64,000 nucleotides of DNA from Aromatoleum buckelii (GTDB lineage Bacteria > Pseudomonadota > Gammaproteobacteria > Burkholderiales > Rhodocyclaceae). The stretch covers positions 62,001-126,000 of the forward strand of contig NZ_WTVH02000010.1 in assembly GCF_012910785.2 (NCBI RefSeq), in the 5' to 3' direction. This document shows positions 1 to 64,000 of the stretch, one piece after another. The position numbers and the translations under genes were made by a program. The notes beneath the pieces are model-generated. The model did not search any database. It was not told the DNA's origin and worked only from the letters and a program-made list of their open reading frames with translations. The stretch's first letter is position 1, and each line of letters begins with the position of its first letter.

Positions 1-31
1 GGATTCATCATAGTCCGCGCCGCGCGACGCA

Positions 32-60
32 AGGCTGACGCGTTGATTACATTTCTGTCA
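32..60. promoter_or_regulatory. Operator-like site, copy 1 (metal response?)
   Basis: AGGCTGACG, four variable bases, GATTACATTT, a pyrimidine and TGTCA. The same arrangement recurs at 6696-6724 in front of the cus operon. This copy covers the stop codon of cusA, so it probably serves a leftward gene lying outside the window. A metal-responsive response regulator of the CusR/CopR type is the likely binder, by inference from the neighbouring genes only. Confidence 0.5.
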
Positions 61-3000
61 TCGAATCGTCGCCGCCGGTGCCGGCACGACCGGCGTGTGC
101 GCACCGGATTCGAGCTCCCGCCGCAGCTGCCACTGCTTGACCAGCGCATACAGCGCGGGGATCACGCCGAGCGTCAGCACCGTCGACGAGATCATGCCGC
201 CGACCATCGGCGCAGCGATGCGGCTCATGACTTCGGAGCCGGTGCCCGTGCCCCACATGATCGGCAGCAGGCCCGCCATGATCGCGACGACCGTCATCAT
301 CTTCGGGCGCACGCGCTCGACTGCGCCTTCCATGATCGCTTCATAAAGGTCGGCAACCGACGCCTCGCGGCCTTCGGCAGCACGTTTCGCGCGGATCGCC
401 TCCCACGCGTGATCGAGGTAGATCAGCATGACGACGCCGGTTTCGGCCGCGACGCCGGCGAGCGCGATAAAGCCGACCGCGACCGCGACGCTCATCTGGT
501 AGCCGAGCCACCACATCAGCCACACGCCGCCGACGAGCGCGAACGGCACCGACAGCATCACGATCAAGGTCTCGGTGAGACGCCGGAAGTTCAGGTACAG
601 CAGCACGAAGATCAGCCCGAGCGTCAGCGGCAGCACGACTTTCATCTTCTCCTTCGCGCGCTCCATGTACTCGAACTGGCCGCTCCACGTCGCGTAATAG
701 CCGGGCGGGAACGTGACCTGTTCGGCGACCGCCTGCTGCGCGCGTTTGACGAACGCGCCGAGGTCGGCGCCGCGCGTGTCGACGTACACGTACGCGGCGA
801 GCAGTGCATTCTCGGTGCGGATGCCGGGCGAGCCGCGCGTGAGCTGAACGTCGGCGAGCTGGCCGAGCGGGATCGGGCCGCTCGCCGTCGGCACGTACAC
901 TTCGGCCGCGATGCGCTGCGGGTCGTCGCGCAGGCCGCGCGGGTAGCGCACGGTGACGTTGTAGCGTTCGAGCCCTTCGACCGCGGTCGTGACCATGTCG
1001 CCGCCGAGCGCGGTCGCGACGACTTCCTGCAACGCATTGACCGTCAGGCCGTAGCGTGCGAGCTGGTCGCGGCGCGGCACGATGTCGAGGTAGTAGCCGC
1101 CGCTGACGCGCTCGGCGTACGCGCTGGAAGCGCCCGGCACGTTCCGCACCGCGGCTTCGACGTCCTTCGCGACCTGCTCGATCGTCGCGAGGTCGTTGCC
1201 GAACACCTTGACGCCGATCGGCGTGCGGATGCCGGTCGCGAGCATGTCGAGGCGCGCCTTGATCGGCATCGTCCAGGAATTCGCGACACCGGGGAATTTC
1301 AGCGCCGCGTCCATCTCGGCGATCAGCTTGTCGGTTGTCATGCCTGGCCGCCAGTCGGCTTGCGGCTTGAGGTTCACGACCGTCTCGAACATTTCGAGCG
1401 GCGCCGGGTCGGTCGCCGACAGCGCGCGCCCGGCCTTGCCATACACCGATTCGACTTCGGGAAACGTCTTGATGATGCGGTTCGTCGTCGCGAGCAGACG
1501 CCCGGCTTCGGTCACCGACATGCCGGGCAGCGCCGCCGGCATGTAGAACAGCGTGCCTTCGTTCAGCGTCGGCATGAACTCCGAGCCGAGCTGGCGCGCC
1601 GGGAACACCGTCACCGCCATCACCACCCCCGCGGCGACGAGCGTCAGCACCTTGTGGCGCATCACGCCGCGGATGATCGGCCGGTAGGCCCAGATCAGGA
1701 AGCGGTTCACCGGGTTCCTCGCCTCGGGCAGGATGCGCCCGCGCACGAAGAACAGCATCAGCACCGGCACGAGCGTTACCGACAGCAGCGCCGCGCCCGC
1801 CATCGCGAACGTCTTCGTGAACGCGAGCGGCGAGAACATCCGTCCTTCCTGCCCTTCGAGCGTGAACACCGGCAGGAACGACACGGTGATGATCAACAGC
1901 GAAAAGAACAGCGCCGGGCCGACTTCCTTGCACGCGCGGATGATCGTCTGCGCGCGCTCGGCCTGCGTCGCGCCCGCCGGCAGATGTTCGAGGCGCTTGT
2001 GCGCGTTCTCGATCATCACGATCGCGGCGTCGACCATCGCACCGATCGCGATCGCGATGCCGCCGAGGCTCATGATGTTCGAGCCGAGGTCGAGGGCGCG
2101 CATCGCGATGAACGCGATCAGGATGCCGAGCGGCAGCGTGATGATCGCGACGAGCGCGCTCCTCACATGCAGCAGGAAGATCACGCATACTGCGGCGACG
2201 ATCAGGCTCTCTTCGAACAGCGTCCATTTGAGGTTCGCGATCGCGCGCTCGATCAGGTTCGAGCGGTCGTAGACCGGCACGATCTCGGCGCCTTCGGGCA
2301 GCCCCGGCGCGATCTCCGCGATCTTCGCCTTGACGTTCGCGATGACGTCGAGCGCGTTCTGGCCGAAGCGCGCCATGACGATGCCGGAAGCGACTTCGCC
2401 TTCGCCGTTCAATTCGGCGATCCCGCGCCGCTCGGCCGGCACGAGTTCGACGCGGCCGATGTCGGCGACCCGCACCGGCGTGCCGCCTGCGCTTTTCAGC
2501 ACCAGGTTCGCGATGTCGTCGCTGCCGCCCAGATAGCCGCGGCCGCGCACCATGTATTCCTTCTCGGCCATCTCGACGACGCGCCCGCCGACATCGCGGT
2601 TCGACTCGCGGATCACGCGGCTGACGTCGTCGAGCGCGAGGCCGAATGTCGCGAGCCGGTGCGGGTCCACGGTGACCTGGTATTCGCGCACGAAGCCGCC
2701 GACGCTCGCAACTTCCGCCACCCCGCCGGCTTTCGTCAGTTGGTAGCGGATGTACCAGTCCTGCAGGCTCCTCGTCTCGGCGAGCGACATGTTCTTGCCG
2801 GTCACCGCGTACTGATAGACCCAGCCGACACCGGTCGCATCCGGCCCGATCTGCGGCGACACGCCCTGCGGCAGGCGTCCCGCGACCGAACTCAAATATT
2901 CGAGCACGCGCGAGCGCGCCCAGTAGATGTCGGTGCCGTCCTCGAAGATCACGTAGACGTAGGACGCGCCGAACATCGAGAAGCCGCGCACGACTTTCGC

Positions 3001-3234
3001 GCGCGGCACGGCGAGCATCGATGTCGTCAGCGGGTAGGTCACCTGGTCCTCGACGACCTGCGGCGCCTGGCCGGGGAAGTCGGTGAACACGATCACCTGC
3101 ACGTCCGACAGATCCGGCAGCGCGTCGAGCGGCGTGTTCTTCACCGCGTACAGCCCGCCGCCGATGACGAACAGCGTCGCGAGCAGCACGAGGAAGACGT
3201 TCTTCGCGGACCAGTCGATGAGGCGGTCGAGCAT
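58..3234 (-). CDS. cusA: Cus-type copper/silver efflux RND permease
   Basis: Inner-membrane proton-driven pump of a tripartite Cu(I)/Ag(I) exporter. The 1058-residue length is normal for heavy-metal RND proteins. Visible features are the N-terminal membrane helix, the CusA-like stretch DALPDLSDVQVIV near residue 37, and the fourth-helix motif GAMVDAAIVMIENAHK, which places it with the CusA/SilA branch rather than the Zn/Co CzcA branch. Large periplasmic loops and a second set of membrane helices follow. Its start lies one base after the cusB stop, so it is the last gene of the leftward operon cusF-like, channel, cusB, cusA. Metal specificity is inferred from the family and from the CusF-like domains upstream. 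Confidence 0.93.
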   Translation of the reverse strand: MLDRLIDWSAKNVFLVLLATLFVIGGGLYAVKNTPLDALPDLSDVQVIVFTDFPGQAPQVVEDQVTYPLTTSMLAVPRAKVVRGFSMFGASYVYVIFEDGTDIYWARSRVLEYLSSVAGRLPQGVSPQIGPDATGVGWVYQYAVTGKNMSLAETRSLQDWYIRYQLTKAGGVAEVASVGGFVREYQVTVDPHRLATFGLALDDVSRVIRESNRDVGGRVVEMAEKEYMVRGRGYLGGSDDIANLVLKSAGGTPVRVADIGRVELVPAERRGIAELNGEGEVASGIVMARFGQNALDVIANVKAKIAEIAPGLPEGAEIVPVYDRSNLIERAIANLKWTLFEESLIVAAVCVIFLLHVRSALVAIITLPLGILIAFIAMRALDLGSNIMSLGGIAIAIGAMVDAAIVMIENAHKRLEHLPAGATQAERAQTIIRACKEVGPALFFSLLIITVSFLPVFTLEGQEGRMFSPLAFTKTFAMAGAALLSVTLVPVLMLFFVRGRILPEARNPVNRFLIWAYRPIIRGVMRHKVLTLVAAGVVMAVTVFPARQLGSEFMPTLNEGTLFYMPAALPGMSVTEAGRLLATTNRIIKTFPEVESVYGKAGRALSATDPAPLEMFETVVNLKPQADWRPGMTTDKLIAEMDAALKFPGVANSWTMPIKARLDMLATGIRTPIGVKVFGNDLATIEQVAKDVEAAVRNVPGASSAYAERVSGGYYLDIVPRRDQLARYGLTVNALQEVVATALGGDMVTTAVEGLERYNVTVRYPRGLRDDPQRIAAEVYVPTASGPIPLGQLADVQLTRGSPGIRTENALLAAYVYVDTRGADLGAFVKRAQQAVAEQVTFPPGYYATWSGQFEYMERAKEKMKVVLPLTLGLIFVLLYLNFRRLTETLIVMLSVPFALVGGVWLMWWLGYQMSVAVAVGFIALAGVAAETGVVMLIYLDHAWEAIRAKRAAEGREASVADLYEAIMEGAVERVRPKMMTVVAIMAGLLPIMWGTGTGSEVMSRIAAPMVGGMISSTVLTLGVIPALYALVKQWQLRRELESGAHTPVVPAPAATIR

Positions 3235-3235
3235 G

Positions 3236-4813
3236 TCAGTGGCTCCCGTGTCCGTTCGCGGCCGCCGGTTCCGCTGCCGGTTTCCCGGCGGTGCCTTTCG
3301 ATGCCTTCTCGATACGCGTGACGACGAATTCGCCCGGTTGGCGCTGTTCGAACTCGAATCGAACCGGCGTGCCGGGCGCGAGGTCGGCGACGAGCTCGGG
3401 CGACGCCACCGCGAAGTCCATCGTCATCGCCGGCCATTGCAGCGCAGGGATGTCGCCGTGCGTCAGCGTCACGGTGTTCGTCGCCGGATCAACGGCGTCG
3501 AACGTTCCTTCGGCCTCGTATGTTTGCGGCGCTGCGGCCGTTGCCGGGGCGGCGTCGGTCAGGTTCGACAGCGCGGCCTTCAGCTGGCTTTCGGAATCGA
3601 TGAGGAAGTTCGCCGACGTCACGACGCGGTCGCCGGCCTCGACGCCTTCGAGCACTTCGACGTGCTCGGTGCCGCGCTCGCCCAGGCGCACCGGTTGCGG
3701 CTTGAAGCGGCCTTCGTCGAGCGCGATCAGCACGACCTGCCGCACGCCGTCGTCGATGACCGCGGACGTCGGCACGGTCACGCGCGGCGTCGGCGAGCCG
3801 GACGCGAGCTCGACGTGCGCAAACATGCCCGGGCGCAGCAGGCCTTCGCGGTTGTCGAGTTCGAGACGAATGCGCGTGCTGCGCGTCTCGACGTTCAGCG
3901 TCGGGTAGAGATAGCCGACTTTCGAGTCGAAGTGGCGATCCGGGAAGGCGTCGAGCGTCACGCTCGCCCGCTGGCCGACGCTCACGCGCGCGAGGTCGCG
4001 CTCGAAGATGTCGGCGATGACCCACACTTTCGACAGGTCGGCGATGCGATAGACCGCTTCGCCGGGCATGAAGCGCGCACCCTGCACCGCGTTCTTCTCG
4101 AGCACGACGCCGTTGGCCGGCGAATGGAAAGTCTGGCGCTGCGCAATCTTGCCCTCGCCCTCGCGCGGCGCGGCGACTTGCCAGTTCTGCAGGCGCTCGC
4201 GCGTCGCGTCGGCCAAGCGGCGCGCCGCTTCCGACGCAATCGGGTCGGTGGCGGCACTGTCGCGCTGTAGCCGCTCGGCGATGCGCAGTTCCTCGCTGGC
4301 CGACTGCAGCTCGGGGCTGTAGATCGTGAACAGCGGCTGGCCGCGGCGCACCGGGTCGCCGACCGCATTGACGTGCAGGCGCTCGATCCAGCCTTCGAAG
4401 CGCGGCGCAACGTCGACGACCGCACGCTCGTTGAGCTCGACGCGTCCGACCGCGCGCACTGCGGCATCGACGACGCGCATCTCGGCGACGGCGGTCTTGA
4501 CGCCGAGCGTCTGCACGCGCGCCGGGCTGACGACGACTGCGCCGCTGTCGTCGGGCTGGTCGTCGGCATAGACCGGGATGTAGTCCATGCCCATCGAGTC
4601 CTTCTTCGGCACCGGTGACGTGTCGGGCAGGCCCATCGGGTTGCGGTAATAGAGGATCTGGCGTTCGCTGCCGGCGCCTGCGGCCGTGTTTTCAGCGGCC
4701 GTCGTGCTGTCGGGCGCGGCAGCGGGGTCGCTGCGGCTGCCTGCCCAATAGCCGGCGCCCAGCGCAGCCGCGACGGCGAGCGCCGCGAGGGAAAGTCGTA
4801 CGGCGGGCTTCAC
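3236..4813 (-). CDS. cusB: Cus-type periplasmic adaptor with built-in metal-binding domains
   Basis: Membrane fusion protein linking the CusA pump to the outer-membrane channel, 525 residues. It starts with GTG whose last two bases form part of the upstream gene's TGA (GTGA overlap), behind a GGAG ribosome site. An N-terminal signal/anchor helix is followed by a heavy-metal-binding segment (YYRNPMGLPDTSPVPKKDSM, about residues 56-75), then the barrel-sandwich and hairpin regions. The last 100 residues form a CusF-like domain containing PAMTMDF, so the adaptor carries its own metallochaperone-like module. It ends in a His-containing tail. Assignment by domain order is firm; the metal is inferred. 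Confidence 0.92.
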   Translation of the reverse strand: MKPAVRLSLAALAVAAALGAGYWAGSRSDPAAAPDSTTAAENTAAGAGSERQILYYRNPMGLPDTSPVPKKDSMGMDYIPVYADDQPDDSGAVVVSPARVQTLGVKTAVAEMRVVDAAVRAVGRVELNERAVVDVAPRFEGWIERLHVNAVGDPVRRGQPLFTIYSPELQSASEELRIAERLQRDSAATDPIASEAARRLADATRERLQNWQVAAPREGEGKIAQRQTFHSPANGVVLEKNAVQGARFMPGEAVYRIADLSKVWVIADIFERDLARVSVGQRASVTLDAFPDRHFDSKVGYLYPTLNVETRSTRIRLELDNREGLLRPGMFAHVELASGSPTPRVTVPTSAVIDDGVRQVVLIALDEGRFKPQPVRLGERGTEHVEVLEGVEAGDRVVTSANFLIDSESQLKAALSNLTDAAPATAAAPQTYEAEGTFDAVDPATNTVTLTHGDIPALQWPAMTMDFAVASPELVADLAPGTPVRFEFEQRQPGEFVVTRIEKASKGTAGKPAAEPAAANGHGSH

Positions 4814-6117
4814 GGCTGTTCTCCTGCAAGTTTTTCGATTTCGGCGAGCGCCATGCGGGTCTCGACATCGGCCTGCAGCAGCGCCATGCGCGTATCGACG
4901 AGCTGGCGCTCGGCTTCGAGCACGGTGTCGAAGTCGACGCGCCCCGTCGAGAACGCCGCCCGGGTCGCGTCGCGCGTCGCTTCGGCCTGCGGCGTCAGCG
5001 TGCCGCGCAGGAGCTGCAGCGTCTCGTGGCCGCTCGTGAACGCGGCGTACGCGCTGCCGAGTTCGCCGAGGAGCGCCGATTCGGCTGCAGCGCGTCGCGC
5101 GTCGGCGGCAGTGACCATCAGTGCGGCTTCGCGCTCGCGCGCGCGGCGTGCCGACTGCTGCAGCGGGATCATGACTTCGAGCATCACGTCCCACGACGAC
5201 GGTTCGCCGCCGCGCGGGCGGTTGTTCGTCAGTCCGACGCTGAAGTCCGGGTAGCGGTCGCGCCACGTGCGGTCGCGTTCGAGGCGCGCCGCGTCGAGGC
5301 CGCGCGCTTCGGCAGCGATCGCCGGATGGGTCGTGCGCGTGCGTTCGACGAGGGGCGCGAGGGCGACCGCCTGCGGCAGCGGCGGCGGATCCTGCGGCGC
5401 GGCGAGGGCGCTGCCGGGCGCGCGGCCGAGCAGCGCGTTCAGTGCCGACGCCGTGCCGCGGCGGCGCTGTTCGACGCCGACGAGCGCGAGCCGCTGCGAC
5501 GTGATCTCGCGCTGCGCGCGCAGCACCGCCTGCTGCGGCAGCAGGCCGAGGCGGTAGCGCGACAGCGTGATCTCCTCGAGGCTCTGCAGCAAGGCCAGCG
5601 CGTCGCGATTGAGCACCGCTTCGCGGTCGGCGGCGTAATAGCGCAGCCACGCCGCCTTGATTTCGGCAGCCATGTTCGCCCAGGCCGCATCGCGGGCCGC
5701 CTCGGCCTGGTCCGCGCGCGCGCCCGCCGCACGCTCGGCGAGCTCGCGCTTGCCCCACGCCGGCAGCGGCTGGATGACGCGGTAGCGCGTTTCGCCGACT
5801 TCGCCCGGCACGAGCGTCGTCGGGCCGCCGCGCATGCGGTTCGTGAAGTCCATCAGCTCGATCTGGAAGCTCGGGTCGGGCAGCGCGCCGGCGGGTTCGA
5901 CACGTTCGCGGGCAGCATCCGCTTCGGCGCGGTCGACGGCGAAAGCCGGGTTGTTCATGCGAGCGTATTCGATCAGGCCGGGAAGGTCCGCGCCGAGGGG
6001 CGGCGGAGCGGCAGCGGGCGGCGCGGTGTCCTGCGCGTGGCCGAAAGCGCTCGCCGCGAGCACGGCGATGCCCGCGGCCAGACGCAGGGAACGCAGGCCG
6101 GCGATAAGCGGTTTCAT
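4810..6117 (-). CDS. TolC/CusC-like outer-membrane channel
   Basis: Outer-membrane efflux protein, 435 residues, with a signal peptide ending near AFGHA-Q. Two long Ala/Glu/Arg-rich helical repeats typical of the OEP family are visible (LIEYARMNNPAF in the first half, ARLERDRTWRDRYPDFSVG in the second). It completes the tripartite pump with the two downstream genes, and its stop overlaps the cusB start. It resembles the shorter CzcC/CusC-type channels linked to metal RND pumps more than TolC itself. No N-terminal lipobox Cys is evident, so attachment may differ from E. coli CusC. Confidence 0.9.
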   Translation of the reverse strand: MKPLIAGLRSLRLAAGIAVLAASAFGHAQDTAPPAAAPPPLGADLPGLIEYARMNNPAFAVDRAEADAARERVEPAGALPDPSFQIELMDFTNRMRGGPTTLVPGEVGETRYRVIQPLPAWGKRELAERAAGARADQAEAARDAAWANMAAEIKAAWLRYYAADREAVLNRDALALLQSLEEITLSRYRLGLLPQQAVLRAQREITSQRLALVGVEQRRRGTASALNALLGRAPGSALAAPQDPPPLPQAVALAPLVERTRTTHPAIAAEARGLDAARLERDRTWRDRYPDFSVGLTNNRPRGGEPSSWDVMLEVMIPLQQSARRAREREAALMVTAADARRAAAESALLGELGSAYAAFTSGHETLQLLRGTLTPQAEATRDATRAAFSTGRVDFDTVLEAERQLVDTRMALLQADVETRMALAEIEKLAGEQP

Positions 6118-6258
6118 CGGATGTCCGGAAAAAGTGGGGGTGGCCAGGGTCCGGGGCGGGGCAGGTGCCCGAAGGCGAATCGGCGGGCCGGGCGGACCGC
6201 AGCCGCAGGGGGTCCGGCTGCGGTGGGCTCGCGCCTCGGCGTCACGCCTGTTTCGCCC

Positions 6259-6639
6259 TTATTTGACCATCTCCAGCTGCGTCACTGTGAACACCCCATC
6301 GACGCGCTGCGCGGCGAAGCGGATCCTGTCGCCCTCGCTGACCGCGTCGAGCATCGACGGGTCGGTCGCGCGAAAGGTCATCGTCATCGGCGGCATGCCC
6401 AGGTTCTCGAGCGGGCCGTGGCTGATCGTGATCTTGCCGGCGGCCTTGTCGACTTTCTTGACGGTGCCTTCCGACAGCGAAGCTTTCGCGTCGGCGACGG
6501 GCATCGCGGCGCCGTGAGCGGCATCGTGTCCGTGCCCGCTCATGGCAAAGGCCGGACCGGCGCTCGTGAGCGTGGCGAGGAGGGCGAACGTGGCGAGGGG
6601 GCGGGTGAGGGGGCGGGTGAGGGGGCGGGTGAGGGGCAT
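6259..6639 (-). CDS. cusF: CusF-like periplasmic copper-binding protein
   Basis: Small exported protein with a single CusF-type OB-fold (residues about 55-126) containing GMPPMTMTF, where the two Met of PMTM and an upstream His are the usual Cu(I) ligands. An additional His-rich stretch (SGHGHDAAHG) follows the signal peptide. Two consecutive ATGs exist (6642 and 6639); the second gives better spacing to AGGA and is chosen. The signal peptide begins with four TRPL-like repeats (MMPLTRPLTRPLTRPL) produced by a perfect 12-bp tandem repeat. It is first in the leftward cus operon and would pass metal to CusB. Confidence 0.9.
   Translation of the reverse strand: MPLTRPLTRPLTRPLATFALLATLTSAGPAFAMSGHGHDAAHGAAMPVADAKASLSEGTVKKVDKAAGKITISHGPLENLGMPPMTMTFRATDPSMLDAVSEGDRIRFAAQRVDGVFTVTQLEMVK
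6597..6632. repeat. Three perfect 12-bp tandem repeats
   Basis: GGGGGCGGGTGA repeated three times without mismatch inside the signal-peptide codons of the CusF-like gene. Being in frame, each unit adds four residues (TRPL reading on the minus strand). Copy-number change by slippage would lengthen or shorten the signal peptide without breaking the frame. Confidence 0.9.
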
Positions 6640-6695
6640 CATGGATCCTGTGTTTCGGTGAGTGGAATGAAGTATGAGTTCGTAATACCGACTGG

Positions 6696-6724
6696 AGGCT
6701 GACGGGAAGATTACATTTTTGTCA
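6696..6724 (-). promoter_or_regulatory. Operator-like site, copy 2, ahead of the cus operon
   Basis: Same bipartite arrangement as at 32-60: AGGCTGACG, N4, GATTACATTT, T, TGTCA. It ends about 55 bases upstream of the cusF-like start, where a metal-responsive regulator would act on the leftward promoter. An AT-containing stretch (GTATTAC on the minus strand) lies between it and the gene and may hold the -10 element. Confidence 0.55.
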
Positions 6725-7037
6725 GCCGCGGGTGGGCTGGGAGGCGGCGACCCGCCCGCTCGCAGGCGGCGGACGGGAAGGAATATGCGACAGGTGTGGA
6801 TCGGCGTGTTTCGGTGAGCGGCGCATCTGTTGTACAGGACGCTCGCGCTGTCGAGCGGATCGGCGTCATTTTCCCCCGGTTTTCCCCACGATTCCCCCAT
6901 CGTTCCGCCCCCCCGTGAAAGGGGGCGCGCCGCCTGCCGTCGTGCGGCAAATTGACGCTGTCGCGCGGCCCGGCCGAACCCTGCAGGGGCGGCACCGGCG
7001 TCGCGTCCGCAGGCGCAACGAACGAAGGAGACCTGGC
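6725..7037. other. Intergenic leader between cus operon and monooxygenase/reductase gene
   Basis: Divergent intergenic region with no convincing gene. It holds CCCACGATTCC (6885-6895) followed by a G/C hairpin with arms around GTGAAA (6907-6926). The same pair of elements precedes the short-chain dehydrogenase gene at 60126. A GAAGGAG ribosome site sits at 7024-7030. Confidence 0.5.
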
Positions 7038-9353
7038 ATGCGCATCGTGTGTATCGGCGGCGGACCCGCGGGGCTGTATTTCGCGCTCCTGATGAAGAAG
7101 CTGAACCCGGCGCACGAGATCGCCGTCATCGAGCGCAACCGGCCGTACGACACGTTCGGCTGGGGCGTCGTGTTCTCGGACGCGACGATGGACAACATGC
7201 GCGAATGGGACCCGGTGACGGCCGACGCGATCCAGGTCGCGTTCAACCACTGGGACGACATCGAGCTGCATTTCAAAGGGCGCACGATCCGCAGCGGCGG
7301 CCACGGTTTCGTCGGCATCGGGCGCAAGAAGATGCTCAACATCCTGCAGGCGCGCTGCGAGGAACTCGGCGTCGAGCTGGTGTTCGACCGCGATGTCGAG
7401 TCGGACAGCGAGTTTCCCGACGCCGATCTCATCATCGCGTCCGACGGCATCAACTCGCGCATCCGCAACAAGTACGCGGAAGTGTTCAAGCCGGACATCG
7501 TCACGCGGCCGAACCGCTACATCTGGCTCGGCACGAACAAGCTCTTCGACGCGTTCACGTTCCTGTTCGAGAAGACCGAGCACGGCTGGTTTCAGGCGCA
7601 CGTCTACAAGTTCGACGACACGACGACGACTTTCATCGTCGAATGCCCAGAGCATGTCTGGAAAGCCCACGGGCTCGACCGCACCGATTCGGAGCAGTCG
7701 ATCGCGTTCTGCGAGAAGCTGTTCGCGAAACATCTCGACGGCCACCCGCTGATGACGAACGCGCGCCACCTGCGCGGCTCGGCGTGGCTGAACTTCCAGC
7801 GCGTCAAGTGCGAGCAGTGGCACCACGACAACGGCAGCAGCCACGTCGTGCTGATGGGCGACGCGGTGCATACCGCGCATTTCGCGATCGGCTCGGGCAC
7901 GAAGCTCGCGCTCGAGGACGCGATCGAGCTGACGCGCCTGTTCCGCGATGAAGGCGACACCCCGGAGCATATCCCGGCGGTGCTCGAACGCTACCAGGCG
8001 GCGCGCAACATCGACGTGCTGCGGCTGCAGAACGCCGCATGGAATGCGATGGAATGGTTCGAAGTCTGCGGCGCGCGCTACTGCGACACGCTCGAGCCGG
8101 AGCAGTTCATGTACTCGATGCTGACGCGCTCGCAGCGCATCTCGCACGAGAACCTGCGGCTGCGCGACGCGGCGTGGCTCGAAGGCTACGAGCGCTGGTT
8201 CGCGAACAACGCGGGGCTGCCGGTCAAGGCCGGCGAGGCGCCGCCACCGATGTTCACGCCCTTCACGCTGCGCGGCCTGACGCTTGCGAACCGCGTCGTC
8301 GTGTCGCCGATGGCGATGTACTCGGCCGACGACGGCAGCGCGACCGACTTCCACCTCGTGCATTTTGGCGCGCGCGCGCTCGGCGGGGCGGGGCTGCTGT
8401 ATACCGAGATGACGTGCGTGTCGCCCGACGCGCGCATCACGCCGGGCTGCGCCGGGATGTACAAGCCCGAGCACGTCAATGCATGGAAGCGCGTCGTCGA
8501 TTTCGTCCACGCGAATTCGGGCGCGAAAATGGGCATGCAGCTCGGTCACGCCGGGCGCAAGGGCGCGACGAAGCTCGCGTGGGAAGGCATCGACGAACCG
8601 CTCGAAGGCGGCGGCTGGCCGCTGATGTCCGCGTCGCCGCTGCCGTACCTGCCGCATTCCCAGGTGCCGCGCGAGATGACGCGCGACGACATGGAGCGCG
8701 TGCGCGACGACTTCGTCCGCGCGACGAAGATGGCCGCCGAGGCCGGCTTCGACATCCTCGAGCTGCACTGCGCGCACGGCTACCTGCTGTCGAGCTTCCT
8801 GTCGCCGCTGACGAACCGGCGCAGCGACGAATTCGGCGGCGGACACGCGAACCGCGCGCGCTTCCCGCTCGAAGTGTTCCGCGCGATGCGTGCCGTGTGG
8901 CCGCAGGACCGCCCGATGTCGGTGCGCCTGTCGTGCCACGACTGGTTCCCCGGCGGCAACACTGCGGACGACGCGGTCGAGTTCGCGCGCCTCTTCAAGG
9001 ACGCCGGCGCCGACCTCATCGACTGCTCGTCGGGTCAGGTATGGAAAGGCGATCGGCCGGTCTATGGACGCATGTACCAGACGCCGTTCGCCGACCGCAT
9101 CCGCAACGAAGCCGGCATCCCGACTGTCGCCGTCGGCGCGCTCTACGAGGCCGACCACGCGAACAGCATCATCGCCGCGGGCCGCGCGGATCTGTGCGCG
9201 ATCGCGCGCCCGCACCTCGCCGATCCGGCCTGGACATTGCATGAAGCGGCGAAGATCGGCTTCGACGACGTCGCGTGGCCGAAACAGTATCTGTCCGCGC
9301 GCAGCCAGTACGAGACGAATCTCCGGCGCGAGGGGGCAGTGCCGGGCAAGTGA
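7038..9353 (+). CDS. 2-aminobenzoyl-CoA monooxygenase/reductase (fused flavoenzyme)
   Basis: Predicted to hydroxylate and then reduce the ring of 2-aminobenzoyl-CoA (anthraniloyl-CoA), the dearomatising step of the hybrid aerobic anthranilate pathway described in Azoarcus evansii. The 771-residue protein joins a FAD monooxygenase domain (residues 1-390; GGGPAG near residue 6, a GD motif near residue 275) to an old-yellow-enzyme domain (about 395-771; HAGRKG, EFGGG and C-terminal FMN-binding parts visible). That fusion and length distinguish it from single-domain salicyloyl-CoA hydroxylases. The start is fixed by GAAGGAG eight bases upstream. It stands alone, without an anthranilate-CoA ligase nearby, so the CoA ester may come from another route. 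Substrate is inferred from the architecture. Confidence 0.88.
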
Positions 9354-9581
9354 ACAACGGCCCGTCTGGGGCCCCCTGCTACAGCTTTCCCGCTCGGGCA
9401 GGGAGCCGATCTTGCTTTGAACGTGAGCCGGGGCGCGGCACGAAACGCGGCTGGATCGGTCCAACTGGACAGTTTTTGCGTGCTGTGCCCGATGTAACCC
9501 GTTAACGCGGAGGAATTCCGACGTCACATCGGCGGCCGCGGGCAGCCCCGCGGGATTCCTTCGCTCGCACCCGGGGGGTTC

Positions 9582-10388
9582 ATGACATATTGTGTCGCCA
9601 TACGGCTGGATGCAGGTCTCGTCTTCCTGTCCGACTCCCGCACCTATGCCGGCGTCGATCACATCAACACTTTCCGCAAGATGCATTTCTTCGAGCGCCA
9701 CGGCGAACGGGTGCTGGTGCTGATGACGGCGGGAAACCTGTCGATCAGCCAGTCGGTCGTCAACACGCTGCGCGAACGGATCGAGTCGGGCGGGGGGAGG
9801 AACCTGTGCAACGTGCCGACGATGTTCGAAGCGGCCAAGCACGTCGGCGACTGCCTGCGCGAAGTCCACGCGCGTGATGCCGAATCGCTGAAGGAATTCG
9901 GCGTCGATTTTTCGGCCGGGCTGCTGCTCGGTGGCCAGATACGGGGCGAGGAGCCGCGCCTGTTCCAGCTCTATGCAGCCGGCAACTTCACCGAAGCGAC
10001 CCAGGAGACGCCGTATTTCCAGATCGGCGAATCCAAGTACGGCAAGCCGATCATCGTACGCATCATCACGCACACGACATCGCTCGACGAAGCGGTCAAA
10101 TGCGCGCTCGTGTCGATGGATTCGAGCATCCGCTCGAACCTCTCGGTGGGGTTGCCGCTCGACTTGCTGGTCTATCAGCGCGACGCGCTGCGCGTCGGCC
10201 ATTACTGCGTCATCCGCGAGGACAACGCTTATTTCGCGTTGATCCGCAAGCTCTGGAGCCAACAGCTGCGCGAAGTCTTCAGTGCCCTGCCGAATCCGGA
10301 CTGGGAGAACATCCAGCTCACTGCGGAGGCACTGCGGCAGAACACCTGCAATGCGCCGCGCAGCGAAAAACGCGAAGGCGAAAGCTAA
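9582..10388 (+). CDS. Anbu-type proteasome-related peptidase
   Basis: Member of the bacterial Anbu (ancestral beta subunit) family related to HslV and proteasome beta subunits, 268 residues. The sequence starts MTYCVAIRLDAG, leaving Thr2 as the N-terminal nucleophile after Met removal, and DSRTYAGVD fits the fold. Anbu genes often sit with transglutaminase-like, alpha-E and ATP-grasp genes. None of those is next to this copy, so it is an orphan here. Physiological substrates of the family are poorly known. The ribosome site is weak (a G-rich stretch before ATG). Confidence 0.87.
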   Translation: MTYCVAIRLDAGLVFLSDSRTYAGVDHINTFRKMHFFERHGERVLVLMTAGNLSISQSVVNTLRERIESGGGRNLCNVPTMFEAAKHVGDCLREVHARDAESLKEFGVDFSAGLLLGGQIRGEEPRLFQLYAAGNFTEATQETPYFQIGESKYGKPIIVRIITHTTSLDEAVKCALVSMDSSIRSNLSVGLPLDLLVYQRDALRVGHYCVIREDNAYFALIRKLWSQQLREVFSALPNPDWENIQLTAEALRQNTCNAPRSEKREGES

Positions 10389-10390
10389 AC

Positions 10391-10422
10391 GGGGCCGGCC
10401 GCACGATCGCGCGGCCGGCCCC
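10391..10422. terminator. Hairpin between convergent genes
   Basis: Perfect 12-bp stem (GGGGCCGGCCGC with its complement) and an 8-base loop, immediately after the Anbu stop codon and before the 3' end of the oppositely directed BON gene. No T-run follows, so it may work in both directions only with help or act as an RNA stabiliser. Confidence 0.6.
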
Positions 10423-10465
10423 GCCGCCGCCCGCTAGGCTGGCGGGCGGACGGCAGAGATGCGTC

Positions 10466-11731
10466 CTACTCCTCCTTGTTCTTGCCGCGGCTCGATTCGC
10501 TCGAGCCCGACTTGCTGCTCGATGAACCGGACATGCCGGAGAAGCCGCCGGACGACGAGCCACCGCCGGACGACGAGCCGCTCTGGCCGTGCTCGCTGCC
10601 GCTCGCGCCCCGCTGCTGGCCGGACTGCGACTGCTGCGAAGACGACTGCTGCGAGGATGACTGCGACTGCGACCCGGATTGCGATTCGGACTGCACGCGG
10701 ATGCGGTTCTCGATGTCCTGCACGCCCCAGCACTCATCGACGACGTCCTCGATGCGATGGCGCATCTGGCGGCTGGGCACCGTGCCTTCCAGTTCCACGC
10801 AACCTTCCTTGACGTTGATGCTCACTTCGCTGACGTCCACCCCGGGTTCCTCGACGAGGCGCTCGCATACCATCTCGCGGATGCGTTCGTCCGAACGGGC
10901 GTAGTTCTTCGGCCCCTTGCGGCCGCGCGACGACAGCTCGGACTGGCCCCACGAGGATTGCATCGCGCCGTAACCACGGCCCGTCTGCGACGACGTCTGC
11001 GTGCCCATCATCCCCTGCTGCGGCTGCTGGCCCCAGTCCTGCTGACCAAGGCCGCTTTGCTGGCCGAAACTGCCTTGCTGCCCGTAGCTGCCTTGCTGCC
11101 CGTAGCTACCCATCCCCTGTTGGGACTGCTGGCCGTATCCGCGCTGGCCGAATCCCTGCTGCGGTTGATGCTGGCCGAAACCCTGCTGGCCGCCCTGTTG
11201 ACCATAGCCCTGTTGACCATAGCCCTGCTGGCCGTAACCTTGCTGGCCGAATCCCTGTTCGTGCTGCTGGCCCCAGCCCTGCTGGCCGAAACCCTGCTGC
11301 GGCTGATGCTGACCATAGCCCTGCTGGCCAAACCCCTGTTCGTGTTGCCGGCCCCAGCCCTGCTGTCCGCCGTAACCCTGCTCGTGCTGCTGGCCGTAGC
11401 CTTGCTGCCCGAACCCCTGTTCATGCTGTCGGCCCCAGCTCTGCTGGCCGAAGCCCTGCTGCGGCTGCTGCTGACCGTAGCCCTGCTGGCCGTAACCCTG
11501 GTCATACTGCTGGCCATAGCCCTGCTGCCCGTAACCTTGCTGTCCGTAGCCTTGCTGATGCTGACCGTAGCCTTGCTGGCCGAATCCTTGCTGCGGCTGC
11601 TGGTGCCCCCAGCCCTGCTGGCCGATCCCTTGTTGAGACTGGCGACCGCCCTGCTGGCCGTATTCCTCTTCTTCGTAGTCATGCTGTCCGTAGCTCTGCT
11701 CACGCTGGCCTTTCTGACGCTGCGATTTCAT
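10466..11731 (-). CDS. BON-domain protein with long GYGQQ-repeat low-complexity region
   Basis: 421 residues starting MKSQRQKGQ behind a strong GAGGAG site; the longer upstream start lacks one. Residues about 15-270 are almost only G, Q, Y, F, H and W arranged as GYGQQ, GFGQQ and GWGQQ units. Residues about 295-365 form one BON domain ([19 protein letters not shown]), a small fold seen in envelope and osmotic-stress proteins. The last 60 residues are Ser/Gly/Gln-rich. No signal peptide or membrane helix is seen, so it is probably cytoplasmic. The aromatic-spaced Q/G composition resembles prion-like domains of eukaryotic FUS-family proteins, so condensation is a reasonable guess but unproved. 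Confidence 0.85.
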
Positions 11732-12025
11732 GTTCTGTCTCCTCAGGTGGCGACAACAAACCGGGTTTCGAGACACCCCGGCGGAAAAGGGACGGCTCCG
11801 GCCGCCCATCGATTTCCTCCCCATCCTGAGCAATAGGCGTGCCCCGGGTGGCCAGCAGAGGCGCGCGCTGGGTGAAGGGTTGGCTTCCAGGGATGCAAGG
11901 TGTCGGCGCTCGCCGCCGAGGCAGGATCAGCCGACGGGGACCTGCTGAGGATCTGCACGAGGCCGGCCGAGTTGTGTGCGTCAAGTTGTGCAAATTGGGT
12001 GAGCACGACATGGTTGATGTCATTT
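11732..12025. other. Intergenic region between BON gene and IS256 transposase
   Basis: About 300 bases with no supportable gene; short open frames here lack ribosome sites and protein-like composition. It must contain the leftward promoter of the BON gene. Its right part borders the transposase element, whose exact end could not be fixed. Confidence 0.4.
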
Positions 12026-12072
12026 CGCTTTCAGCGCCGCACAGGGCGTAGCCCGAAGCGGCGCTGAAAGCG
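12026..12072. repeat. 15-bp inverted repeat next to transposase 3' end
   Basis: Perfect arms CGCTTTCAGCGCCGC (12026-12040) and its complement (12058-12072). The 17-base loop contains a smaller GGGC-GTA-GCCC hairpin. It lies just beyond the transposase stop and may be its terminator or part of the element's end. Confidence 0.7.
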
Positions 12073-12082
12073 GGTGGCGGCC

Positions 12083-13279
12083 TCACGCGGCCAGCCGCAG
12101 GGCCTCCTTCTTCTGCTCGGCGAGCAGGGTCATGTTCAGGTAGCGGTTGTCCTCGAGCCAGCTCTCGTGCGTTTCGACGCACAGCGCGCGGATCAGTCGC
12201 AGGCACGAATCGGTATTGGGGAAGATGCGCACGACATGGGTGCGTCGTTTGATCTCCTCGTTGAGCCGTTCGAGCATGTTGGTGCTCTTCATGTGCTTGT
12301 GATGCTGGCGCGGCAGCCGGTAGAAGGTCAGCGTCTCGCCGATGTTCGACTCGGCCCAGTCGACGAGCTTCGGATACTTTGCCTGCCACTTCGTGATCCA
12401 CGCGGCCAGGTCGCGGTGGGCCTCCTGGATGTCGCGCCGGTCGTAGATCCAGCGCAGCTCCTGCAGACAGTCGTCGTCAGCCTTGCGCGGCAGGTAATCA
12501 AGGGCGTTCCTCAGGAAGTGGACGTAGCAGCGCTGCCAGACCGCCTCGCTCAACACTTCGGAAATGGCCTTCTTGAGCCCTGCGTGATCGTCCGAGACGA
12601 CGAACTCGACCCCCGCGAGGCCCCGCTCCTTGAGCCGCAGCAGAAAGTCCTTCCAACTGCTCTGGCTCTCGCGGTGGGCGAGCTCGACCGCGAGCACCTG
12701 GCGGTGCCCCTCCCAATTGATGCCGATCGCGATCAGCACCGCTTGCGCGCGAATCACGCCGTCTTCGCGGATTTTCTCGTAGCGGGCATCGAGGATCAGA
12801 TAGGGGTACGCTTCGTCCAGCTGCCGCGCGGCAAAGCGCGCCAGCGCCTCGTCCAGGCTCTTGTTGATCGCCGAGATGGCCGAGGCCGAGAAGCTGTGCC
12901 CGCACAGCTCTTCGGTGATCATTTTGACCTTGCGCGTCGACACCCCCTGCACGTACATCTCGGCGAGCGCCGCGACCAGCGCCTTCTCGCTGCGCGCATA
13001 GCGCTCGAACAGCGCGGTGGAAAACTCGCCGTTACGGTCACGTGGCACGCGCAGCTCCAGTTTTCCGATGCGCGTCACCAAGCCACGACTGTAGTAGCCG
13101 GCCCGGTAGCCCTGACGGCGGTCGGTGCGCTCGCCCGGCGCCGCTCCCAGCAACTCGGTCATCTCGCCTTCCAGGACCTCCTGCAGCGCCTGCTTCATCA
13201 GCGCCTTCATCAGCTCCGGATCCGACGCCACCAATGCTTCCACTGTCGCGCCCTTCGAACTACGCTTGATCGTGGTCAT
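12083..13279 (-). CDS. IS256-family transposase (first copy)
   Basis: 398 residues from MTTIKRSSKG; the start is chosen because GGAGAGGG lies just upstream, unlike the longer upstream ATG. The mutator-type DDE residues are in place: Asp in LILDARYEKIRED, Asp in VVSDDHAG and Glu in ERLNEEIKRR. The gene looks intact. The element's terminal repeats could not be fixed: an imperfect match (GGTTGATGTC near 12012 and GGTTGATTGTC on the other strand near 13323) has no matching flanking duplication. It is clearly a different element from the one at 18468, with low similarity between the two proteins. Confidence 0.93.
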   Translation of the reverse strand: MTTIKRSSKGATVEALVASDPELMKALMKQALQEVLEGEMTELLGAAPGERTDRRQGYRAGYYSRGLVTRIGKLELRVPRDRNGEFSTALFERYARSEKALVAALAEMYVQGVSTRKVKMITEELCGHSFSASAISAINKSLDEALARFAARQLDEAYPYLILDARYEKIREDGVIRAQAVLIAIGINWEGHRQVLAVELAHRESQSSWKDFLLRLKERGLAGVEFVVSDDHAGLKKAISEVLSEAVWQRCYVHFLRNALDYLPRKADDDCLQELRWIYDRRDIQEAHRDLAAWITKWQAKYPKLVDWAESNIGETLTFYRLPRQHHKHMKSTNMLERLNEEIKRRTHVVRIFPNTDSCLRLIRALCVETHESWLEDNRYLNMTLLAEQKKEALRLAA

Positions 13280-13537
13280 GGCTGCCCTCTCCACGGGGTT
13301 AAAGGTCGATCCGACAATCAACCTTAGCCATGGCCACCCGCGCCTTCCAGCCGAAGGCGCTTCTGCACACTTCTCAGCACACTACCGCCGGCCGCGCAAA
13401 CGGGGCAGCAGCGGTCAGGAAAAAGTTACACGGACTTGTAAGTTTTCTGCCGGCTGCGCGCCGCCGCGCAGCGCGACCTGTTCGTCGAATTCAGCAGACG
13501 GCGCGACGACGAGGCGATGACAGCGTTCTACCAGCGA

Positions 13538-14809
13538 TCAGCCCAGCAGCGCGCGGAGGTGGTTCGGCAGTGCGAACTGCGCGCAATGGACTGCGCCGTT
13601 GTAGTGCTGCAGCGCGCCGATGCGGCGTTCGGCGACGCGGCGGTCGATTTCCGCGGCGGGTAGCGCGGCCGGGTCGAGGGTGTCGGAAGCGGTCGCGAAA
13701 CCCCACAGCGTGCCGTACAGCGGGACATAGAGGAAATACGGGCGGACGATCGCAAACACCTTGCGCAGCCGCGCGACGAGCGCTCGCACGCGCTCCGGCT
13801 GGAAGGCCGGGGCGCCGATGTGCAGGCTGACTGCGCCGCCCGGGGCGAGCAGCGCGTGGCAACCGCGAAAAAAGTCTTCCGAATACAGCGATTCGGCAGG
13901 ACCGACCGGGTCGGTCAGGTCGAGCACGATCAGGTCGAAGCGCTCGGTGGCGGCCGGGGCTTGCTCCATGACATAACGGAAGCCGTCGCCGATGCGCAGC
14001 TCGACGCGCGGGTCGTCGAGGGCGCCGTGGTGGACCGCTTGCAGGTGCTCGCGCGCGATCTCGATCACTTTCTCGTCGAGCTCGGCGATGACGATTTTCA
14101 CCATCGTCGGCTGCTTCAGCAGCTCTTCGGCCGAGCCGCCGTCGCCGCCGCCGAGGATCAGCGCCCGTGCCGGCGCCGGATGCGCGATGGCCGGCACCTG
14201 GATCAGGTTCTCGTGGTAATGGAACTCGTCGCGCTCGGACGTCATGAAGCAGCCGTCGAGCCGGAACAGGCGGCCGAACTGCGGGGTTTCCCAGACCTCG
14301 TAGTCCTGATAGCGGGAGCGGCCTTTTTCGATCAGTTTTCCGCCGCGCGTGAAATAGCCGGCGTTGTCGTTGAGCTGCTCGAAAATCACGCCTTCGACAG
14401 CGGGGAGCGCCATCGGGCCGATTTCGGCTTTCTCCGGCAGGTGGCCGCGGACGACTTCGTGCGCGACGATCTGCGCCGGCCGCAGCGCGTCGATGACTGC
14501 GCGATACACCACGCGCGCGCGATCGCCGTTGTCGCGCGAAAAGTTGCAGACGTATACGTCGAGCGTCACGCCGCCCGACTCCGGCCAGGTGTGGATCGCG
14601 AGATGGGATTCGGCCAGCACGACCGTCCCGGTCACGCCAGCCGCTGCTCCGCTTTCGTCGCGAAACTGATAGAAATAGGAGCCGAGCGGCGTCAACCCGG
14701 CCTCCCGGCATTGCGTCACGCACAGGGTTTCGAGCGCTTCGCGCTCGGTCAGCGCGGCGGCGGTGGCACCGCAGCGGTACAGGTCGGCAATCAGGTGCAG
14801 TCCGTTCAT
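13538..14809 (-). CDS. Fused S-adenosylmethionine decarboxylase / spermidine synthase
   Basis: Bifunctional polyamine enzyme, 423 residues. Residues 1-130 are a bacterial SpeD: ESHLAIHTWPE at 67-77, where Ser68 would become the pyruvoyl group after self-cleavage. Residues about 135-423 are SpeE: GGGDGG at 220-225, DLIVLDLTDP and a C-terminal aminopropyltransferase fold. Decarboxylated SAM made by the first half would be used by the second. Such SpeD-SpeE fusions have been reported in some bacteria (work of the Hanfrey group). Self-cleavage after Glu67 would release the short beta chain and leave the SpeE half attached to the alpha chain. The upstream region 14810-14890 is AT-rich and probably holds its promoter. 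Confidence 0.9.
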   Translation of the reverse strand: MNGLHLIADLYRCGATAAALTEREALETLCVTQCREAGLTPLGSYFYQFRDESGAAAGVTGTVVLAESHLAIHTWPESGGVTLDVYVCNFSRDNGDRARVVYRAVIDALRPAQIVAHEVVRGHLPEKAEIGPMALPAVEGVIFEQLNDNAGYFTRGGKLIEKGRSRYQDYEVWETPQFGRLFRLDGCFMTSERDEFHYHENLIQVPAIAHPAPARALILGGGDGGSAEELLKQPTMVKIVIAELDEKVIEIAREHLQAVHHGALDDPRVELRIGDGFRYVMEQAPAATERFDLIVLDLTDPVGPAESLYSEDFFRGCHALLAPGGAVSLHIGAPAFQPERVRALVARLRKVFAIVRPYFLYVPLYGTLWGFATASDTLDPAALPAAEIDRRVAERRIGALQHYNGAVHCAQFALPNHLRALLG

Positions 14810-14954
14810 CGGTCGTTCGATATCTCGCCAGAATTTTGGATGAATGACGAAATATTAGCATGCACCAAGTATTTAATATTCCTGCAAAAATGATCCTCGC
14901 CGGCAGCATGCGGCCGGTTCGCCCGGTCTGCCGGGCCGCTACTCGATGCGCGTG

Positions 14955-16085
14955 CTACTTGGGGGCCAGCTTGTCGATGCCGCCCTGCAGCAGCCGGCGC
15001 ACCACCTGCGCGTGGTGTGTCGATTCCCGCTCGCGGTCGCGGAAGTGCTGCACGAACCCGGTGAACTGTTGCTGTTCGACGCGTTCGGCCATCCGCGCGT
15101 TGAGCGTCGCGCGCTCCTCGAGGGCGCGCACTGCGACCCACAACGCCTCCTCGATCGCCTCGTCCTGTTCCGTGAGCAGCGATTCGAGCGTATAGGCGTG
15201 GCCGACGCGGCAGCGGAAGCGGATCAGAGTGTCGTCGCGGATTTCCCACAACGCCCCGTGACACTCGGGGCAGACGTAGGGCGCGGGTGAGGCGATCCGG
15301 CGCAACAACTCCTCGCTGTTGGCGCTGCCTTCGGCGATCTTCGCTTCGACGGCATCGATCTCCGTCGTCGTCATGTTCGTTTTTGCGTTCTCCGTCTTCG
15401 CCATGTTCGTCTGCCGTGATTGCGGATTCGAAACAGCGGAGGGCCCGGAATGCAGGTCCGGTTGCGGCCCCCGGGTCGGCGCACCCACTTCGGCGGCCGC
15501 CGGCAGGGGCTTTGCCAAGCTCACCAGCACGCGCGGGATCTCGTGCAGCGGCACGCAATGGTCGATCTCGGTCTGGCGCAGCGCGCTCTGCGGCATCGAC
15601 GGGAAAAGTGCGTCGCGCGGATCCTGAACAACTGTCGTGCCGCCGCGCAGCTTGATCGACCTCAGCCCGGCTGCGCCGTCGTACAGGTTGCCGGTGAGGA
15701 CGACGCCGATGACTGCCGGGCCATAGGCGATCGCCGCGCTGCGGAACAGCGGATCGATCGCCGGCCGCACGTTGTTCTCGCGCGGGCCTCGCGACATGCG
15801 CACCTGGTCCGGCTCGACCAGCAGGTGGAAATCCGGTGGCGCCACGTAGATGCGTCCGGAGTGGATCGGCTCGCCGTCGACAGCGCGGTTCGCCGGCAGC
15901 GGGCCGGCACGCGACAGGATGTCCGGCAGCACCGAAGGGCTGTCGCGGGACAAGTGCAGGACGACGAAGACGGCGGCCGGAAAATTCTCCGGCAGCGCGC
16001 CCGTGAGGCTGCGCAGCGCCTCGACCCCTCCGGCCGAAGCACCGATGACGATCACGCGAAAAGGCGAAGAGTTCGTGCTGGACAT
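14955..16085 (-). CDS. CheB-type methylesterase-like protein with C-terminal Cys-rich domain
   Basis: 376 residues without a receiver domain. The N-terminal half is a CheB methylesterase fold with the Ser in GASAGG (Ser17), a His in VLHLSRDSP and the Asp in LTGNLYDGAAG. The C-terminal 130 residues carry CPECHG and a later CRVGH, a likely metal-binding ribbon followed by helices. Third gene of a leftward signalling operon. Proteins of this type occur with CheB-CheR-PAS hubs rather than with classical chemotaxis clusters, so it may act outside chemotaxis. Substrate unknown. Confidence 0.85.
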   Translation of the reverse strand: MSSTNSSPFRVIVIGASAGGVEALRSLTGALPENFPAAVFVVLHLSRDSPSVLPDILSRAGPLPANRAVDGEPIHSGRIYVAPPDFHLLVEPDQVRMSRGPRENNVRPAIDPLFRSAAIAYGPAVIGVVLTGNLYDGAAGLRSIKLRGGTTVVQDPRDALFPSMPQSALRQTEIDHCVPLHEIPRVLVSLAKPLPAAAEVGAPTRGPQPDLHSGPSAVSNPQSRQTNMAKTENAKTNMTTTEIDAVEAKIAEGSANSEELLRRIASPAPYVCPECHGALWEIRDDTLIRFRCRVGHAYTLESLLTEQDEAIEEALWVAVRALEERATLNARMAERVEQQQFTGFVQHFRDRERESTHHAQVVRRLLQGGIDKLAPK

Positions 16086-16125
16086 GCTCTGGCTCGGTGG
16101 CGGTGGCCGGCGGTGCCGGCGCCGG

Positions 16126-18348
16126 CTAGCCGGCGCGCAGCAGTTGGGCGAGTTTCTCTGGCGATACAGGCTTGCTGAAGAAGTGCCCCTGGAATTCGTC
16201 ACAGCACTGCGCTTGCAAGAAGCTCGCCTGCTGCGCGGTCTCGACGCCTTCGGCAATCACGCGCATGTTCAGGTTCTTCGCCAGCCCGATGATCGCGCCG
16301 GTGATCGCGCCCGCGTCGCCGCCGTCAGTGAGGTCGCGCACGAAGGACTGGTCGATCTTCAGTTTGCTGATCGGGAAGCTGCGCAGATAGCTCAACGACG
16401 AGTAGCCGGTGCCGAAGTCGTCGACCGCCATCCGCACTCCCATTTCCTGGAGCTCGCTCATCAGGCCGGAGGTCGCGACGTGATCGTGCATCAGCACGCT
16501 TTCGGTCAGCTCGAGCTCCAGTGTGCCGGGCTCGATGTGGCTCACGGCGAGCAGCCGACGGATCAGCTCGAGAAGGTTCTTCTGCGAGAACTGCAGCGCC
16601 GAGATGTTCACCGATACCGTGATCTTCTTCAATCCGGCCTCGCGCCACGCACGCACCTGCTGGCACGCGCGTTCGAGCACCCAAGCGCCGATCGGCACGA
16701 TCAGCCCGGTTTCCTCGGCGACCGGAATGAACTCTGCCGGCGTGACGAGGCCGCGTTGAGGGTGTTGCCAGCGCAGCAGCGCTTCCGCGCCGACGATGTC
16801 GCCGCTGGCATCGAACTGCGGCTGGAACACGAGCCTGAACTCGTCGCGTTCGATCGCCCGGCGCAAGTCGTTTTCGAGGGCGAGCCGCTCGAGCGCATGC
16901 GCGTTCATGTCGGCAGTGAAGAATTGGAACTGGTTGCGCCCGCTCGCTTTCGAGCGGTACATCGCGATGTCGGCGTTGCGGACCAACGTGTCCGGGTCCA
17001 TCGCGTCGTCGGGAAACACGCTGATGCCGATGCTGAACGACACGTTCAGCACGTAGCCGTTGACCGGGATGCTCTGTTCCATCGCCTCGATGATTTTCCC
17101 GGCGACATGCGCCGCCTGCTCGGCCGAGTCGATGTGCGGCAGCATCACGATGAATTCGTCGCCGCCGCGGCGTGCCACCGTGTCGTCCTCGCGCACGCTG
17201 CCCTTCAGACGCTGGGCGACTTCCTGCAGCAGGTGGTCGCCGACGAGGTGGCCGAGCGAATCGTTGATCGTCTTGAAGCGGTCGAGGTCGAGGAACAGCA
17301 CCGCCGCGCGCGTCCCTTCGCGGGCGGCGTGGGCGAGGGCCTGCTGCATGCGGTCCTGCAGCAGCGCGCGGTTCGGCAGCAGCGTCAGCGGGTCGTAATG
17401 GGCGAGGAACTGGATGCGCGACGCGGCCGCCCGCTGGTCGGTGATCTCGGCGTAGATCGCGATGCAGTTCTCGATGTCGCCGGCCTCGTTGCGCACCGCG
17501 TGGATCGTCAGCCATTCGTTGTAGATCTCGCCGTTCTTGCGGCGGTTGCTGACTTCCCCGCTCCACGAGCCGTTGCGTTCGATCGCACTCCACATCTCGC
17601 GGTAGAAGTCACGATCATGGCGGCCCGAGGCGAGCAGTTTCGGGTTGCGGCCGAGCACTTCGTCGGGCGAGTAGCCGGTGGCTGCGGTGAAGGCGCGATT
17701 GACCGACACGATGCGGTTGAGGCTGTCGGTGATCATGATCGCGTCGGTGCTGCGCTCGAACACCTGGGCGATCAGGTTGAGGCGGTCTTCTTCGCGCTTG
17801 CGGTCGCTGAGGTCGACGAGCGCAGTGCGGTACAGGCGCCCGCTGCCATACTGCGTAAAAGCGATGCTCTCGAGCCGCACGTGGCGGATCGGGCTCTCGC
17901 GAGCGGGCGACGTGCGCAGCGGCAGGTGGTCGAACACCCGTCCCGGCTCGGACAGCACGCGGCGCAGGTGACCGAACAGCCGCGCCGTCGCGCCGTTCGG
18001 CACCCAGCCGCTCAACGGCATGCCGATCACCTGCGCGCGGTCCTGCCCGAGGAGGCGCGCGCCGGTCAGGTTGATCTCGACGATCACGCCGTGCTCGTCG
18101 AGCGTCATATAGCCGACCGGGGCGAAATCGTAGAGGTCGCTGTAGCGGTCGCGGGCGTCCTCGAGCGCCCGCCGCGCTTCGATGAGTTCGTTGTTCTGCG
18201 CTTCCAGCTCGATCTGGTGCACGCGCAGCTCCTCGACGAGGGAAGAGGTGTCCGGGGCAGCTCGCAGCGCGCCGAGACGCGCTTCGAGCTCGCGGATGCG
18301 CGCGATCAGTTCATCCCTGGATTTGCCATCCTCGCCATACCCGTCCAT
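16126..18348 (-). CDS. PAS-PAS-GGDEF-EAL cyclic-di-GMP protein
   Basis: 740 residues: coiled coil (residues 1-65), two PAS regions (about 66-190 and 190-315), GGDEF (intact RRGGDEF near residue 393) and EAL (GAEALLRW near 521, DDFGTGYSSLSYL near 641). Both catalytic signatures look complete, so it could make and degrade c-di-GMP. No membrane helices. It starts two bases after the original stop of the upstream CheB-CheR-PAS gene, so the two were co-transcribed and coupled. The IS insertion in that upstream gene probably changes its expression. Confidence 0.92.
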   Translation of the reverse strand: MDGYGEDGKSRDELIARIRELEARLGALRAAPDTSSLVEELRVHQIELEAQNNELIEARRALEDARDRYSDLYDFAPVGYMTLDEHGVIVEINLTGARLLGQDRAQVIGMPLSGWVPNGATARLFGHLRRVLSEPGRVFDHLPLRTSPARESPIRHVRLESIAFTQYGSGRLYRTALVDLSDRKREEDRLNLIAQVFERSTDAIMITDSLNRIVSVNRAFTAATGYSPDEVLGRNPKLLASGRHDRDFYREMWSAIERNGSWSGEVSNRRKNGEIYNEWLTIHAVRNEAGDIENCIAIYAEITDQRAAASRIQFLAHYDPLTLLPNRALLQDRMQQALAHAAREGTRAAVLFLDLDRFKTINDSLGHLVGDHLLQEVAQRLKGSVREDDTVARRGGDEFIVMLPHIDSAEQAAHVAGKIIEAMEQSIPVNGYVLNVSFSIGISVFPDDAMDPDTLVRNADIAMYRSKASGRNQFQFFTADMNAHALERLALENDLRRAIERDEFRLVFQPQFDASGDIVGAEALLRWQHPQRGLVTPAEFIPVAEETGLIVPIGAWVLERACQQVRAWREAGLKKITVSVNISALQFSQKNLLELIRRLLAVSHIEPGTLELELTESVLMHDHVATSGLMSELQEMGVRMAVDDFGTGYSSLSYLRSFPISKLKIDQSFVRDLTDGGDAGAITGAIIGLAKNLNMRVIAEGVETAQQASFLQAQCCDEFQGHFFSKPVSPEKLAQLLRAG

Positions 18349-18520
18349 GGCTACTCCTTGTCTCGCGCGACGCCGTTGTCATCGGTGCCTGCCTCGATCT
18401 GCATCAGCGCGAGAAACGGCGGGCCGGCTGCTGCATCGATCGGCCGGCCGCTGATGCGCAGGCTTCGGAGCCTGTCAGAAATTTTGTGTGTGAGGCATAA
18501 CATGTCAGCAAGGAGCATGT

Positions 18521-19774
18521 ATGCCAAGCAAGACGAGCAAGAAGCAACCGGCGGCGCTGCCCAACATTCCGAAAGAACTGATTGACCAGTTCGTCGGCGG
18601 TCCAATGAGCGCCGAGGCGGTCAACGCGGCCGCGATGGCGTTCAAGAAGGCGCTGATCGAACGGGCACTCGGCGCCGAACTCAGTCATCACCTCGGCTAC
18701 CTGCCGGGCGCTGACAAGCCGGTCGAGAGCAGCAATCACCGCAACGGCGCGAGCGGCAAGACGGTGCTTACCGAAGACGGGCCGCTGCGGATCGAAGTGC
18801 CGCGTGACCGCGCCGGCAGTTTCGAGCCGGTGCTCATCCCGAAGCACGAGCGGCGTTTTACCGGCTTCGACGACAAGATCGTCGCCATGTATGCGCGCGG
18901 AATGACGATCCGCGAGATCCAGGGATTTCTGGGCGAGCAATACGGCACCGACGTGTCGCCCGAGTTCATCAGCTCGGTCACCGATGCCGTGATGGGTGAA
19001 GTCACTGCCTGGCAATCCCGCCCGTTGGAGCCGATGTACCCGGTGGTGTTTTTCGATGCCCTTCGGGTCAAGATCCGCGAGGACGCCGTGGTCCGCAACA
19101 AGGCGATCTACCTGGCGCTCGGGGTGCTGCCCGACGGCACACGCGACATCCTGGGGCTGTGGATCGAGAACACCGAGGGCGCAAAATTCTGGATGAAGGT
19201 CTTCAATGACCTCAAGACGCGCGGCGTGACCGACATCCTGATTGCGGTCACCGACGGCCTGAAGGGCATGCCCGAAGCGCTGGAGGCGGTGTTTCCGGCG
19301 ACCACGCTGCAAACCTGCATCGTGCATCTGATCCGCAACAGCCTCGACTACGCGAGTTGGAAAGATCGCAAGGCGCTGGCGGCGGCAATCCGGCCGATCT
19401 ACACCGCCCCGAGTGCCGAAGCGGCGCTGGCCGAACTCGACGCATTCGCCCAAGGCCCGTGGGGCGAGAAGTTTCCCCCCGTGGCCGCCGCCTGGCGCCG
19501 GGCGTGGGATCGGGTGATCCCGTTCTTTGCCTTTCCGTCCCCGATCCGCCGGGTGATTTACACCACCAATGCCATCGAGAGCATCAACGCGCGGCTGCGC
19601 AAGATCATCAAGACGCGGGGGCACTTCCCGAGCGACGAGGCGGCAACCAAGCTGATCTGGCTCGCCCTGCGCAACATCACCGCCGACTGGGGACGGGCAG
19701 CCAAAGACTGGAAAGAGGCGATGAACCAGTTCGCCATCCTTTACGCCGAGCGCTTTGAAGCAGGCCGGGGCTAA
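18521..19774 (+). CDS. IS256-family transposase (second element)
   Basis: 417 residues with AAGGAG ahead of ATG. Mutator-type DDE residues: Asp in VVFFDALRVKIRED, Asp in AVTDGLKGMPEAL and Glu in NAIESINARLRK. Full length and apparently functional. Transcription runs opposite to the gene it interrupts. Confidence 0.95.
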   Translation: MPSKTSKKQPAALPNIPKELIDQFVGGPMSAEAVNAAAMAFKKALIERALGAELSHHLGYLPGADKPVESSNHRNGASGKTVLTEDGPLRIEVPRDRAGSFEPVLIPKHERRFTGFDDKIVAMYARGMTIREIQGFLGEQYGTDVSPEFISSVTDAVMGEVTAWQSRPLEPMYPVVFFDALRVKIREDAVVRNKAIYLALGVLPDGTRDILGLWIENTEGAKFWMKVFNDLKTRGVTDILIAVTDGLKGMPEALEAVFPATTLQTCIVHLIRNSLDYASWKDRKALAAAIRPIYTAPSAEAALAELDAFAQGPWGEKFPPVAAAWRRAWDRVIPFFAFPSPIRRVIYTTNAIESINARLRKIIKTRGHFPSDEAATKLIWLALRNITADWGRAAKDWKEAMNQFAILYAERFEAGRG

Positions 19775-19784
19775 AATGACTACC

Positions 19785-19830
19785 GACTGTTCCAACGGGG
19801 CCGCCTGCAGGCGGCCCCGTTGGAACAGTC
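19785..19830. terminator. Perfect 46-bp palindrome downstream of transposase
   Basis: Two perfect 23-base arms centred between 19807 and 19808 (core GGCCGCCTGCAGGCGGCC). It lies 10 bases after the transposase stop and inside the IS. Probably terminates transposase transcription and may limit read-through in both directions. Confidence 0.75.
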
Positions 19831-22706
19831 TCTTCACGCCTCACACACAGAAATCCTGACACCCCCAGGCTTCGCGGCCCGATGGCCTCGAAATCGTGCT
19901 CGACGGCGAAATCCTCGAACCCTTCGCCGTGCGTGCATACCCCTTCGAGTGCCTTGCGCAGCTGTGGGATCCCCCACTGGCCGTTGCCCAGATGGTAAAG
20001 GAGGTTGCCGACCGTCTCCGCCGGGGAGACCTGGAACGTGTCGAGAAACGCCGGGTTCGCCGACACGACCTTGAGGTTCTTGTCGAGCACCAGCAACGGG
20101 TGGCGGATCGCGTTGACGATGCCTTGGGCGTAGTCGCGGGCTTCCTGCGCCATCCGCAGCGCGCGCCGCGTTTCATCGATGTCGACGAACGCGACGACCG
20201 CGCCTTCGATGCGGCTCTCGATCGTCTTGTACGGCCGCACGCGGATCGAATACCAGCGCCCGTCGCGCGCCTGGCCTTCGATCTCCTGCAGCGTGACGGT
20301 GTCGATGACGTGCGCGACGAGCTTGGGCAGATCCGGCGCCCGGATGCCGAGTTCGACGTCGCCGAGCGCGCGCCCGATGTCTCGTTCATCGAGATTCAGT
20401 TCCTTCCCGGCCAGCGGCGTGTAACGGCGGATGCGCAGGTCGGTGCCGAGGATCACGATCGGGACGTTGACGCTGCCGAGCAGGTTCGACAGGTCGTTGT
20501 TGAGCTGCGACAGCTCGCGGTTGCGCGTCTCCAGTTCTTCATTGACTGTGGACAGCTCCTCGTTGACCGACTGCAGCTCTTCCTTGGCTGTTTCGAGCTC
20601 TTCGTTGGTGCTCTGCAGTTCCTCGTTGCTCGACAGGATCTCCTCGTTCGCCGAGCGCAGTTCCTCATTGATCGTCTCGTCCTGCTCGATCACCGACTGC
20701 AGGTATTCCCGCGTCGCCGACAGCTCGTGTTCGAGCCGCGCCAGGCGTTCCTCGTGCTGCGCGTCGGGCGCGCCCGCGCTCTCCGCAGCAAGTGGCATGC
20801 CGCGCGTTGCGTGGAAAACGACGAGAAAGAAGCCCGGCGCGGCGGATTCGAGCGGCGACACTTCGACTTCGACGAGCAGCGTCTCGGCGCCGCGTCGCAG
20901 CGCGATGCCTTCCTTGCGCGCGCCGGCGCGCGTCGTGAGCGCTTCGCCGACGATCTCGCGCAGCTCCATCGCGAGCGCGCCGCGCGCCATCCGCAGCAGG
21001 TTGAAACTCGCTTCGCCGGAGGCCGGCTCGAGAAACTCGCCGGTCTGGCCGCGGAACTGCACGATGTCCATCTGCTCGTTGATGACGACGCTGGCCGGGC
21101 AGTATTTCTTCATCAGCAGCCGGTCGACGGCCTTCGACAGGTCGCGGCCGGCGAGTACCGGCGCGGTCCGTTCGCGCGCGACCGGGTCGGCGAGGCTGAA
21201 CGACGCCGACAGCGGTGCGGAAAAGTCGAACTGCAGCGTCGCCGCGAGCGCCTTCTTGACGTAGATCTTGTGCTTCGTGTCGAGCGTCCGGTACATGTCG
21301 GCGTGCTTGCCGACGGTCTCGGCGCTGCCCAGCAGCAGGAAACCGGTCGGCTTGAGCGCGTAGTGGAACAGCGCCAGCACTTTCTTCTGCAGCACCGGAC
21401 CGAGGTAGATCAGGAGGTTGCGGCAGCTGATCAGGTCGAGGCGCGAGAACGGCGGGTCCTTGACGACGTTCTGTTTCGCGAACAGGCACATGTCGCGGAT
21501 CTGCTTGCTGATCAGATAGCCCTGCTCGTCGTGCGTGAAGTGGCGCGCGAGCCGCGCCGGCGACACGTCGGCGGCGATGCTGTCGGGGAACACGCCGGCA
21601 CGCGCGGTGTTGATCGCGTGGGTGTCGATGTCGGTCGCGAAGATCTGGATCGGCAGGTGGAGGTCGGCTGCCTCCATGCATTCAAGCAGCGCGATCGCGA
21701 TCGAATACGGCTCCTCGCCGGTCGAGCAGCCCGGCACCCAGATGCGCACCGGGTCGCCGCCGCTGGCGCAGCGCTCGATGATCCCCGGCAGGATTTCGCG
21801 CGCCAGCGCGTCGAACACGGCCGGGTCGCGAAAGAACGCGGTGACGTTGATCAGGATCTCGTTGTAGAGCGTGTCGATCTCGGCCGGCCGCTCCTGCAGC
21901 AGCCTGACGTAGTCGGCGAGCCGGTCGAGCCGGTGCACGAGCATGCGGCGCTGGATGCGGCGGTGGATCGTCGTGTGCTTGTACTGCGCGAAGTCGACGC
22001 CGGTGCGCCGGCGCAGCAGGATGAAGAGCTTGTCGAGGTGCCCTTCGTCGTCGGCGGGAACGGCCGGCGCCTCGCGCGGCGGCGTCGCGGCCACCCGGCC
22101 GCCGAGACGCGCGAGTTCTTCGGCGATTTCGCCCGGAGGCAGCACGAAATCGACGCAGCCGCTCGCGATCGCCGCGTCCGGCATGCTGCTGTAGCGGGCG
22201 CTTTGCTGGTCTTCGGCGAACGTGATGCCGCCTTCGGCCTTGATCATCTTCATGCCGGTCACGCCGTCCGACGCGGCACCCGACAGGATGACGCCGATCG
22301 CGCGGCTGCCCTGGTCCTGCGCGAGCGAACGCAGGAAATAGTCCACCGTCAGCTGCGGGGCGCGCATCTGGGCCGGCGGCATCAGGTGCAGCACGCCGCC
22401 GAGGATCGCGAGGTTGGTGTTCGGCGGAATCACGTAGACGTGATCCGGCTCTACGCGCATGCCGTCGCCCGCTTCGCTAACCGGCATGCGCGTGCGCCCG
22501 GCGAGCAGGGTGGCGAGGATGCTGGGGTGCGTTGGGTCGAGATGCTGGACCAGCACGTAAGCCATGCCGAGGTCCGGCGGGAGATGGTCGAGGAACTCGT
22601 TGAACGCTTCGAGGCCGCCCGCTGAAGCGCCGATGCCGACAATCGGGAACGCGGCGGGCAGCACGGGCGCGCCGCGATCGTCCGGCTCGTGGTTCTGTTC
22701 ACTCAT

Positions 22707-23144
22707 GCTTGGATTCCCCCCCGACCGCCCTGCGAGCGACGCCAGGCCGGAGCGGGGTTGCTGTTGAAACGATGCGCAGGAAACTGGATGCCCGACCCCT
22801 GCGGGTTTTCCGCAAGGCTGTGCTGCGGGAGCCGCGAAATTCTATACGAGTTCGCATTGCGGGCCGTTTTCGGCTGTGCTGGAACTTCATGGAATTTTCA
22901 GGATAGGCGATGGATGCAGCGGATAGCGACGAAACCGCTGCGCCGGTATCAATGGCGGTATCCGCAACAGGGCCTTGCGCGCGCCGATGAAAAGCATGAC
23001 CGGTATCGGCTGTTGGCGTTCCCGGAGCGGTATCCCTGCGCGTCCGGGCGATTCGGTCCGATGCCGGGGCAAGGGTTCCACGACTCGACGAACCGGGACG
23101 ACCGTCCCTTTTTCTCCACTCACGTCTCGCGAAGGAGTCACTCC
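22707..23144. promoter_or_regulatory. Regulatory region ahead of the molybdenum hydroxylase operon
   Basis: No gene. It holds GGATAGGCG-N11-GGATAGC at 22901-22927, repeated exactly in form at 36389-36415 before the PadBCD-like operon. It also contains four copies of CGGTATC at 22944, 22956, 23001 and 23028. The divergent CheB-CheR-PAS gene starts at 22706, so leftward promoter elements must also lie here. Confidence 0.65.
22901..22927 (+). promoter_or_regulatory. Shared bipartite direct-repeat site (copy A)
   Basis: GGATAGGCG, 11 bases, GGATAGC: the GGATAG cores are 20 bp apart, about two helical turns, as for AraC/XylS-type dimers. The site begins 244 bases upstream of the first gene start. 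The preceding bases ATTTTCA also resemble ATTTCCG at the second copy. Confidence 0.6.
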
Positions 23145-24014
23145 ATGAGTAGTCGAATATTGCCGGACTTCGATCTTCTGCTGCCGAAAAGCCTTGCGGA
23201 AGCGGTCGAGCTGCTGGCGACGCACGGGCAGCGCATCACCGTGATGGCCGGCGGCACCGACGTGCTGGTCGCGATGAAGTTCACGCAGTCGCCGGAATAC
23301 GTCATGAGCCTCGACGGCATCCCCGGGCTCGGATATGTCGTGTTCGATGCGGCGAAAGGGCTGCGCATCGGCGCGAAGGCGACGATCGCGGACCTGCTGG
23401 CGCAGCCGGAAGTGAAGCAGCATTACCCCGCGCTGTGGCACGCCGCCGAAATCTTCGCGACCGGCCAAGTGCGCAACACCGCGACCGTGCTCGGCAACCT
23501 GCTGCGCGCGTCGCCCGCCGGCGACTGCAGCTGCGCGATCTACGCGATCGGCGGCAAGCTCATCTTGCAGCGCACGGACGGCCGGCGCGAAGTCGATATC
23601 GACGACTTCTGGCTGTCGTACGGCGTCACTGCGCGCGAGCCCGACGAGCTTGCGATCGAACTCGTCCTGCCGCCGCCGGCCATCGGCGCGCGCAGCGCTT
23701 TCAAGCGCATGACGCGCACGAACGACGACCTGTCGAAGCTAAACGTCGCGGTGCAGCTCGAGATGCTCGGCAACACCTGCGTCGAGGCGCGCTTCGCGAT
23801 GGGCTGCGTCGCGCCGACGCCGCTGCGCCTGAGGAACACCGAGGCGCTGCTCAAAGGCCGGGAGATCACCGCGGAGTTGCTCGCGCGCCTCGTCGAGTCC
23901 GTGCCGTCGGAAATCAGCCCGATCGACGACAAGCGTTCGACCGCCGAATACCGCCGGCAGGTTTCCGGCGTTTTGCTGAAGCGCGCGATCGAGGAAGCGT
24001 GCAGCGCCGCCTGA
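23145..24014 (+). CDS. Molybdenum hydroxylase, FAD subunit
   Basis: 289-residue FAD-binding subunit of a three-part xanthine-dehydrogenase-family enzyme. It carries electrons from the [2Fe-2S] subunit to an acceptor. AGGTDVLVAMK (residues about 35-45) and GNLLRASPAGDC (about 116-127) are the usual FAD-binding segments. The extra loop of about 40 residues that binds a [4Fe-4S] cluster in 4-hydroxybenzoyl-CoA reductase is absent, which argues for a hydroxylase and not a benzoyl-CoA-type reductase. GAAGGAG precedes the ATG. First gene of the operon FAD, [2Fe-2S], Mo. Confidence 0.9.
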   Translation: MSSRILPDFDLLLPKSLAEAVELLATHGQRITVMAGGTDVLVAMKFTQSPEYVMSLDGIPGLGYVVFDAAKGLRIGAKATIADLLAQPEVKQHYPALWHAAEIFATGQVRNTATVLGNLLRASPAGDCSCAIYAIGGKLILQRTDGRREVDIDDFWLSYGVTAREPDELAIELVLPPPAIGARSAFKRMTRTNDDLSKLNVAVQLEMLGNTCVEARFAMGCVAPTPLRLRNTEALLKGREITAELLARLVESVPSEISPIDDKRSTAEYRRQVSGVLLKRAIEEACSAA

Positions 24015-24072
24015 CCGAACCGACCCGAACCGACTTGAATCGGCGGGCGCCGATCTTCACGAGGAGACAGAA

Positions 24073-24588
24073 ATGAAGGATGCAGCGATCACCCTCCATA
24101 TCAATGGAGAGGAACACAAGCTCAATGTGGCCGTCAATCGCACGCTGCTCGAAGTGCTGCGCGACCAGCTCGGCATGACCGAAACCAAATACGGCTGCGG
24201 CACCGGCGAATGCGGCGCCTGTACGGTGCTCGTCGACGACCGGGCGATCAATTCGTGCCTCGCGCTCGCGGCGACGATGGACGGCAAGCGCATCACGACT
24301 GCCGCCGGGTTCGCGCACTTCGGCGAGCTCAACCACATCCAGCAGGCGTTCAACGACGAGGCGGCGATCCAGTGCGGCTACTGCACGCCCGGGATGATCG
24401 TGAAGACGGCGAGCCTGCTGGCGAAGAACCCGGACCCGACCGAGCACGAAATCCGCCACGCGCTCGAAGGCAACATCTGCCGCTGCACCGGCTACGAGAA
24501 AATCGTCAAGGCGGTGCAGAAAGCCGCCCGCACTGCGCCGGGGCGCACCGTCAAGGCCGACGCGGCCTGTCAGGAGGTGGCGCAATGA
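24073..24588 (+). CDS. Molybdenum hydroxylase, [2Fe-2S] subunit
   Basis: 171 residues with both expected clusters: the plant-ferredoxin type (Cys42, 47, 50 and 62 in [13 protein letters not shown]) and the helical type (Cys101, 104, 136 and 138 in CGYCTPG and CRCTGY). It relays electrons between molybdenum and FAD. An extra C-terminal stretch of about 20 residues follows the usual end. Its TGA overlaps the next ATG, so translation of the Mo subunit is coupled to it. Confidence 0.95.
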
Positions 24589-26963
24589 ACGCGGAAACCA
24601 TCGTCGGCACGAGCGCACAGCGCGTCGACGTCAAGGACAAGGCGACCGGCCAGGCGCTCTACGCGGCCGACATCCAGCTCCCCGGCATGCTGTACGGCAA
24701 GGTGGTGCGCTGCTGGGAGCACGCGCACGCGCGCGTCGTGCGCCTCGACCTGTCGCAAGCGGCGAAATCGCCCGGCGTCGTCAAGGTGCTCGGCCCGGCG
24801 GACGTCACGCGGAACAAGTACAACTCGTCCGTCATGGACCTGATGGTGTCCGCGCAACTGCACGACATGCTCGGCGACATCGACGACCAGGACATCTTCA
24901 CGACGCACGTCAAATACCAGGGCGACGCGATCTGCGGAATCATCGCGAAGTCCGAAGAGGCCGCCGAGCGCGCGGCGGCGAAAGTCATCGTCGAATACGA
25001 GCCGCTGCCGGTCTACCTGACTGCCGAGGCGTCGAAGCAGCCCGACGCAGTCCAGTTCACGCCGCAAAAGCCGGGCAACCGGGCGTTCCAGCTGCCTGAA
25101 GCGATGTTCCCCGGCAACGCGCTCGGCGGCGGCGACGTCGATGCCGCGATGCAGGACGCGGACATCGTCGTCGAGGACGTGTTCTACGTGCCGAAGCAGA
25201 AGCAGTGCCAGATGGAACCGCACGCGTACATCGCCAAGCTCGACAACGCCGGGCGGCTGACGTGCTGGACGTCGTCGCAGATGCCCAAGCTCGTGCAGGC
25301 GAAGCTCGCCAAGCTGTTCGAGCTGCCGATGAGCCGCGTCAAGATCAATGCGACCGTGATTGGCGGCGGCTTCGGCGCGCGGCTCGGGATGATTTCGGAG
25401 CCGCAGGCGTGCGCAATGGCGATGGCCGTGCCGGGCCACCCGGTCAAGCTGCAGACGCTGCGCGAGGAAGACTGGGCGATTTCGCCGAGCCGCCATCCGG
25501 GCAAGTACTGGATGAAGATCGGGCTCCGGAAGGACGGCACGCCGCTCGCGTGCGACGCGCGCTTCGAGAACTACAAGGGCGCTTATTACCTCGACGCGTC
25601 GGGCACCGCTTTCACCGCCGGCGCGTGGCTCGGCGGCATGTACAAGTTCCCGGCGCTGCGCTACAAGGGCGAATCGTATTTCACGAACCAAGGCCTGACC
25701 GGCGCGTTCCGCGGCTACGGCAACCCGCAGACGAACTTCGCGCTCGAACAGCTGATCGACCGCGCGTGCGCGCAGGTCGGTGCCGATCCGGTCGAATGGC
25801 GCAAGAAATGGCACAAGGGCGTTGGCGACGACGGCTGGTGCCCGGGCGTGACTTACCCGTCGTGCGCGCTCGACGAGTGCCTCGACCGCGGCGCCGCGGC
25901 GATCGACTGGGCGGCGAAGCGGCGCAAATATGCGAACCAGACCGGCACAAAGCGGCGCGGAGTCGGCTGCGCGGTGATGAACCACACCAGCGGCGCAATG
26001 CCGATGCTGCTCGAACATACCGTGTGCACCGTCAAGATCAACGAGGACGCGACTGCCGAAGTGGTCTTCGCGTGCTCGGACATGGGGCAGGGATCGCATA
26101 CGGCGCTGAAGCAGATCGCTGCCGAGACACTCGGCTTCCCGTTCGGTGACGTGCAGCTCGCGAATCCCGGGTCGGACGCCGGCTTCGACATCGGCGCGCA
26201 CGCGAGCCGCACGATCTACGTCGGCGGCGCAGCGGTGAAAGCCGCATGCGAGGACGCCAAACGGCAACTTTTCGCCCGCGCGAGCGAAGCGCTGCAGGTT
26301 CCCGCGGACCAGTTGGACATCCGCGACAAGAAGATCTTCGCGAAGAGCGACCCGGCGCGCTCGATCGACGTGGAGAGCATCACGCGGGCCGGCGTGTACC
26401 ATTTCATCGACCCGATGACCGGCAAGCCGGAAGGTGCGCCGGGGCAGATCCAGGGCTACGTGAGCTTCTTCGCGCCGCACAACTCGCCGCCTTTCGGCGC
26501 GTCGTTCGCCGAAGTCGAAGTCGACACCGAAACCGGTGAAGTGCGCGTGCTCGAGCTCGTCAACGCGCACGACATCGGCCGCGCGATCAACCCGGCGGCA
26601 GTCGAAGGGCAGCTCGAAGGCGGCATCCAGCAGGGCCTCGGCTTCGTGCTGAGCGAGGAGACGTACTACGACAGCCAGGGTCGGATGCTCAACAACAGCT
26701 TCACCGACTACAAGATGTTCGGGCCGAGCGACATGCCGAAGATCAAGACGATCCTCGTCGAGAACGCCGACCCGGTCGGGCCGTTCGGGGCGAAAAGCGT
26801 CGGCGAGTCGGGTCTCGTGAGCCCGGTCGGGGCAGTCGCGAACGCGATCTATCACGCGCTCGGCATCCAGTTCATGGAAGCGCCGATCACGCCCGAGAAA
26901 GTGTTGAAAGGGATCAACGAGAAAGGGCTGGGCGGCGCGCGCGAACGCGCTCGCGCTTGCTAG
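24585..26963 (+). CDS. Molybdenum hydroxylase, catalytic Mo subunit
   Basis: 792 residues, the expected size of the catalytic subunit. Molybdopterin-binding motifs GGGFGAR (near 259) and GAFRGYG (near 374) and the catalytic Glu in AKSVGES (near 742) are present. The family inserts a water-derived oxygen next to a ring nitrogen or activated carbon. The substrate cannot be read from the sequence. N-heteroaromatics (indole, quinoline or nicotinate type) are likely in view of the anthraniloyl-CoA gene and the isatin-hydrolase-like gene in the window; an aryl-CoA is an alternative. The cofactor is probably the cytosine dinucleotide form, matching the MocA-like gene at 48095. A terminator follows. 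Confidence 0.92.
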   Translation: MNAETIVGTSAQRVDVKDKATGQALYAADIQLPGMLYGKVVRCWEHAHARVVRLDLSQAAKSPGVVKVLGPADVTRNKYNSSVMDLMVSAQLHDMLGDIDDQDIFTTHVKYQGDAICGIIAKSEEAAERAAAKVIVEYEPLPVYLTAEASKQPDAVQFTPQKPGNRAFQLPEAMFPGNALGGGDVDAAMQDADIVVEDVFYVPKQKQCQMEPHAYIAKLDNAGRLTCWTSSQMPKLVQAKLAKLFELPMSRVKINATVIGGGFGARLGMISEPQACAMAMAVPGHPVKLQTLREEDWAISPSRHPGKYWMKIGLRKDGTPLACDARFENYKGAYYLDASGTAFTAGAWLGGMYKFPALRYKGESYFTNQGLTGAFRGYGNPQTNFALEQLIDRACAQVGADPVEWRKKWHKGVGDDGWCPGVTYPSCALDECLDRGAAAIDWAAKRRKYANQTGTKRRGVGCAVMNHTSGAMPMLLEHTVCTVKINEDATAEVVFACSDMGQGSHTALKQIAAETLGFPFGDVQLANPGSDAGFDIGAHASRTIYVGGAAVKAACEDAKRQLFARASEALQVPADQLDIRDKKIFAKSDPARSIDVESITRAGVYHFIDPMTGKPEGAPGQIQGYVSFFAPHNSPPFGASFAEVEVDTETGEVRVLELVNAHDIGRAINPAAVEGQLEGGIQQGLGFVLSEETYYDSQGRMLNNSFTDYKMFGPSDMPKIKTILVENADPVGPFGAKSVGESGLVSPVGAVANAIYHALGIQFMEAPITPEKVLKGINEKGLGGARERARAC

Positions 26964-26983
26964 TTTCGGCATTCGCTGCACAG

Positions 26984-27013
26984 AACGGCCGCCCGCGGGC
27001 GGCCGTTGTTTTT
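26984..27013 (+). terminator. Rho-independent terminator of the hydroxylase operon
   Basis: GC-rich stem with arms AACGGCCGCCC and GGGCGGCCGTT followed by GTTTTT. It separates the operon from the oppositely directed BON/START gene ending at 27057. Confidence 0.9.
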
Positions 27014-27056
27014 CCCCTGGCCGAAAACCGGAGACGACGCGGCCCGGGGCTCCGGC

Positions 27057-28232
27057 TCAGTGGAAGCGTTGTGCGTGTTCCGCAGCGCGTCCGGCGGCCG
27101 AGTCGCGGGCGGCGACGCCGGTTTCGAGGAAGGACTTCACGCGCATCAGGTCCTCGTCCATCTCGGTCTTAGCATCGCGCCCGAGCAGCCGCGCTGCCGC
27201 ATGACCGATCGCCCCGGCAGCGGGCGCGTAGTCCATCGACACTCGCAGCCGCGTGCCTTCGCCGGCGGGTTCGAAGTCGACATGCCCTTCGCTCTCGACC
27301 GGAGCACCCTCGACCGTGTGCCACGCGAGGCGGCGGTTCAGTTCGCGCTCGGTGATCCGGGCATCCCATTCGACCGGGCCGAACGGGCCGGCGACTTTCC
27401 AGTGCCAGCAGTCTTCGCCGGTCGGCCGCACTTCCTCGACGTTGCGCATGAACTGCGGGAAATTCTCCTGATGCTGCCAGAAGTCGAAGACGCGTTCGGG
27501 TGGCGCGGCGATGAACATTTCCTTATCGATGTGCACGCTGCGCGGCCCCGACGTTCCTGCGACTTCGCCGAGCTTGCGGTTTGCTAGCGCCCGTGTGACG
27601 AGCGCGCCGCCGAGCAACGCCTGCACCATGCCAAACGGACGGCTGCGCGACAGCCCCGCCAGCGTGAGTGCGCCGCCCGTAATCCCTGCGAGCAGCCGGA
27701 TCGAGGGCGGCCAGCTCTCGGCCATTCCCGCACCGCGGCGCCCTTCGTGCGCAAGGGCCCCTTGCAGCGCGGAAACGTTCCCCGGCTGCTCGTGCACCTG
27801 CATCTGGTCCTCGATGCCCGTGACGCCACGCACCGACCACACCGCGCTCATCAGCCGGTTCACTTCGCTCGCGAGTACCGGGCCGGACAGCACGACCGTG
27901 CCGTCGTCGCGCGCCTGCACCCTGAGCGCGTGTGAATTACGCACGACCCTGCCGATGCGCGCCCGCACGCGCTCTTCGATCTGATGCGCCGTCATCGGTT
28001 GCCGCCGCTCCGTACCGGGGCGCAGCCGCGCCGCGACACCGTAGCTGCGGTTGACCGCGTCGCGGTACGCGGTGTCGGCGAAGTGGGTCAGCCGGTTGCG
28101 CGTGCTCGTGAACTGGTCGGTGACCAGCGCGCGCCGGCGCCTGCCGACATCAGGATCGAACAGATACATCGCCAGCATCCCGAGGCTGAACCCGCGGATG
28201 GCCGATGTGACGCGACTCACATGGTTTCTCAT
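27057..28232 (-). CDS. BON and START/SRPBCC domain protein
   Basis: 391 residues; the start at MRNHVSRV is fixed by AAGGAGGATT six bases upstream. A hydrophobic stretch near the N-terminus (FSLGMLAMYLFDPDVGRRRR) may anchor it. A BON domain follows (about residues 85-150, VVLSGPVLASEVNRL), then a glycine-rich hydrophobic segment (about 180-220) and a C-terminal SRPBCC/polyketide-cyclase-like domain (about 235-370, FIAAPPERVFDFWQHQENFPQFM). This arrangement occurs in envelope or stress proteins of unknown role. Monocistronic. Confidence 0.85.
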   Translation of the reverse strand: MRNHVSRVTSAIRGFSLGMLAMYLFDPDVGRRRRALVTDQFTSTRNRLTHFADTAYRDAVNRSYGVAARLRPGTERRQPMTAHQIEERVRARIGRVVRNSHALRVQARDDGTVVLSGPVLASEVNRLMSAVWSVRGVTGIEDQMQVHEQPGNVSALQGALAHEGRRGAGMAESWPPSIRLLAGITGGALTLAGLSRSRPFGMVQALLGGALVTRALANRKLGEVAGTSGPRSVHIDKEMFIAAPPERVFDFWQHQENFPQFMRNVEEVRPTGEDCWHWKVAGPFGPVEWDARITERELNRRLAWHTVEGAPVESEGHVDFEPAGEGTRLRVSMDYAPAAGAIGHAAARLLGRDAKTEMDEDLMRVKSFLETGVAARDSAAGRAAEHAQRFH

Positions 28233-28689
28233 TCCAATCCTCCTTGCCGGTCGCTGCAACAACAGGAACAACGACCCTGGCTTCGTGAAGTTGGCACCGT
28301 CGACGCGGTCGCCACGGATGACGGCGAGCGTCGGCCTCGCCCGGTCGGCCCTCGAGGGGCCGATGCGGACTCACGAAGGAGCGGTGGCAAGAAACATTCC
28401 CCGCGGGAGTCCCGCCGCGGTGCCGAAAAGCGGGCGGCGGAATGTAAAAACAGGGTCCCGCAAGCGGCTGTTACGCTGTGACTGCCGTGATTACGCCTCT
28501 GTTGAATACCTGTCCACTTACAGAAACATCGCGAAATTCCGAAGGGCGTGGCAGAGTCGGGGGCTTCCCGGCGGGCATATGCGCTCGAGCGGCAAGAAGT
28601 TGCGGCAGTGCCGACCTGCCGGCCGTTAGACTAAGGTATGAGAAGGGGCGGCAACAGCCCCGAATACAACCCCGATGAAAGGAGAGATC
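28233..28689. other. Intergenic region between divergent genes
   Basis: 457 bases between the BON/START gene (leftward) and the AHSA1-like gene (rightward). No supportable gene. A moderately AT-rich stretch around 28480-28540 may contain promoters. The AAAGGAG ribosome site for the right-hand gene lies at 28678-28684. Confidence 0.4.
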
Positions 28690-29136
28690 ATGCCTGCCGG
28701 TACTGTCCGCCTGCACCGCGTGCTGCGCGCAAAACCCGAGAAGATCTACCGTGCTTTCCTCGATGCGGAAGCGCTCGCCCGATGGCTGCCGCCGAACGGC
28801 TTCACCTGCAAGGTCGACCATCTGGACGCCAAGGTCGGCGGCACTTTCAGGATGACGTTCAGGAATTTCGGCTCGGGCAGCAGTCAATCCTTCGGCGGCA
28901 GTTATCTGGAACTCGTGCCGAACGAGCGCATCCGCCACACGGACAAGTTCGACGACCCGAACCTGCCCGGCGAAATGGTGATGACGCTCACCCTGCGCGC
29001 AGTGCTCTGCGGTACGGAGGTGCATATCGTGCAGGAAGGCATTCCGGAGGCGATTCCGCCGGAATTCTGCTACCTCGGGTGGCAGGAGTCGCTCGAACAT
29101 CTGGCGCGGCTCGTCGAGCCGGAAATTCCGGGTTGA
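28690..29136 (+). CDS. AHSA1/SRPBCC-family protein
   Basis: 148 residues from MPAGTVRLHR. The upstream ATG at 28675 is part of the AAAGGAG site and is rejected. It is typical of the small Aha1/SRPBCC family (RAKPEKIYRAFLDAEALARWLPP at the start, C-terminal WQESLEHLARLVE). Such proteins bind small hydrophobic ligands or act as stress factors; no specific function can be given. After its stop the same frame remains open and protein-like for about 30 codons (29155-29247, RATAIVARFGLPTS), perhaps a remnant of another gene. Confidence 0.85.
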   Translation: MPAGTVRLHRVLRAKPEKIYRAFLDAEALARWLPPNGFTCKVDHLDAKVGGTFRMTFRNFGSGSSQSFGGSYLELVPNERIRHTDKFDDPNLPGEMVMTLTLRAVLCGTEVHIVQEGIPEAIPPEFCYLGWQESLEHLARLVEPEIPG

Positions 29137-29251
29137 AGCCGCAGCCCCGACCGTTACTCCGGAGATCGCGCGACGGCCATTGTCGCGCGCTTCGGCCTGC
29201 CCACCTCTATCGAAGCGCTGCTGGCCGAGCCGGCGGCGATGAGCTGAAACG

Positions 29252-30286
29252 ATGATGTCAGTAATATCCACGCCGGGGATCGTCGATCTGGTCGGTGCCG
29301 GGCGCGGCGATGCCGAGCTGCTGACCGCTGCGGTCGAATGGCTGCAGTGGCTGCAGCTGCCGCTTTGCGCCGTCGTCGCCGTCGGCCTCGACCGCGTGCT
29401 CGGCGAACCGCGCCGCTTTCATCCGCTGGTCGGTTTCGGCCGGCTGGCGCAACGCATCGAAGCCGCGCTGCGCCGCTTCCCGACGCGGCACAACCGGCAA
29501 AAAAATGCCGGCATCGCCGCCTGGCTGCTGGCCGTGCTGCCTTTCGCCGGCGTTGCGCTGTGGCTGCGCAATATCGGGCCGGCCTGGCTGGTGGTCGCGC
29601 TCGATGTCGTCCTGCTCTACTTTGCGCTCGGTGCACAGAGCCTGCGCGAACACGTGCTGCCGATCGCCGACGCGCTCGACGCCGACGACCTGCCCGCCGC
29701 GCGCGAAGCCGTGGGCCGCATCGTCTCGCGCGACACCACGGCGCTCGACGAGACGGCAGTCGCGCGCGCCGCGGTCGAATCGACGCTGGAAAACGGCAGC
29801 GACGCGGTGTTCGGCGCGCTGTTCTGGTTCGCGTTGCTCGGCGGCCCGGGCGCCTTGCTCTTCCGCCTCGCCAATACGCTCGACGCGATGTGGGGCTACC
29901 GCAACGAACGCTACCTTCACTTCGGCTGCGCGGCAGCGCGTTTCGACGACCTGCTGGGTTACTTGCCGGCTCGCCTTTGCGCGCTCACCTACGCGGCGCT
30001 CGGCCGCGGGGGCCAGGCGCTGGCGTGCTGGCGCGCGCAGGCACCGCTGTGGGACAGCCCGAACGCCGGGCCGGTGATGGCCGCGGGCGCCGGCAGCCTC
30101 GGCGTGAGCCTGGGTGGCGCGGCGGTGTATCACGGGCAGCGCGAGGCCCGCCCGACGCTGGGCGTCGGATCGGCGCCCATAGCGGCCGACATCCGTCGTG
30201 CGCTGACGCTGGTTCGGCGCGGCATCGGCCTGTGGCTGACGGCCGGTTTGGTGCTGGCACTGCTCGGGGGAGCGTTCCATGCTTGA
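29252..30286 (+). CDS. cbiB: Adenosylcobinamide-phosphate synthase
   Basis: Membrane protein of the CobD/CbiB family, 344 residues, that attaches aminopropanol or its phosphate to adenosylcobyric acid in B12 synthesis. Family signatures: [17 protein letters not shown] near residue 47, [22 protein letters not shown] near 170, and [16 protein letters not shown]. Several hydrophobic segments. Eight bases overlap with the next gene, a PLP enzyme supplying the aminopropanol phosphate, so they form a two-gene B12 unit; no other B12 genes are in the window. Confidence 0.95.
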
Positions 30287-31310
30287 ACACGGCGGGCGCC
30301 GTCGTGCTGCGGCCAGGCGTTATGGAATCCCCGAAGCCGACTGGCTGGACCTGTCGACCGGCATCAGTCCGCACGCTTATCCGGTGCCGGCCATTGCGGC
30401 CGAAGACTGGCTGCGTCTGCCCGAAGACGACGACGGCCTGCTCGACGCTGCCACGGCGTACTACGGCACCGCGCGGCTGGTCGCGCTGGCCGGCTCGCAA
30501 CAGGCGATCCAGGGCCTGCCTTTCCTGCTGCCGCGCGGCCGCGTCGGCGTGCTGGCGCCGACCTACGCCGAACACCCGCATCACTGGCAGCGCGCCGGCC
30601 ACGAGGTGATCCGTTTTGCGGCCGCAGCGCTGCCCGCCGTCGCGGACACGCTCGACACGCTCGTGGTTTGCCAGCCGAACAATCCCGACGCCGGCTGTAT
30701 CGCGCCGGCGGTCCTGATCGACGTCGCCGAACGCCTGCAGGCGCGCGAAGGCCATCTGGTGGTCGACGAAGCTTTCATCGACGCGACCCCTGAGGCTTCA
30801 GTGATCACGCTGGCCGGCGCGCGCCTGCCGAACCTGATCGTCCTCCGCTCGCTGGGCAAGTTCTTCGGCCTCGCCGGTGCCCGTGTCGGCTTCGTCGCCG
30901 CCCGCCCGGACCTTCTGACCGCGCTGCGCGAAGCGGCCGGGCCGTGGCCACTGTGCGGCCCGGCACGCACGGTGGCGCGCCGGGCGCTCGCCGACACCGC
31001 GTGGCAGGACGTCATGCGGCGCACGCTCGCCGAAGCGAGCGCACGCCTCGCCCGGCTGCTCGCACCACTCGACCCGCAGGGGGCGCGGCGCGTGAATCCG
31101 CTGTTCGTCTGGCTGCCCACTCCGGCGGCCGAATCGATCGCGGCTGCGCTGGCGCGCCAGGGCATCCTGGTCCGCCATTTCGCGGCGCCCGATTGCCAGG
31201 GCTTGCGCTTCGGCCTGCCGGGGGCGGAAAACGACTGGCAGCGCCTTGAAGCGGCAATTCGTGCGCTGACCGGCCCGGCGACGCGCAACGATTCCGGCGC
31301 GACGGCATGA
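30279..31310 (+). CDS. cobC: Threonine-phosphate decarboxylase (PLP enzyme, B12 pathway)
   Basis: 343-residue aminotransferase-fold protein: [13 protein letters not shown] near the N-terminus, CQPNNPDAG for PLP contact and the Schiff-base Lys in [11 protein letters not shown]. It converts threonine phosphate to aminopropanol phosphate, the substrate used by CbiB. The overlap with cbiB supports the role over a general histidinol-phosphate aminotransferase. The name cobC follows Pseudomonas usage; the Salmonella name is cobD. Confidence 0.92.
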
Positions 31311-31621
31311 CGTGCGCCTGTTGCCGCGCTGCCCGCTGCGCTCGACAACTGCCGCTGCGGAATCAAAGACCGTAGTCGGCCCGAATGCAGAATTTTCCGG
31401 CCGGTGCAAGACTTGCCCGCCGCACCCCGCCAAATCCACGACGTGCCCGGACAAGAAGTCCGCGCTGAACGGTGATGCCGGCTACGGCGCGGCCTTGCAC
31501 CCGTGCCCTGCCGCGGAACCGTTCTTGCTCGCGCAGCCGCACCGGCAAATCCGTTTCGCGCGGGCGGCATTCGATCCGGGTCCCGTGCAGCCGGCGTCTC
31601 CACTCACTGAAGAGGTGTCCC
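31311..31621. other. Intergenic region before copper-storage gene
   Basis: 311 bases without a supportable gene. It must hold the promoter of the copper-storage gene; no clear metal-regulator dyad was found. A ribosome site (GAGGTG) lies just before 31622. Confidence 0.35.
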
Positions 31622-31957
31622 ATGGCTCATCAGAAATACGCGTCGTGTGTCGAAGCCTGCAACGCCTGCGCCGACGCTTGCGACCACTGTTCGACCGCCT
31701 GCCTGCAGGAGCCCGACATCAAGATGATGGCGCGCTGCATCGCGCTCGACATCGACTGTGCCGCGATCTGTCGTCTCGCGGCCGGCTGCATGGCGCGAGA
31801 CAGCGAGTTTGCGAAGCAGGTCTGCCAGCTGTGCGCGACTGTCTGCGAAGCCTGCGGCGACGAGTGTGCGAAGCATCAGAATCCCCACTGCCAGGAGTGC
31901 GCCCAGGCCTGCCGCCGCTGCGCTGAGGAGTGCCGCCGCATGAGTGCCGGTGGCTGA
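31622..31957 (+). CDS. Csp-like four-helix copper-storage protein
   Basis: 111 residues with 20 cysteines, mostly as CxxC, CxxxC and single Cys spaced along helices (CVEACNACADACDHC, CEACGDECAKHQ). This is the DUF326/Csp pattern, in which a four-helix bundle stores many Cu(I) ions in its core. No signal peptide, so it resembles cytosolic Csp3 more than exported Csp1. It may complement the cus exporter at the left of the window. A terminator follows at 32055. Confidence 0.9.
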   Translation: MAHQKYASCVEACNACADACDHCSTACLQEPDIKMMARCIALDIDCAAICRLAAGCMARDSEFAKQVCQLCATVCEACGDECAKHQNPHCQECAQACRRCAEECRRMSAGG

Positions 31958-32054
31958 CCGGCGCGCGGGCAGCGCCGAGTTCAAGCCGGCATGACGTGGC
32001 CGAGGCCTTGTGCCCGCGTTGTCGAACGACGGATCCCTCCGCATCGCTCCTTCG

Positions 32055-32078
32055 GTCGCCTTTGGGCGGCTGTTTTTT
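32055..32078 (+). terminator. Rho-independent terminator
   Basis: Six-pair stem GTCGCC/GGCGGC (one G-U pair), TTTG loop, followed by TGTTTTTT. About 100 bases after the copper-storage gene. Confidence 0.75.
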
Positions 32079-32182
32079 CGTCGTGATCTCGATTGCGTCC
32101 TCCTGCAGCAAGTCCGAAGGGGAGAGTCGATTCGGTTCATCACAAGAAAATTGGCATAATTGGTAGAAGAAGTGACGATTAG

Positions 32183-32482
32183 TGGTCACTGCCGGACTTC
32201 GTCGTCCTCATCGGCGACGGCAGCGGCGGGCGCGACCCAATGAGGAGCAATCCGCTACACCTCATCGTCCAAATCAAGGGCTACCGCCGCGAGGACGCGA
32301 AGGAGAAGAAGGCCACGATGGACACCTACTGGGTGCCGGGCGTGAACACCCACGCCAGATACGGCTACTGGGCTTTCGCCGAGTTTGCCGACGGGTGGCA
32401 GATGCAGAACGACTTCGCCAGGAAGGTGGAGGCGAAGTTCGAGCGGATGATCGAAGCAGTCGCCGGCGAGGCAGTGCAATGA
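32183..32482 (+). pseudogene. 3' remnant of a restriction-enzyme/helicase (Res) gene
   Basis: About 99 codons readable after an in-frame stop at 32180: DFVVLIGDG, LHLIVQIKGYRRED, TYWVPGVN and WAFAEF. This matches the C-terminal end of Res-type DEAD-helicase restriction subunits, where the IKGYR region belongs to the nuclease part. The helicase body and the partner methylase are absent. The ATG at 32240 is internal and unlikely to be a real start. With the adjacent fic gene it suggests a decayed defence module; the surroundings look less GC-rich than most of the window. Confidence 0.75.
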
Positions 32483-32536
32483 GCCCCGCCAATGCTCCGA
32501 CCGTCGGCCGAATGTATGGGGCTTTCTGGCGTGACG

Positions 32537-32606
32537 TGTATCGAGAGCGGCGCCTTTCTATACAGGTCGAGAGCAATGTGTATAGGAAACCGGCTTTTTC
32601 TATACA
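32537..32606 (+). promoter_or_regulatory. Twin palindromic operators before fic
   Basis: Two inverted repeats of identical geometry: TGTATCG-N14-CTATACA (32537-32564) and TGTATAG-N14-CTATACA (32579-32606). Their starts are 42 bp apart, four helical turns, so two dimers would sit on the same face. The second site ends 21 bases before the fic start. The winged-helix end of the Fic protein is an obvious candidate binder. Confidence 0.75.
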
Positions 32607-32627
32607 CGTTCAGCGTGTGGGGCGGTG

Positions 32628-33725
32628 ATGATGACCGATCTTGCACCGCTTCAGACGCTCCTCCCGAGCCGCTTCGATACCCCAGACATTCTCAAGAAGC
32701 TCGCCACGGCCAGCCGTCAACTGGCCGAACTGAAGGGCGTTGCAGCGACCATTCCGCACCAGGGCATCCTGATCAACACTCTCGGTATCCAGGAAGCCAA
32801 GGATAGTTCCGCGATCGAAAACATCGTTACCACGCATGACGAGTTGTTCAAGGACGAAGCCGCGGCAGACGACGGCGCATCGCCGGCAACCAAGGAAGTC
32901 CTGCGCTACCGCCAGGCATTGTGGCTGGGCTACCAACTGGTGCGTGAGACCGGCCTGCTGACCAACAATCACATCCTGCAGGTTCAGATCGAGCTCGAGT
33001 GCAACCATGCCGGGTTCCGTAAGCTGCCCGGAACCGCGCTCAAGAACGGCATGGGCGAAGTCGTCTATACGCCGCCGCAGCACCCCGAGCACATTTCCGG
33101 CTTGATGGATGACCTCGAGCGCTTCATCAACGATGCCGCCGCGTTCGACGCCGACCCCCTGATCAAGATGGCGCTGATCCACCATCAGTTCGAGAGCATC
33201 CACCCTTTCTACGACGGCAATGGCCGCACCGGCCGGATCGTCAACGTCCTGTATCTTGTGAAGCAGGGACTGCTCGACATTCCGGTGCTCTATCTGAGCC
33301 GCTACATCGTCCGCACCAAGCCGGACTACTACCGGCTGCTGCAGGAAGTGCGGGATCGCGACAGCTGGGAGGAGTGGGTCATGTACATGTTGACCGCCGT
33401 GAAGGAAACCGCGGCGGAGACCATCGCCACGATCCATGCGATCCGGACGACGCTGCTCGACGTAAAGCACCGAATCCGCTCGAACTATCGCTTCTACAGC
33501 CAGGATCTCATCAACAACTTGTTCACCCACCCGTACACCAAGATCGAGTTCCTGCAGAACGATCTCAAGGTGTCGCGGCTCACCGCTACCAAGTATCTCG
33601 ACAGGCTGGCGGCTGACGGTCTACTCGAAAAGCGCAGAATCGGGCGTACCAACTACTACATCAACACCCCGCTTTACGCGATCCTGACGGCACCCGTCAT
33701 GCAGCGCGACAGCACGGCCGTATGA
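32628..33725 (+). CDS. Fic-family adenylyltransferase with winged-helix C-terminus
   Basis: 365 residues counted from the first ATG; a GTG lies just before it. The N-terminal Fic_N-like region contains the inhibitory-type motif SSAIENI (class II Fic, inhibitory helix before the core). The Fic core carries the full HPFYDGNGRTGR motif, so AMP transfer is possible. The C-terminal 80 residues form a winged-helix DNA-binding region (KIEFLQNDLKVSRLTATKYL). Twin palindromes upstream suggest autoregulation. It lies beside a restriction-gene remnant, as such Fic genes often do. Targets unknown. Confidence 0.92.
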   Translation: MMTDLAPLQTLLPSRFDTPDILKKLATASRQLAELKGVAATIPHQGILINTLGIQEAKDSSAIENIVTTHDELFKDEAAADDGASPATKEVLRYRQALWLGYQLVRETGLLTNNHILQVQIELECNHAGFRKLPGTALKNGMGEVVYTPPQHPEHISGLMDDLERFINDAAAFDADPLIKMALIHHQFESIHPFYDGNGRTGRIVNVLYLVKQGLLDIPVLYLSRYIVRTKPDYYRLLQEVRDRDSWEEWVMYMLTAVKETAAETIATIHAIRTTLLDVKHRIRSNYRFYSQDLINNLFTHPYTKIEFLQNDLKVSRLTATKYLDRLAADGLLEKRRIGRTNYYINTPLYAILTAPVMQRDSTAV

Positions 33726-33827
33726 TCAGGCCAAGAGAGTAGCGGTCGAGATCGACATCACGATTTCCTGTCCCTGATATCCACCAGCCATCCCGAACTG
33801 AAGAGCGCGGTGCAAATTACGTAGTGA

Positions 33828-34322
33828 CTACTGCCGGCCTTGCTCGCGCCGCTCCTGCGGGGTCAGCGCTTTCTTTAACACGATGTCATCGGCGAGGATA
33901 TGGTTCTGGCCGCGCGTCGAGACGACGCCTTTCACGATCACCGCGCAAGAGCGGTTGCAGGCTTCGAGGATCCGCAGCCGTAGCTCCCGGTCGAGCTGGT
34001 CGGTTCTGACCTGAATCGTGTTCGCGCTCGGCAACCGTTTCCCCAGAGACACGAGGCCGGGTTCGGCCAAGGTGGAAATCTCGCCTTCTACCTCGACTTT
34101 TTTTCCCCTGTGGCCACTGAGGTTGACCCACAGCTCGCGAAAGTCGAGCGTCGTGTATGGCCCGGAGCCGACCTGCGTCTGCGCGCTTCGGAACGCCTCG
34201 TCGTAGCAGGCCAGCCGTGCGGCGTCTTCGTCGATGTGCCGGCACTCGGCGGGATCTGCCGCCGCTGCCGCTTGTGCCACGCAGGCGAGCGCCGCACAGC
34301 GCGCCCATCGAAGACTGTTCAT
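33828..34322 (-). CDS. Exported protein of unknown function
   Basis: 164 residues starting MNSLRWARCAAL behind AAAAGGA. A signal peptide ends near AAAAADPAEC. The mature part begins CRHIDEDAARLACYDEAF, a Cys-containing helical motif seen in several proteobacterial exported proteins, and later has a beta-rich region (KVEVEGEISTLAEPGLVSLGK) that looks like an OB-type fold. Not recognised further. Probably periplasmic. Confidence 0.75.
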   Translation of the reverse strand: MNSLRWARCAALACVAQAAAAADPAECRHIDEDAARLACYDEAFRSAQTQVGSGPYTTLDFRELWVNLSGHRGKKVEVEGEISTLAEPGLVSLGKRLPSANTIQVRTDQLDRELRLRILEACNRSCAVIVKGVVSTRGQNHILADDIVLKKALTPQERREQGRQ

Positions 34323-34404
34323 TCCTTTTCCTCGAAATAAACATCCACTATCCGGGCATCGCCACACACACGGTTGGAGCAGGGCCGACGAGGCTGACGG
34401 TCAG

Positions 34405-34785
34405 CTACTTTACGACCTGCCGGGAAACCGAAAGGTATTCGTCGCCATGCTGGACGACGCTTTCCCGATCCAGTTTTTCGGACGCCTGATGCAGCTTCTC
34501 CAGCGTCTCGGCGAGCTTCGTCAATTCCTCGTTCATCTTCCCCAGCGCGTTTTCCAGGGTGTACGTCAACACGTGCACGTCGGCCATCGCCGCATCGCTC
34601 ACATTGCCCTTGAGAATGGCTTCGAGCTTGGCGTTGTATTCGGAAAAGGTCTTTACGGCTTCAGGCAGGGTCTCTACCGGCTTGCCTTTGTAATGCCTGA
34701 TCGCTTCGTCCGCCCCTGATGCGAAGGCGGGTGGAACGAACGCGATGGCAACGAGGATCGCTGCAATGACGACAGGCTTCTTCAT
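34405..34785 (-). CDS. Small exported helical protein (DUF6746-like)
   Basis: 126 residues, signal peptide MKKPVVIAAILVAIAFVPPAFA, then a mostly helical domain (HYKGKPVETLPEAVKTFSEY and VHVLTYTLENALGKMNEELT). The pattern matches small periplasmic DUF6746 proteins as I remember them; function unknown. The start is chosen for the clear signal peptide; the longer frame upstream has none. Confidence 0.75.
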   Translation of the reverse strand: MKKPVVIAAILVAIAFVPPAFASGADEAIRHYKGKPVETLPEAVKTFSEYNAKLEAILKGNVSDAAMADVHVLTYTLENALGKMNEELTKLAETLEKLHQASEKLDRESVVQHGDEYLSVSRQVVK

Positions 34786-34925
34786 TCTTTGCTCCCGGGA
34801 TTTTGCGCATATGAAAACAATTCGCATTCATTTTAACAGGTGGATCAGGGCTGCGACCGTGAGTTCGGGCAACGGCTTCCCAGGGGGCGATCCAGGAGCA
34901 TCCGCCCGGCCTGCTGAATCGGCGA

Positions 34926-36149
34926 TCAGGGAAGAAACTGACGGCGCCCGGCATGGGGTCGGGGATGGTAAATTTTCCGCCGCCGGGCCAGCACCAACAG
35001 ATTTCGCGGCGTCAGCGCGCGGGGGCAAAAAGTGCCGACCTCGACGTCGAACCCGGCCTCTTCGAACCCGAGCGCGAGATCCATGACGAGCCAGGTCTCC
35101 AGCGCGCGCCGGAACGCGTGACGAACGAGCTCGAAGCGCCGCACTTCGGCACGGCGGCGCTCGCCGCTCGCGAGCCAGTGCGTCCAGTCGATCGCCGCGG
35201 GGAGATGCACGCGCTCGCGCTGCGCCAGGGCTTTGCAGAAGCCGGCGAAGTCGCCCGACAGCCACGGTGACGGCACCGGGCGGAAAGGGCGGATCGCTTC
35301 GCCTTCGAGCGCGTTGCGCAGCGCAATGAAGCCGAGCTTCCACGCCTGGTCGCGGGCGAGGCGCTGTCGCACGTGGCGGGGGGCGGTGACGGTCTCGGTC
35401 ACCGCGAGGCGCAGCGCCGCGGCGTCGAGCGGCAGCGAAGCTTCCGAACTCAACGGACGGTAGCCGTCGTCGGCGCCGAGGTGGTAGCAGCAGGGCGCGA
35501 TCCGGTAGCTGTGCGCGCGGTCGTCGGCGGCGGAGCGCACGAGCGTGCGGTGCAGCTCGCCGCACGCGTGGAGTGCGACGACGGCGTGGCCGCGGACGTG
35601 CTCGCGCGACCCGGGGGCGAGCGCGTCGGCGCACAGTACGGTCTGCTCGATGCCGGCGCGCCGGGCGAGGCGTTGCGCCGCTTCGCACAGCGCCGGGTCG
35701 AGCTCGAGAGAGCTGACCGGCATCCGGTCGGCCAGCGCGAGGCGCCTTCCCAAGTGCCCTTTGCCGGCACACCACTCCAGCAGCGGGGCATGGGCGGCCG
35801 GCCCGTGCGCGGCGAAAGCTTCGACCTGCTCGCGCTTGCGTCCGGGAATCGACCAGTCGAACCGGGTGTCGACAGGCGGCAGCGCGCGGGGGGCGAGGGC
35901 CGGCATGTGGCACAAGGCTTCGAGCATGCCGACGATCGGCAGCCGGGGCGCGAGCCACGCGCGGCACGCGGCGGGATCGGCGATGAATCGCTCGAGCGCG
36001 GGTTCGTCGAGTCCGAGCACCGCTCCGGCGAGCGCCGGCCACTGATCGCACCATGCGGGGCGCGGGACGTGAAACGGCTGCGGCCGCCATAGCGATTGGT
36101 GTTGCAGCAGCACCGACTGCAGGTCGAGAAGGCGTTCGCGGTGGTTCAT
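34926..36149 (-). CDS. SAM-dependent methyltransferase of unknown substrate
   Basis: 407 residues from MNHRERLLDLQ. The central region has Rossmann methyltransferase features: LLEWCAGKGHLGRRLA (motif I, near 130), SLELDPALC and VVALHACGELHR, the last resembling the METTL25/RRNAD1-type methyltransferase-32 group. A conserved CCYHLG follows. The substrate (rRNA or protein) is not evident. It is transcribed divergently from the PadBCD-like operon, with the shared regulatory region in between. Confidence 0.8.
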   Translation of the reverse strand: MNHRERLLDLQSVLLQHQSLWRPQPFHVPRPAWCDQWPALAGAVLGLDEPALERFIADPAACRAWLAPRLPIVGMLEALCHMPALAPRALPPVDTRFDWSIPGRKREQVEAFAAHGPAAHAPLLEWCAGKGHLGRRLALADRMPVSSLELDPALCEAAQRLARRAGIEQTVLCADALAPGSREHVRGHAVVALHACGELHRTLVRSAADDRAHSYRIAPCCYHLGADDGYRPLSSEASLPLDAAALRLAVTETVTAPRHVRQRLARDQAWKLGFIALRNALEGEAIRPFRPVPSPWLSGDFAGFCKALAQRERVHLPAAIDWTHWLASGERRRAEVRRFELVRHAFRRALETWLVMDLALGFEEAGFDVEVGTFCPRALTPRNLLVLARRRKIYHPRPHAGRRQFLP

Positions 36150-36252
36150 CGGTTGGGAGCAGCCGGTTGGAAGGCGTGATTCAGGGGGCGACAGGAACGC
36201 GGGCGGGAAAGTCCTGATGCCCGCCCGCATGCTGCCGGCGAGCGGACTAATT

Positions 36253-36290
36253 GGCAACTGCGGGCAACTGCGGCAACTGCGGGCAAGCGC
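36253..36290. repeat. 19-bp tandem repeat in the divergent promoter region
   Basis: GGCAACTGCGGGCAACTGC followed directly by a second copy with two changes. Each unit is itself built from two 9-10 bp GGCAACTGC units, giving four phased near-repeats about 100 bp upstream of the bipartite site at 36389. Possibly a regulator-binding array. Confidence 0.7.
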
Positions 36291-36388
36291 GGCACTGGAA
36301 GCGCGATTCCGGCGCACAGAAACCCGGTGCCCAGCCCCGCATTTTTTGCGCCGCGTTCTCCGCGGTCTGCGAAAGACGGGCATTTCCG

Positions 36389-36415
36389 GGATAGGCGCCG
36401 CAACCACGGGATAGC
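36389..36415 (+). promoter_or_regulatory. Shared bipartite direct-repeat site (copy B)
   Basis: GGATAGGCG, 11 bases, GGATAGC: identical in both halves and in spacing to the site at 22901-22927. It ends 66 bases before the PadB-like ATG, close to where an AraC-type activator would touch RNA polymerase. Confidence 0.65.
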
Positions 36416-36481
36416 TGCACTGCGGCGACTCCCATAACTTCAGCACGGTGAGCAGTCGAGAAATTCCAACGAGGAGCTGCA

Positions 36482-39085
36482 ATGCAGAACCCGACGCAGC
36501 CTGTGCAAAATTCGATGAAGCCGGGGAAGTGGCTGAATTCGAGTTGCAAGATGTGCATCCACTCCTGTAACACCCGTATCCACATCACCGACGACGGCAT
36601 CGTCAACAAGGTCGAGGGCAACCCGACCAGCCCGAGCAACAACGGCCGCCTGTGCCCGAAAGGCAACGCCGCGATCCTGCGCCATTACGATCCGGCACGC
36701 TTCAGGACGCCGATGCGCCGCACGAATCCGGAAAAAGGGCCGGGCGTCGATCCGAAATGGGAGGCGATCGGCTGGGACGAGGCGCTGGACATCGTCGGCC
36801 GCGAGCTGAAGCGGACGATGGATGAGGACCGGCGCAAGCTGCTGCCGGCGATCAACAACTTCCAGAAACTTTTCCTGTGGGCGTGGCCGGCCGCATTCGG
36901 CAACGCGAACTACTTTTCGTCGGTCGGCAATTTCTGCGGCGGCGGCTATCACCCGATGAACGGCTTCGTCCATTCGGCTTTCGCCGCCGCGAACGACGTC
37001 AATTACTGCAACTACTGGATCAACAACGGCGGCGGCGACGGCTTCTCGTCGCACCTGCACACGGCGGCGCAGGCGAACCACGTCGCGAAAGCGCGCGTCG
37101 AGCGCAACATGCGCGTCGTCGTCGTCGAGCCGCGCCTGTCGATTGGCGCGGCGAAAGCGAACGAGTGGGTGCCGATCCGCCCGGCGACCGACCGGCAGTT
37201 CGCGCTCGGCCTGTGTCACGTGCTCGTCAGCGAAAAACTCTACGACGCGAAGTTCCTGGTGAAGGACACGAACGCGCCATATCTCGTCGGCCCGGACGGC
37301 TATTTCGTCCGCAACGCCGACGGCAAGATCTACGTCTGGGATGCAGCCGACGGCTGCGCGAAGCTGTGGGACGACCTGGACATCAAGGAACTCGCGCTCG
37401 AAGGCAGCTTCGAGGTCGAAGGCAAAACGTGCCAGCCGGCGTTCCAGAAGTTCAAGGACATCCTCGCCGAATGCACGCCGGAACAGATGGAAGCGGTAAC
37501 GACGGTCCCCGCCGCGACGACGCGGCGCATCGCGCGCGAGTTCGCGAAAGCGGCGCAGATCGGCTCGTTCATCGAGATCGAAGGGCGCCTGCTGCCGCTG
37601 CGCCCAGCCGCGTACAACTACTATCGTGGGGCGCAGGGCCACAAGTACAGCGCGATGGCGAACCAGGCGTTCAAGCTGGTGAATTTCCTCGTCGGCGCGA
37701 TCGATACGCCCGGGGGTCACGTCGGCGCGACGCTCGACGACCAGATGCAGGAGATCCGCGGCGGCGTCGGGCAGATCGTCGCGGGCGACAACGGCATGAT
37801 GAAGACAGCGCCGCACCAGCTGCACCCGGAAGTGCCGTTTTCGTACCCGCCGAACGAGACGCACCTGATGGGCTATTTCCCGATCGGCGTCGATCCCGGG
37901 CATCTCACGCAGCACACGCTCGCGAACGCGGAGAAGTTCGGCCTCGACTACACGCCGGACACGATGCTGCTGTGCCACTCGAACCCGCTGTGGAACATCT
38001 CCGGCAGCCGCGAGAAATGGTACGAAATGATGCGCGCGATGCGCTTCATCGTCGCGATCGACATCCTGCCGAACGAATCGAACGAATGGGCGGACATCAT
38101 CCTGCCAGCGCACGACCTGATGGAGTCGTGGAACATGACGATGATCGAGCCGCCGCACCACGAAGGCATGTGCCTGCGCCAGCCGGCGACGCCGCCGCTG
38201 TACGACACGAAGAGCGAGGAGGAGATCTTTTACGAAATCTCCGAGCGCCTCGGCATCCTCGAAACCTGGAACACGATCCTGAATTTCGTCAACGGCTTCC
38301 ACCAGAAGCCGGAGCTGCTGCTCGAACCGAACCGCAAATACACCGACCGCGACATCGCCGAGCGCAAAGGCCTGCTGTGGAACGGCAAGGGGCTCGACTG
38401 GTACGTCGAGCACGGCCATGCAGTGACGCCGCGCCGCCCGGAAAAATGGTACCGGCCGTGGGATGGCATGCGCCTGCACTTCTACATCGAGGACATCGTG
38501 CGGGCGCGTGACGAACTGCGCGCGAAGATGGAAGCGGCCGACGTGCCGATCCGCCACGAATGGGAATGGGGCGACTACCAGCCGCTGCCGACCGCGGTGC
38601 TCGACCCGGTGCATCTCGAGCCGGCCGGGTTCGATCTGTACGCGATCACGTTCAAGGACATCCAGATCAACTTCGGCGAGAGCATCGGCAACCCGTGGAT
38701 AAACGACATCGTGTTCAAGGACCCGGTGCACACCGCGGTGCTGCTGAACGCGGCGACGGCGAAAGCCAAGGGGCTCGGCGACGGCGACATCGTGCGCATC
38801 GAATCGCCGTACGGCAGCATCGTCGGGCGCGTCGCGCTGTCCGAAGGCGTGCATCCGGACGCGGTGTGCGTGTCGAACGCGCTCTCGCGGGTCGCAACGC
38901 AGAACACCGGGGTGCGCCACGGCGGCGGCAACTTCAACGAGCTGCTGCCGGCGAATCTGAAACACACCGACGCGTGCAGCGGGCAGCCGGAAACCGTCGC
39001 GAAAGTGAAGCTGACGAAGCTCGCCGCGATGCCACCCGGGATCGCCGCGGGCAACTCGGTGTTCGGGCAGCGGAGGACGCACTGA
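36482..39085 (+). CDS. PadB-like molybdopterin oxidoreductase, large subunit
   Basis: 867-residue member of the DMSO-reductase family (bis-MGD). An N-terminal [4Fe-4S] motif has Cys22, 25, 29 and 58, followed by RLCPKGN and full molybdopterin-binding domains. No twin-arginine signal, so it is cytoplasmic. The size, the small ferredoxin-like partner and the membrane subunit downstream match phenylacetyl-CoA:acceptor oxidoreductase (PadBCD), which oxidises the CH2 next to a thioester carbonyl to a ketone with water. The phenylglyoxylate oxidoreductase genes that accompany true padBCD are absent; a cyclase-family hydrolase follows instead. A related CH2, such as that of oxindole, is therefore a possible substrate. 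Confidence 0.85.
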   Translation: MQNPTQPVQNSMKPGKWLNSSCKMCIHSCNTRIHITDDGIVNKVEGNPTSPSNNGRLCPKGNAAILRHYDPARFRTPMRRTNPEKGPGVDPKWEAIGWDEALDIVGRELKRTMDEDRRKLLPAINNFQKLFLWAWPAAFGNANYFSSVGNFCGGGYHPMNGFVHSAFAAANDVNYCNYWINNGGGDGFSSHLHTAAQANHVAKARVERNMRVVVVEPRLSIGAAKANEWVPIRPATDRQFALGLCHVLVSEKLYDAKFLVKDTNAPYLVGPDGYFVRNADGKIYVWDAADGCAKLWDDLDIKELALEGSFEVEGKTCQPAFQKFKDILAECTPEQMEAVTTVPAATTRRIAREFAKAAQIGSFIEIEGRLLPLRPAAYNYYRGAQGHKYSAMANQAFKLVNFLVGAIDTPGGHVGATLDDQMQEIRGGVGQIVAGDNGMMKTAPHQLHPEVPFSYPPNETHLMGYFPIGVDPGHLTQHTLANAEKFGLDYTPDTMLLCHSNPLWNISGSREKWYEMMRAMRFIVAIDILPNESNEWADIILPAHDLMESWNMTMIEPPHHEGMCLRQPATPPLYDTKSEEEIFYEISERLGILETWNTILNFVNGFHQKPELLLEPNRKYTDRDIAERKGLLWNGKGLDWYVEHGHAVTPRRPEKWYRPWDGMRLHFYIEDIVRARDELRAKMEAADVPIRHEWEWGDYQPLPTAVLDPVHLEPAGFDLYAITFKDIQINFGESIGNPWINDIVFKDPVHTAVLLNAATAKAKGLGDGDIVRIESPYGSIVGRVALSEGVHPDAVCVSNALSRVATQNTGVRHGGGNFNELLPANLKHTDACSGQPETVAKVKLTKLAAMPPGIAAGNSVFGQRRTH

Positions 39086-39699
39086 TGGCGAAGTGGGGCA
39101 TGGTTTTCGACCTGCGGCGCTGCATCGGCTGCAACGCCTGCGCGGTCGCGTGCAAGCAGGAGAACAGTCTGCCGAACGGCGTGTTCTTCACGAAGACGCT
39201 GAGTGAAGAGGTCGGCGAGTATCCGCACGCGACGCGGACCTACATTCCGACGATCTGCAACCACTGCGAAGACGCGCCGTGCGAGCGGGTCTGTCCGACG
39301 GGCGCGACGTGGACCCGCGCCGACGGTATCGTCATGGTCGATCGCGACAAATGCATCGGCTGCGGCTCCTGCATCGTCGCGTGTCCATACGACCAGCGCA
39401 CGCGCCTCGAGCCGGAGATGCTGCAGCAGGGGCTGTTCGGCAACGGGCGGCTGACGCCGTTCGAGGAGCAGGGCCTCACGCGCTTCACGGTCGGCACGGT
39501 CGTCAAATGCACGTTCTGCCACGAGCGCGTCGATGCCGGCCAGGAGCCCGCGTGCGTCGCGACGTGCCCGACCGAAGCGCGCATCTTCGGCGACTTGGAC
39601 GATGCGCAAAGCCGCGTGCGGCAGCTGATCCAGGAGCACCGGGCGCGCCAGCCGCTGGCCGACAAGAACACCAATCCGCGCGTTTTCTATATCGACTGA
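39085..39699 (+). CDS. PadC-like ferredoxin subunit
   Basis: 204 residues holding four [4Fe-4S] Cys groups in the DmsB/NrfC arrangement: CIGCNACAVACK, CNHCEDAPCERVCP, CIGCGSCIVACP and CTFCHERVDAGQ with later CVATCP. It wires the molybdenum subunit to the membrane partner. The ATG overlaps the padB-like stop (TGATG), so translation is coupled. Confidence 0.92.
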   Translation: MAKWGMVFDLRRCIGCNACAVACKQENSLPNGVFFTKTLSEEVGEYPHATRTYIPTICNHCEDAPCERVCPTGATWTRADGIVMVDRDKCIGCGSCIVACPYDQRTRLEPEMLQQGLFGNGRLTPFEEQGLTRFTVGTVVKCTFCHERVDAGQEPACVATCPTEARIFGDLDDAQSRVRQLIQEHRARQPLADKNTNPRVFYID

Positions 39700-39725
39700 T
39701 CGGTAGCGACGAAGGAGAAATTTCG

Positions 39726-40628
39726 ATGATGGCGAGCAACGTCCCGATCGCGGGCGACGATTTTCGCGTCGGCTTTCGCATGCAGAAAGCGTGGGGCGTG
39801 CATATGGCGACCGCGTTCTTTTTCGGCGAGGCCGGGGCAGGGCTGTATTTCGTGTCGCAGTTCTTCGATTTCGTCACCGGCATGACCGTCGGCCTGCTGA
39901 TGGTGCTGTTCGGCAAGGCCGGCGGCCACCTGCTGCATCTGGGCCAGCCGCTGCGCGGTTGGCGTGCGCTGACGAAAGTGCGCAGTTCGTGGGTCAGCCG
40001 CGGGCTGCTCGCGATCGTCGTGTTCGCCGTTGCCGGCGCGCTGCACCTTCTCGACGTCAGGAGCCCGTTCCTGCCGGGCGCGGTGTCGGAACTGGTGAGC
40101 GCGGTGGCGCTGCTGGCGTGCTTCGTGATCATGGTGTATCAGGGTTTCGCGATGTCCCATTCGTCGGCGATCACGCTGTGGAACACCGGCTTGATGCCGA
40201 TCGCGAGCCTCATCTATGCGCTGCTCAACGGCGTGCTGCTGACGCTGGTGCTCGGTTTCAACACGCCGTTCCTCGCCGCCGACGGCGAGGCGGTGCGGCT
40301 GCTGCAGGCCGCGGCGATCGCGCTGATGCTCCTCGGCCTGGTCACCGTGCTGAGCATGCTGCACGGGGCGCGCTACGGTTCTGAAGCCGGCCGCGCCGCC
40401 GTCGGCCTGCTGCTGCGCGGGCGCTTCGCGCGCTGGTTCATCCCGCTCGTCATCGGGCTCGGCTTCGTCGTGTCGGCGCTGATGATGGCGCTTGCGCCGC
40501 GCCAGTTCGCGTGGATGCTCGCGGTGTCGGGCGCGCAGCTGGCCGGCTACTATGCATTTCGCGTGCTGATGTTCAAGGCCGGCGCGTACGATCCGGTGAC
40601 GGGTTCGGCGCCGCGTTTCAGACGCTGA
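39726..40628 (+). CDS. PadD-like membrane anchor/quinone subunit
   Basis: 300 residues, about eight hydrophobic helices, NrfD/DmsC-like. It would anchor the enzyme and pass electrons to quinone, consistent with a substrate of fairly high potential and with respiration on nitrate or oxygen. GAAGGAG lies before the ATG. Third gene of the operon, followed 64 bases later by the cyclase gene, which probably belongs to the same transcript. Confidence 0.85.
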   Translation: MMASNVPIAGDDFRVGFRMQKAWGVHMATAFFFGEAGAGLYFVSQFFDFVTGMTVGLLMVLFGKAGGHLLHLGQPLRGWRALTKVRSSWVSRGLLAIVVFAVAGALHLLDVRSPFLPGAVSELVSAVALLACFVIMVYQGFAMSHSSAITLWNTGLMPIASLIYALLNGVLLTLVLGFNTPFLAADGEAVRLLQAAAIALMLLGLVTVLSMLHGARYGSEAGRAAVGLLLRGRFARWFIPLVIGLGFVVSALMMALAPRQFAWMLAVSGAQLAGYYAFRVLMFKAGAYDPVTGSAPRFRR

Positions 40629-40692
40629 CGAATAGGGCCACCCAGGGAAACGCCGGGTTCCGGCACCCGATAACGAAACCGAGGAGAACAAG

Positions 40693-41481
40693 ATGTCATC
40701 GAATGGAAACGTCCTGACGCAGCTCGTCGACGCGCTCGCAGCGGGGAGTGTGAAGGTCGTCGACCTGACCCAGCCGCTCGGGCCGGACACGCCGGTGCTC
40801 GGCCTGCCCGAGCCGTTCTCGAATTCGCCGCCGGTGACGTTCGAGACGATCTCACACTATGACGACCAGGGGCCGGCGTGGTACTGGCGGACGATCCGCA
40901 TGGGCGAGCACACCGGCACGCACTTCGACGCGCCGGTGCATTGGATCAGCGGCAAGGACCGCAGCGAAGGAACGGTGGATACGATCCCGGCGCGCCGCCT
41001 CGTCGGCCCGGCCTGCGTCATCGACATCAGCCGCGAGGCCGCGGCGAACGCCGATCACCTGCTGACGCGCGACGCGCTGCTCGAATGGGAAAGCCGGCAC
41101 GGACGCATTCCGCCGAACGCATGGGTGCTGCTGCGCAGCGACTGGTCGAAGCGCGTCGGTGCGGCGGAGTTTTTGAACTGCCGCGAAGACGGTCCGCATT
41201 CGCCGGGTTTCGATCGCGGCGCGACCGAACTGCTCGCGCTCGAACGCGACGTGCTGGGCGTCGGCGTCGAGACCGTCGGCACCGATGCCGGCCAGGCCCA
41301 CTCGTTCGATCCCCCGTTCTGGACGCACCACATCATGCAGGGCAACGGCAAGTTCGGACTCGCCAGCCTGTGCAATCTCGACCAGCTGCCGCCGACCGGC
41401 GCAGTGCTCGTCGCATCGCCGCTGAAGCTCGTCGACGGCTCGGGCAGCCCGCTCAGAGTGCTCGCGCTCGTCCCGGCCTGA
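40693..41481 (+). CDS. Cyclase-family metal hydrolase (isatin hydrolase / kynurenine formamidase-like)
   Basis: 262 residues with the family's metal-binding motif HTGTHFDAPVHW (near residue 73). Known members are isatin hydrolase, which opens the lactam of isatin to isatinate with Mn2+, and bacterial kynurenine formamidase, both working on anthranilate-type compounds. The length agrees with either. Position directly after the PadBCD-like genes suggests it acts on their product. GAGGAG precedes the ATG and a strong hairpin follows at 41505. Which amide it cuts is inference. Confidence 0.82.
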   Translation: MSSNGNVLTQLVDALAAGSVKVVDLTQPLGPDTPVLGLPEPFSNSPPVTFETISHYDDQGPAWYWRTIRMGEHTGTHFDAPVHWISGKDRSEGTVDTIPARRLVGPACVIDISREAAANADHLLTRDALLEWESRHGRIPPNAWVLLRSDWSKRVGAAEFLNCREDGPHSPGFDRGATELLALERDVLGVGVETVGTDAGQAHSFDPPFWTHHIMQGNGKFGLASLCNLDQLPPTGAVLVASPLKLVDGSGSPLRVLALVPA

Positions 41482-41504
41482 ACGAGGCCGGTCGCGGCGG
41501 TGAT

Positions 41505-41527
41505 CGCCCGTCCGAGGCGGACGGGCG
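41505..41527 (+). terminator. Hairpin at the end of the PadBCD-cyclase operon
   Basis: Perfect 10-bp stem CGCCCGTCCG with its complement and a 3-base loop, 24 bases after the cyclase stop. No T-run, but the position fits transcript termination. Confidence 0.65.
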
Positions 41528-41552
41528 AAAGGCTTGCTCTCGACACCTGTGT

Positions 41553-41564
41553 ACTGTATACAGT
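41553..41564. promoter_or_regulatory. Perfect 12-bp palindrome ACTGTATACAGT
   Basis: Self-complementary site in the 255-base gap between the cyclase gene and the AraC-type regulator gene. TGTATACA-type cores are common operators of GntR-family (FCD) repressors. It lies 172 bases upstream of the regulator start. Confidence 0.45.
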
Positions 41565-41736
41565 TTCTGGCCGCCGCGATGGGGCCGGATCCTGGACGCG
41601 TGAAATCGCCGGCGGGAACCGGACGAGACGACATCGCGCGACGGCCAAGCCGCAAGCCCCAACTTGCGCAAGCTTGGAATTCCCATGCGTCGAAAAATAA
41701 CGAGGCAGGGAATGCAGTCCGGAGGAGGAGTGAAGG

Positions 41737-42747
41737 ATGACCCACGCGCTCGTGAGGACGCTGGGGGGGCGTGATCCGCTTTCCCGCTATGCGTTGTTCC
41801 AGACCACGGATGCGGAAGAGGCGCGCGACCGCGTTGCCGACATATTCTGCCCGCATGAACTGAAAATCGCCGGACGCGGCGGCGCCGTCGACGCCTGTAT
41901 GCAGCACGCACGGATTCGCGGCGTGTCGCTGAACCGGCTGCGCTACGGCCCGACGGTGGAGATCGACGCCGGCTGCCTGAAGGATTTCGTGCTGGTGATG
42001 ATGCCGATGCTCGGAAGCGCGGACATCCATTGCGGTAGCCAGCATATCCGCTCGACGCCCGAGCTCGCGTCGGTCGTAACTCCGACGCAGAATCTGTCGC
42101 AGACGGTGAATGGCGGCTGCGACCAGATCATGGTCAGGATCGACCGCGCGCTGCTCGAGAGCGTCTGCGCGCAGCTGCTCGGGCACGAGCTGTCCGAACC
42201 GGTCGAATTCCGGCTCGGCATGGAAATGTCGAGCCAGGGCGGCGTGAGCTGGCAGGTGCTCGTGTCGCATCTGGCGTCGGAACTCGAACGCGAGGCGCCG
42301 ATGCTCGGCTCGTCGCTGGCGATGGCCCAGATCGAACATCTGCTGGTGACGACGCTGCTGATGGTGCAGCCGAACAATTACCGCGACGCGCTGCTCGACC
42401 CGCCGCAGTCGATCGCGCCGCGCCACGTCCGGCGCGTCGAGGAGTTCATCGAGGCGCACGCGGACCAGGAGCTGACGATCGGCGATCTCGCCGCGCATGC
42501 GAAAGTCAGCACCAGCGCGTTGTTCGCCGGATTCCGCGAATTCCGCAACACCACGCCAATGGCCTACCTCAAGTCGGTGCGCATGGCGCGGGTGCACGAG
42601 GAACTGCGAAGCCCCTCGTCAGCCGACAAGACCGTGACGAATATCGCGATGCGCTGGGGCTTTCATCACCTCGGCCATTTCGCCACCGACTACCGCAACA
42701 AGTACGGCGAATGTCCTTCGCGCACGCGCGAAAGGGCGCGCGGCTGA
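41737..42747 (+). CDS. AraC/XylS-family transcription regulator
   Basis: 336 residues: an N-terminal ligand domain of the AraC-binding-like type (residues 1-210) and two C-terminal helix-turn-helix units (LTIGDLAAHAKVSTSALFAGFREF and VTNIAMRWGFHHLGHFATDYRNKYG). This is the XylS/FeaR-like layout used by activators of aromatic degradation. A strong GGAGGAGGAG site precedes it. Direct-repeat sites of the kind expected for such a protein (GGATAG cores 20 bp apart) lie before both molybdenum-enzyme operons, so it is the best candidate regulator of both. This is an inference. Confidence 0.9.
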   Translation: MTHALVRTLGGRDPLSRYALFQTTDAEEARDRVADIFCPHELKIAGRGGAVDACMQHARIRGVSLNRLRYGPTVEIDAGCLKDFVLVMMPMLGSADIHCGSQHIRSTPELASVVTPTQNLSQTVNGGCDQIMVRIDRALLESVCAQLLGHELSEPVEFRLGMEMSSQGGVSWQVLVSHLASELEREAPMLGSSLAMAQIEHLLVTTLLMVQPNNYRDALLDPPQSIAPRHVRRVEEFIEAHADQELTIGDLAAHAKVSTSALFAGFREFRNTTPMAYLKSVRMARVHEELRSPSSADKTVTNIAMRWGFHHLGHFATDYRNKYGECPSRTRERARG

Positions 42748-42861
42748 GCATCGCGCAAACCCCTCCCGCATGGGGGGGGTGCCGCATCCGGCGCATGGCT
42801 ATATTGAATCCATGTTCAGCCGCCTCGATGACGAGGCGGATTCCTGGAAGGAGGAAAGGCC

Positions 42862-43107
42862 ATGACAGCACTGGGCAATGTGATGATGCTCATTCGGGAA
42901 CTCGAGCAAGACGACGCGGCCGCCGACGCGCCGGTGACGCAGGCGCGCAGCGGGATCGATTTCCCCGCAGCCTGTTCGTGCGTGTGCGCCTCGTCACTGG
43001 GCGAAGTCGTCGCGCTCATCCACGAGATGCAGGGCGACAGCCTGAGGGCGTTCATGGATTCCCTTCCGCCGGTGAAAGGACGAAAGACCGCGACCGTCGC
43101 CGCGTGA
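42862..43107 (+). CDS. Small protein of unknown function
   Basis: 81 residues with a very good ribosome site (GGAAGGAGGAAAGG before ATG), which is the main reason to accept it. It has a central CSCVC motif and two helical, hydrophobic-faced segments (VMMLIRELEQDD and LGEVVALIHEMQGDSLRAFM). No recognised family. Sits between the regulator and the FadH-like gene; CSCVC may bind metal. Confidence 0.6.
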   Translation: MTALGNVMMLIRELEQDDAAADAPVTQARSGIDFPAACSCVCASSLGEVVALIHEMQGDSLRAFMDSLPPVKGRKTATVAA

Positions 43108-43179
43108 CGCCGCTACGCGATCGACATGGAGCGGTGCGCGTCGCGTAGTTCCCGCGCGCTCCCCGCTCCGGCCCGCCGA

Positions 43180-43203
43180 CCCGTTTTTACCCCCGTTTTT
43201 ACC
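43180..43203. repeat. Two adjacent copies of CCCGTTTTTACC
   Basis: Perfect 12-bp tandem repeat 52 bases upstream of the FadH-like gene. Position suggests a binding site for a regulator close to the promoter. Confidence 0.65.
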
Positions 43204-43255
43204 CATATCCCTGCAACGCTTCGTTCATGAGCAACGAAATCCACTGGAGACCCGC

Positions 43256-45226
43256 ATGACCCGACCCGGCGAGCTCAAGCTCCCCCACCTGTTCAAACCC
43301 GGCCAGATCGGCAAGTATCCGACCAAGAACATGGTCAAGTACGGCGCGTGCTGCGTGTCGAACTACAACACGCGCGACGGCTACATCACTCCGCGCGAGC
43401 TCGCCCGCATGCGCGTCATCGCCGCGACCGGCGCCGGCATCATCACGAACCAGGGCGCGTACCCGGACCCGCTCGGCGAAGGCAAGTCCTACTTCCGCCA
43501 GGTGGCGCTGTTCGACGACAAGTTCCTGCCGCAGTTCGAGACCATCGCGCAGTACATCCACGACGGCGGCGCGGTCGCGATCCAGCAGATCCTGCACGCC
43601 GGGCGCTACGGCGGCATCGATCTGGGCTACTGCATCCAGCCGTCGGTCGTGCCGCAGACGCTGCCGCATTTCCGCCCGCCCCGGGAAGTCACGAAGGAGC
43701 AGATCCGCGCGATCATCGGCCAGCACGCGGATGCCGCGAAACGCGCGATCCGCGCCGGCTTCGACGGCACCGAAGTGACGAGCTTCATGGGCTATCTGCT
43801 CGCGAACTTCAACTCGCGCTTCACGAACCAGCGCACTGACGAATACGGCGGCTCGATCGAGAACCGCGGCCGCTTCATGCGCGAGCTCATTGATTCGATC
43901 AAGCAGGCGACTCCCGAACATCCGCTCGTCGTGCGGCTCAACGGCGCCGAGCTGATGGACCGCTGGGGCGGCAACAGCGAGGACGAGTGCTTCGAGCTGA
44001 TGCAGCAGGCGGTCGATTCGGGCGTCGACATGATCTCGGTGACCGTCGGCTGGCAGGAAGCGCCGGAATCGTCGATCGGCCGCGACGTCGCGCCCGGGCA
44101 CTGGAACTACCTGTCGGCGAAAGCGAAGAAACTTTTCCCGAACACCTTGATCACGTTCGGCAACCGCCTGCCCGACCCGGTGATGGCGAACCAGTGCATC
44201 GCCGAAGGTGTGTTCGACTACTGGGAAGTGTGCCGGCCGATGCTCGCCGACCCCGAGCTGCTGCACAAGGCGGCCGAAGATCGGCTCGACGAGGTGCGCC
44301 GCTGCATCGGCTCGCTGAACTGCCTGTCGCGCCTGTTCCGCGACCTGCCCTACACCTGTGCGATGAACCCGGCGCTCGGCCATGAAGTCGAGCCCGAATA
44401 CCACGTCACGCCGGCGGCGGTGAAGAAGAAGATCATGATCATCGGCGCGGGCCCGGCCGGCATGGAAGCGGCGATTACCGCGAAGCGCCGCGGCCACGAG
44501 GTGACCGTGTTCGAGAAAGGCGACCGCATCGGCGGCAGCCTTGCCGGCTACGCGGCGAACGACCTCGCGCGGCCCGACGACCTGATCTCGGTGATCAAGT
44601 ACTACGAAACGATGGCGCGCAAGATGGAGATCGACGTGCGCTTCAACACCGAGGCGAACGCGAAGTTCATGCGCAGCATCCTGCACCAGTTCGACGTGTG
44701 CATCGTCGCGGCCGGCTCGCGCACCGACATGAAAGCCTACCGTCACATCGAAGGCCATGAGCAGCTCGTCGATGCGCTCGACGTTGCGACCGGCAAAGTG
44801 ACCCCGGGCAAGCGCATCGTCATGGTCGGCGCCGGCAAGATCGGCCTGACGCTGGCCGAATCGCTGTGCAAGCAGGGCCACGAAGTCGTCCTCGTCGAGG
44901 AAGACAAGCGCATCGCCGGCGACGTCATGCCGTCGTTCAAGTGGCGCCACTCGGCGTGGATCGAGGAACTCGGCATCCGCACGCTGACGTCGTCGGTGCT
45001 GACGAAAGTCACGGTCGAAGGCGCGACGGTGAAGAACGGCAAAGGCGAGGAGATTTTCGTCGAAGCCGACACGGTCGTCGTGTCCGGGCCGCGCAAGGCG
45101 AACCACGACCTGTTCCACGAATTCCAGTGGATGGTCGATGAGCTGCACGGCGCCGGCGACGCAGTCATCGCGCGCGGGCTCGACGCCGCGATCCACGAAG
45201 GCTACCGGCTCGGCGTGCGGATCTGA
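43256..45226 (+). CDS. FadH/OYE-type flavin-FeS reductase with altered cluster ligand
   Basis: 656 residues in the 2,4-dienoyl-CoA reductase / trimethylamine-dehydrogenase layout: an N-terminal FMN barrel (about 1-345; LHAGRYGG), an FeS loop, then FAD (GAGPAGMEA near 400) and NAD(P) (GAGKIG) domains. The cluster loop reads CIGSLNC and then C after 11 residues, giving Cys350, Ser353, Cys356 and Cys368. The second of the four usual Cys ligands is Ser. It may reduce an enoyl- or dienoyl-CoA formed after ring dearomatisation; the substrate is unknown. A very stable hairpin follows before ridA. Confidence 0.85.
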   Translation: MTRPGELKLPHLFKPGQIGKYPTKNMVKYGACCVSNYNTRDGYITPRELARMRVIAATGAGIITNQGAYPDPLGEGKSYFRQVALFDDKFLPQFETIAQYIHDGGAVAIQQILHAGRYGGIDLGYCIQPSVVPQTLPHFRPPREVTKEQIRAIIGQHADAAKRAIRAGFDGTEVTSFMGYLLANFNSRFTNQRTDEYGGSIENRGRFMRELIDSIKQATPEHPLVVRLNGAELMDRWGGNSEDECFELMQQAVDSGVDMISVTVGWQEAPESSIGRDVAPGHWNYLSAKAKKLFPNTLITFGNRLPDPVMANQCIAEGVFDYWEVCRPMLADPELLHKAAEDRLDEVRRCIGSLNCLSRLFRDLPYTCAMNPALGHEVEPEYHVTPAAVKKKIMIIGAGPAGMEAAITAKRRGHEVTVFEKGDRIGGSLAGYAANDLARPDDLISVIKYYETMARKMEIDVRFNTEANAKFMRSILHQFDVCIVAAGSRTDMKAYRHIEGHEQLVDALDVATGKVTPGKRIVMVGAGKIGLTLAESLCKQGHEVVLVEEDKRIAGDVMPSFKWRHSAWIEELGIRTLTSSVLTKVTVEGATVKNGKGEEIFVEADTVVVSGPRKANHDLFHEFQWMVDELHGAGDAVIARGLDAAIHEGYRLGVRI

Positions 45227-45246
45227 GCCGGCGCCGTCACGCAAAT

Positions 45247-45289
45247 GGCAGTGCAGCCGCGCCCAGGAAGCGGGCGCGGCTGCACTGCC
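45247..45289 (+). other. Perfect 18-bp stem hairpin between oxidoreductase and ridA
   Basis: Arms GGCAGTGCAGCCGCGCCC (45247-45264) and its exact complement (45272-45289) with a 7-base loop. No T-run. It could be a terminator, an attenuator or an mRNA-stability element; the ridA ribosome site lies 14 bases downstream. Confidence 0.7.
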
Positions 45290-45317
45290 CACTCGAAAAC
45301 GCAAGGAGATCGAACCG

Positions 45318-45710
45318 ATGCAATTTCTGCAACCGCCCGGATGGGCACGCCCCAAAGGCTATTCAAACGGGATCGTCGCGAGCGGGCGCATGGTGTTCGT
45401 CGCCGGTCAGGTCGGCTGGGACGAACAGGAGCAGTTCCGCAGCGACGACCTCGTCGCCCAGGTCCGCCAGGCCTTGAGCAACATCGTCGCGATCCTCGCC
45501 TCCGCCGATGCGCGTCCGACCGATATCGTGCGGATGAACTGGTATCTCGCCGACAGCGTCGAGTACAACGCTCGTCTCCCCGAAATCGGCGCAGTGTATC
45601 GCGAGCTGATCGGCAAGCATTTCCCGGTGATGACGGCGCTGCAGGTCGCCGGCTTCGTCGAGAAGGGCGCGAAAGTCGAAATCGAGGTCACGGCGATGCT
45701 GCCGGCCTGA
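45318..45710 (+). CDS. RidA-family imine/enamine hydrolase
   Basis: 130 residues of the RidA/YjgF/UK114 family (YSNGIVASGRMVFVAGQVGWDE; C-terminal KVEIEVTAML). RidA enzymes hydrolyse reactive imines and enamines. In this setting one might imagine a role on the enamine formed from 2-aminobenzoyl-CoA by the monooxygenase/reductase, or on 2-aminoacrylate as usual. The catalytic-Arg position of classical RidA was not established, so it could belong to another subgroup. AAGGAG ahead of ATG. Confidence 0.85.
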   Translation: MQFLQPPGWARPKGYSNGIVASGRMVFVAGQVGWDEQEQFRSDDLVAQVRQALSNIVAILASADARPTDIVRMNWYLADSVEYNARLPEIGAVYRELIGKHFPVMTALQVAGFVEKGAKVEIEVTAMLPA

Positions 45711-45744
45711 ACGCGGCACTTCGCGAGACTGCGGGGATGACGCG

Positions 45745-46131
45745 ATGAGCGACGAACTTCTCGACTGCGCATCGTGGAAAGCGATGCTCGACCGCGAAGG
45801 CGTGCGCGCGGCGGACGCCGCGGTCGGCGTGCTGACGAAGCACGATTTCGCCGCGCGCCACGGCAGCATGCTCGTGTGGCGCGGCACGCCCGACGGCGCG
45901 GATGTGTCGCTGCGCGGCTATCGCGGGGATTTCGACGCGGACGTCGCGATGCTGCTCGTCGCCGACCGTGACGCGCTCGCCGCGGTGCTTGCCGACGGCC
46001 TCGCGCAGGTCGCGCCGCTCGTGCGCTGCGGCAAGCTGCATCCTTACATGCTGAGGACGCTCGAAGACCTCGAAGACGCCGGCCTGGCCGATTTCGTCGA
46101 GGACTTCGGGCTCGTGTTTCCACGGCACTGA
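45745..46131 (+). CDS. Unknown protein between ridA and the maturation genes
   Basis: 128 residues, acidic, no membrane segment or signal. Not recognised. Ordered alternating helices and strands (VGVLTKHDFAARHGSMLVWRG, VAMLLVADRDALAAVLADGL). Starts 34 bases after ridA and is followed closely by the MeaB-XdhC fusion, so it is likely part of the same transcript. Confidence 0.65.
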   Translation: MSDELLDCASWKAMLDREGVRAADAAVGVLTKHDFAARHGSMLVWRGTPDGADVSLRGYRGDFDADVAMLLVADRDALAAVLADGLAQVAPLVRCGKLHPYMLRTLEDLEDAGLADFVEDFGLVFPRH

Positions 46132-46205
46132 CGCCGCATGCGCGGTTGCGCGAGCGCGCGCACACGGGCAAGATGGTTGGAAGTCAAACAAACGGCACTG
46201 CAGCC

Positions 46206-47336
46206 ATGAGCCTTTCCGAAGACATCGATCCGGTCGCAGTCATCGGCGGCTCGCGTCCGGCGTTGGCGCGCGCGCTGACCGCGGTCGAAAACGGCCGGCC
46301 CGGCGCCGCCGAACTCCTCGCGAGCCTCGCGTCGCACCGCGGCCGTGCCCACGTCGTCGGCATCACCGGCGCGCCCGGTGCCGGCAAATCGACGCTGATC
46401 AACGCGCTCCTCGGTGAATTGCTCGCGCGCGGCCGGCGCATTGCGGTCGTCGCCGTCGATCCGTCGAGCCCGGTCACCGGCGGTGCGCTGCTCGGCGACC
46501 GCGTGCGGATGGGCGGGCACGGCGTCGACGAGCGGGTGTTCATCCGTTCGCTGTCGTCGCGCGGCCACCTCGGCGGCCTGTCGCGCACGACCGCGCAGCT
46601 CGTCGATGTGTTCGACGCCGCGGGCTTCGATGTCGTCATCGTCGAGACGGTCGGCGTCGGGCAGTCCGAAGTCGAGATCAGCCGCGTCGCCGACACCAAC
46701 GTCGTCGTGTGTCCACCGGGACTCGGCGACGAAGTGCAGGCGATCAAGGCGGGCATTCTCGAGATCGCCGACATCCTTGTCGTGAACAAGGGCGACTCGC
46801 CGCTCGCCGCGCGCACGATGCTCGACTTGCAGACGAGCGGCGGACTGCAGCGCGACGAACGCTGGACGGTGCCGGTGCTGCGCACGGTCGCGACGAGTAG
46901 CGAAGGGATCGCCGAGCTCGCGGACCGGATCGACGCGCACGCCGGCGTCACCGGCATCGGCCGGCGGCTGCGCGTCGCGTCCTCGGCGGGAGCGAGCGAC
47001 GCGACGCCGGCGGCGCCCGCGACCGACGACGAACTTTTCGAGCAGCTGCGGCGCTGGCGTGCGGCGGGCCGTGGTGTCGCCCTCGCGACGGTGGTGCGGA
47101 CCTGGGGTTCGTCGCCGCGCCCCGAAGGCAGCCATCTCGCGATCGAGGAGAGCGGAGCGTTCCTGGGCTCGGTGTCCGGCGGCTGCATCGAAGGCGCGGT
47201 GATCGGCGAAGCGCAGGAGGTCATCGCCGACGGCAGGCCGCGCCTGCTGGAGTTCGGCGTCAGCGACGAGCAGGCGTGGGAAGTCGGCCTCGCGTGCGGC
47301 GGCCGGGTGCAGGTTCTCGTGGAGCGGATCGAATGA
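46206..47336 (+). CDS. MeaB/ArgK-type GTPase fused to XdhC_CoxI domain
   Basis: 376 residues in one open frame. Residues 1-250 form a MeaB/ArgK G3E GTPase (P-loop GAPGAGKST at 55-63, VDPSSP at 84-89, ETVGVGQSE at 147-155, NKGD at 194-197). Residues about 280-376 form an XdhC_CoxI domain (TWGSSPRPEGSH and GSVSGGCIEG near 321-330). MeaB proteins chaperone B12 enzymes; XdhC proteins bind and protect molybdenum cofactor for xanthine-dehydrogenase-type enzymes. The MeaB dimerisation tail is replaced by the XdhC part, so the GTPase probably serves molybdenum insertion here. Weak ribosome site; a start at 46173 is possible. Confidence 0.85.
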   Translation: MSLSEDIDPVAVIGGSRPALARALTAVENGRPGAAELLASLASHRGRAHVVGITGAPGAGKSTLINALLGELLARGRRIAVVAVDPSSPVTGGALLGDRVRMGGHGVDERVFIRSLSSRGHLGGLSRTTAQLVDVFDAAGFDVVIVETVGVGQSEVEISRVADTNVVVCPPGLGDEVQAIKAGILEIADILVVNKGDSPLAARTMLDLQTSGGLQRDERWTVPVLRTVATSSEGIAELADRIDAHAGVTGIGRRLRVASSAGASDATPAAPATDDELFEQLRRWRAAGRGVALATVVRTWGSSPRPEGSHLAIEESGAFLGSVSGGCIEGAVIGEAQEVIADGRPRLLEFGVSDEQAWEVGLACGGRVQVLVERIE

Positions 47337-48049
47337 AAGCGGCGATGTTCGAGCGGCTTCTCGCCGATCGTCGCGCGAAGCGGCCGGTCGCGGTGGTCAC
47401 GCGGCTCGCCGACGGCGAAGCGGCGCTGGTGCACGAAGAGGAAAGCGCAAACGAAAACCAGGAGGGGTTTTCCGGCGCGCTGGCGCTGACGCCGGAGCAG
47501 CTTGCCGAGACGCGCGAGCGCCTGCGTGCCGACCGCAGCGGCGCGCTCGCATCGGCCGACGGCGCGCTGTTCGCGCGCTGCCACGTCGGCGCGCCGCGGC
47601 TCGTCATCGTCGGCGCAGTGCATATCGCGCAAGCGCTCGCGCCGATGGCCGCGATCGCGGGCTTCGAAGTGATCGTCGTCGACCCCCGGCGCGCGTTTGC
47701 GACGCCGCAGCGCCTGCCCGGCGTCAGCGTGACGACCGACTGGCCCGACGAGGCGCTGGAGCGGTTCGGCATCGACGCGCAGACCGCTGTCGTCACGCTG
47801 TCGCACGACCCGAAGCTCGACGATCCGGCGCTGATCGTCGCGCTGCAGAGCGACGCGTTCTACATCGGTTCGCTCGGCAGCACCCGAACCCACGCGAAGC
47901 GCGTCGCGCGGCTCGCCGAAGCGGGGCTCGAAAACGCGGTTCCCCGCATTCACGCGCCGGTCGGGCTCGACCTGGGCGGGCGCGCTCCGGCCGAGATCGC
48001 CGTCGCGATCCTCGCCCAAGTGGTCCAGGCGAGGCATCGCGGAAGATGA
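47333..48049 (+). CDS. XdhC Rossmann-domain protein
   Basis: 238 residues whose C-terminal half is the XdhC Rossmann domain (LVIVGAVHIAQALAPMAAIAGF, FYIGSLGSTRTHAKR, C-terminal APAEIAVAILAQ). The XdhC_CoxI half that normally precedes it is on the preceding gene, fused to the GTPase, so XdhC function is split over two proteins. ATG and the upstream TGA overlap. The N-terminal 80 residues may bind the partner. Confidence 0.88.
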   Translation: MKAAMFERLLADRRAKRPVAVVTRLADGEAALVHEEESANENQEGFSGALALTPEQLAETRERLRADRSGALASADGALFARCHVGAPRLVIVGAVHIAQALAPMAAIAGFEVIVVDPRRAFATPQRLPGVSVTTDWPDEALERFGIDAQTAVVTLSHDPKLDDPALIVALQSDAFYIGSLGSTRTHAKRVARLAEAGLENAVPRIHAPVGLDLGGRAPAEIAVAILAQVVQARHRGR

Positions 48050-48094
48050 GCGCAGCGCGGCCGGAACGGACCCGCTACAGTCCTGGAGAACTCC

Positions 48095-49786
48095 ATGATT
48101 TTCGGTGAATTCGACACGGATGCCGCTTTGGGCGTGATGCTCGCGCATACCCTGAAAGCCGGCGGCAGGACGCTGAAAAAAGGCCGCACGCTCGCTGCAG
48201 CGGATCTCGCGTGGCTGCGCGACGCGGGCATCGACTCGGTCCTCGGCGCGCGCCTCGCGCCCGGCGACGTCGCGGAAGACGCCGCGGCGGCGCAGATCGC
48301 GGCGCTGCTGACCGGACCGGACACGAATGCCGAAACGCGCCGGCCCTACACCGGCCGCTGCAACCTGCACGCCTCGCTGCGCGGCATCGTGCAGGTGGAC
48401 GTCGAGCGCATCGATCGCCTCAACCTGCTCGACGAGGCGGTCGCGATCGGCACGCTGCCGCAGCACGCGCTCGCACGCCCGGGCCAGGTCGTCGCGACCG
48501 TCAAGATCATCCCGTTCGCAGTGCCGCCGCGCCTCATCGAAGCGTGCCGCGAGATCGCCTCGGCCGGCCCGCTGCTGCGCGTCGCCGAGTTGAAACCGCA
48601 CCGCGTCGCGCTGATCATGAGCGAGCTGCCCGGCATGAAGGAAAGCATCTTCGCCGGAACCGTCGCCGCGACCCGCCACCGCCTCGACGCGCTCGGCAGC
48701 CGCCTCGCGCTGGTGCTGCGCTGCGCGCACGAGCGCGGGGCGCTCGAAGCGATGGTGCGCCAGGCGCTCGCGTCCGGCTGCGAGCTGGTGCTCGTCTCGG
48801 GTGCGACGGTCGCGAAAGACCGCAACGACATCGCGCCCGCAGCGGTCACGGCCGCCGGCGGACAAATCGACCATTTCGGCATGCCGGTCGAACCGGGCAA
48901 CATGCTCGTGCTCGCCCATGTCGGCAGCGTGTCGGTCGTGATCCTGCCCGGCTGCGGCCGCTCGCGGCGCACGAACGGACTCGACTGGGTGCTGCAGCGG
49001 CTGCTCGCCGGGCTCGCCCCGACGCGCGAGGACATCATGCGCCTGGGCGTCGGCGGCCTGATCCGCAGTCCGCTCGAAGCGGAAGACGATGCGGCAGAAG
49101 ATGCGGAGGACGGCAACGGCGAAGGTGCCGCAGCGCCGCGCCAGCCGGGCGCTCCGCGCGTCGCCGCGCTCGTGCTGGCGGCCGGGCGGTCGTCGCGCAT
49201 GGGCGCCGCGAACAAGCTGCTGATCGAGGTCGGCGGCGTGCCGATGGTGCTGCGCGCCGTCAATGCGGCCCGCGCGTCGCGCGCCGAATCGGTGACGGTC
49301 GTCGTCGGACACGAGGCCGAAGCGGTCGGGACGGCGCTCGCGGCGAGCGGGGCGACGATCGTCGATAATCCGGACCACGCGCAAGGCATGTCGAGCTCGC
49401 TGCGCCACGGCCTCGCGGCGCTGCCGGACGACATCGACGCAGTGATCGTGCTGCTCGGCGACATGCCCCGGATCACTGCCGAACATGTCGACCGCGTCAT
49501 CGCGGCCTTCGACCCTGCAGCGCCGTCGATCGTCATGCCCGAGAAGGACGGCCGCCGCGGCAACCCGATCCTGTGGCCGCGCGAGTTCTTCGTCGCGATG
49601 GCGAGCCTCGGCGGCGACCAGGGCGCGCGCGGCCTCCTCGAACACAACGCCGACCGCGTGAAGCGGGTCGCAATCGACGACGACGCGATCTTCGTCGATG
49701 TCGACCGGCCCGGCGATCTCGCGCAGGCCGAAGCGTCGCTGGTCGCCCAGACCGGCAGCGGCATCGTCGAGGAGCCGGTCACGTGA
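48095..49786 (+). CDS. MoeA-like / MocA-like fusion for molybdenum cofactor finishing
   Basis: 563 residues: a molybdopterin-binding MoeA/MogA-type region (about 1-330, with VSGATVAKDRNDIAPAAV) and a nucleotidyltransferase region (about 350-563, ALVLAAGRSSRMGAANKLL, then DVDRPGD) of the MocA/MobA group, joined by an acidic Ala/Glu-rich linker. MocA transfers CMP to molybdopterin for xanthine-dehydrogenase-family enzymes. It fits a dedicated supply of cofactor for the hydroxylase at 23145-26963, 20 kb away. Confidence 0.88.
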   Translation: MIFGEFDTDAALGVMLAHTLKAGGRTLKKGRTLAAADLAWLRDAGIDSVLGARLAPGDVAEDAAAAQIAALLTGPDTNAETRRPYTGRCNLHASLRGIVQVDVERIDRLNLLDEAVAIGTLPQHALARPGQVVATVKIIPFAVPPRLIEACREIASAGPLLRVAELKPHRVALIMSELPGMKESIFAGTVAATRHRLDALGSRLALVLRCAHERGALEAMVRQALASGCELVLVSGATVAKDRNDIAPAAVTAAGGQIDHFGMPVEPGNMLVLAHVGSVSVVILPGCGRSRRTNGLDWVLQRLLAGLAPTREDIMRLGVGGLIRSPLEAEDDAAEDAEDGNGEGAAAPRQPGAPRVAALVLAAGRSSRMGAANKLLIEVGGVPMVLRAVNAARASRAESVTVVVGHEAEAVGTALAASGATIVDNPDHAQGMSSSLRHGLAALPDDIDAVIVLLGDMPRITAEHVDRVIAAFDPAAPSIVMPEKDGRRGNPILWPREFFVAMASLGGDQGARGLLEHNADRVKRVAIDDDAIFVDVDRPGDLAQAEASLVAQTGSGIVEEPVT

Positions 49787-50196
49787 TCGAGGCACTTTAC
49801 AACCAGCGCATCAAGGAACTCGCGGCGGCCGCATGCGGCGCGGGTAAGCTCGACGCGCCGTCGGGCGCGGCGATGCGCGACAGCCCGGTGTGCGGCGACC
49901 GCGTGCGCATGGAAGTCCGCGTCGCCGACGGTCGCATCGTCGCGCTCGCCCACGAGGTGAAAGGCTGCCTGCTGTGCCGCGCCGCCGCGTCGGTGATCGG
50001 CCTGCACGGCGTCGGCCTGTCCGCCGCCGACTCCGAAGCGCTGCGCGCCGCAGTCGCAGCGATGCTCGCTGGCGGCGAGCGGCCGGACGGCTGGGCCGAA
50101 CTGGCGGTGTTCGAGCCGGTGCGCCAGCACCGCAGCCGCCACGGCTGCGTGCTGATCCCGTTCGAAGCTCTCGCGAAAGCCGTCGCCGCGGGCTGA
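49783..50196 (+). CDS. IscU/SufU-type FeS scaffold protein
   Basis: 137 residues, GTG start overlapping the preceding TGA. It has the three Cys positions of U-type scaffolds: DSPVCGDRV, GCLLCRAA and HGCVLIPF. An Asp next to the first Cys is conserved. Grouped with molybdenum-cofactor genes, it probably delivers FeS clusters to the hydroxylase or to the FeS flavoenzyme. Divergent from housekeeping IscU. Confidence 0.82.
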   Translation: MIEALYNQRIKELAAAACGAGKLDAPSGAAMRDSPVCGDRVRMEVRVADGRIVALAHEVKGCLLCRAAASVIGLHGVGLSAADSEALRAAVAAMLAGGERPDGWAELAVFEPVRQHRSRHGCVLIPFEALAKAVAAG

Positions 50197-50272
50197 GGAA
50201 GCGGCGCGTAAGGAACTGCCCGGCGCGCTGTGACAGAATGCGCTTCGTTCCCATCACAGGAAGGGCAGGAAA

Positions 50273-50677
50273 ATGGTCATTTCAGGCTTTGAAAGCCTCC
50301 TCGAGGCTGCGCGGCAGCAACCCGAGCCGCAGCGGCTGCTGTTCGTTTTCGCGCGGGCGGAACTGCCCGAAGGCGCGACAGCGGAAGAGAAGCGCCGCTT
50401 CGAAAACGGCCAGGGCGGCGCGCTCGCCCCGGTGATGTACGTGGACAAGAAGACCGACGAAATCCACAGCTTCGCCGAGCTGGTCGAGGAATCGCGCCGC
50501 ATGGGGAAACCCTGGGACATGGTGTTCGTCGGCTGCCTGGGCGGGCAGGGAGACCGGGAACCGAGCGACGAGGCGACGCAGAAAGCGCTCGAATCCATGA
50601 TCAAGTCGATCCAGGGCGGGCTGGTCAGCCATCTGCTGATGTATCGCCCGGACGGCGAGCAGGTCCGGCTCCCCTGA
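50273..50677 (+). CDS. Conserved small soluble protein, function unknown
   Basis: 134 residues (MVISGFESLLEAARQQPEPQR, LLFVFARAELPEGA, PWDMVFVGCLGGQG). Proteins like this are often labelled ribonucleotide reductase subunit alpha in databases, but at this size and without RNR active-site motifs that label is not credible. It starts 76 bases after the scaffold gene; AGGAAGGGCAGGAAA precedes the ATG. Confidence 0.75.
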   Translation: MVISGFESLLEAARQQPEPQRLLFVFARAELPEGATAEEKRRFENGQGGALAPVMYVDKKTDEIHSFAELVEESRRMGKPWDMVFVGCLGGQGDREPSDEATQKALESMIKSIQGGLVSHLLMYRPDGEQVRLP

Positions 50678-50744
50678 TCGGCCTGCCTGCGTTGGCCTGT
50701 CGGCAGGGGCGTTCCTGCGCCTGTCGCGGCTGTGAGCTCGCCCC

Positions 50745-50963
50745 TTACAGGATGTACGAGCCGTTGATGCGACCTTCGAAGATCGCGATGTTGATTCCGA
50801 AGTCGTCCACGGTTCCGGTGCCCGTCCCATCGACGGTCACCGCCACGGAGCGGCCGCCCCGGATTTCGCGCCGTTCCTCGCGGGACAACGCACGGATCGC
50901 CTTGCCTTCCTCGCCTTTCCGTCCCTGCGTGACGGGCAGGTCCCTGATGGTCAGCTTTGACAT
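50745..50963 (-). CDS. Small double-glycine peptide, RiPP-precursor-like
   Basis: 72 residues, AGGAGAAAT before ATG. The first 40 residues look like a charged leader (MSKLTIRDLPVTQGRKGEEG, then LSREERREIRGG) ending in Gly-Gly. After that come about 34 residues rich in T, G, V and I (TVDGTGTGTVDD, INIAIFEGRINGSYIL) without Cys. This is the layout of double-glycine bacteriocin or RiPP precursors. No modification or export genes adjoin it. It could instead be a small structural or regulatory protein. Confidence 0.65.
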   Translation of the reverse strand: MSKLTIRDLPVTQGRKGEEGKAIRALSREERREIRGGRSVAVTVDGTGTGTVDDFGINIAIFEGRINGSYIL

Positions 50964-51541
50964 GATATTTCTCCTCGTCCGCGTCATTGAAGTTTCCACT
51001 GAGCCGGTGCTGCGCTCGATCGGACTTCAGCACGACGCATGCCAATAAGTCGCAAGGTCGCGCGCGCCAATTAAGCATTTGAAAATATTGACGGAATATT
51101 GTTCTTGCGGATTCCGTTGCGGTTTTCCGGGCAAAGCTGGCGAGAGCATTCGATCACTTTTCGACGTTCTGTTCGATTGAATCGAACACTTCGGCGGTTG
51201 TTTCGGCAGCAACAGCGAACGCGTGTCGTAAAAATTTACAACTCCGTTACATTTTCCCCGAATCGATAACCACGAATCCTGAAAAATCAGGCCTTTGAAG
51301 CTCATTGGCATAACTCGTGCTGCGGCTCCGGTGCCGGACGGAGAGGAAGGCGATGCCGGGAGGTTCTTCAGGTGCTGCCCACATTCACGCGCCCACGGCC
51401 GGAAAAAGGGAAAGCAGCCGGCGGCGGACATAAGAACGATTCCGCCGAATCGATCGGCGAGTGGGGTATCAAAGCCGGCTTGCTCCCAGTGACAGGTTTT
51501 CAACGACAGGCAGCGCAGTCAATCGGCAAAGGGGGCATGAA
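50964..51541. promoter_or_regulatory. AT-rich divergent control region with candidate sigma-54 promoter
   Basis: 578 bases with much higher AT content than the rest of the window and no supportable gene. It contains the perfect inverted repeat GTTCGATT-G-AATCGAAC (51171-51187) and a -24/-12-like sequence TTGGCATAACTCGTGCT (51305-51321; GG and GC separated by 10 bases). The 118-base distance between them is typical of an enhancer site for a sigma-54 activator. Confidence 0.5.
51305..51321 (+). promoter_or_regulatory. Candidate sigma-54 promoter
   Basis: TTGGCATAACTCGTGCT compared with the consensus TTGGCACG-N4-TTGCT: both invariant pairs (GG at -24, GC at -12) are present at the right spacing. 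It would drive the DUF4332-like gene with a leader of about 210 bases. Confidence 0.5.
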
Positions 51542-51952
51542 ATGCCAAACGCAAAAATCGAAGAGGTGGAAGGCATCGGCGCGGTGACAGCGGAAAAATT
51601 TCGTGGCGCCGGCATCGGAAGTGCGGCGTCGCTACTGGCGCATTGTCGTACGCCGCAGCAGCGGAAAGAACTGGCTGAAAAAACGAAAATTCCTGAAGAT
51701 CAGATTCTGAAATTCGCCAACATGGCGGATCTGTTCCGGATCAAAGGGGTGGGATCGGAGTATTCCGAGCTCCTCGAAGCGGCCGGTGTGGATACCGTGC
51801 CGGAGCTGTCGCGACGAAACGTCGCCAATCTCACCGAGGCGATGCAGGCGGCAAACGAAAAAATGAAGCTCACTCGACGGATGCCGGCTCAGACCGAGGT
51901 CGCAAGATGGGTGGAAGAGGCCAAGACGCTGCCTCGCATGCTCGAATACTGA
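51542..51952 (+). CDS. DUF4332-like helix-hairpin-helix protein
   Basis: 136 residues made of two helix-hairpin-helix-like repeats (EEVEGIGAVTAEKFRGAGIG and RIKGVGSEYSELLEAAGVDTV), typical of DUF4332 proteins. Predicted soluble; may bind nucleic acid, but no function is established. The G-rich site before MPNAK sets the start. Monocistronic behind the candidate sigma-54 promoter. Confidence 0.8.
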   Translation: MPNAKIEEVEGIGAVTAEKFRGAGIGSAASLLAHCRTPQQRKELAEKTKIPEDQILKFANMADLFRIKGVGSEYSELLEAAGVDTVPELSRRNVANLTEAMQAANEKMKLTRRMPAQTEVARWVEEAKTLPRMLEY

Positions 51953-51974
51953 CGCGCGGTTTGTGCGGCGTCGC

Positions 51975-53216
51975 TCAGACGTGTCGTTTTGCGCGGGCCC
52001 GTGGCACGCTCGGACCTACCAGGATCGTGCCGAAGCGCGCGAGGTAGATCACGAACGCGGCGCTCCATAGCAGCGCCGCGAGCGCGACCGCCCACGCTCC
52101 CAAGTCATGGACCGTCACGGCGAGCCGCGCCAGGGCTGCAGCGAACACGAGCACGCCGGCGACGCGCATCGCGTTCGGCAGCGCGAGCGGGCGGCCGGTG
52201 TGGCGCAGGCTCACGCGCACCATCAGGCCGACCATCATCATGCCGAGGCTGCCGACGGTGAAGGCGTGCAGCCACGCGGCTTCCGGGACGACGCCGGCCA
52301 GTTCCGCGGCGGCTTTCAGCGCGAACGCGAAGATCAGCCACGCGAAGCCGAGGTGCATGACGAGGACGAGCGGCACGTCGGCGACGCGCCAGCCCTGCCA
52401 GCGCGCGACACGCCAAGCGTGGATCGACGCGCAGGCGAAGGCCGCGGCACCGGTCCAGTGCGCCGGCGCCGCGGCCAGATCGAGCACGGCGAGCACGACG
52501 ACGACGACGACTGCCGCGGCCTCGAGCCCGGCGCGGAACGGCGCCTGGTCGCCGCGGCCTTTCTCGCGCAGCGCGTTGCCGGTGAAAATCGGCGTGAGGA
52601 GGCCGCCTTTGAGCACGTACAGCACGATCACCGCATAGACGCCGGCGCGCAGGCCGAGGCCGGCCAGGGTCGGGTCGGCGGCGGCGATTCCGGCGTGATA
52701 GGCGAGGTTGGCGCCGAAGAACGCGGCGAGGATCGGCAGCAGCAGCAGGTAGAGCGGGTTCGCCGCGCGCCACAGTTGCGGCGCGAGCATGATGAACAGC
52801 GCGGCGAAAAGCAGGCTGTCGACGACGGTGACCGACAGCGGCGGCAGCCACGGCGTCGCCCAGCACGCGAGCCGGCCGGCGAGCCACAGCGCGACCAGCA
52901 GCGCGAGCCGGCCGCCGCGGATTTCCGGTGTGCCGGCCCAGCTCGGCAACGCGGTCAGCACGATGCCGGTGATGATCGCGGCGGCGAAACCGAAGAGCAT
53001 TTCGTGGCCGTGCCACAGCGCGAGCGGTGTCGCGGCCGAAACCGGCACACCCCACGCGCCGAGGTACGCGCCCGCCCAGACGGCCATCAGCAGCGGCGCA
53101 TAGAGCGCGCCGAGCAGGTAGAACGGCCGAAAGGCGCTCGCCCACACGGGGGCCGACAGGGACGGGAATGGCGGCGGGGACATCGGCGGAGCGCGAAATT
53201 CATCGAGGGGCTTCAT
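51975..53216 (-). CDS. nnrS: NnrS-family membrane protein (nitric oxide response)
   Basis: 413 residues with about 12 hydrophobic helices. NnrS features: FRPFYLLGALYAPLLM near the N-terminus, WHGHEMLFGFAAAIITGI and a C-terminal HAFTVGSLGMMMVGLMVRVSLRHTGR. Known NnrS is a heme-copper membrane protein linked to NO stress and denitrification. Its presence supports a denitrifying host. It stands between the DUF4332 gene and the IorAB operon; no clear ribosome site, and an alternative ATG exists 33 bases upstream. Confidence 0.9.
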   Translation of the reverse strand: MKPLDEFRAPPMSPPPFPSLSAPVWASAFRPFYLLGALYAPLLMAVWAGAYLGAWGVPVSAATPLALWHGHEMLFGFAAAIITGIVLTALPSWAGTPEIRGGRLALLVALWLAGRLACWATPWLPPLSVTVVDSLLFAALFIMLAPQLWRAANPLYLLLLPILAAFFGANLAYHAGIAAADPTLAGLGLRAGVYAVIVLYVLKGGLLTPIFTGNALREKGRGDQAPFRAGLEAAAVVVVVVLAVLDLAAAPAHWTGAAAFACASIHAWRVARWQGWRVADVPLVLVMHLGFAWLIFAFALKAAAELAGVVPEAAWLHAFTVGSLGMMMVGLMVRVSLRHTGRPLALPNAMRVAGVLVFAAALARLAVTVHDLGAWAVALAALLWSAAFVIYLARFGTILVGPSVPRARAKRHV

Positions 53217-53291
53217 TCTATTCGCCCCCGGGCGGCGCAGCGTGCGCAACGGATATGACGGGTGCGGCCGCGGAGACCGGTCCGCTCCGCC

Positions 53292-54887
53292 TCAGGCCGC
53301 GACATGACCCGGGCGGCGGGTTTCTTGCGGGGGCGTGAAAGGCCCGCGGAGAAGGCCTGCGAGTTGGGCGTCGAGTGCGTGGCCTTCCTCGTCGGCGAGC
53401 GCGGCGTCGCGCAGCCGGTGCAGCGTCGCGGCGGCATCGGCCCGGCCGAGCAACTGGTCGGCGGCTTCCATCAGTCGGGCGAAGCGTTTGTCGCCGCGGT
53501 CGTGCGTGCCGCTGTAACCCTTGATCAGCCGGCGGCACTCGAGCACTTCGACGGCAAGCGCGTAGTCGGCGGCGGCGATGCGGGTCGCGCGTGCGAGCCA
53601 GTCGCGCAGGTGCGCGGTCTCGACCTGATGGCGCAACGTGCCGCGGCGAAACTGCCGCATGCCGGCCGCGCAGTACAGCGCGAGGAACCCCGTCAGCGTG
53701 CCACTGCGCACGCGACGGCCTTTCTCGACATGGCGGCGGAAGAAATCGCCAAACGCTTTGGAGCGCTCGAGCCGGCGCCCGAGGCCTGCCGGCAACACGC
53801 CGCAGATTTCCTCGAAGCGCGGGTGCATGAATTCAGTCGTGTAGAGGAGCTGGTCGGGTTTCGCGCCGACTTCGTCACGCACGCGCGCAAAACGGCTGCC
53901 GCGCGTCTTGAGGTCGGCGACGCGGATCACATCGTCGTAGCTCATCGCGACCGCGACGTATCGGGCTGCGGCGCGCGTCAGCGCCCAGTCGTGCGCGCCG
54001 CCGCCGCTGCGCTCGTCGAGCTCGCGCAGGGTCTGCAGCGTGCGCAGGTATTCGGCCGCGTAGGCGATGTCCTGAAAGTCGATCAGGCGGCGCAGGCCGG
54101 CGACGAGCATCGGCTGCGTGCCTGCCGGAAAGTCGCGTTTCACGGCGTCGAGCAGCGCCTGCGCGTGCGGGCTGGCTGCGCGCTCCGGCACCTCGGGGGG
54201 CGGGCGTGACGTGTCGATCGGCGCAAAGTCCGCGGGCGCCTGCGCGGCTGCCTCGAAGCCGAGCGCGAACGCGCGCAGGCTCGCCTCGACGCCCACGCCG
54301 CCATCGCGGATCGTCTCCTCGAACATTTCGCGCGCGAACGGCAGCACTTTGGCGCCGGCGATCGCGCCGAACAGGCTCGCCGAGATCACGCTGCCGGCGC
54401 GCTCGGCCATCTGCTGCAGATCGAAGCACAGCAGCCGCTTCGCCGCCGCGCGCCCGGCGTCGATGACCTTGTTCGGATCGGCGATGCCGTTGCCCGGGGC
54501 GGATTTCTCGGCGACCGCGTAGCTGCGGTGCGTCGAGGTGATCAGCGTCGTGCGCTCCGGCGTCACGAGCCCGCGCTGCATCGCGCGCCCGGCTTCCATC
54601 AATTCGGCGGCGACGACGAGATCGACGTCGCCGGGCGTCGGCATCATCGCGAGCACCGGCGGCCGGCCGGCCGCGTGCGCCGCCGACTCGGGCAGCAGCT
54701 CGAGGTAATAGACGGTCGCGCCGGTCCGCTGCGCGACGCCCGGCACCGAGCTCGTCTGCGCCCACCAGCCGGCGCGCTCGGCCATCTCGACGATCCAGTC
54801 GGCGAGCACGCCGCCGCCCTGGCCGCCCATCGCGAGGATCGCGATCCTGATCGGCGTGCCGGGATGAAATGTGATGCGCTTCGTCAT
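53292..54887 (-). CDS. iorB: Indolepyruvate:ferredoxin oxidoreductase-like beta subunit (long form)
   Basis: 531 residues. The first 220 are the gamma-type domain of 2-oxoacid:ferredoxin oxidoreductases (ILAMGGQGGGVLADWI near residue 15). The remaining 300 are the alpha-helical extension seen in long bacterial IorB proteins. With IorA it would oxidatively decarboxylate an aromatic 2-oxoacid to its CoA ester, reducing ferredoxin. It is the last gene of the leftward TRAP-iorAB operon, beginning 7 bases after iorA. The natural substrate is not shown by the sequence: arylpyruvates are usual; an arylglyoxylate such as isatinate is an alternative. Confidence 0.85.
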   Translation of the reverse strand: MTKRITFHPGTPIRIAILAMGGQGGGVLADWIVEMAERAGWWAQTSSVPGVAQRTGATVYYLELLPESAAHAAGRPPVLAMMPTPGDVDLVVAAELMEAGRAMQRGLVTPERTTLITSTHRSYAVAEKSAPGNGIADPNKVIDAGRAAAKRLLCFDLQQMAERAGSVISASLFGAIAGAKVLPFAREMFEETIRDGGVGVEASLRAFALGFEAAAQAPADFAPIDTSRPPPEVPERAASPHAQALLDAVKRDFPAGTQPMLVAGLRRLIDFQDIAYAAEYLRTLQTLRELDERSGGGAHDWALTRAAARYVAVAMSYDDVIRVADLKTRGSRFARVRDEVGAKPDQLLYTTEFMHPRFEEICGVLPAGLGRRLERSKAFGDFFRRHVEKGRRVRSGTLTGFLALYCAAGMRQFRRGTLRHQVETAHLRDWLARATRIAAADYALAVEVLECRRLIKGYSGTHDRGDKRFARLMEAADQLLGRADAAATLHRLRDAALADEEGHALDAQLAGLLRGPFTPPQETRRPGHVAA

Positions 54888-54894
54888 GGTTTCC

Positions 54895-57071
54895 TCATAG
54901 CGCGGAGCCGGCGAGACGCGCGGCGCGACGGCGTTGCAGGAAGCCGATCACCGCGCCCCGCACGCGCGAGAGCAGGCGGTCGCGCCGCGTCGGGTTGTGG
55001 AGGAGGTCGGCGCGGTAGAACGACGGGCACAGTACCGCCGCGTCGGCGACTTCGCCGCAGTTGCCGCAGCCGACGCAACTCGCGTCCACGTACGCGACCG
55101 GATCTTCCTTCAGGGGGTCGCCGCTGTCCTTGAGCGTCAGCGACGGGCAGCCCGACAGGCGGATGCACGCGTGGTCGCCGCTGCAGACATCCGCATCGAC
55201 GCCGAAGCGCTCCTTGATGACCCGCTCGCCGGCCTTCACCGCTTTGTTGAAGATCGGCTTCACCCGGCGCTGCTTGTTCAGCATGCATTCGGACTGGGCG
55301 ATGATGACTTTCGGGCCGGGCTCCGGCGTCGTCAGCGCCTCTTCGAGCGTGTCGCGCAGCCGTGCGACGTCGTAAGTGCGGTCGATGACCCGCAGCCACT
55401 TGACGCCGACGCCGCGCACCGCGGCCTCGATCGGGTTGTTCGTCGCGCGGTCGGGATTGTCCGCGCGCGACGACAGGATGTCCTGGCCGCCGGTCGCCGA
55501 CGCGTAGAAGTTGTCGACGATGACGATGACGCCATCGTATTTGTTGAACACCGCGTTGCCGATCCCGGACGCGAGCCCGTTGTGCCAGAAGCCGCCGTCG
55601 CCCATCACCGAGATCGCGCGCCTGCCGCCCTTCACGTTGAACGCCGCGCTCGACGCTGCGCCGAGGCCGTAGCCCATCGTCGTCGCACCGAGGTTGAACG
55701 GCGGCAGGATCGAGAACAGGTGGCAGCCGATGTCGCACGAGATGTGATGTTCGCCGAGGTCGGCCTCGACGAGCTTCATCGCGGCGAAGATCGGGCGCTC
55801 CGGGCAGCCAGTGCAAAAACCCGCCGGGCGCGCCGGCACGACCGAGGCGAGCGCCGTGACTTTCGGGTGAAAGCGCAGCGGCACGGCAGCCGGCGGCGGG
55901 GCCGAGGGGGCAGGGCGGAGGCGGGCAGGGCGGGGGCCAGGGCGTGCGCGTGCGCGGCGAGGAACGCTGCGATGCCGTCGCGCATCACTTCGGTCGTGTA
56001 TTCGCCGGCCATTGGCAGCACGTCCTTGCCGGCGAGCACGGTCGCACAGCCTGCGCGGCGCAGGATCGCGTGCAGGTTCTGCTCGATGAAATCCGGCTGG
56101 CCTTCCTCGAGCAGCAGCACAGCACGCCTGGATTCGCAGAATTCGAGCACTTCGTCGTCGATGACCGGATACGTCACGTTCATGACGTACAGCGGGAGGC
56201 GCGTGTTGCCGAACGAATCGGCGAGCCCGAGGAGCTGCAGCGCGCGGAGCGCGCCGTTGTAGAGGCCGCCTTGCAGGATCAGGCCGATATCCGAAAAATC
56301 GCCGTCGAAGAACTCGTTGAGCTTGCGTTCGCGGATGAACTTCACTGCTGCCGGCCAGCGCTCGCGGACTTTCTCGTGCTCGTGCGCGAACGACGCCGGC
56401 GGCAGCACGATGCGACCGACATCGCGCTTCGGGTTTTCCAGCGCCTCGGCGAGCGTGAAAGCGGGGCGGCGGTTTTCGCGCGTGATGAAGCGCCCGTGCA
56501 CGTGGCACGAGCGCACGCGCATCTGGAGCATCACCGGCGTGTTGCTCGCTTCCGACAGCTCGAAGCCGTCCTCGACCGCCTTGACGATCGATTCGAGGTT
56601 CGGGCGCGGGTCGAGCAGCCACATCTGCGACTTCATCGCGAACGCGTGCGAGCGCTCCTGCATGATCGACGAGCCTTCGCCGTAGTCTTCGCCGATGATG
56701 ACGAGCGTGCCGCCGGTGACGCCGCCCGACGCGAGGTTCGCCAGCGCGTCGGACGCGACGTTCGTGCCGACCGTGGATTTCCACGTCACCGCGCCGCGAA
56801 TCGGGTACATCACCGACGCCGCGAGCGTCGCTGCCGCAGTCGCTTCGGACGCGCTCGCCTCGAAATGCACGCCGAGCTCGTCGAGGATGTCTTTCGCGTC
56901 GGCGAGCACGTCCATCAGGTGCGAGATCGGCGAACCCTGGTAGCCGGCGACGTAGCCGACTCCCGACTGCAGCAGCGCTTTCGTCACCGCGAGGATGCCT
57001 TCGCCGCGGAACTCCTCGCCCGCAGGGATGCGCAGCTGCCCGACTTCCTTCTTGAACGAACGCTCAGCCAT
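54895..57071 (-). pseudogene. iorA: Indolepyruvate:ferredoxin oxidoreductase-like alpha subunit, frameshifted
   Basis: Two overlapping frames together make a full IorA. The N-terminal part runs from 57071 (GEGILAVTKALLQSGVGYVAGYQGSP) to about 55910. A second frame then carries FCTGCPERPIF, the TPP-binding GDGGFWHNG with a later VDN, and the C-terminal FeS region (CVGCGNC). Total length is 2177 bases, one short of a multiple of three, so a single missing base restores a 725-residue protein. Likely sites are G5 runs at 55906-55910 or 55932-55936 in a Pro/Ala linker. It could be a real mutation or a sequence error; iorB and the TRAP genes are intact, which favours an error or a very recent mutation. 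Confidence 0.85.
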
Positions 57072-57094
57072 GGTTCGAGACTCGGTTCACCGCT

Positions 57095-58066
57095 TCAGCG
57101 GCCGCTGCCGAACAGCTCGCGAAGTTTCGCGACGTGCTGCGGGCTCGCCTGCTCGATGCCTTTCCAGCCGGCCTCGTACGCCCGGCTGCGGAACTGCGCG
57201 GCCTGTTCGGCCGGAATCGGGAGGGTCTCGATGTTTGCCGCAGCCTGCCGCGCCTTCTCCGCGTCGGCCGCGGCAAGATCGTCGACGTTGTGCGATTCGA
57301 CCCAGGCGACCTGTTTTTCGAGGAACGCGCGCTGCGCGTCGTCGAGCTTTTTCCAGCTGTTCTGGTTCATGTAGAAACCGACTTCGACGTTGTAGAAGCC
57401 GGGCTCGATGCGGTATTTGGTCTTTTCCTGCCAGCCCAGATCGAAGATCCCGACCGACGGCCAGCCGTAGCCGTCGACGACGCCGCGCTCGAGTGCGGTG
57501 AACACTTCGCCCGGCGGCACCTGCAGCGGCGTAGCACCCAGCGACTGGAAGAACGCGCGATACACGGGCACGCTGCGCAGCTTCAAGCCCGAAAAATCGC
57601 CGCCGCTGACTTTCTTGTTCGCGTAGATGTGGTATTGCAGCCCGTCGGAGACGCGCGCGAGCCATACCATGTTGCCTTTTTCGCGGTGGATGCGGTCGAG
57701 CAGCGCATGACCGCCGTTCGCGCGCAGCTCGGCGATCGGTTTTTCGGCGAGCGAGCCGGCGATCGCTTCGGGCACCAGCGTCGCGTGGAACACGCCGGTG
57801 GTGTTGGCGAAGTCGACGACGCCGGCGCGCACGGCGTTGCCGACTTCGAGCGGCGGGATCGATTCGGGCCCGCCGACGACCTGGATCTTCACGAGGCCCT
57901 TGCCTTCGCGGTTGACCTTCTCGACGAAAGTCTTGAAGCGTTGGTTGAAGAACGTGTCCTGGCCGAAGGCGCTGACCGCCTTGAGCGTGATTTCCGCGGC
58001 GTGCGCGCCGCTGCCGAGCAGTGCGATCAGGGCGCCGATCGCGAGTTTGCGGGTCCTGGAACTCAT
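57095..58066 (-). CDS. dctP: TRAP transporter substrate-binding protein
   Basis: 323 residues with a signal peptide (MSSRTRKLAIGALIALLGSG, AHAA cleavage). DctP-family features include LKLRSVPVYRAFFQSLGATP, whose Arg normally clamps a carboxylate, and VFTALERGVVDGYGWP. It captures an organic acid in the periplasm for the DctQM carrier. Located between dctM and iorA in the same leftward operon, so the ligand is probably the aromatic 2-oxoacid (or its precursor) handled by IorAB. Confidence 0.9.
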   Translation of the reverse strand: MSSRTRKLAIGALIALLGSGAHAAEITLKAVSAFGQDTFFNQRFKTFVEKVNREGKGLVKIQVVGGPESIPPLEVGNAVRAGVVDFANTTGVFHATLVPEAIAGSLAEKPIAELRANGGHALLDRIHREKGNMVWLARVSDGLQYHIYANKKVSGGDFSGLKLRSVPVYRAFFQSLGATPLQVPPGEVFTALERGVVDGYGWPSVGIFDLGWQEKTKYRIEPGFYNVEVGFYMNQNSWKKLDDAQRAFLEKQVAWVESHNVDDLAAADAEKARQAAANIETLPIPAEQAAQFRSRAYEAGWKGIEQASPQHVAKLRELFGSGR

Positions 58067-58109
58067 CTTGTCGTTCTCCCTAAGAGGTGGGGGGCGGAAA
58101 AAGTGCGGG

Positions 58110-59426
58110 TCAGTGCATCAGCCGCGGCAGGCCGACTGCGAGCCACGGCAGGGCGACGATGAGGCCGAGCACGGCGACCTCGATCAGCACGAACGGCGTC
58201 GCGGCAGCGTAGATCTGGCGCAGTTGGATCGGCGGCGGCGCGACCGACTGCATCACCATCAGCAAGAGGCCGAACGGCGGCGTCAGCAGCCCGAGTTCCA
58301 TCGACACCAGCATCATCACGCCGAGCCATACCGGGTCGATGCCGGCAGCGTTCGCGAGCGGCATGAAGAACGGCAGCGTGATCATCATCATGCTGATCTG
58401 GTCGATCACGCAGCCAAGCACGAGCAGGATCAGCAGCATGCCGAGCACGAGCATCAGCGGCGAGAGCTGCAGTTCGCTGACGACGCCGAGCAGGCCGCTG
58501 GTCGCGCCGGAAAAGCTCAGCAGCTGCGCGAACGTCGTGGAGGCGACGAGCACGAACAGGATCACGACCGACACCCGCGCGGTTTCGACCAGCGACTTGT
58601 GCAGCGCGCGCAGCGTCAGCGCGCGGTAGCAGATCGTCGCGATCACCGACGCGACCGCGCCGATCGCGGCCGACTCGGTCGGCGAGGCCCAGCCGGCGAG
58701 CATGCTGCCGACGACCACGGCGAAGATCGAGAACAGCGGCAGCACGTCGCGCACGAACGGCTTCCAGCGCGCCCATGCGCCTGCGACCGGAGCGGCTTCG
58801 TCGATCGGTGCGAGCTGCGGATCGAGGCGGCAGCGGATGATCACATAGAGGAGAAAGCAGGCGGCCATCAGCAGCCCGGGCAGGATGCCCCCGATCAGCA
58901 GCTGCGCGATCGAAATGCCGGCGAGGCTGCCGAGCATCACGGCGAGCGCCGACGGCGGGATCAGCATCGCGATGCCGCCGACGGCCATGATCGGGCCCAT
59001 CGCCAGCGTCGGGTGATAGCCGCGCTTCAACATCTCGGGCAGCATCACGCCGCCCATCATCGCGGTGTTCGCGATCGTCGACCCGGACAGCGCGGCGAAC
59101 GTCGTGCCGCCGAGCACCGACACGACCGACAGGCGCCCGGGCAGGCGCGCGATCAGCCGCTCGATCGCCTCGATCGCGCGGAACGCGAGTCCGGTGTGGA
59201 ACAGCACTTCGCCCATCAGCACGAACAGCGGGATCGGCGTCAGCGAGAAGCTGGTGATCGAACCGACCGAGTTGCGCACGAGCTGGCCGAGTCCCGCCTC
59301 GCCGCCGAGAAAGATCCACGCGCCGACGAGGTTCACGCCGAGGAACGTGAACGCGACCGGAACGCCGACCGCCATCAGCCCGAACATCAGGCCGAGCATC
59401 AGCAGCAGTGCCCAGTACCATTCCAT
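58110..59426 (-). CDS. dctM: TRAP transporter large membrane subunit
   Basis: 438 residues, about 12 helices, DctM family (GSTIANTAMMGGVMLPEMLKRG; LIPPSALAVMLGSLAGIS). Sodium-coupled importer. It starts one base after the dctQ stop. Works with dctQ and dctP. Confidence 0.93.
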   Translation of the reverse strand: MEWYWALLLMLGLMFGLMAVGVPVAFTFLGVNLVGAWIFLGGEAGLGQLVRNSVGSITSFSLTPIPLFVLMGEVLFHTGLAFRAIEAIERLIARLPGRLSVVSVLGGTTFAALSGSTIANTAMMGGVMLPEMLKRGYHPTLAMGPIMAVGGIAMLIPPSALAVMLGSLAGISIAQLLIGGILPGLLMAACFLLYVIIRCRLDPQLAPIDEAAPVAGAWARWKPFVRDVLPLFSIFAVVVGSMLAGWASPTESAAIGAVASVIATICYRALTLRALHKSLVETARVSVVILFVLVASTTFAQLLSFSGATSGLLGVVSELQLSPLMLVLGMLLILLVLGCVIDQISMMMITLPFFMPLANAAGIDPVWLGVMMLVSMELGLLTPPFGLLLMVMQSVAPPPIQLRQIYAAATPFVLIEVAVLGLIVALPWLAVGLPRLMH

Positions 59427-59427
59427 G

Positions 59428-59961
59428 TCAGCCGCCTCCGGCGCCAGGCAGCGCGCGGGCGAAGCGGCGCGCGAACTCGATCGCGAGCAGCGTGCACGCG
59501 AAGATCATCGGGAGGTTCAGCCACCACTCGGGAATCACCAGCACCTTGAACACGACGCTGCCTTGCGCGGCGGCGTCGCGGGCGACGGCGAGGGCCTGCC
59601 ACGCGAGCACCGCGCAGATGACGAAGCACAGCAGGTCCGTCGCGAGTTCGAGGCGCCGGCGCATCGGCGCCGAAACCTCGCGGACGAGGACGTCGACGCG
59701 GATGTGGTCGCCGAGATAGAGCAGCCACGGCGCCGCGACGAAAGTCGCGACCATCAGGATGTACTCGGTCATCTCGGTGCTCCACGCGATCGAACCGCCG
59801 CCGACGTTGCGCAGGACGACGTCGGCGCACACCAGCAGCGCCATCGCGCCGAGCAGCAGCGCGGCGACGAGGCCGCAGGCGTTCATCAGGTGATGGTAAT
59901 AGCGGTAGCGGAGCGAGCCGAACGAAACGGCCTGCACGGCCGTTGCTTCCTGCAATGCCAT
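59428..59961 (-). CDS. dctQ: TRAP transporter small membrane subunit
   Basis: 177 residues with four helices, DctQ family (WSTEMTEYILMVATFVAAPW). First gene of the leftward operon dctQ, dctM, dctP, iorA, iorB. Its promoter must lie in the 164 bases shared with the divergent short-chain dehydrogenase gene. Confidence 0.88.
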   Translation of the reverse strand: MALQEATAVQAVSFGSLRYRYYHHLMNACGLVAALLLGAMALLVCADVVLRNVGGGSIAWSTEMTEYILMVATFVAAPWLLYLGDHIRVDVLVREVSAPMRRRLELATDLLCFVICAVLAWQALAVARDAAAQGSVVFKVLVIPEWWLNLPMIFACTLLAIEFARRFARALPGAGGG

Positions 59962-60003
59962 GTTGAGCTCCCTTGGCGGTGCGGAAGCAAATTATTGGCA
60001 CAT

Positions 60004-60036
60004 CCCACGATTCCTGCACTCCCCGTGAAGGGGGGG
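60004..60036 (+). promoter_or_regulatory. Leader element shared with the 7038 gene
   Basis: CCCACGATTCC (60004-60014) followed by CCCCGTGAAGGGG (60021-60033). The same 11-mer and a GTGAAA-loop hairpin occur at 6885-6926 before the 2-aminobenzoyl-CoA monooxygenase/reductase. Both lie roughly 90-110 bases upstream of a rightward start codon. Confidence 0.45.
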
Positions 60037-60125
60037 CGAGCGGTCGCCGATGGCGACCCGGTGCGTGCGGGGACCGGCGGGCATTGCGATTGCTGCCGCG
60101 CCCTTGCTTCCGGCCAGGGGAAAAA

Positions 60126-61115
60126 ATGGACAAGAAAGTCGTTGTCGTCACCGGCGCCTCGGCCGGCATCGGGCGGGCAACCGCAATGGAGTTCGCGCGG
60201 CACGGCTGGCGCGTCGCGCTGCTCGCACGCAGCCCCGAAGGCCTCGAAGGTGCGTGCCGCGATGTTGCGGAGGCCGGCGGCGAGGCGCTCGCCGTGCCGA
60301 CCGACGTCGCCGACCACGCGCAAGTGGATGCCGCGGCGGCGCGCGTCGAGCGCGAGTGGGGGCGCATCGACGTGTGGGTGAACAACGCGATGGCGACAGT
60401 CTTCTGCGATTTCCTGCACACCCGCCCGGAAGACTTCACCCGTTCGACGCACGTCACCTACCTCGGCTCGGTGTGGGGCACGCTCGCAGCGCTCAGGCAC
60501 ATGAAGCCGCGCGACTCGGGCACGATCGTGCAAGTCGGCTCGGCGCTCGCGTATCGCTCGATTCCGCTGCAATCGGCCTACTGCGGCGCCAAGAGCGCGA
60601 CGCGCGGCTTCATCGATTCGCTGCGCAGCGAGTTGATCCACGACAAGAGCCGCGTCCACGTCACGATGGTGCAGTTGTCCGCGTTCAATACGCCCCAGTT
60701 CGACTGGGCGCGCAACTGCATGGGCAAGCGCCCGCAGCCGCTCGGCACGATTTTCCAGCCGGAGATCGCCGCGCGCGGCATCTACTGGGCGGGGACGCAT
60801 CGGCGCCGTGAATTGTGGGTCGGGTTGCCGGCAGCCCAAGCGATCCTCGGCACGCGGCTCGTGCCGGGCTTTCTCGACCGGCGCCTGGCTTTCCAGGCTT
60901 ACGAGGGGCAGCTCACCGATCATGCCGATCCGGCCGGACGTCCCGACAACCTGCACGAGCCGCTGCCCGGCGACCGCGGCGCGCACGGACGCTTCGACGA
61001 CCGCGCGACGTCGTCCGCTCCGGCGCTGTGGTGGGCAACCCACCGCTGGGCGATGGTCGCGCTCGGGCTCGCGGTGCTCGGGACGATCGGGACGCTGTTC
61101 GGCGTCTGGTCGTGA
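60126..61115 (+). CDS. Short-chain dehydrogenase with C-terminal membrane helix
   Basis: 329 residues. Classical SDR signatures: VTGASAGIG near residue 8, NNAMAT and the catalytic YCGAK with an upstream Ser. An extra C-terminal part of about 80 residues ends in a hydrophobic helix (MVALGLAVLGTIGTLFGVW), suggesting membrane attachment. Substrate unknown. Divergent from the TRAP-iorAB operon and close in form to SDRs found beside envelope/stress genes, so a catabolic role is not assured. Confidence 0.85.
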   Translation: MDKKVVVVTGASAGIGRATAMEFARHGWRVALLARSPEGLEGACRDVAEAGGEALAVPTDVADHAQVDAAAARVEREWGRIDVWVNNAMATVFCDFLHTRPEDFTRSTHVTYLGSVWGTLAALRHMKPRDSGTIVQVGSALAYRSIPLQSAYCGAKSATRGFIDSLRSELIHDKSRVHVTMVQLSAFNTPQFDWARNCMGKRPQPLGTIFQPEIAARGIYWAGTHRRRELWVGLPAAQAILGTRLVPGFLDRRLAFQAYEGQLTDHADPAGRPDNLHEPLPGDRGAHGRFDDRATSSAPALWWATHRWAMVALGLAVLGTIGTLFGVWS

Positions 61116-61191
61116 GATGCCTCACGCCCGCGCTGCACGGAACGCCGTTTGCTCGTCCCAGCCTACGACCACCAAATCCAAGGAGGCAGCC

Positions 61192-61905
61192 ATGCTTCTC
61201 AGGGCGAAGGGCGAATTGTTCGATCGGCATCTCGTTGCGACGGACGGCAGGATCGGCGCGGTGCGCGACGTGTATCTGGACGACGCGCGCTGGGTCGTAC
61301 GCTACCTCGAAGTCGAGGCGGGCGACGAGGGCATCGGCGGACGCAAAGTGCTGATCTCGCCGTCCTCGATCCGGCGTGACGCGGGCAGCGACCGGGAGAT
61401 CGCAGTCGCGCTGACCCGCGAGCAGGTGCGCAACAGCCCCGGGGCGGACCAGGACATGCCGGTGTCACGGCAGTTCGAGGAAGCGCACGCGCGCTACTAC
61501 GGCTACCCGTTCTACTGGGACGGGCCTTACCTGTGGGGCTCGTCGCCGCACCCGGTCAGCGGCGAACCGTCGGTGACCCTGACGCCGCGCGGTGAAGCCG
61601 CCGGTGAGCGCGTGCGCGAGCTGAAGGAAGCCGAGCAGCGCGCGCGCGAGTCGCATCTGCGCAGCAGCGAGGAGGTGATCGGCTACCGCCTCGTCGCGAC
61701 CGACGGACCGGCCGGGCACATCGAGGACTTCCTCATCGACGACAGCGACTGGCGCATCACGGACATCGTCATCGACACGCGCACCTGGCTGCCGAGCGAC
61801 CACCTGCGGCTGCCGACCAGCGCCGTCGCGAAAGTCGATTGGGCGACGCGCGAAGTGCGCCTGAATATTGCGCGCGCCGAGGTCGAGAAGGCAGCGAAAG
61901 CGTAG
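61192..61905 (+). CDS. Two-domain PRC-barrel protein
   Basis: 237 residues; AAGGAGG before ATG. Two PRC-barrel domains (residues 1-85 and about 160-237: IGAVRDVYLDDARWVVRYLEVEAG and AGHIEDFLIDDSDWRITDIVID) joined by a Tyr/Trp-rich segment. PRC barrels occur in rRNA processing and photosynthetic-reaction-centre H proteins; this two-domain form is a stress-type protein of unknown role. A close relative begins at 63652. Confidence 0.85.
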   Translation: MLLRAKGELFDRHLVATDGRIGAVRDVYLDDARWVVRYLEVEAGDEGIGGRKVLISPSSIRRDAGSDREIAVALTREQVRNSPGADQDMPVSRQFEEAHARYYGYPFYWDGPYLWGSSPHPVSGEPSVTLTPRGEAAGERVRELKEAEQRARESHLRSSEEVIGYRLVATDGPAGHIEDFLIDDSDWRITDIVIDTRTWLPSDHLRLPTSAVAKVDWATREVRLNIARAEVEKAAKA

Positions 61906-61986
61906 ACGTTCTGCGGGGGTGGAGCGCGGGCCGGCCGGCCTGCTCCGGCCGCCGCCCGGCAAGAAGTACAGCGCCTTGAAAGAACT

Positions 61987-63444
61987 TCACTGCCCGCTTC
62001 CGGCCGTCCCTGCGCCTGTTGCGGCATCGCTGGCCGAGACGCGCCAGACAACATTGCCGACGTCGTCCGCAACGAGCAGCGCGCCGCGGCTGTCTATCGC
62101 GACGCCGACCGGACGGCCCTGCGCCTCGCCGTCGTCATTGACGAAGCCGGTCAGCACGTCGATCGGCTCGCCGGATGGAGCGCCATTGGAGAACGGGACG
62201 AAGACCACTTTGTAGCCGCTCGGCGGTCGCCGGTTCCACGAGCCGTGCAGGCCGATGAAGGCGCCGTCGCGGAACGGCGGCGGCAGCGCGCTTTTTTCGC
62301 CGAACACGAGCCCGAGGGCCGCACTGTGCGGCACCAGCGCGTAGTCCGGTTTGATCGCGCGGGCGACGAGTTCGGGGCGCGCCGGTTTGACCCGCTCGTC
62401 CACGTGTGCGCCGAAGTAGCTGTAAGGCCAGCCGTAGAAGCCGCCGTCGGCAACCGACGTCAGGAAGTCCGGCACGAGATCGCTGCCGAGTTCGTCGCGC
62501 TCGTTGACGACCGTCCACAGCTTGCCGGTCTGCGGCTCCCAGTCGAGGCCGTTCGGGTTGCGCAGGCCGCTCGCAAAAATGCGGTGCGCGCCGGTCGCCG
62601 GGTCGACTTCCCAGATCGCCGCGCGGCCGGATTCGGCGTCGATGCCGTGCTCGGCGACGTTGCTGTTCGAGCCGACCGTCACGTAGAGCCGCGTGCCGTG
62701 GGGGCTGGCGATGACGTTCTTCGTCCAGTGGTGGTTGCGGGGTCCGCCCGGCAGCGCGACGACCGGGACGCCGGCGGCGGCGATCTGCGTGTCGCCGTCG
62801 CGGTACGGAAAGCGCACCAGCGCGTCGGTGTTCGCGACATACAGGTCGCTGCCGACGAGCGTCATGCCGAACGGCGAGTTGAGCCCTTCGAGAAACGCGA
62901 ACCGCCCTTCGGCGACGCCATCGCCATCGGCATCGCGCAAGAGGGTGATGCGGTTCGCGCTCGGCACTGCCGCGCCGGCGCGCTTCATCACCTGCGCCAT
63001 GACCCAGCCTTTGATGCCCTGCCGGTCTTTCGGTCGCGGCGGCGCGTTGGTCTCGGCAACCAGCACGTCGCCGTTGGGCAGCACGTACAGCCAGCGCGGG
63101 TGGTCGAGGTCGCCGGCAAAAGCCTGGACGCGCGTTCCTGGCGCGCCGACGGGCTGCGCACCCGACGGCCAGCCGACTGCCGGCGCGATATCGACTGTCG
63201 GGATCAGCGACTTCGCCGGTGGCGGCAGCACCGGGTCGGGGCCGAGGCTCGCGGAAGGGGGCAGCCGCGCAGTCTCGGTGCACGCGGCGAGGCTCAGCGA
63301 GCACAGCAGCGCCAGGAGCGCCGGGCGGCCGGGAGGACGGCCCAAGGGGGGCGCCGCTACCGGCCCGGCGCCGGGCACTGTTCCCTTTCGCCAGTCATGC
63401 CGGGCGCGGCGCGCCACCGTCGGCGTGATATCGGAATCTGTCAT
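61987..63444 (-). CDS. PQQ-type sorbosone/glucose dehydrogenase-like lipoprotein
   Basis: 485 residues. A hydrophobic stretch ending in LAAC (lipobox, near residue 54) suggests a lipoprotein, though it is preceded by an unusually long N-terminal extension. The rest is a six-bladed beta-propeller of the GSDH/sorbosone-dehydrogenase family (FASGLRNPNGLDW, GLHGSWNRRPPSGYKVVFV, GRPVGVAIDSRGALLVADD). It may oxidise a sugar with PQQ in the periplasm, but many family members have no proven activity. It faces two PRC-barrel genes. Confidence 0.82.
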   Translation of the reverse strand: MTDSDITPTVARRARHDWRKGTVPGAGPVAAPPLGRPPGRPALLALLCSLSLAACTETARLPPSASLGPDPVLPPPAKSLIPTVDIAPAVGWPSGAQPVGAPGTRVQAFAGDLDHPRWLYVLPNGDVLVAETNAPPRPKDRQGIKGWVMAQVMKRAGAAVPSANRITLLRDADGDGVAEGRFAFLEGLNSPFGMTLVGSDLYVANTDALVRFPYRDGDTQIAAAGVPVVALPGGPRNHHWTKNVIASPHGTRLYVTVGSNSNVAEHGIDAESGRAAIWEVDPATGAHRIFASGLRNPNGLDWEPQTGKLWTVVNERDELGSDLVPDFLTSVADGGFYGWPYSYFGAHVDERVKPARPELVARAIKPDYALVPHSAALGLVFGEKSALPPPFRDGAFIGLHGSWNRRPPSGYKVVFVPFSNGAPSGEPIDVLTGFVNDDGEAQGRPVGVAIDSRGALLVADDVGNVVWRVSASDAATGAGTAGSGQ

Positions 63445-63651
63445 GGTCTCGTCTCCTCGCCCGGCTCGGGGCGAAGCTCATGCAAGCGGCGTGCCGCTCG
63501 AATCGGGCATGGGGCTTGCCAATCGGACACCATGGTGCGGCCCGGCGCGCGCGGCGAAAGGATGCTGAAGGAGCCGGCACCGCGAATGACGACACCGTGA
63601 CCGCCGGACGGAGCGGTTTTCGCTGCAACCGGCGGACCGAAGGAGACCGCG

Positions 63652-64000
63652 ATGTTCTATCGACTGACGAAGCTGCAGGGTTACCCGATCGATGCTGTCG
63701 ACGGCACGATCGGCTGCGTCGAGGATGTGTACTTCGACGCCGAAGGATGGGGTGTGCGCTATTTTGTCGTCCGGTCCGGGGACTGGCTGCGCGAGCGCGA
63801 CGTGCTGATCTCGCCGCGCGCGCTTCGCCGGGGAGCCCGGAGTGGCGAGGCAATTGCGACGAGCCTGACGCGCGAGCAGGTCGAAAAGAGCCCGCCCGTC
63901 GCCACCGGCCACCCCATCTCGAGACATTACGAAATGGCGCATGCCGCCCATTATCGCGACGACTTTCACTGGAACGACCCGCCCAGCCGGGCCGGCGGCT
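63652..64000 (+). CDS. PRC-barrel protein, cut by the window end
   Basis: Starts MFYRLTKLQGYPIDAVDGTI with AAGGAGACC upstream and is open to the last base (116 codons visible). The first PRC-barrel domain and the linker (HPISRHYEMAHAAHY) parallel the gene at 61192, so the two are paralogues flanking the dehydrogenase-like gene. The second barrel presumably lies beyond the window. Confidence 0.85.
   Translation, partial: MFYRLTKLQGYPIDAVDGTIGCVEDVYFDAEGWGVRYFVVRSGDWLRERDVLISPRALRRGARSGEAIATSLTREQVEKSPPVATGHPISRHYEMAHAAHYRDDFHWNDPPSRAGG

Follow-up and report, generated by a model that had tools for sequence, protein, structure and literature searches.

A predicted XylS/BenR-type tandem operator shared by two molybdenum-enzyme operons of Aromatoleum buckelii

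Two copies of a conserved site, one upstream of an operon for a molybdenum enzyme of the xanthine-dehydrogenase (XDH) family and the other upstream of an operon for a molybdenum enzyme of the DMSO-reductase family, are found in a stretch of 64,000 nucleotides from Aromatoleum buckelii (hereafter, the window). These sites are very probably operators of a single regulon of the XylS/BenR type, subject to class-II activation by the AraC/XylS-type protein encoded at position 41737. Because relatives keep the site before the same genes and before an isatin-splitting enzyme, these genes look jointly switched and appear to serve one pathway. Oxindole and isatin have long been viewed as intermediates of anaerobic indole breakdown, and the conservation of a common operator now points to a coherent set of genes, together with a regulator, for this process. 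The relevant features of the window are the following.

22891–22926, + strand: operator 1, GGAA-N6-GGATA (22891–22905), GGCGA, TGGA-N6-GGATA (22911–22925), G
22947–22952, + strand: putative −10 element of operator 1, TATCAA (the initial T and A fit TAnnnT, the last position does not)
23145–24014, + strand: FAD subunit of a xanthine-dehydrogenase-family molybdenum hydroxylase (Pfam PF00941, PF03450)
24073–24588, + strand: [2Fe-2S] subunit (PF01799, PF00111)
24585–26963, + strand: molybdenum subunit, XDH type (solved-structure relatives)
36379–36414, + strand: operator 2, GGCA-N6-GGATA (36379–36393), GGCGC, CGCA-N6-GGATA (36399–36413), G
36435–36440, + strand: putative −10 element of operator 2, TAACTT (fits TAnnnT)
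36482–39085, + strand: DMSO-reductase-family molybdenum subunit, dmsA (domain search and homologues)
39085–39699, + strand: iron-sulphur subunit (PF13247)
39726–40628, + strand: membrane anchor of the DmsC/NrfD type (PF04976, PF03916)
40693–41481, + strand: probable isatin hydrolase (PF04199; isatin hydrolase A, 5nna, E = 1e-93)
41737–42747, + strand: AraC/XylS-type regulator, proposed binder of operators 1 and 2 (PF14525 and PF12833)
43256–45226, + strand: flavoprotein resembling old yellow enzyme (OYE) and 2,4-dienoyl-CoA reductase (domain search, Glaciimonas homologue)
45318–45710, + strand: RidA-type enamine/imine deaminase (PF01042)

The first-pass annotation of this DNA had described a bipartite site, GGATAGGCG-N11-GGATAGC, at 22901–22927 and 36389–36415, and both copies are indeed exact and lie on the + strand. 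No third place in the 64-kb window matches the full pattern with up to three mismatches; shuffled windows contained on average 0.52 such matches, and two were reached in 7 of 100 shuffles. The sites start 244 bp and 93 bp upstream of the first start codons of the respective operons (23145 and 36482). Beyond the motif itself, identity between the two regions is limited to 20 of 60 upstream, 4 of 11 spacer and 24 of 60 downstream positions; they are unrelated and accordingly do not represent a duplicated segment.

The motif is not scattered through the genome, the distribution that the first-pass annotation had named as speaking against its proposal. In the 4,161,042 bases scanned (4.16 Mb, 10 contigs), there are just three exact copies of the relaxed core GGATA-N15-GGATAG, two at the window sites and one in a CRISPR array. 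When up to three mismatches to the full pattern are allowed, 31 matches are found in the genome (two exact, one with one mismatch and 28 with three) compared to 30 for the reversed control, so that none but the exact matches are distinctive. The core with at most one mismatch is present at 45 places: the three exact ones, 25 one-mismatch places in the CRISPR array and 17 elsewhere, the latter to be compared with six genome places for the reversed core; none of these 17 scores above 8.2 bits on the matrix described below. The single one-mismatch match to the full pattern, on contig C5 (C5:103636, 10.4 bits), was considered as a third member of the regulon and rejected because the sequence is a CRISPR array, whose repeat GATTCCCCCGCGTCCGCGGGGATAGGCCC happens to end in GGGGATAGGCCC; it is a chance match. 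Neither of its three-mismatch neighbours, C5:105465 in the same array and C5:110656 outside it, is claimed. Two one-mismatch cores on contig C4, one near the phenylglyoxylate-dehydrogenase (pad) cluster (L231:19749) and the other by an RND/DUF1329 homologue (L232:9443), score below 8 bits, and the pad and RND/DUF1329 operons are therefore not claimed as members either.

With respect to the architecture of the site, the exact halves and spacing described previously hold, but the description was too short. The real site is longer and appears to be a tandem operator; what had been missed are the sub-motifs at the 5′ ends of the repeats, the constant distance to a −10 element and the additional target operons in relatives. 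When 35 sites of relatives are aligned (12 located before dmsA, 10 before XDH genes, seven before an operon of Ycf48-like, RND and DUF1329 genes, and six others), the full form that emerges is [nGnA-N6-GGATA]-N5-[YGCA-N6-GGATA]G, i.e., two 15-bp repeats with a period of 20 bp, which is predicted to be a tandem operator of the XylS/BenR type. The assignment to the AraC/XylS class proposed previously is thus supported, given two repeats of the TGCA-N6-GGNTA form with a 20-bp period that adjoin the core promoter. Compared to two perfect TGCA-N6-GGNTA repeats, site 2 has two mismatches and site 1 has three, and a search with a general XylS consensus (two copies of TGCA-N6-GGNTA at a period of 20 or 21 bp, at most three mismatches) retrieves only these two places in the 64 kb. 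In both window sites, the 3′ boxes are perfect and the 5′ boxes are imperfect (GGCA and CGCA in operator 2; GGAA and TGGA in operator 1). Operator 1 is a poor fit to the 5′ sub-motifs, and this was counted against the regulon reading.

A matrix derived from the 35 sites of relatives, with the window sites excluded, identifies exactly two places in the window, operator 1 before the xanthine-dehydrogenase-type operon (31.4 bits) and operator 2 before the DMSO-reductase-type operon (38.0 bits), and nothing else above 8 bits; 15 Markov shuffles, scanned on the + strand only, gave maxima of 0.1–14.7 bits. In 628,127 bases of chosen other loci, the 22 matrix matches above 18 bits comprise 13 before dmsA, seven before the RND operon and the two window sites, a scan that gauges false positives only because many of the loci were chosen around such genes. 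Downstream of the repeats, TAnnnT begins at +46, exactly 20 bp past GGATAG, in 17 of the 35 sites and at +47 in five, and at offsets 30–45 it is found in none of the 35. Taken singly, T at +46, A at +47 and T at +51 are present in 29, 24 and 27 of the 35 sites, respectively, and all three in 17. Both putative −10 elements of the window are located 20 bp past GGATAG, as is the conserved TAnnnT of the relatives. In the 35 sites, the proximal repeat is thus predicted to abut or overlap the −35 position, with the −10 element at the matching distance.

The protein encoded at 41737 is of the AraC type, as had been stated: PF14525 (149.0 bits) and PF12833 (HTH_18; 68.8 bits) are both past their cut-offs. 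No second homologue of this protein at E ≤ 1e-40 was detected in this genome, the sole match being the protein itself. The best NCBIfam model is AndR (NF041686), an identification that was rejected since the score, 182.6 bits, falls short of the cut-off of 350. The DNA-binding part is identical to that of XylS at 35 of 107 positions, most clearly in the second HTH region (GF-HLG-FA--Y, GE-PS), a likeness that would fit the better-conserved GGATA box. We infer that a dimer of this protein would bind the pair of 15-bp direct repeats, nGnA/YGCA-N6-GGATA with a period of 20 bp, the downstream one lying where a −35 hexamer would be expected, 20 bp before the −10 element. In this arrangement, the protein would serve in place of an absent −35 hexamer and bring in RNA polymerase by class-II activation. 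A pathway intermediate would turn on both molybdenum-enzyme operons together, the second of which contains the isatin-hydrolase gene.

The search of the whole genome and of relatives that the first-pass annotation had suggested shows that the site is kept before the same operons and, additionally, before isatin hydrolase, RND and mobB genes. Among the 29 loci obtained from the named genomes, 26 contain a close dmsA homologue (62–88% identity); loci L038–L040 (24–37% identity) were left out of the dmsA counts. In L013, L024 and L033, fewer than 400 bases are available upstream of the gene concerned, and the XDH promoter of L024 lies outside judgement. Within 400 bp upstream of dmsA, the core is present in 12 of the 26 loci (without mismatch in 10 and with one mismatch in two), always 93–151 bp from the start codon; these loci come from species of Aromatoleum, among them A. 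evansii with two loci, from Glaciimonas and from MAGs with a beta- or gammaproteobacterial label. In the other 14 loci, from Telmatospirillum, Emcibacter and MAGs labelled as alpha-, delta-, gamma- and unclassified proteobacteria, the same 400 bp contain the core with two or more mismatches at best. Before the XDH operon, the core is exact in six loci (G300–G305), in the second A. evansii copy and in Telmatospirillum; it has one mismatch in G310, two in G306, and two to three at best in L026, L027, L030 and L032. A degenerate variant of the XDH site in the alphaproteobacterial loci L032 and L236 is suggestive only.

The third target, an operon of Ycf48-like, RND, DUF1302-like and DUF1329 genes, is preceded by the core in seven loci. 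The core is also found before OYE-iorAB and, with one mismatch, before isatin hydrolase in Glaciimonas (L226), whose homologue of the 43256 flavoprotein (85%) has its own operator copy; before isatin hydrolase-pad genes in G310; and before an XDH-like operon (33–50% identical) in G307. The isatin-hydrolase gene itself bears the site in G310, G321 and G615. All four genus members with dmsA whose sites did not enter the matrix, G592, G453, G604 and G365 (dmsA 98, 94, 88 and 87% identical, respectively), have the site before dmsA at 41.1–42.0 bits, and all four have it also before the XDH operon. Outside the genus, the site pattern weakens: only weak forms (20.6 and 13.9 bits, 720–860 bp before dmsA) are detectable in G400 and G445 (57% regulator), a 25.2-bit site is located about 750 bp before a dmsA homologue of 62% in G430, and in G423 and G432 (54–55% regulator), the surroundings of the dmsA homologue (60%) gave no site. 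These gaps, like the missing or degenerate cores before dmsA and XDH mentioned above, weigh against the regulon reading.

Across 17 genomes of the genus, including G300, G301 and G303–G305, there are 42 exact cores, whereas the reversed core pattern occurs twice in 16 of them. The great majority (36 of 42) precede the XDH, dmsA, isatin hydrolase or Ycf48/RND operons or mobB, the distance to the first gene being no more than about 310 bp for 35 of these; the remaining one, C17:520 in G303, is 1.3 kb away from the RND gene that it precedes. The six other cores are the CRISPR match (10.4 bits) and sites in G303 (−7.8 bits), G604 (7.2), G529 (10.0 and 2.7) and G417 (22.3), the last of which is an orphan: at its locus (L311), G417 lacks the XDH operon that the window has at this place. 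All 11 genus genomes that encode the regulator at 46% identity or higher contain an exact core, compared to two of the other six (G417 and G529), or one of six when a matrix score above 18 bits is required. For this co-occurrence, Fisher p = 0.006 with exact cores and 0.001 with the matrix, with the caveat that related genomes are not independent.

These distributions also bear on other explanations of the site. It is unlikely that the operators, while real, are served by another AraC/XylS-type protein or are common to several paralogues. Indications in this direction come from G303 and G615, where the same site is found in a mobB promoter divergent from a regulator paralogue of 46–47% identity, and from G615, in which the site persists ahead of isatin hydrolase-OYE-rid (L310) with no regulator gene beside it and no dmsA match; since only the 46% paralogue is left in that genome, such a protein is probably able to act through this site as well. 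However, in the window genome, the only protein at E ≤ 1e-40 is encoded inside the cluster, and A. evansii has two site sets along with two regulator copies. It is very unlikely that the sites are targets of a repressor or of some global factor of another kind, for instance one responding to anaerobiosis or molybdate, that serves molybdenum enzymes in general. Both enzymes do need molybdenum, and mobB has the site in two genomes, but no matrix match above 8 bits exists around the pad cluster of the genome, which includes a DMSO-type enzyme (L231), the site in relatives precedes genes unrelated to molybdenum (isatin hydrolase, OYE-iorAB, RND transport), and direct repeats at −35 are typical of AraC/XylS activators. 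Coincidence, or common ancestry of the promoters without function, can practically be discounted: although the sixteen fixed bases were chosen after the fact and orthologous promoters do have common descent, three different operons in Aromatoleum genomes are preceded by the same site, the flanks of the window sites are unrelated, and the distance to the −10 element is constant across operons.

As for the enzymes of the proposed regulon, the nearest solved structures for the 24585–26963 product are 4-hydroxybenzoyl-CoA reductase, 6-hydroxypseudooxynicotine dehydrogenase and quinoline 2-oxidoreductase. For all three subunits (23145–26963), every listed curated equivalog model, whether for 4-hydroxybenzoyl-CoA reductase or for xanthine dehydrogenase, scores below cut-off, so the enzyme is assigned to the xanthine-dehydrogenase family, with a substrate not assignable from models. 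The 36482 product is 29–33% identical to the copy beside the pad genes on contig C4, and its identification as PadB (phenylacetyl-CoA oxidoreductase) was rejected because it is the other copy that adjoins the PadE, PadG and PadI genes of the genome. The 40693 product aligns with 5nna over residues 6–260 of 262 and is identical in HTGTHFDAP, which we take to be the metal-binding motif of isatin hydrolase; it is accordingly a predicted member of that family.

In nine relatives, the genes for the two molybdenum enzymes are close neighbours, separated by about 7.4 kb in L015 and L016, by 4.6 kb in L022 and by less than 1.5 kb in L023, L024, L026, L027, L030 and L032. This adjacency supports a single pathway independently of the motif and strengthens the original one-pathway proposal; the proposal of one regulon is likewise supported here. 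In Aromatoleum tolulyticum (L102), genes past the cut-offs of the PadE, PadG, PadH and PadI models are located between isatin hydrolase and the regulator, and tblastn reveals the same order in L104 and L318. The window genome lacks such pad-type genes within the operon, a further point against the proposed reading; its sole PadG match is on contig C4, so that conversion of isatinate would depend on that enzyme or on Ior proteins encoded nearby.

According to a 2018 review, indole degradation with nitrate reportedly proceeds with oxindole, isatin, dioxindole and anthranilate as intermediates, whereas on the enzymes of the anaerobic breakdown it could only speculate (PMC6221969). Judging by the gene families, the probable route is indole to oxindole, isatin, isatinate and 2-aminobenzoyl-CoA. 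The molybdenum hydroxylase would convert indole to oxindole, the DMSO-reductase-type enzyme would oxidize the CH2 group of oxindole to the ketone with water, giving isatin, and isatin hydrolase would open the ring to give isatinate. A 2-oxoacid oxidoreductase of the phenylglyoxylate-dehydrogenase or Ior type would then yield 2-aminobenzoyl-CoA, to be followed by reduction and deamination by the OYE-like enzyme and RidA. There is an even chance that in denitrifiers of the Aromatoleum type the regulon encodes every step needed to convert indole to 2-aminobenzoyl-CoA independently of oxygen, under one XylS-type activator sensing an acid of the pathway, for example isatinate or anthranilate, which in some relatives would also switch on transport and mobB (molybdenum-cofactor) genes.

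A somewhat less probable, but serious, alternative is that the regulon is real and the substrate is not indole but indoleacetate, phenylacetate or another N-heteroaromatic or hydrophobic compound. The DMSO-type enzyme and the pad-type genes resemble phenylacetate metabolism, relatives possess the RND/DUF1329 transport operon, iorAB is nearby, and both A. evansii and A. aromaticum are reported to have a locus (iaa) for indoleacetate degradation under anaerobic conditions (PMC9613470). However, the operon includes an isatin-hydrolase gene that has a site of its own in three genomes, as noted above, and a separate pad cluster for phenylglyoxylate exists in the genome.

Among the literature matches listed, comprising titles and abstract openings mostly from outside the subscription literature, there is no description of this regulon or of anaerobic indole genes. 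The operator class, in contrast, is already known. XylS is reported to bind two TGCA/GGTA repeats as a proximal and a distal monomer (PMC5481539), and the published BenR, XylS and CphR sites are TGCA-N6-GGNTA repeats (PMC6449761, PMC1360089, PMC6205950), placed 5 bp apart (period 20) just upstream of −35 in Pben of P. fluorescens (PMC1360089) and at −35 to −49 and −55 to −69 for CphR (PMC6205950). The system described here resembles XylS-Pm of the TOL plasmid pWW0, where the Pm site reads TGCAAGAAGCGGATA and TGCAAAAAATGGCTA, in having two TGCA-N6-GGNTA direct repeats adjoining the core promoter and a double-HTH AraC-type regulator. It differs in the period (21 in Pm, 20 here) and in the degenerate 5′ sub-motif (nGnA/YGCA), owing to which Pm scores only 1.5 bits on the 35-site matrix (13.1 with a gap of 21), and its enzymes are of oxygen-independent kinds. 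The BenR and CphR operators share the repeats, with the period of 20 as in Pben, but involve other regulators and aerobic aromatic operons; AndR, the regulator of anthranilate dioxygenase, is related to the 41737 protein without being the same protein. PadBCD is the phenylacetyl-CoA oxidoreductase, and the phenylacetate (pad) cluster of denitrifiers resembles the present gene set in the three-part DMSO-type oxidoreductase with a membrane anchor and, in A. tolulyticum, in the phenylglyoxylate-dehydrogenase-type genes within the cluster, whereas the window enzyme is separated from the pad-side copy by its low identity and adjoins isatin hydrolase.

Aromatoleum evansii (G301) carries two sets of the regulon, distributed over contigs C177, C243 and C264, and has two regulator genes; each of the three operons is present twice, and the six exact operator cores are located at these copies. 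Part of the regulon is absent in two other genus-mates: in G615 (L310), the site is retained before isatin hydrolase and dmsABC is absent beside that site, and G417 (L311) lacks the XDH operon and retains an orphan site at the same place. In G400 (L317) and also in G445, the first DMSO-reductase-type gene set is followed closely by a second one, the dmsA of which is about 60% identical.

The third genome-wide match of the operator pattern, on contig C5 of the A. buckelii genome, is found because the end of a CRISPR repeat, GGGGATAGGCCC, mimics an operator half; the respective array lies at about 9000-12000 of L009.

The additional features of the window are the following.

12083-13321, minus strand: Mutator-family transposase gene
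18521-19774, plus strand: Mutator-family transposase gene
42862-43107, plus strand: small ORF of 81 aa, lying after the regulator gene and before the OYE-like gene
51975-59961, minus strand: TRAP transporter (DctP, DctM, DctQ), IorA, IorB and NnrS genes, all in one orientation
53292-54887, minus strand: IorB, frame open
about 54910-57071, minus strand: IorA-like gene (indolepyruvate:acceptor oxidoreductase family), frame changes

The small ORF is matched in position by a 79-aa ORF of A. tolulyticum (L102:14460-14699), which has no NCBIfam match. In this assembly, the reading frame of the IorA-like gene shifts near residue 400, within a proline/alanine-rich stretch, which may reflect either a sequencing error or a real defect. 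A homologue of the DctM encoded in the same region (59%) adjoins a site-bearing XDH-like operon in G307 (L109).
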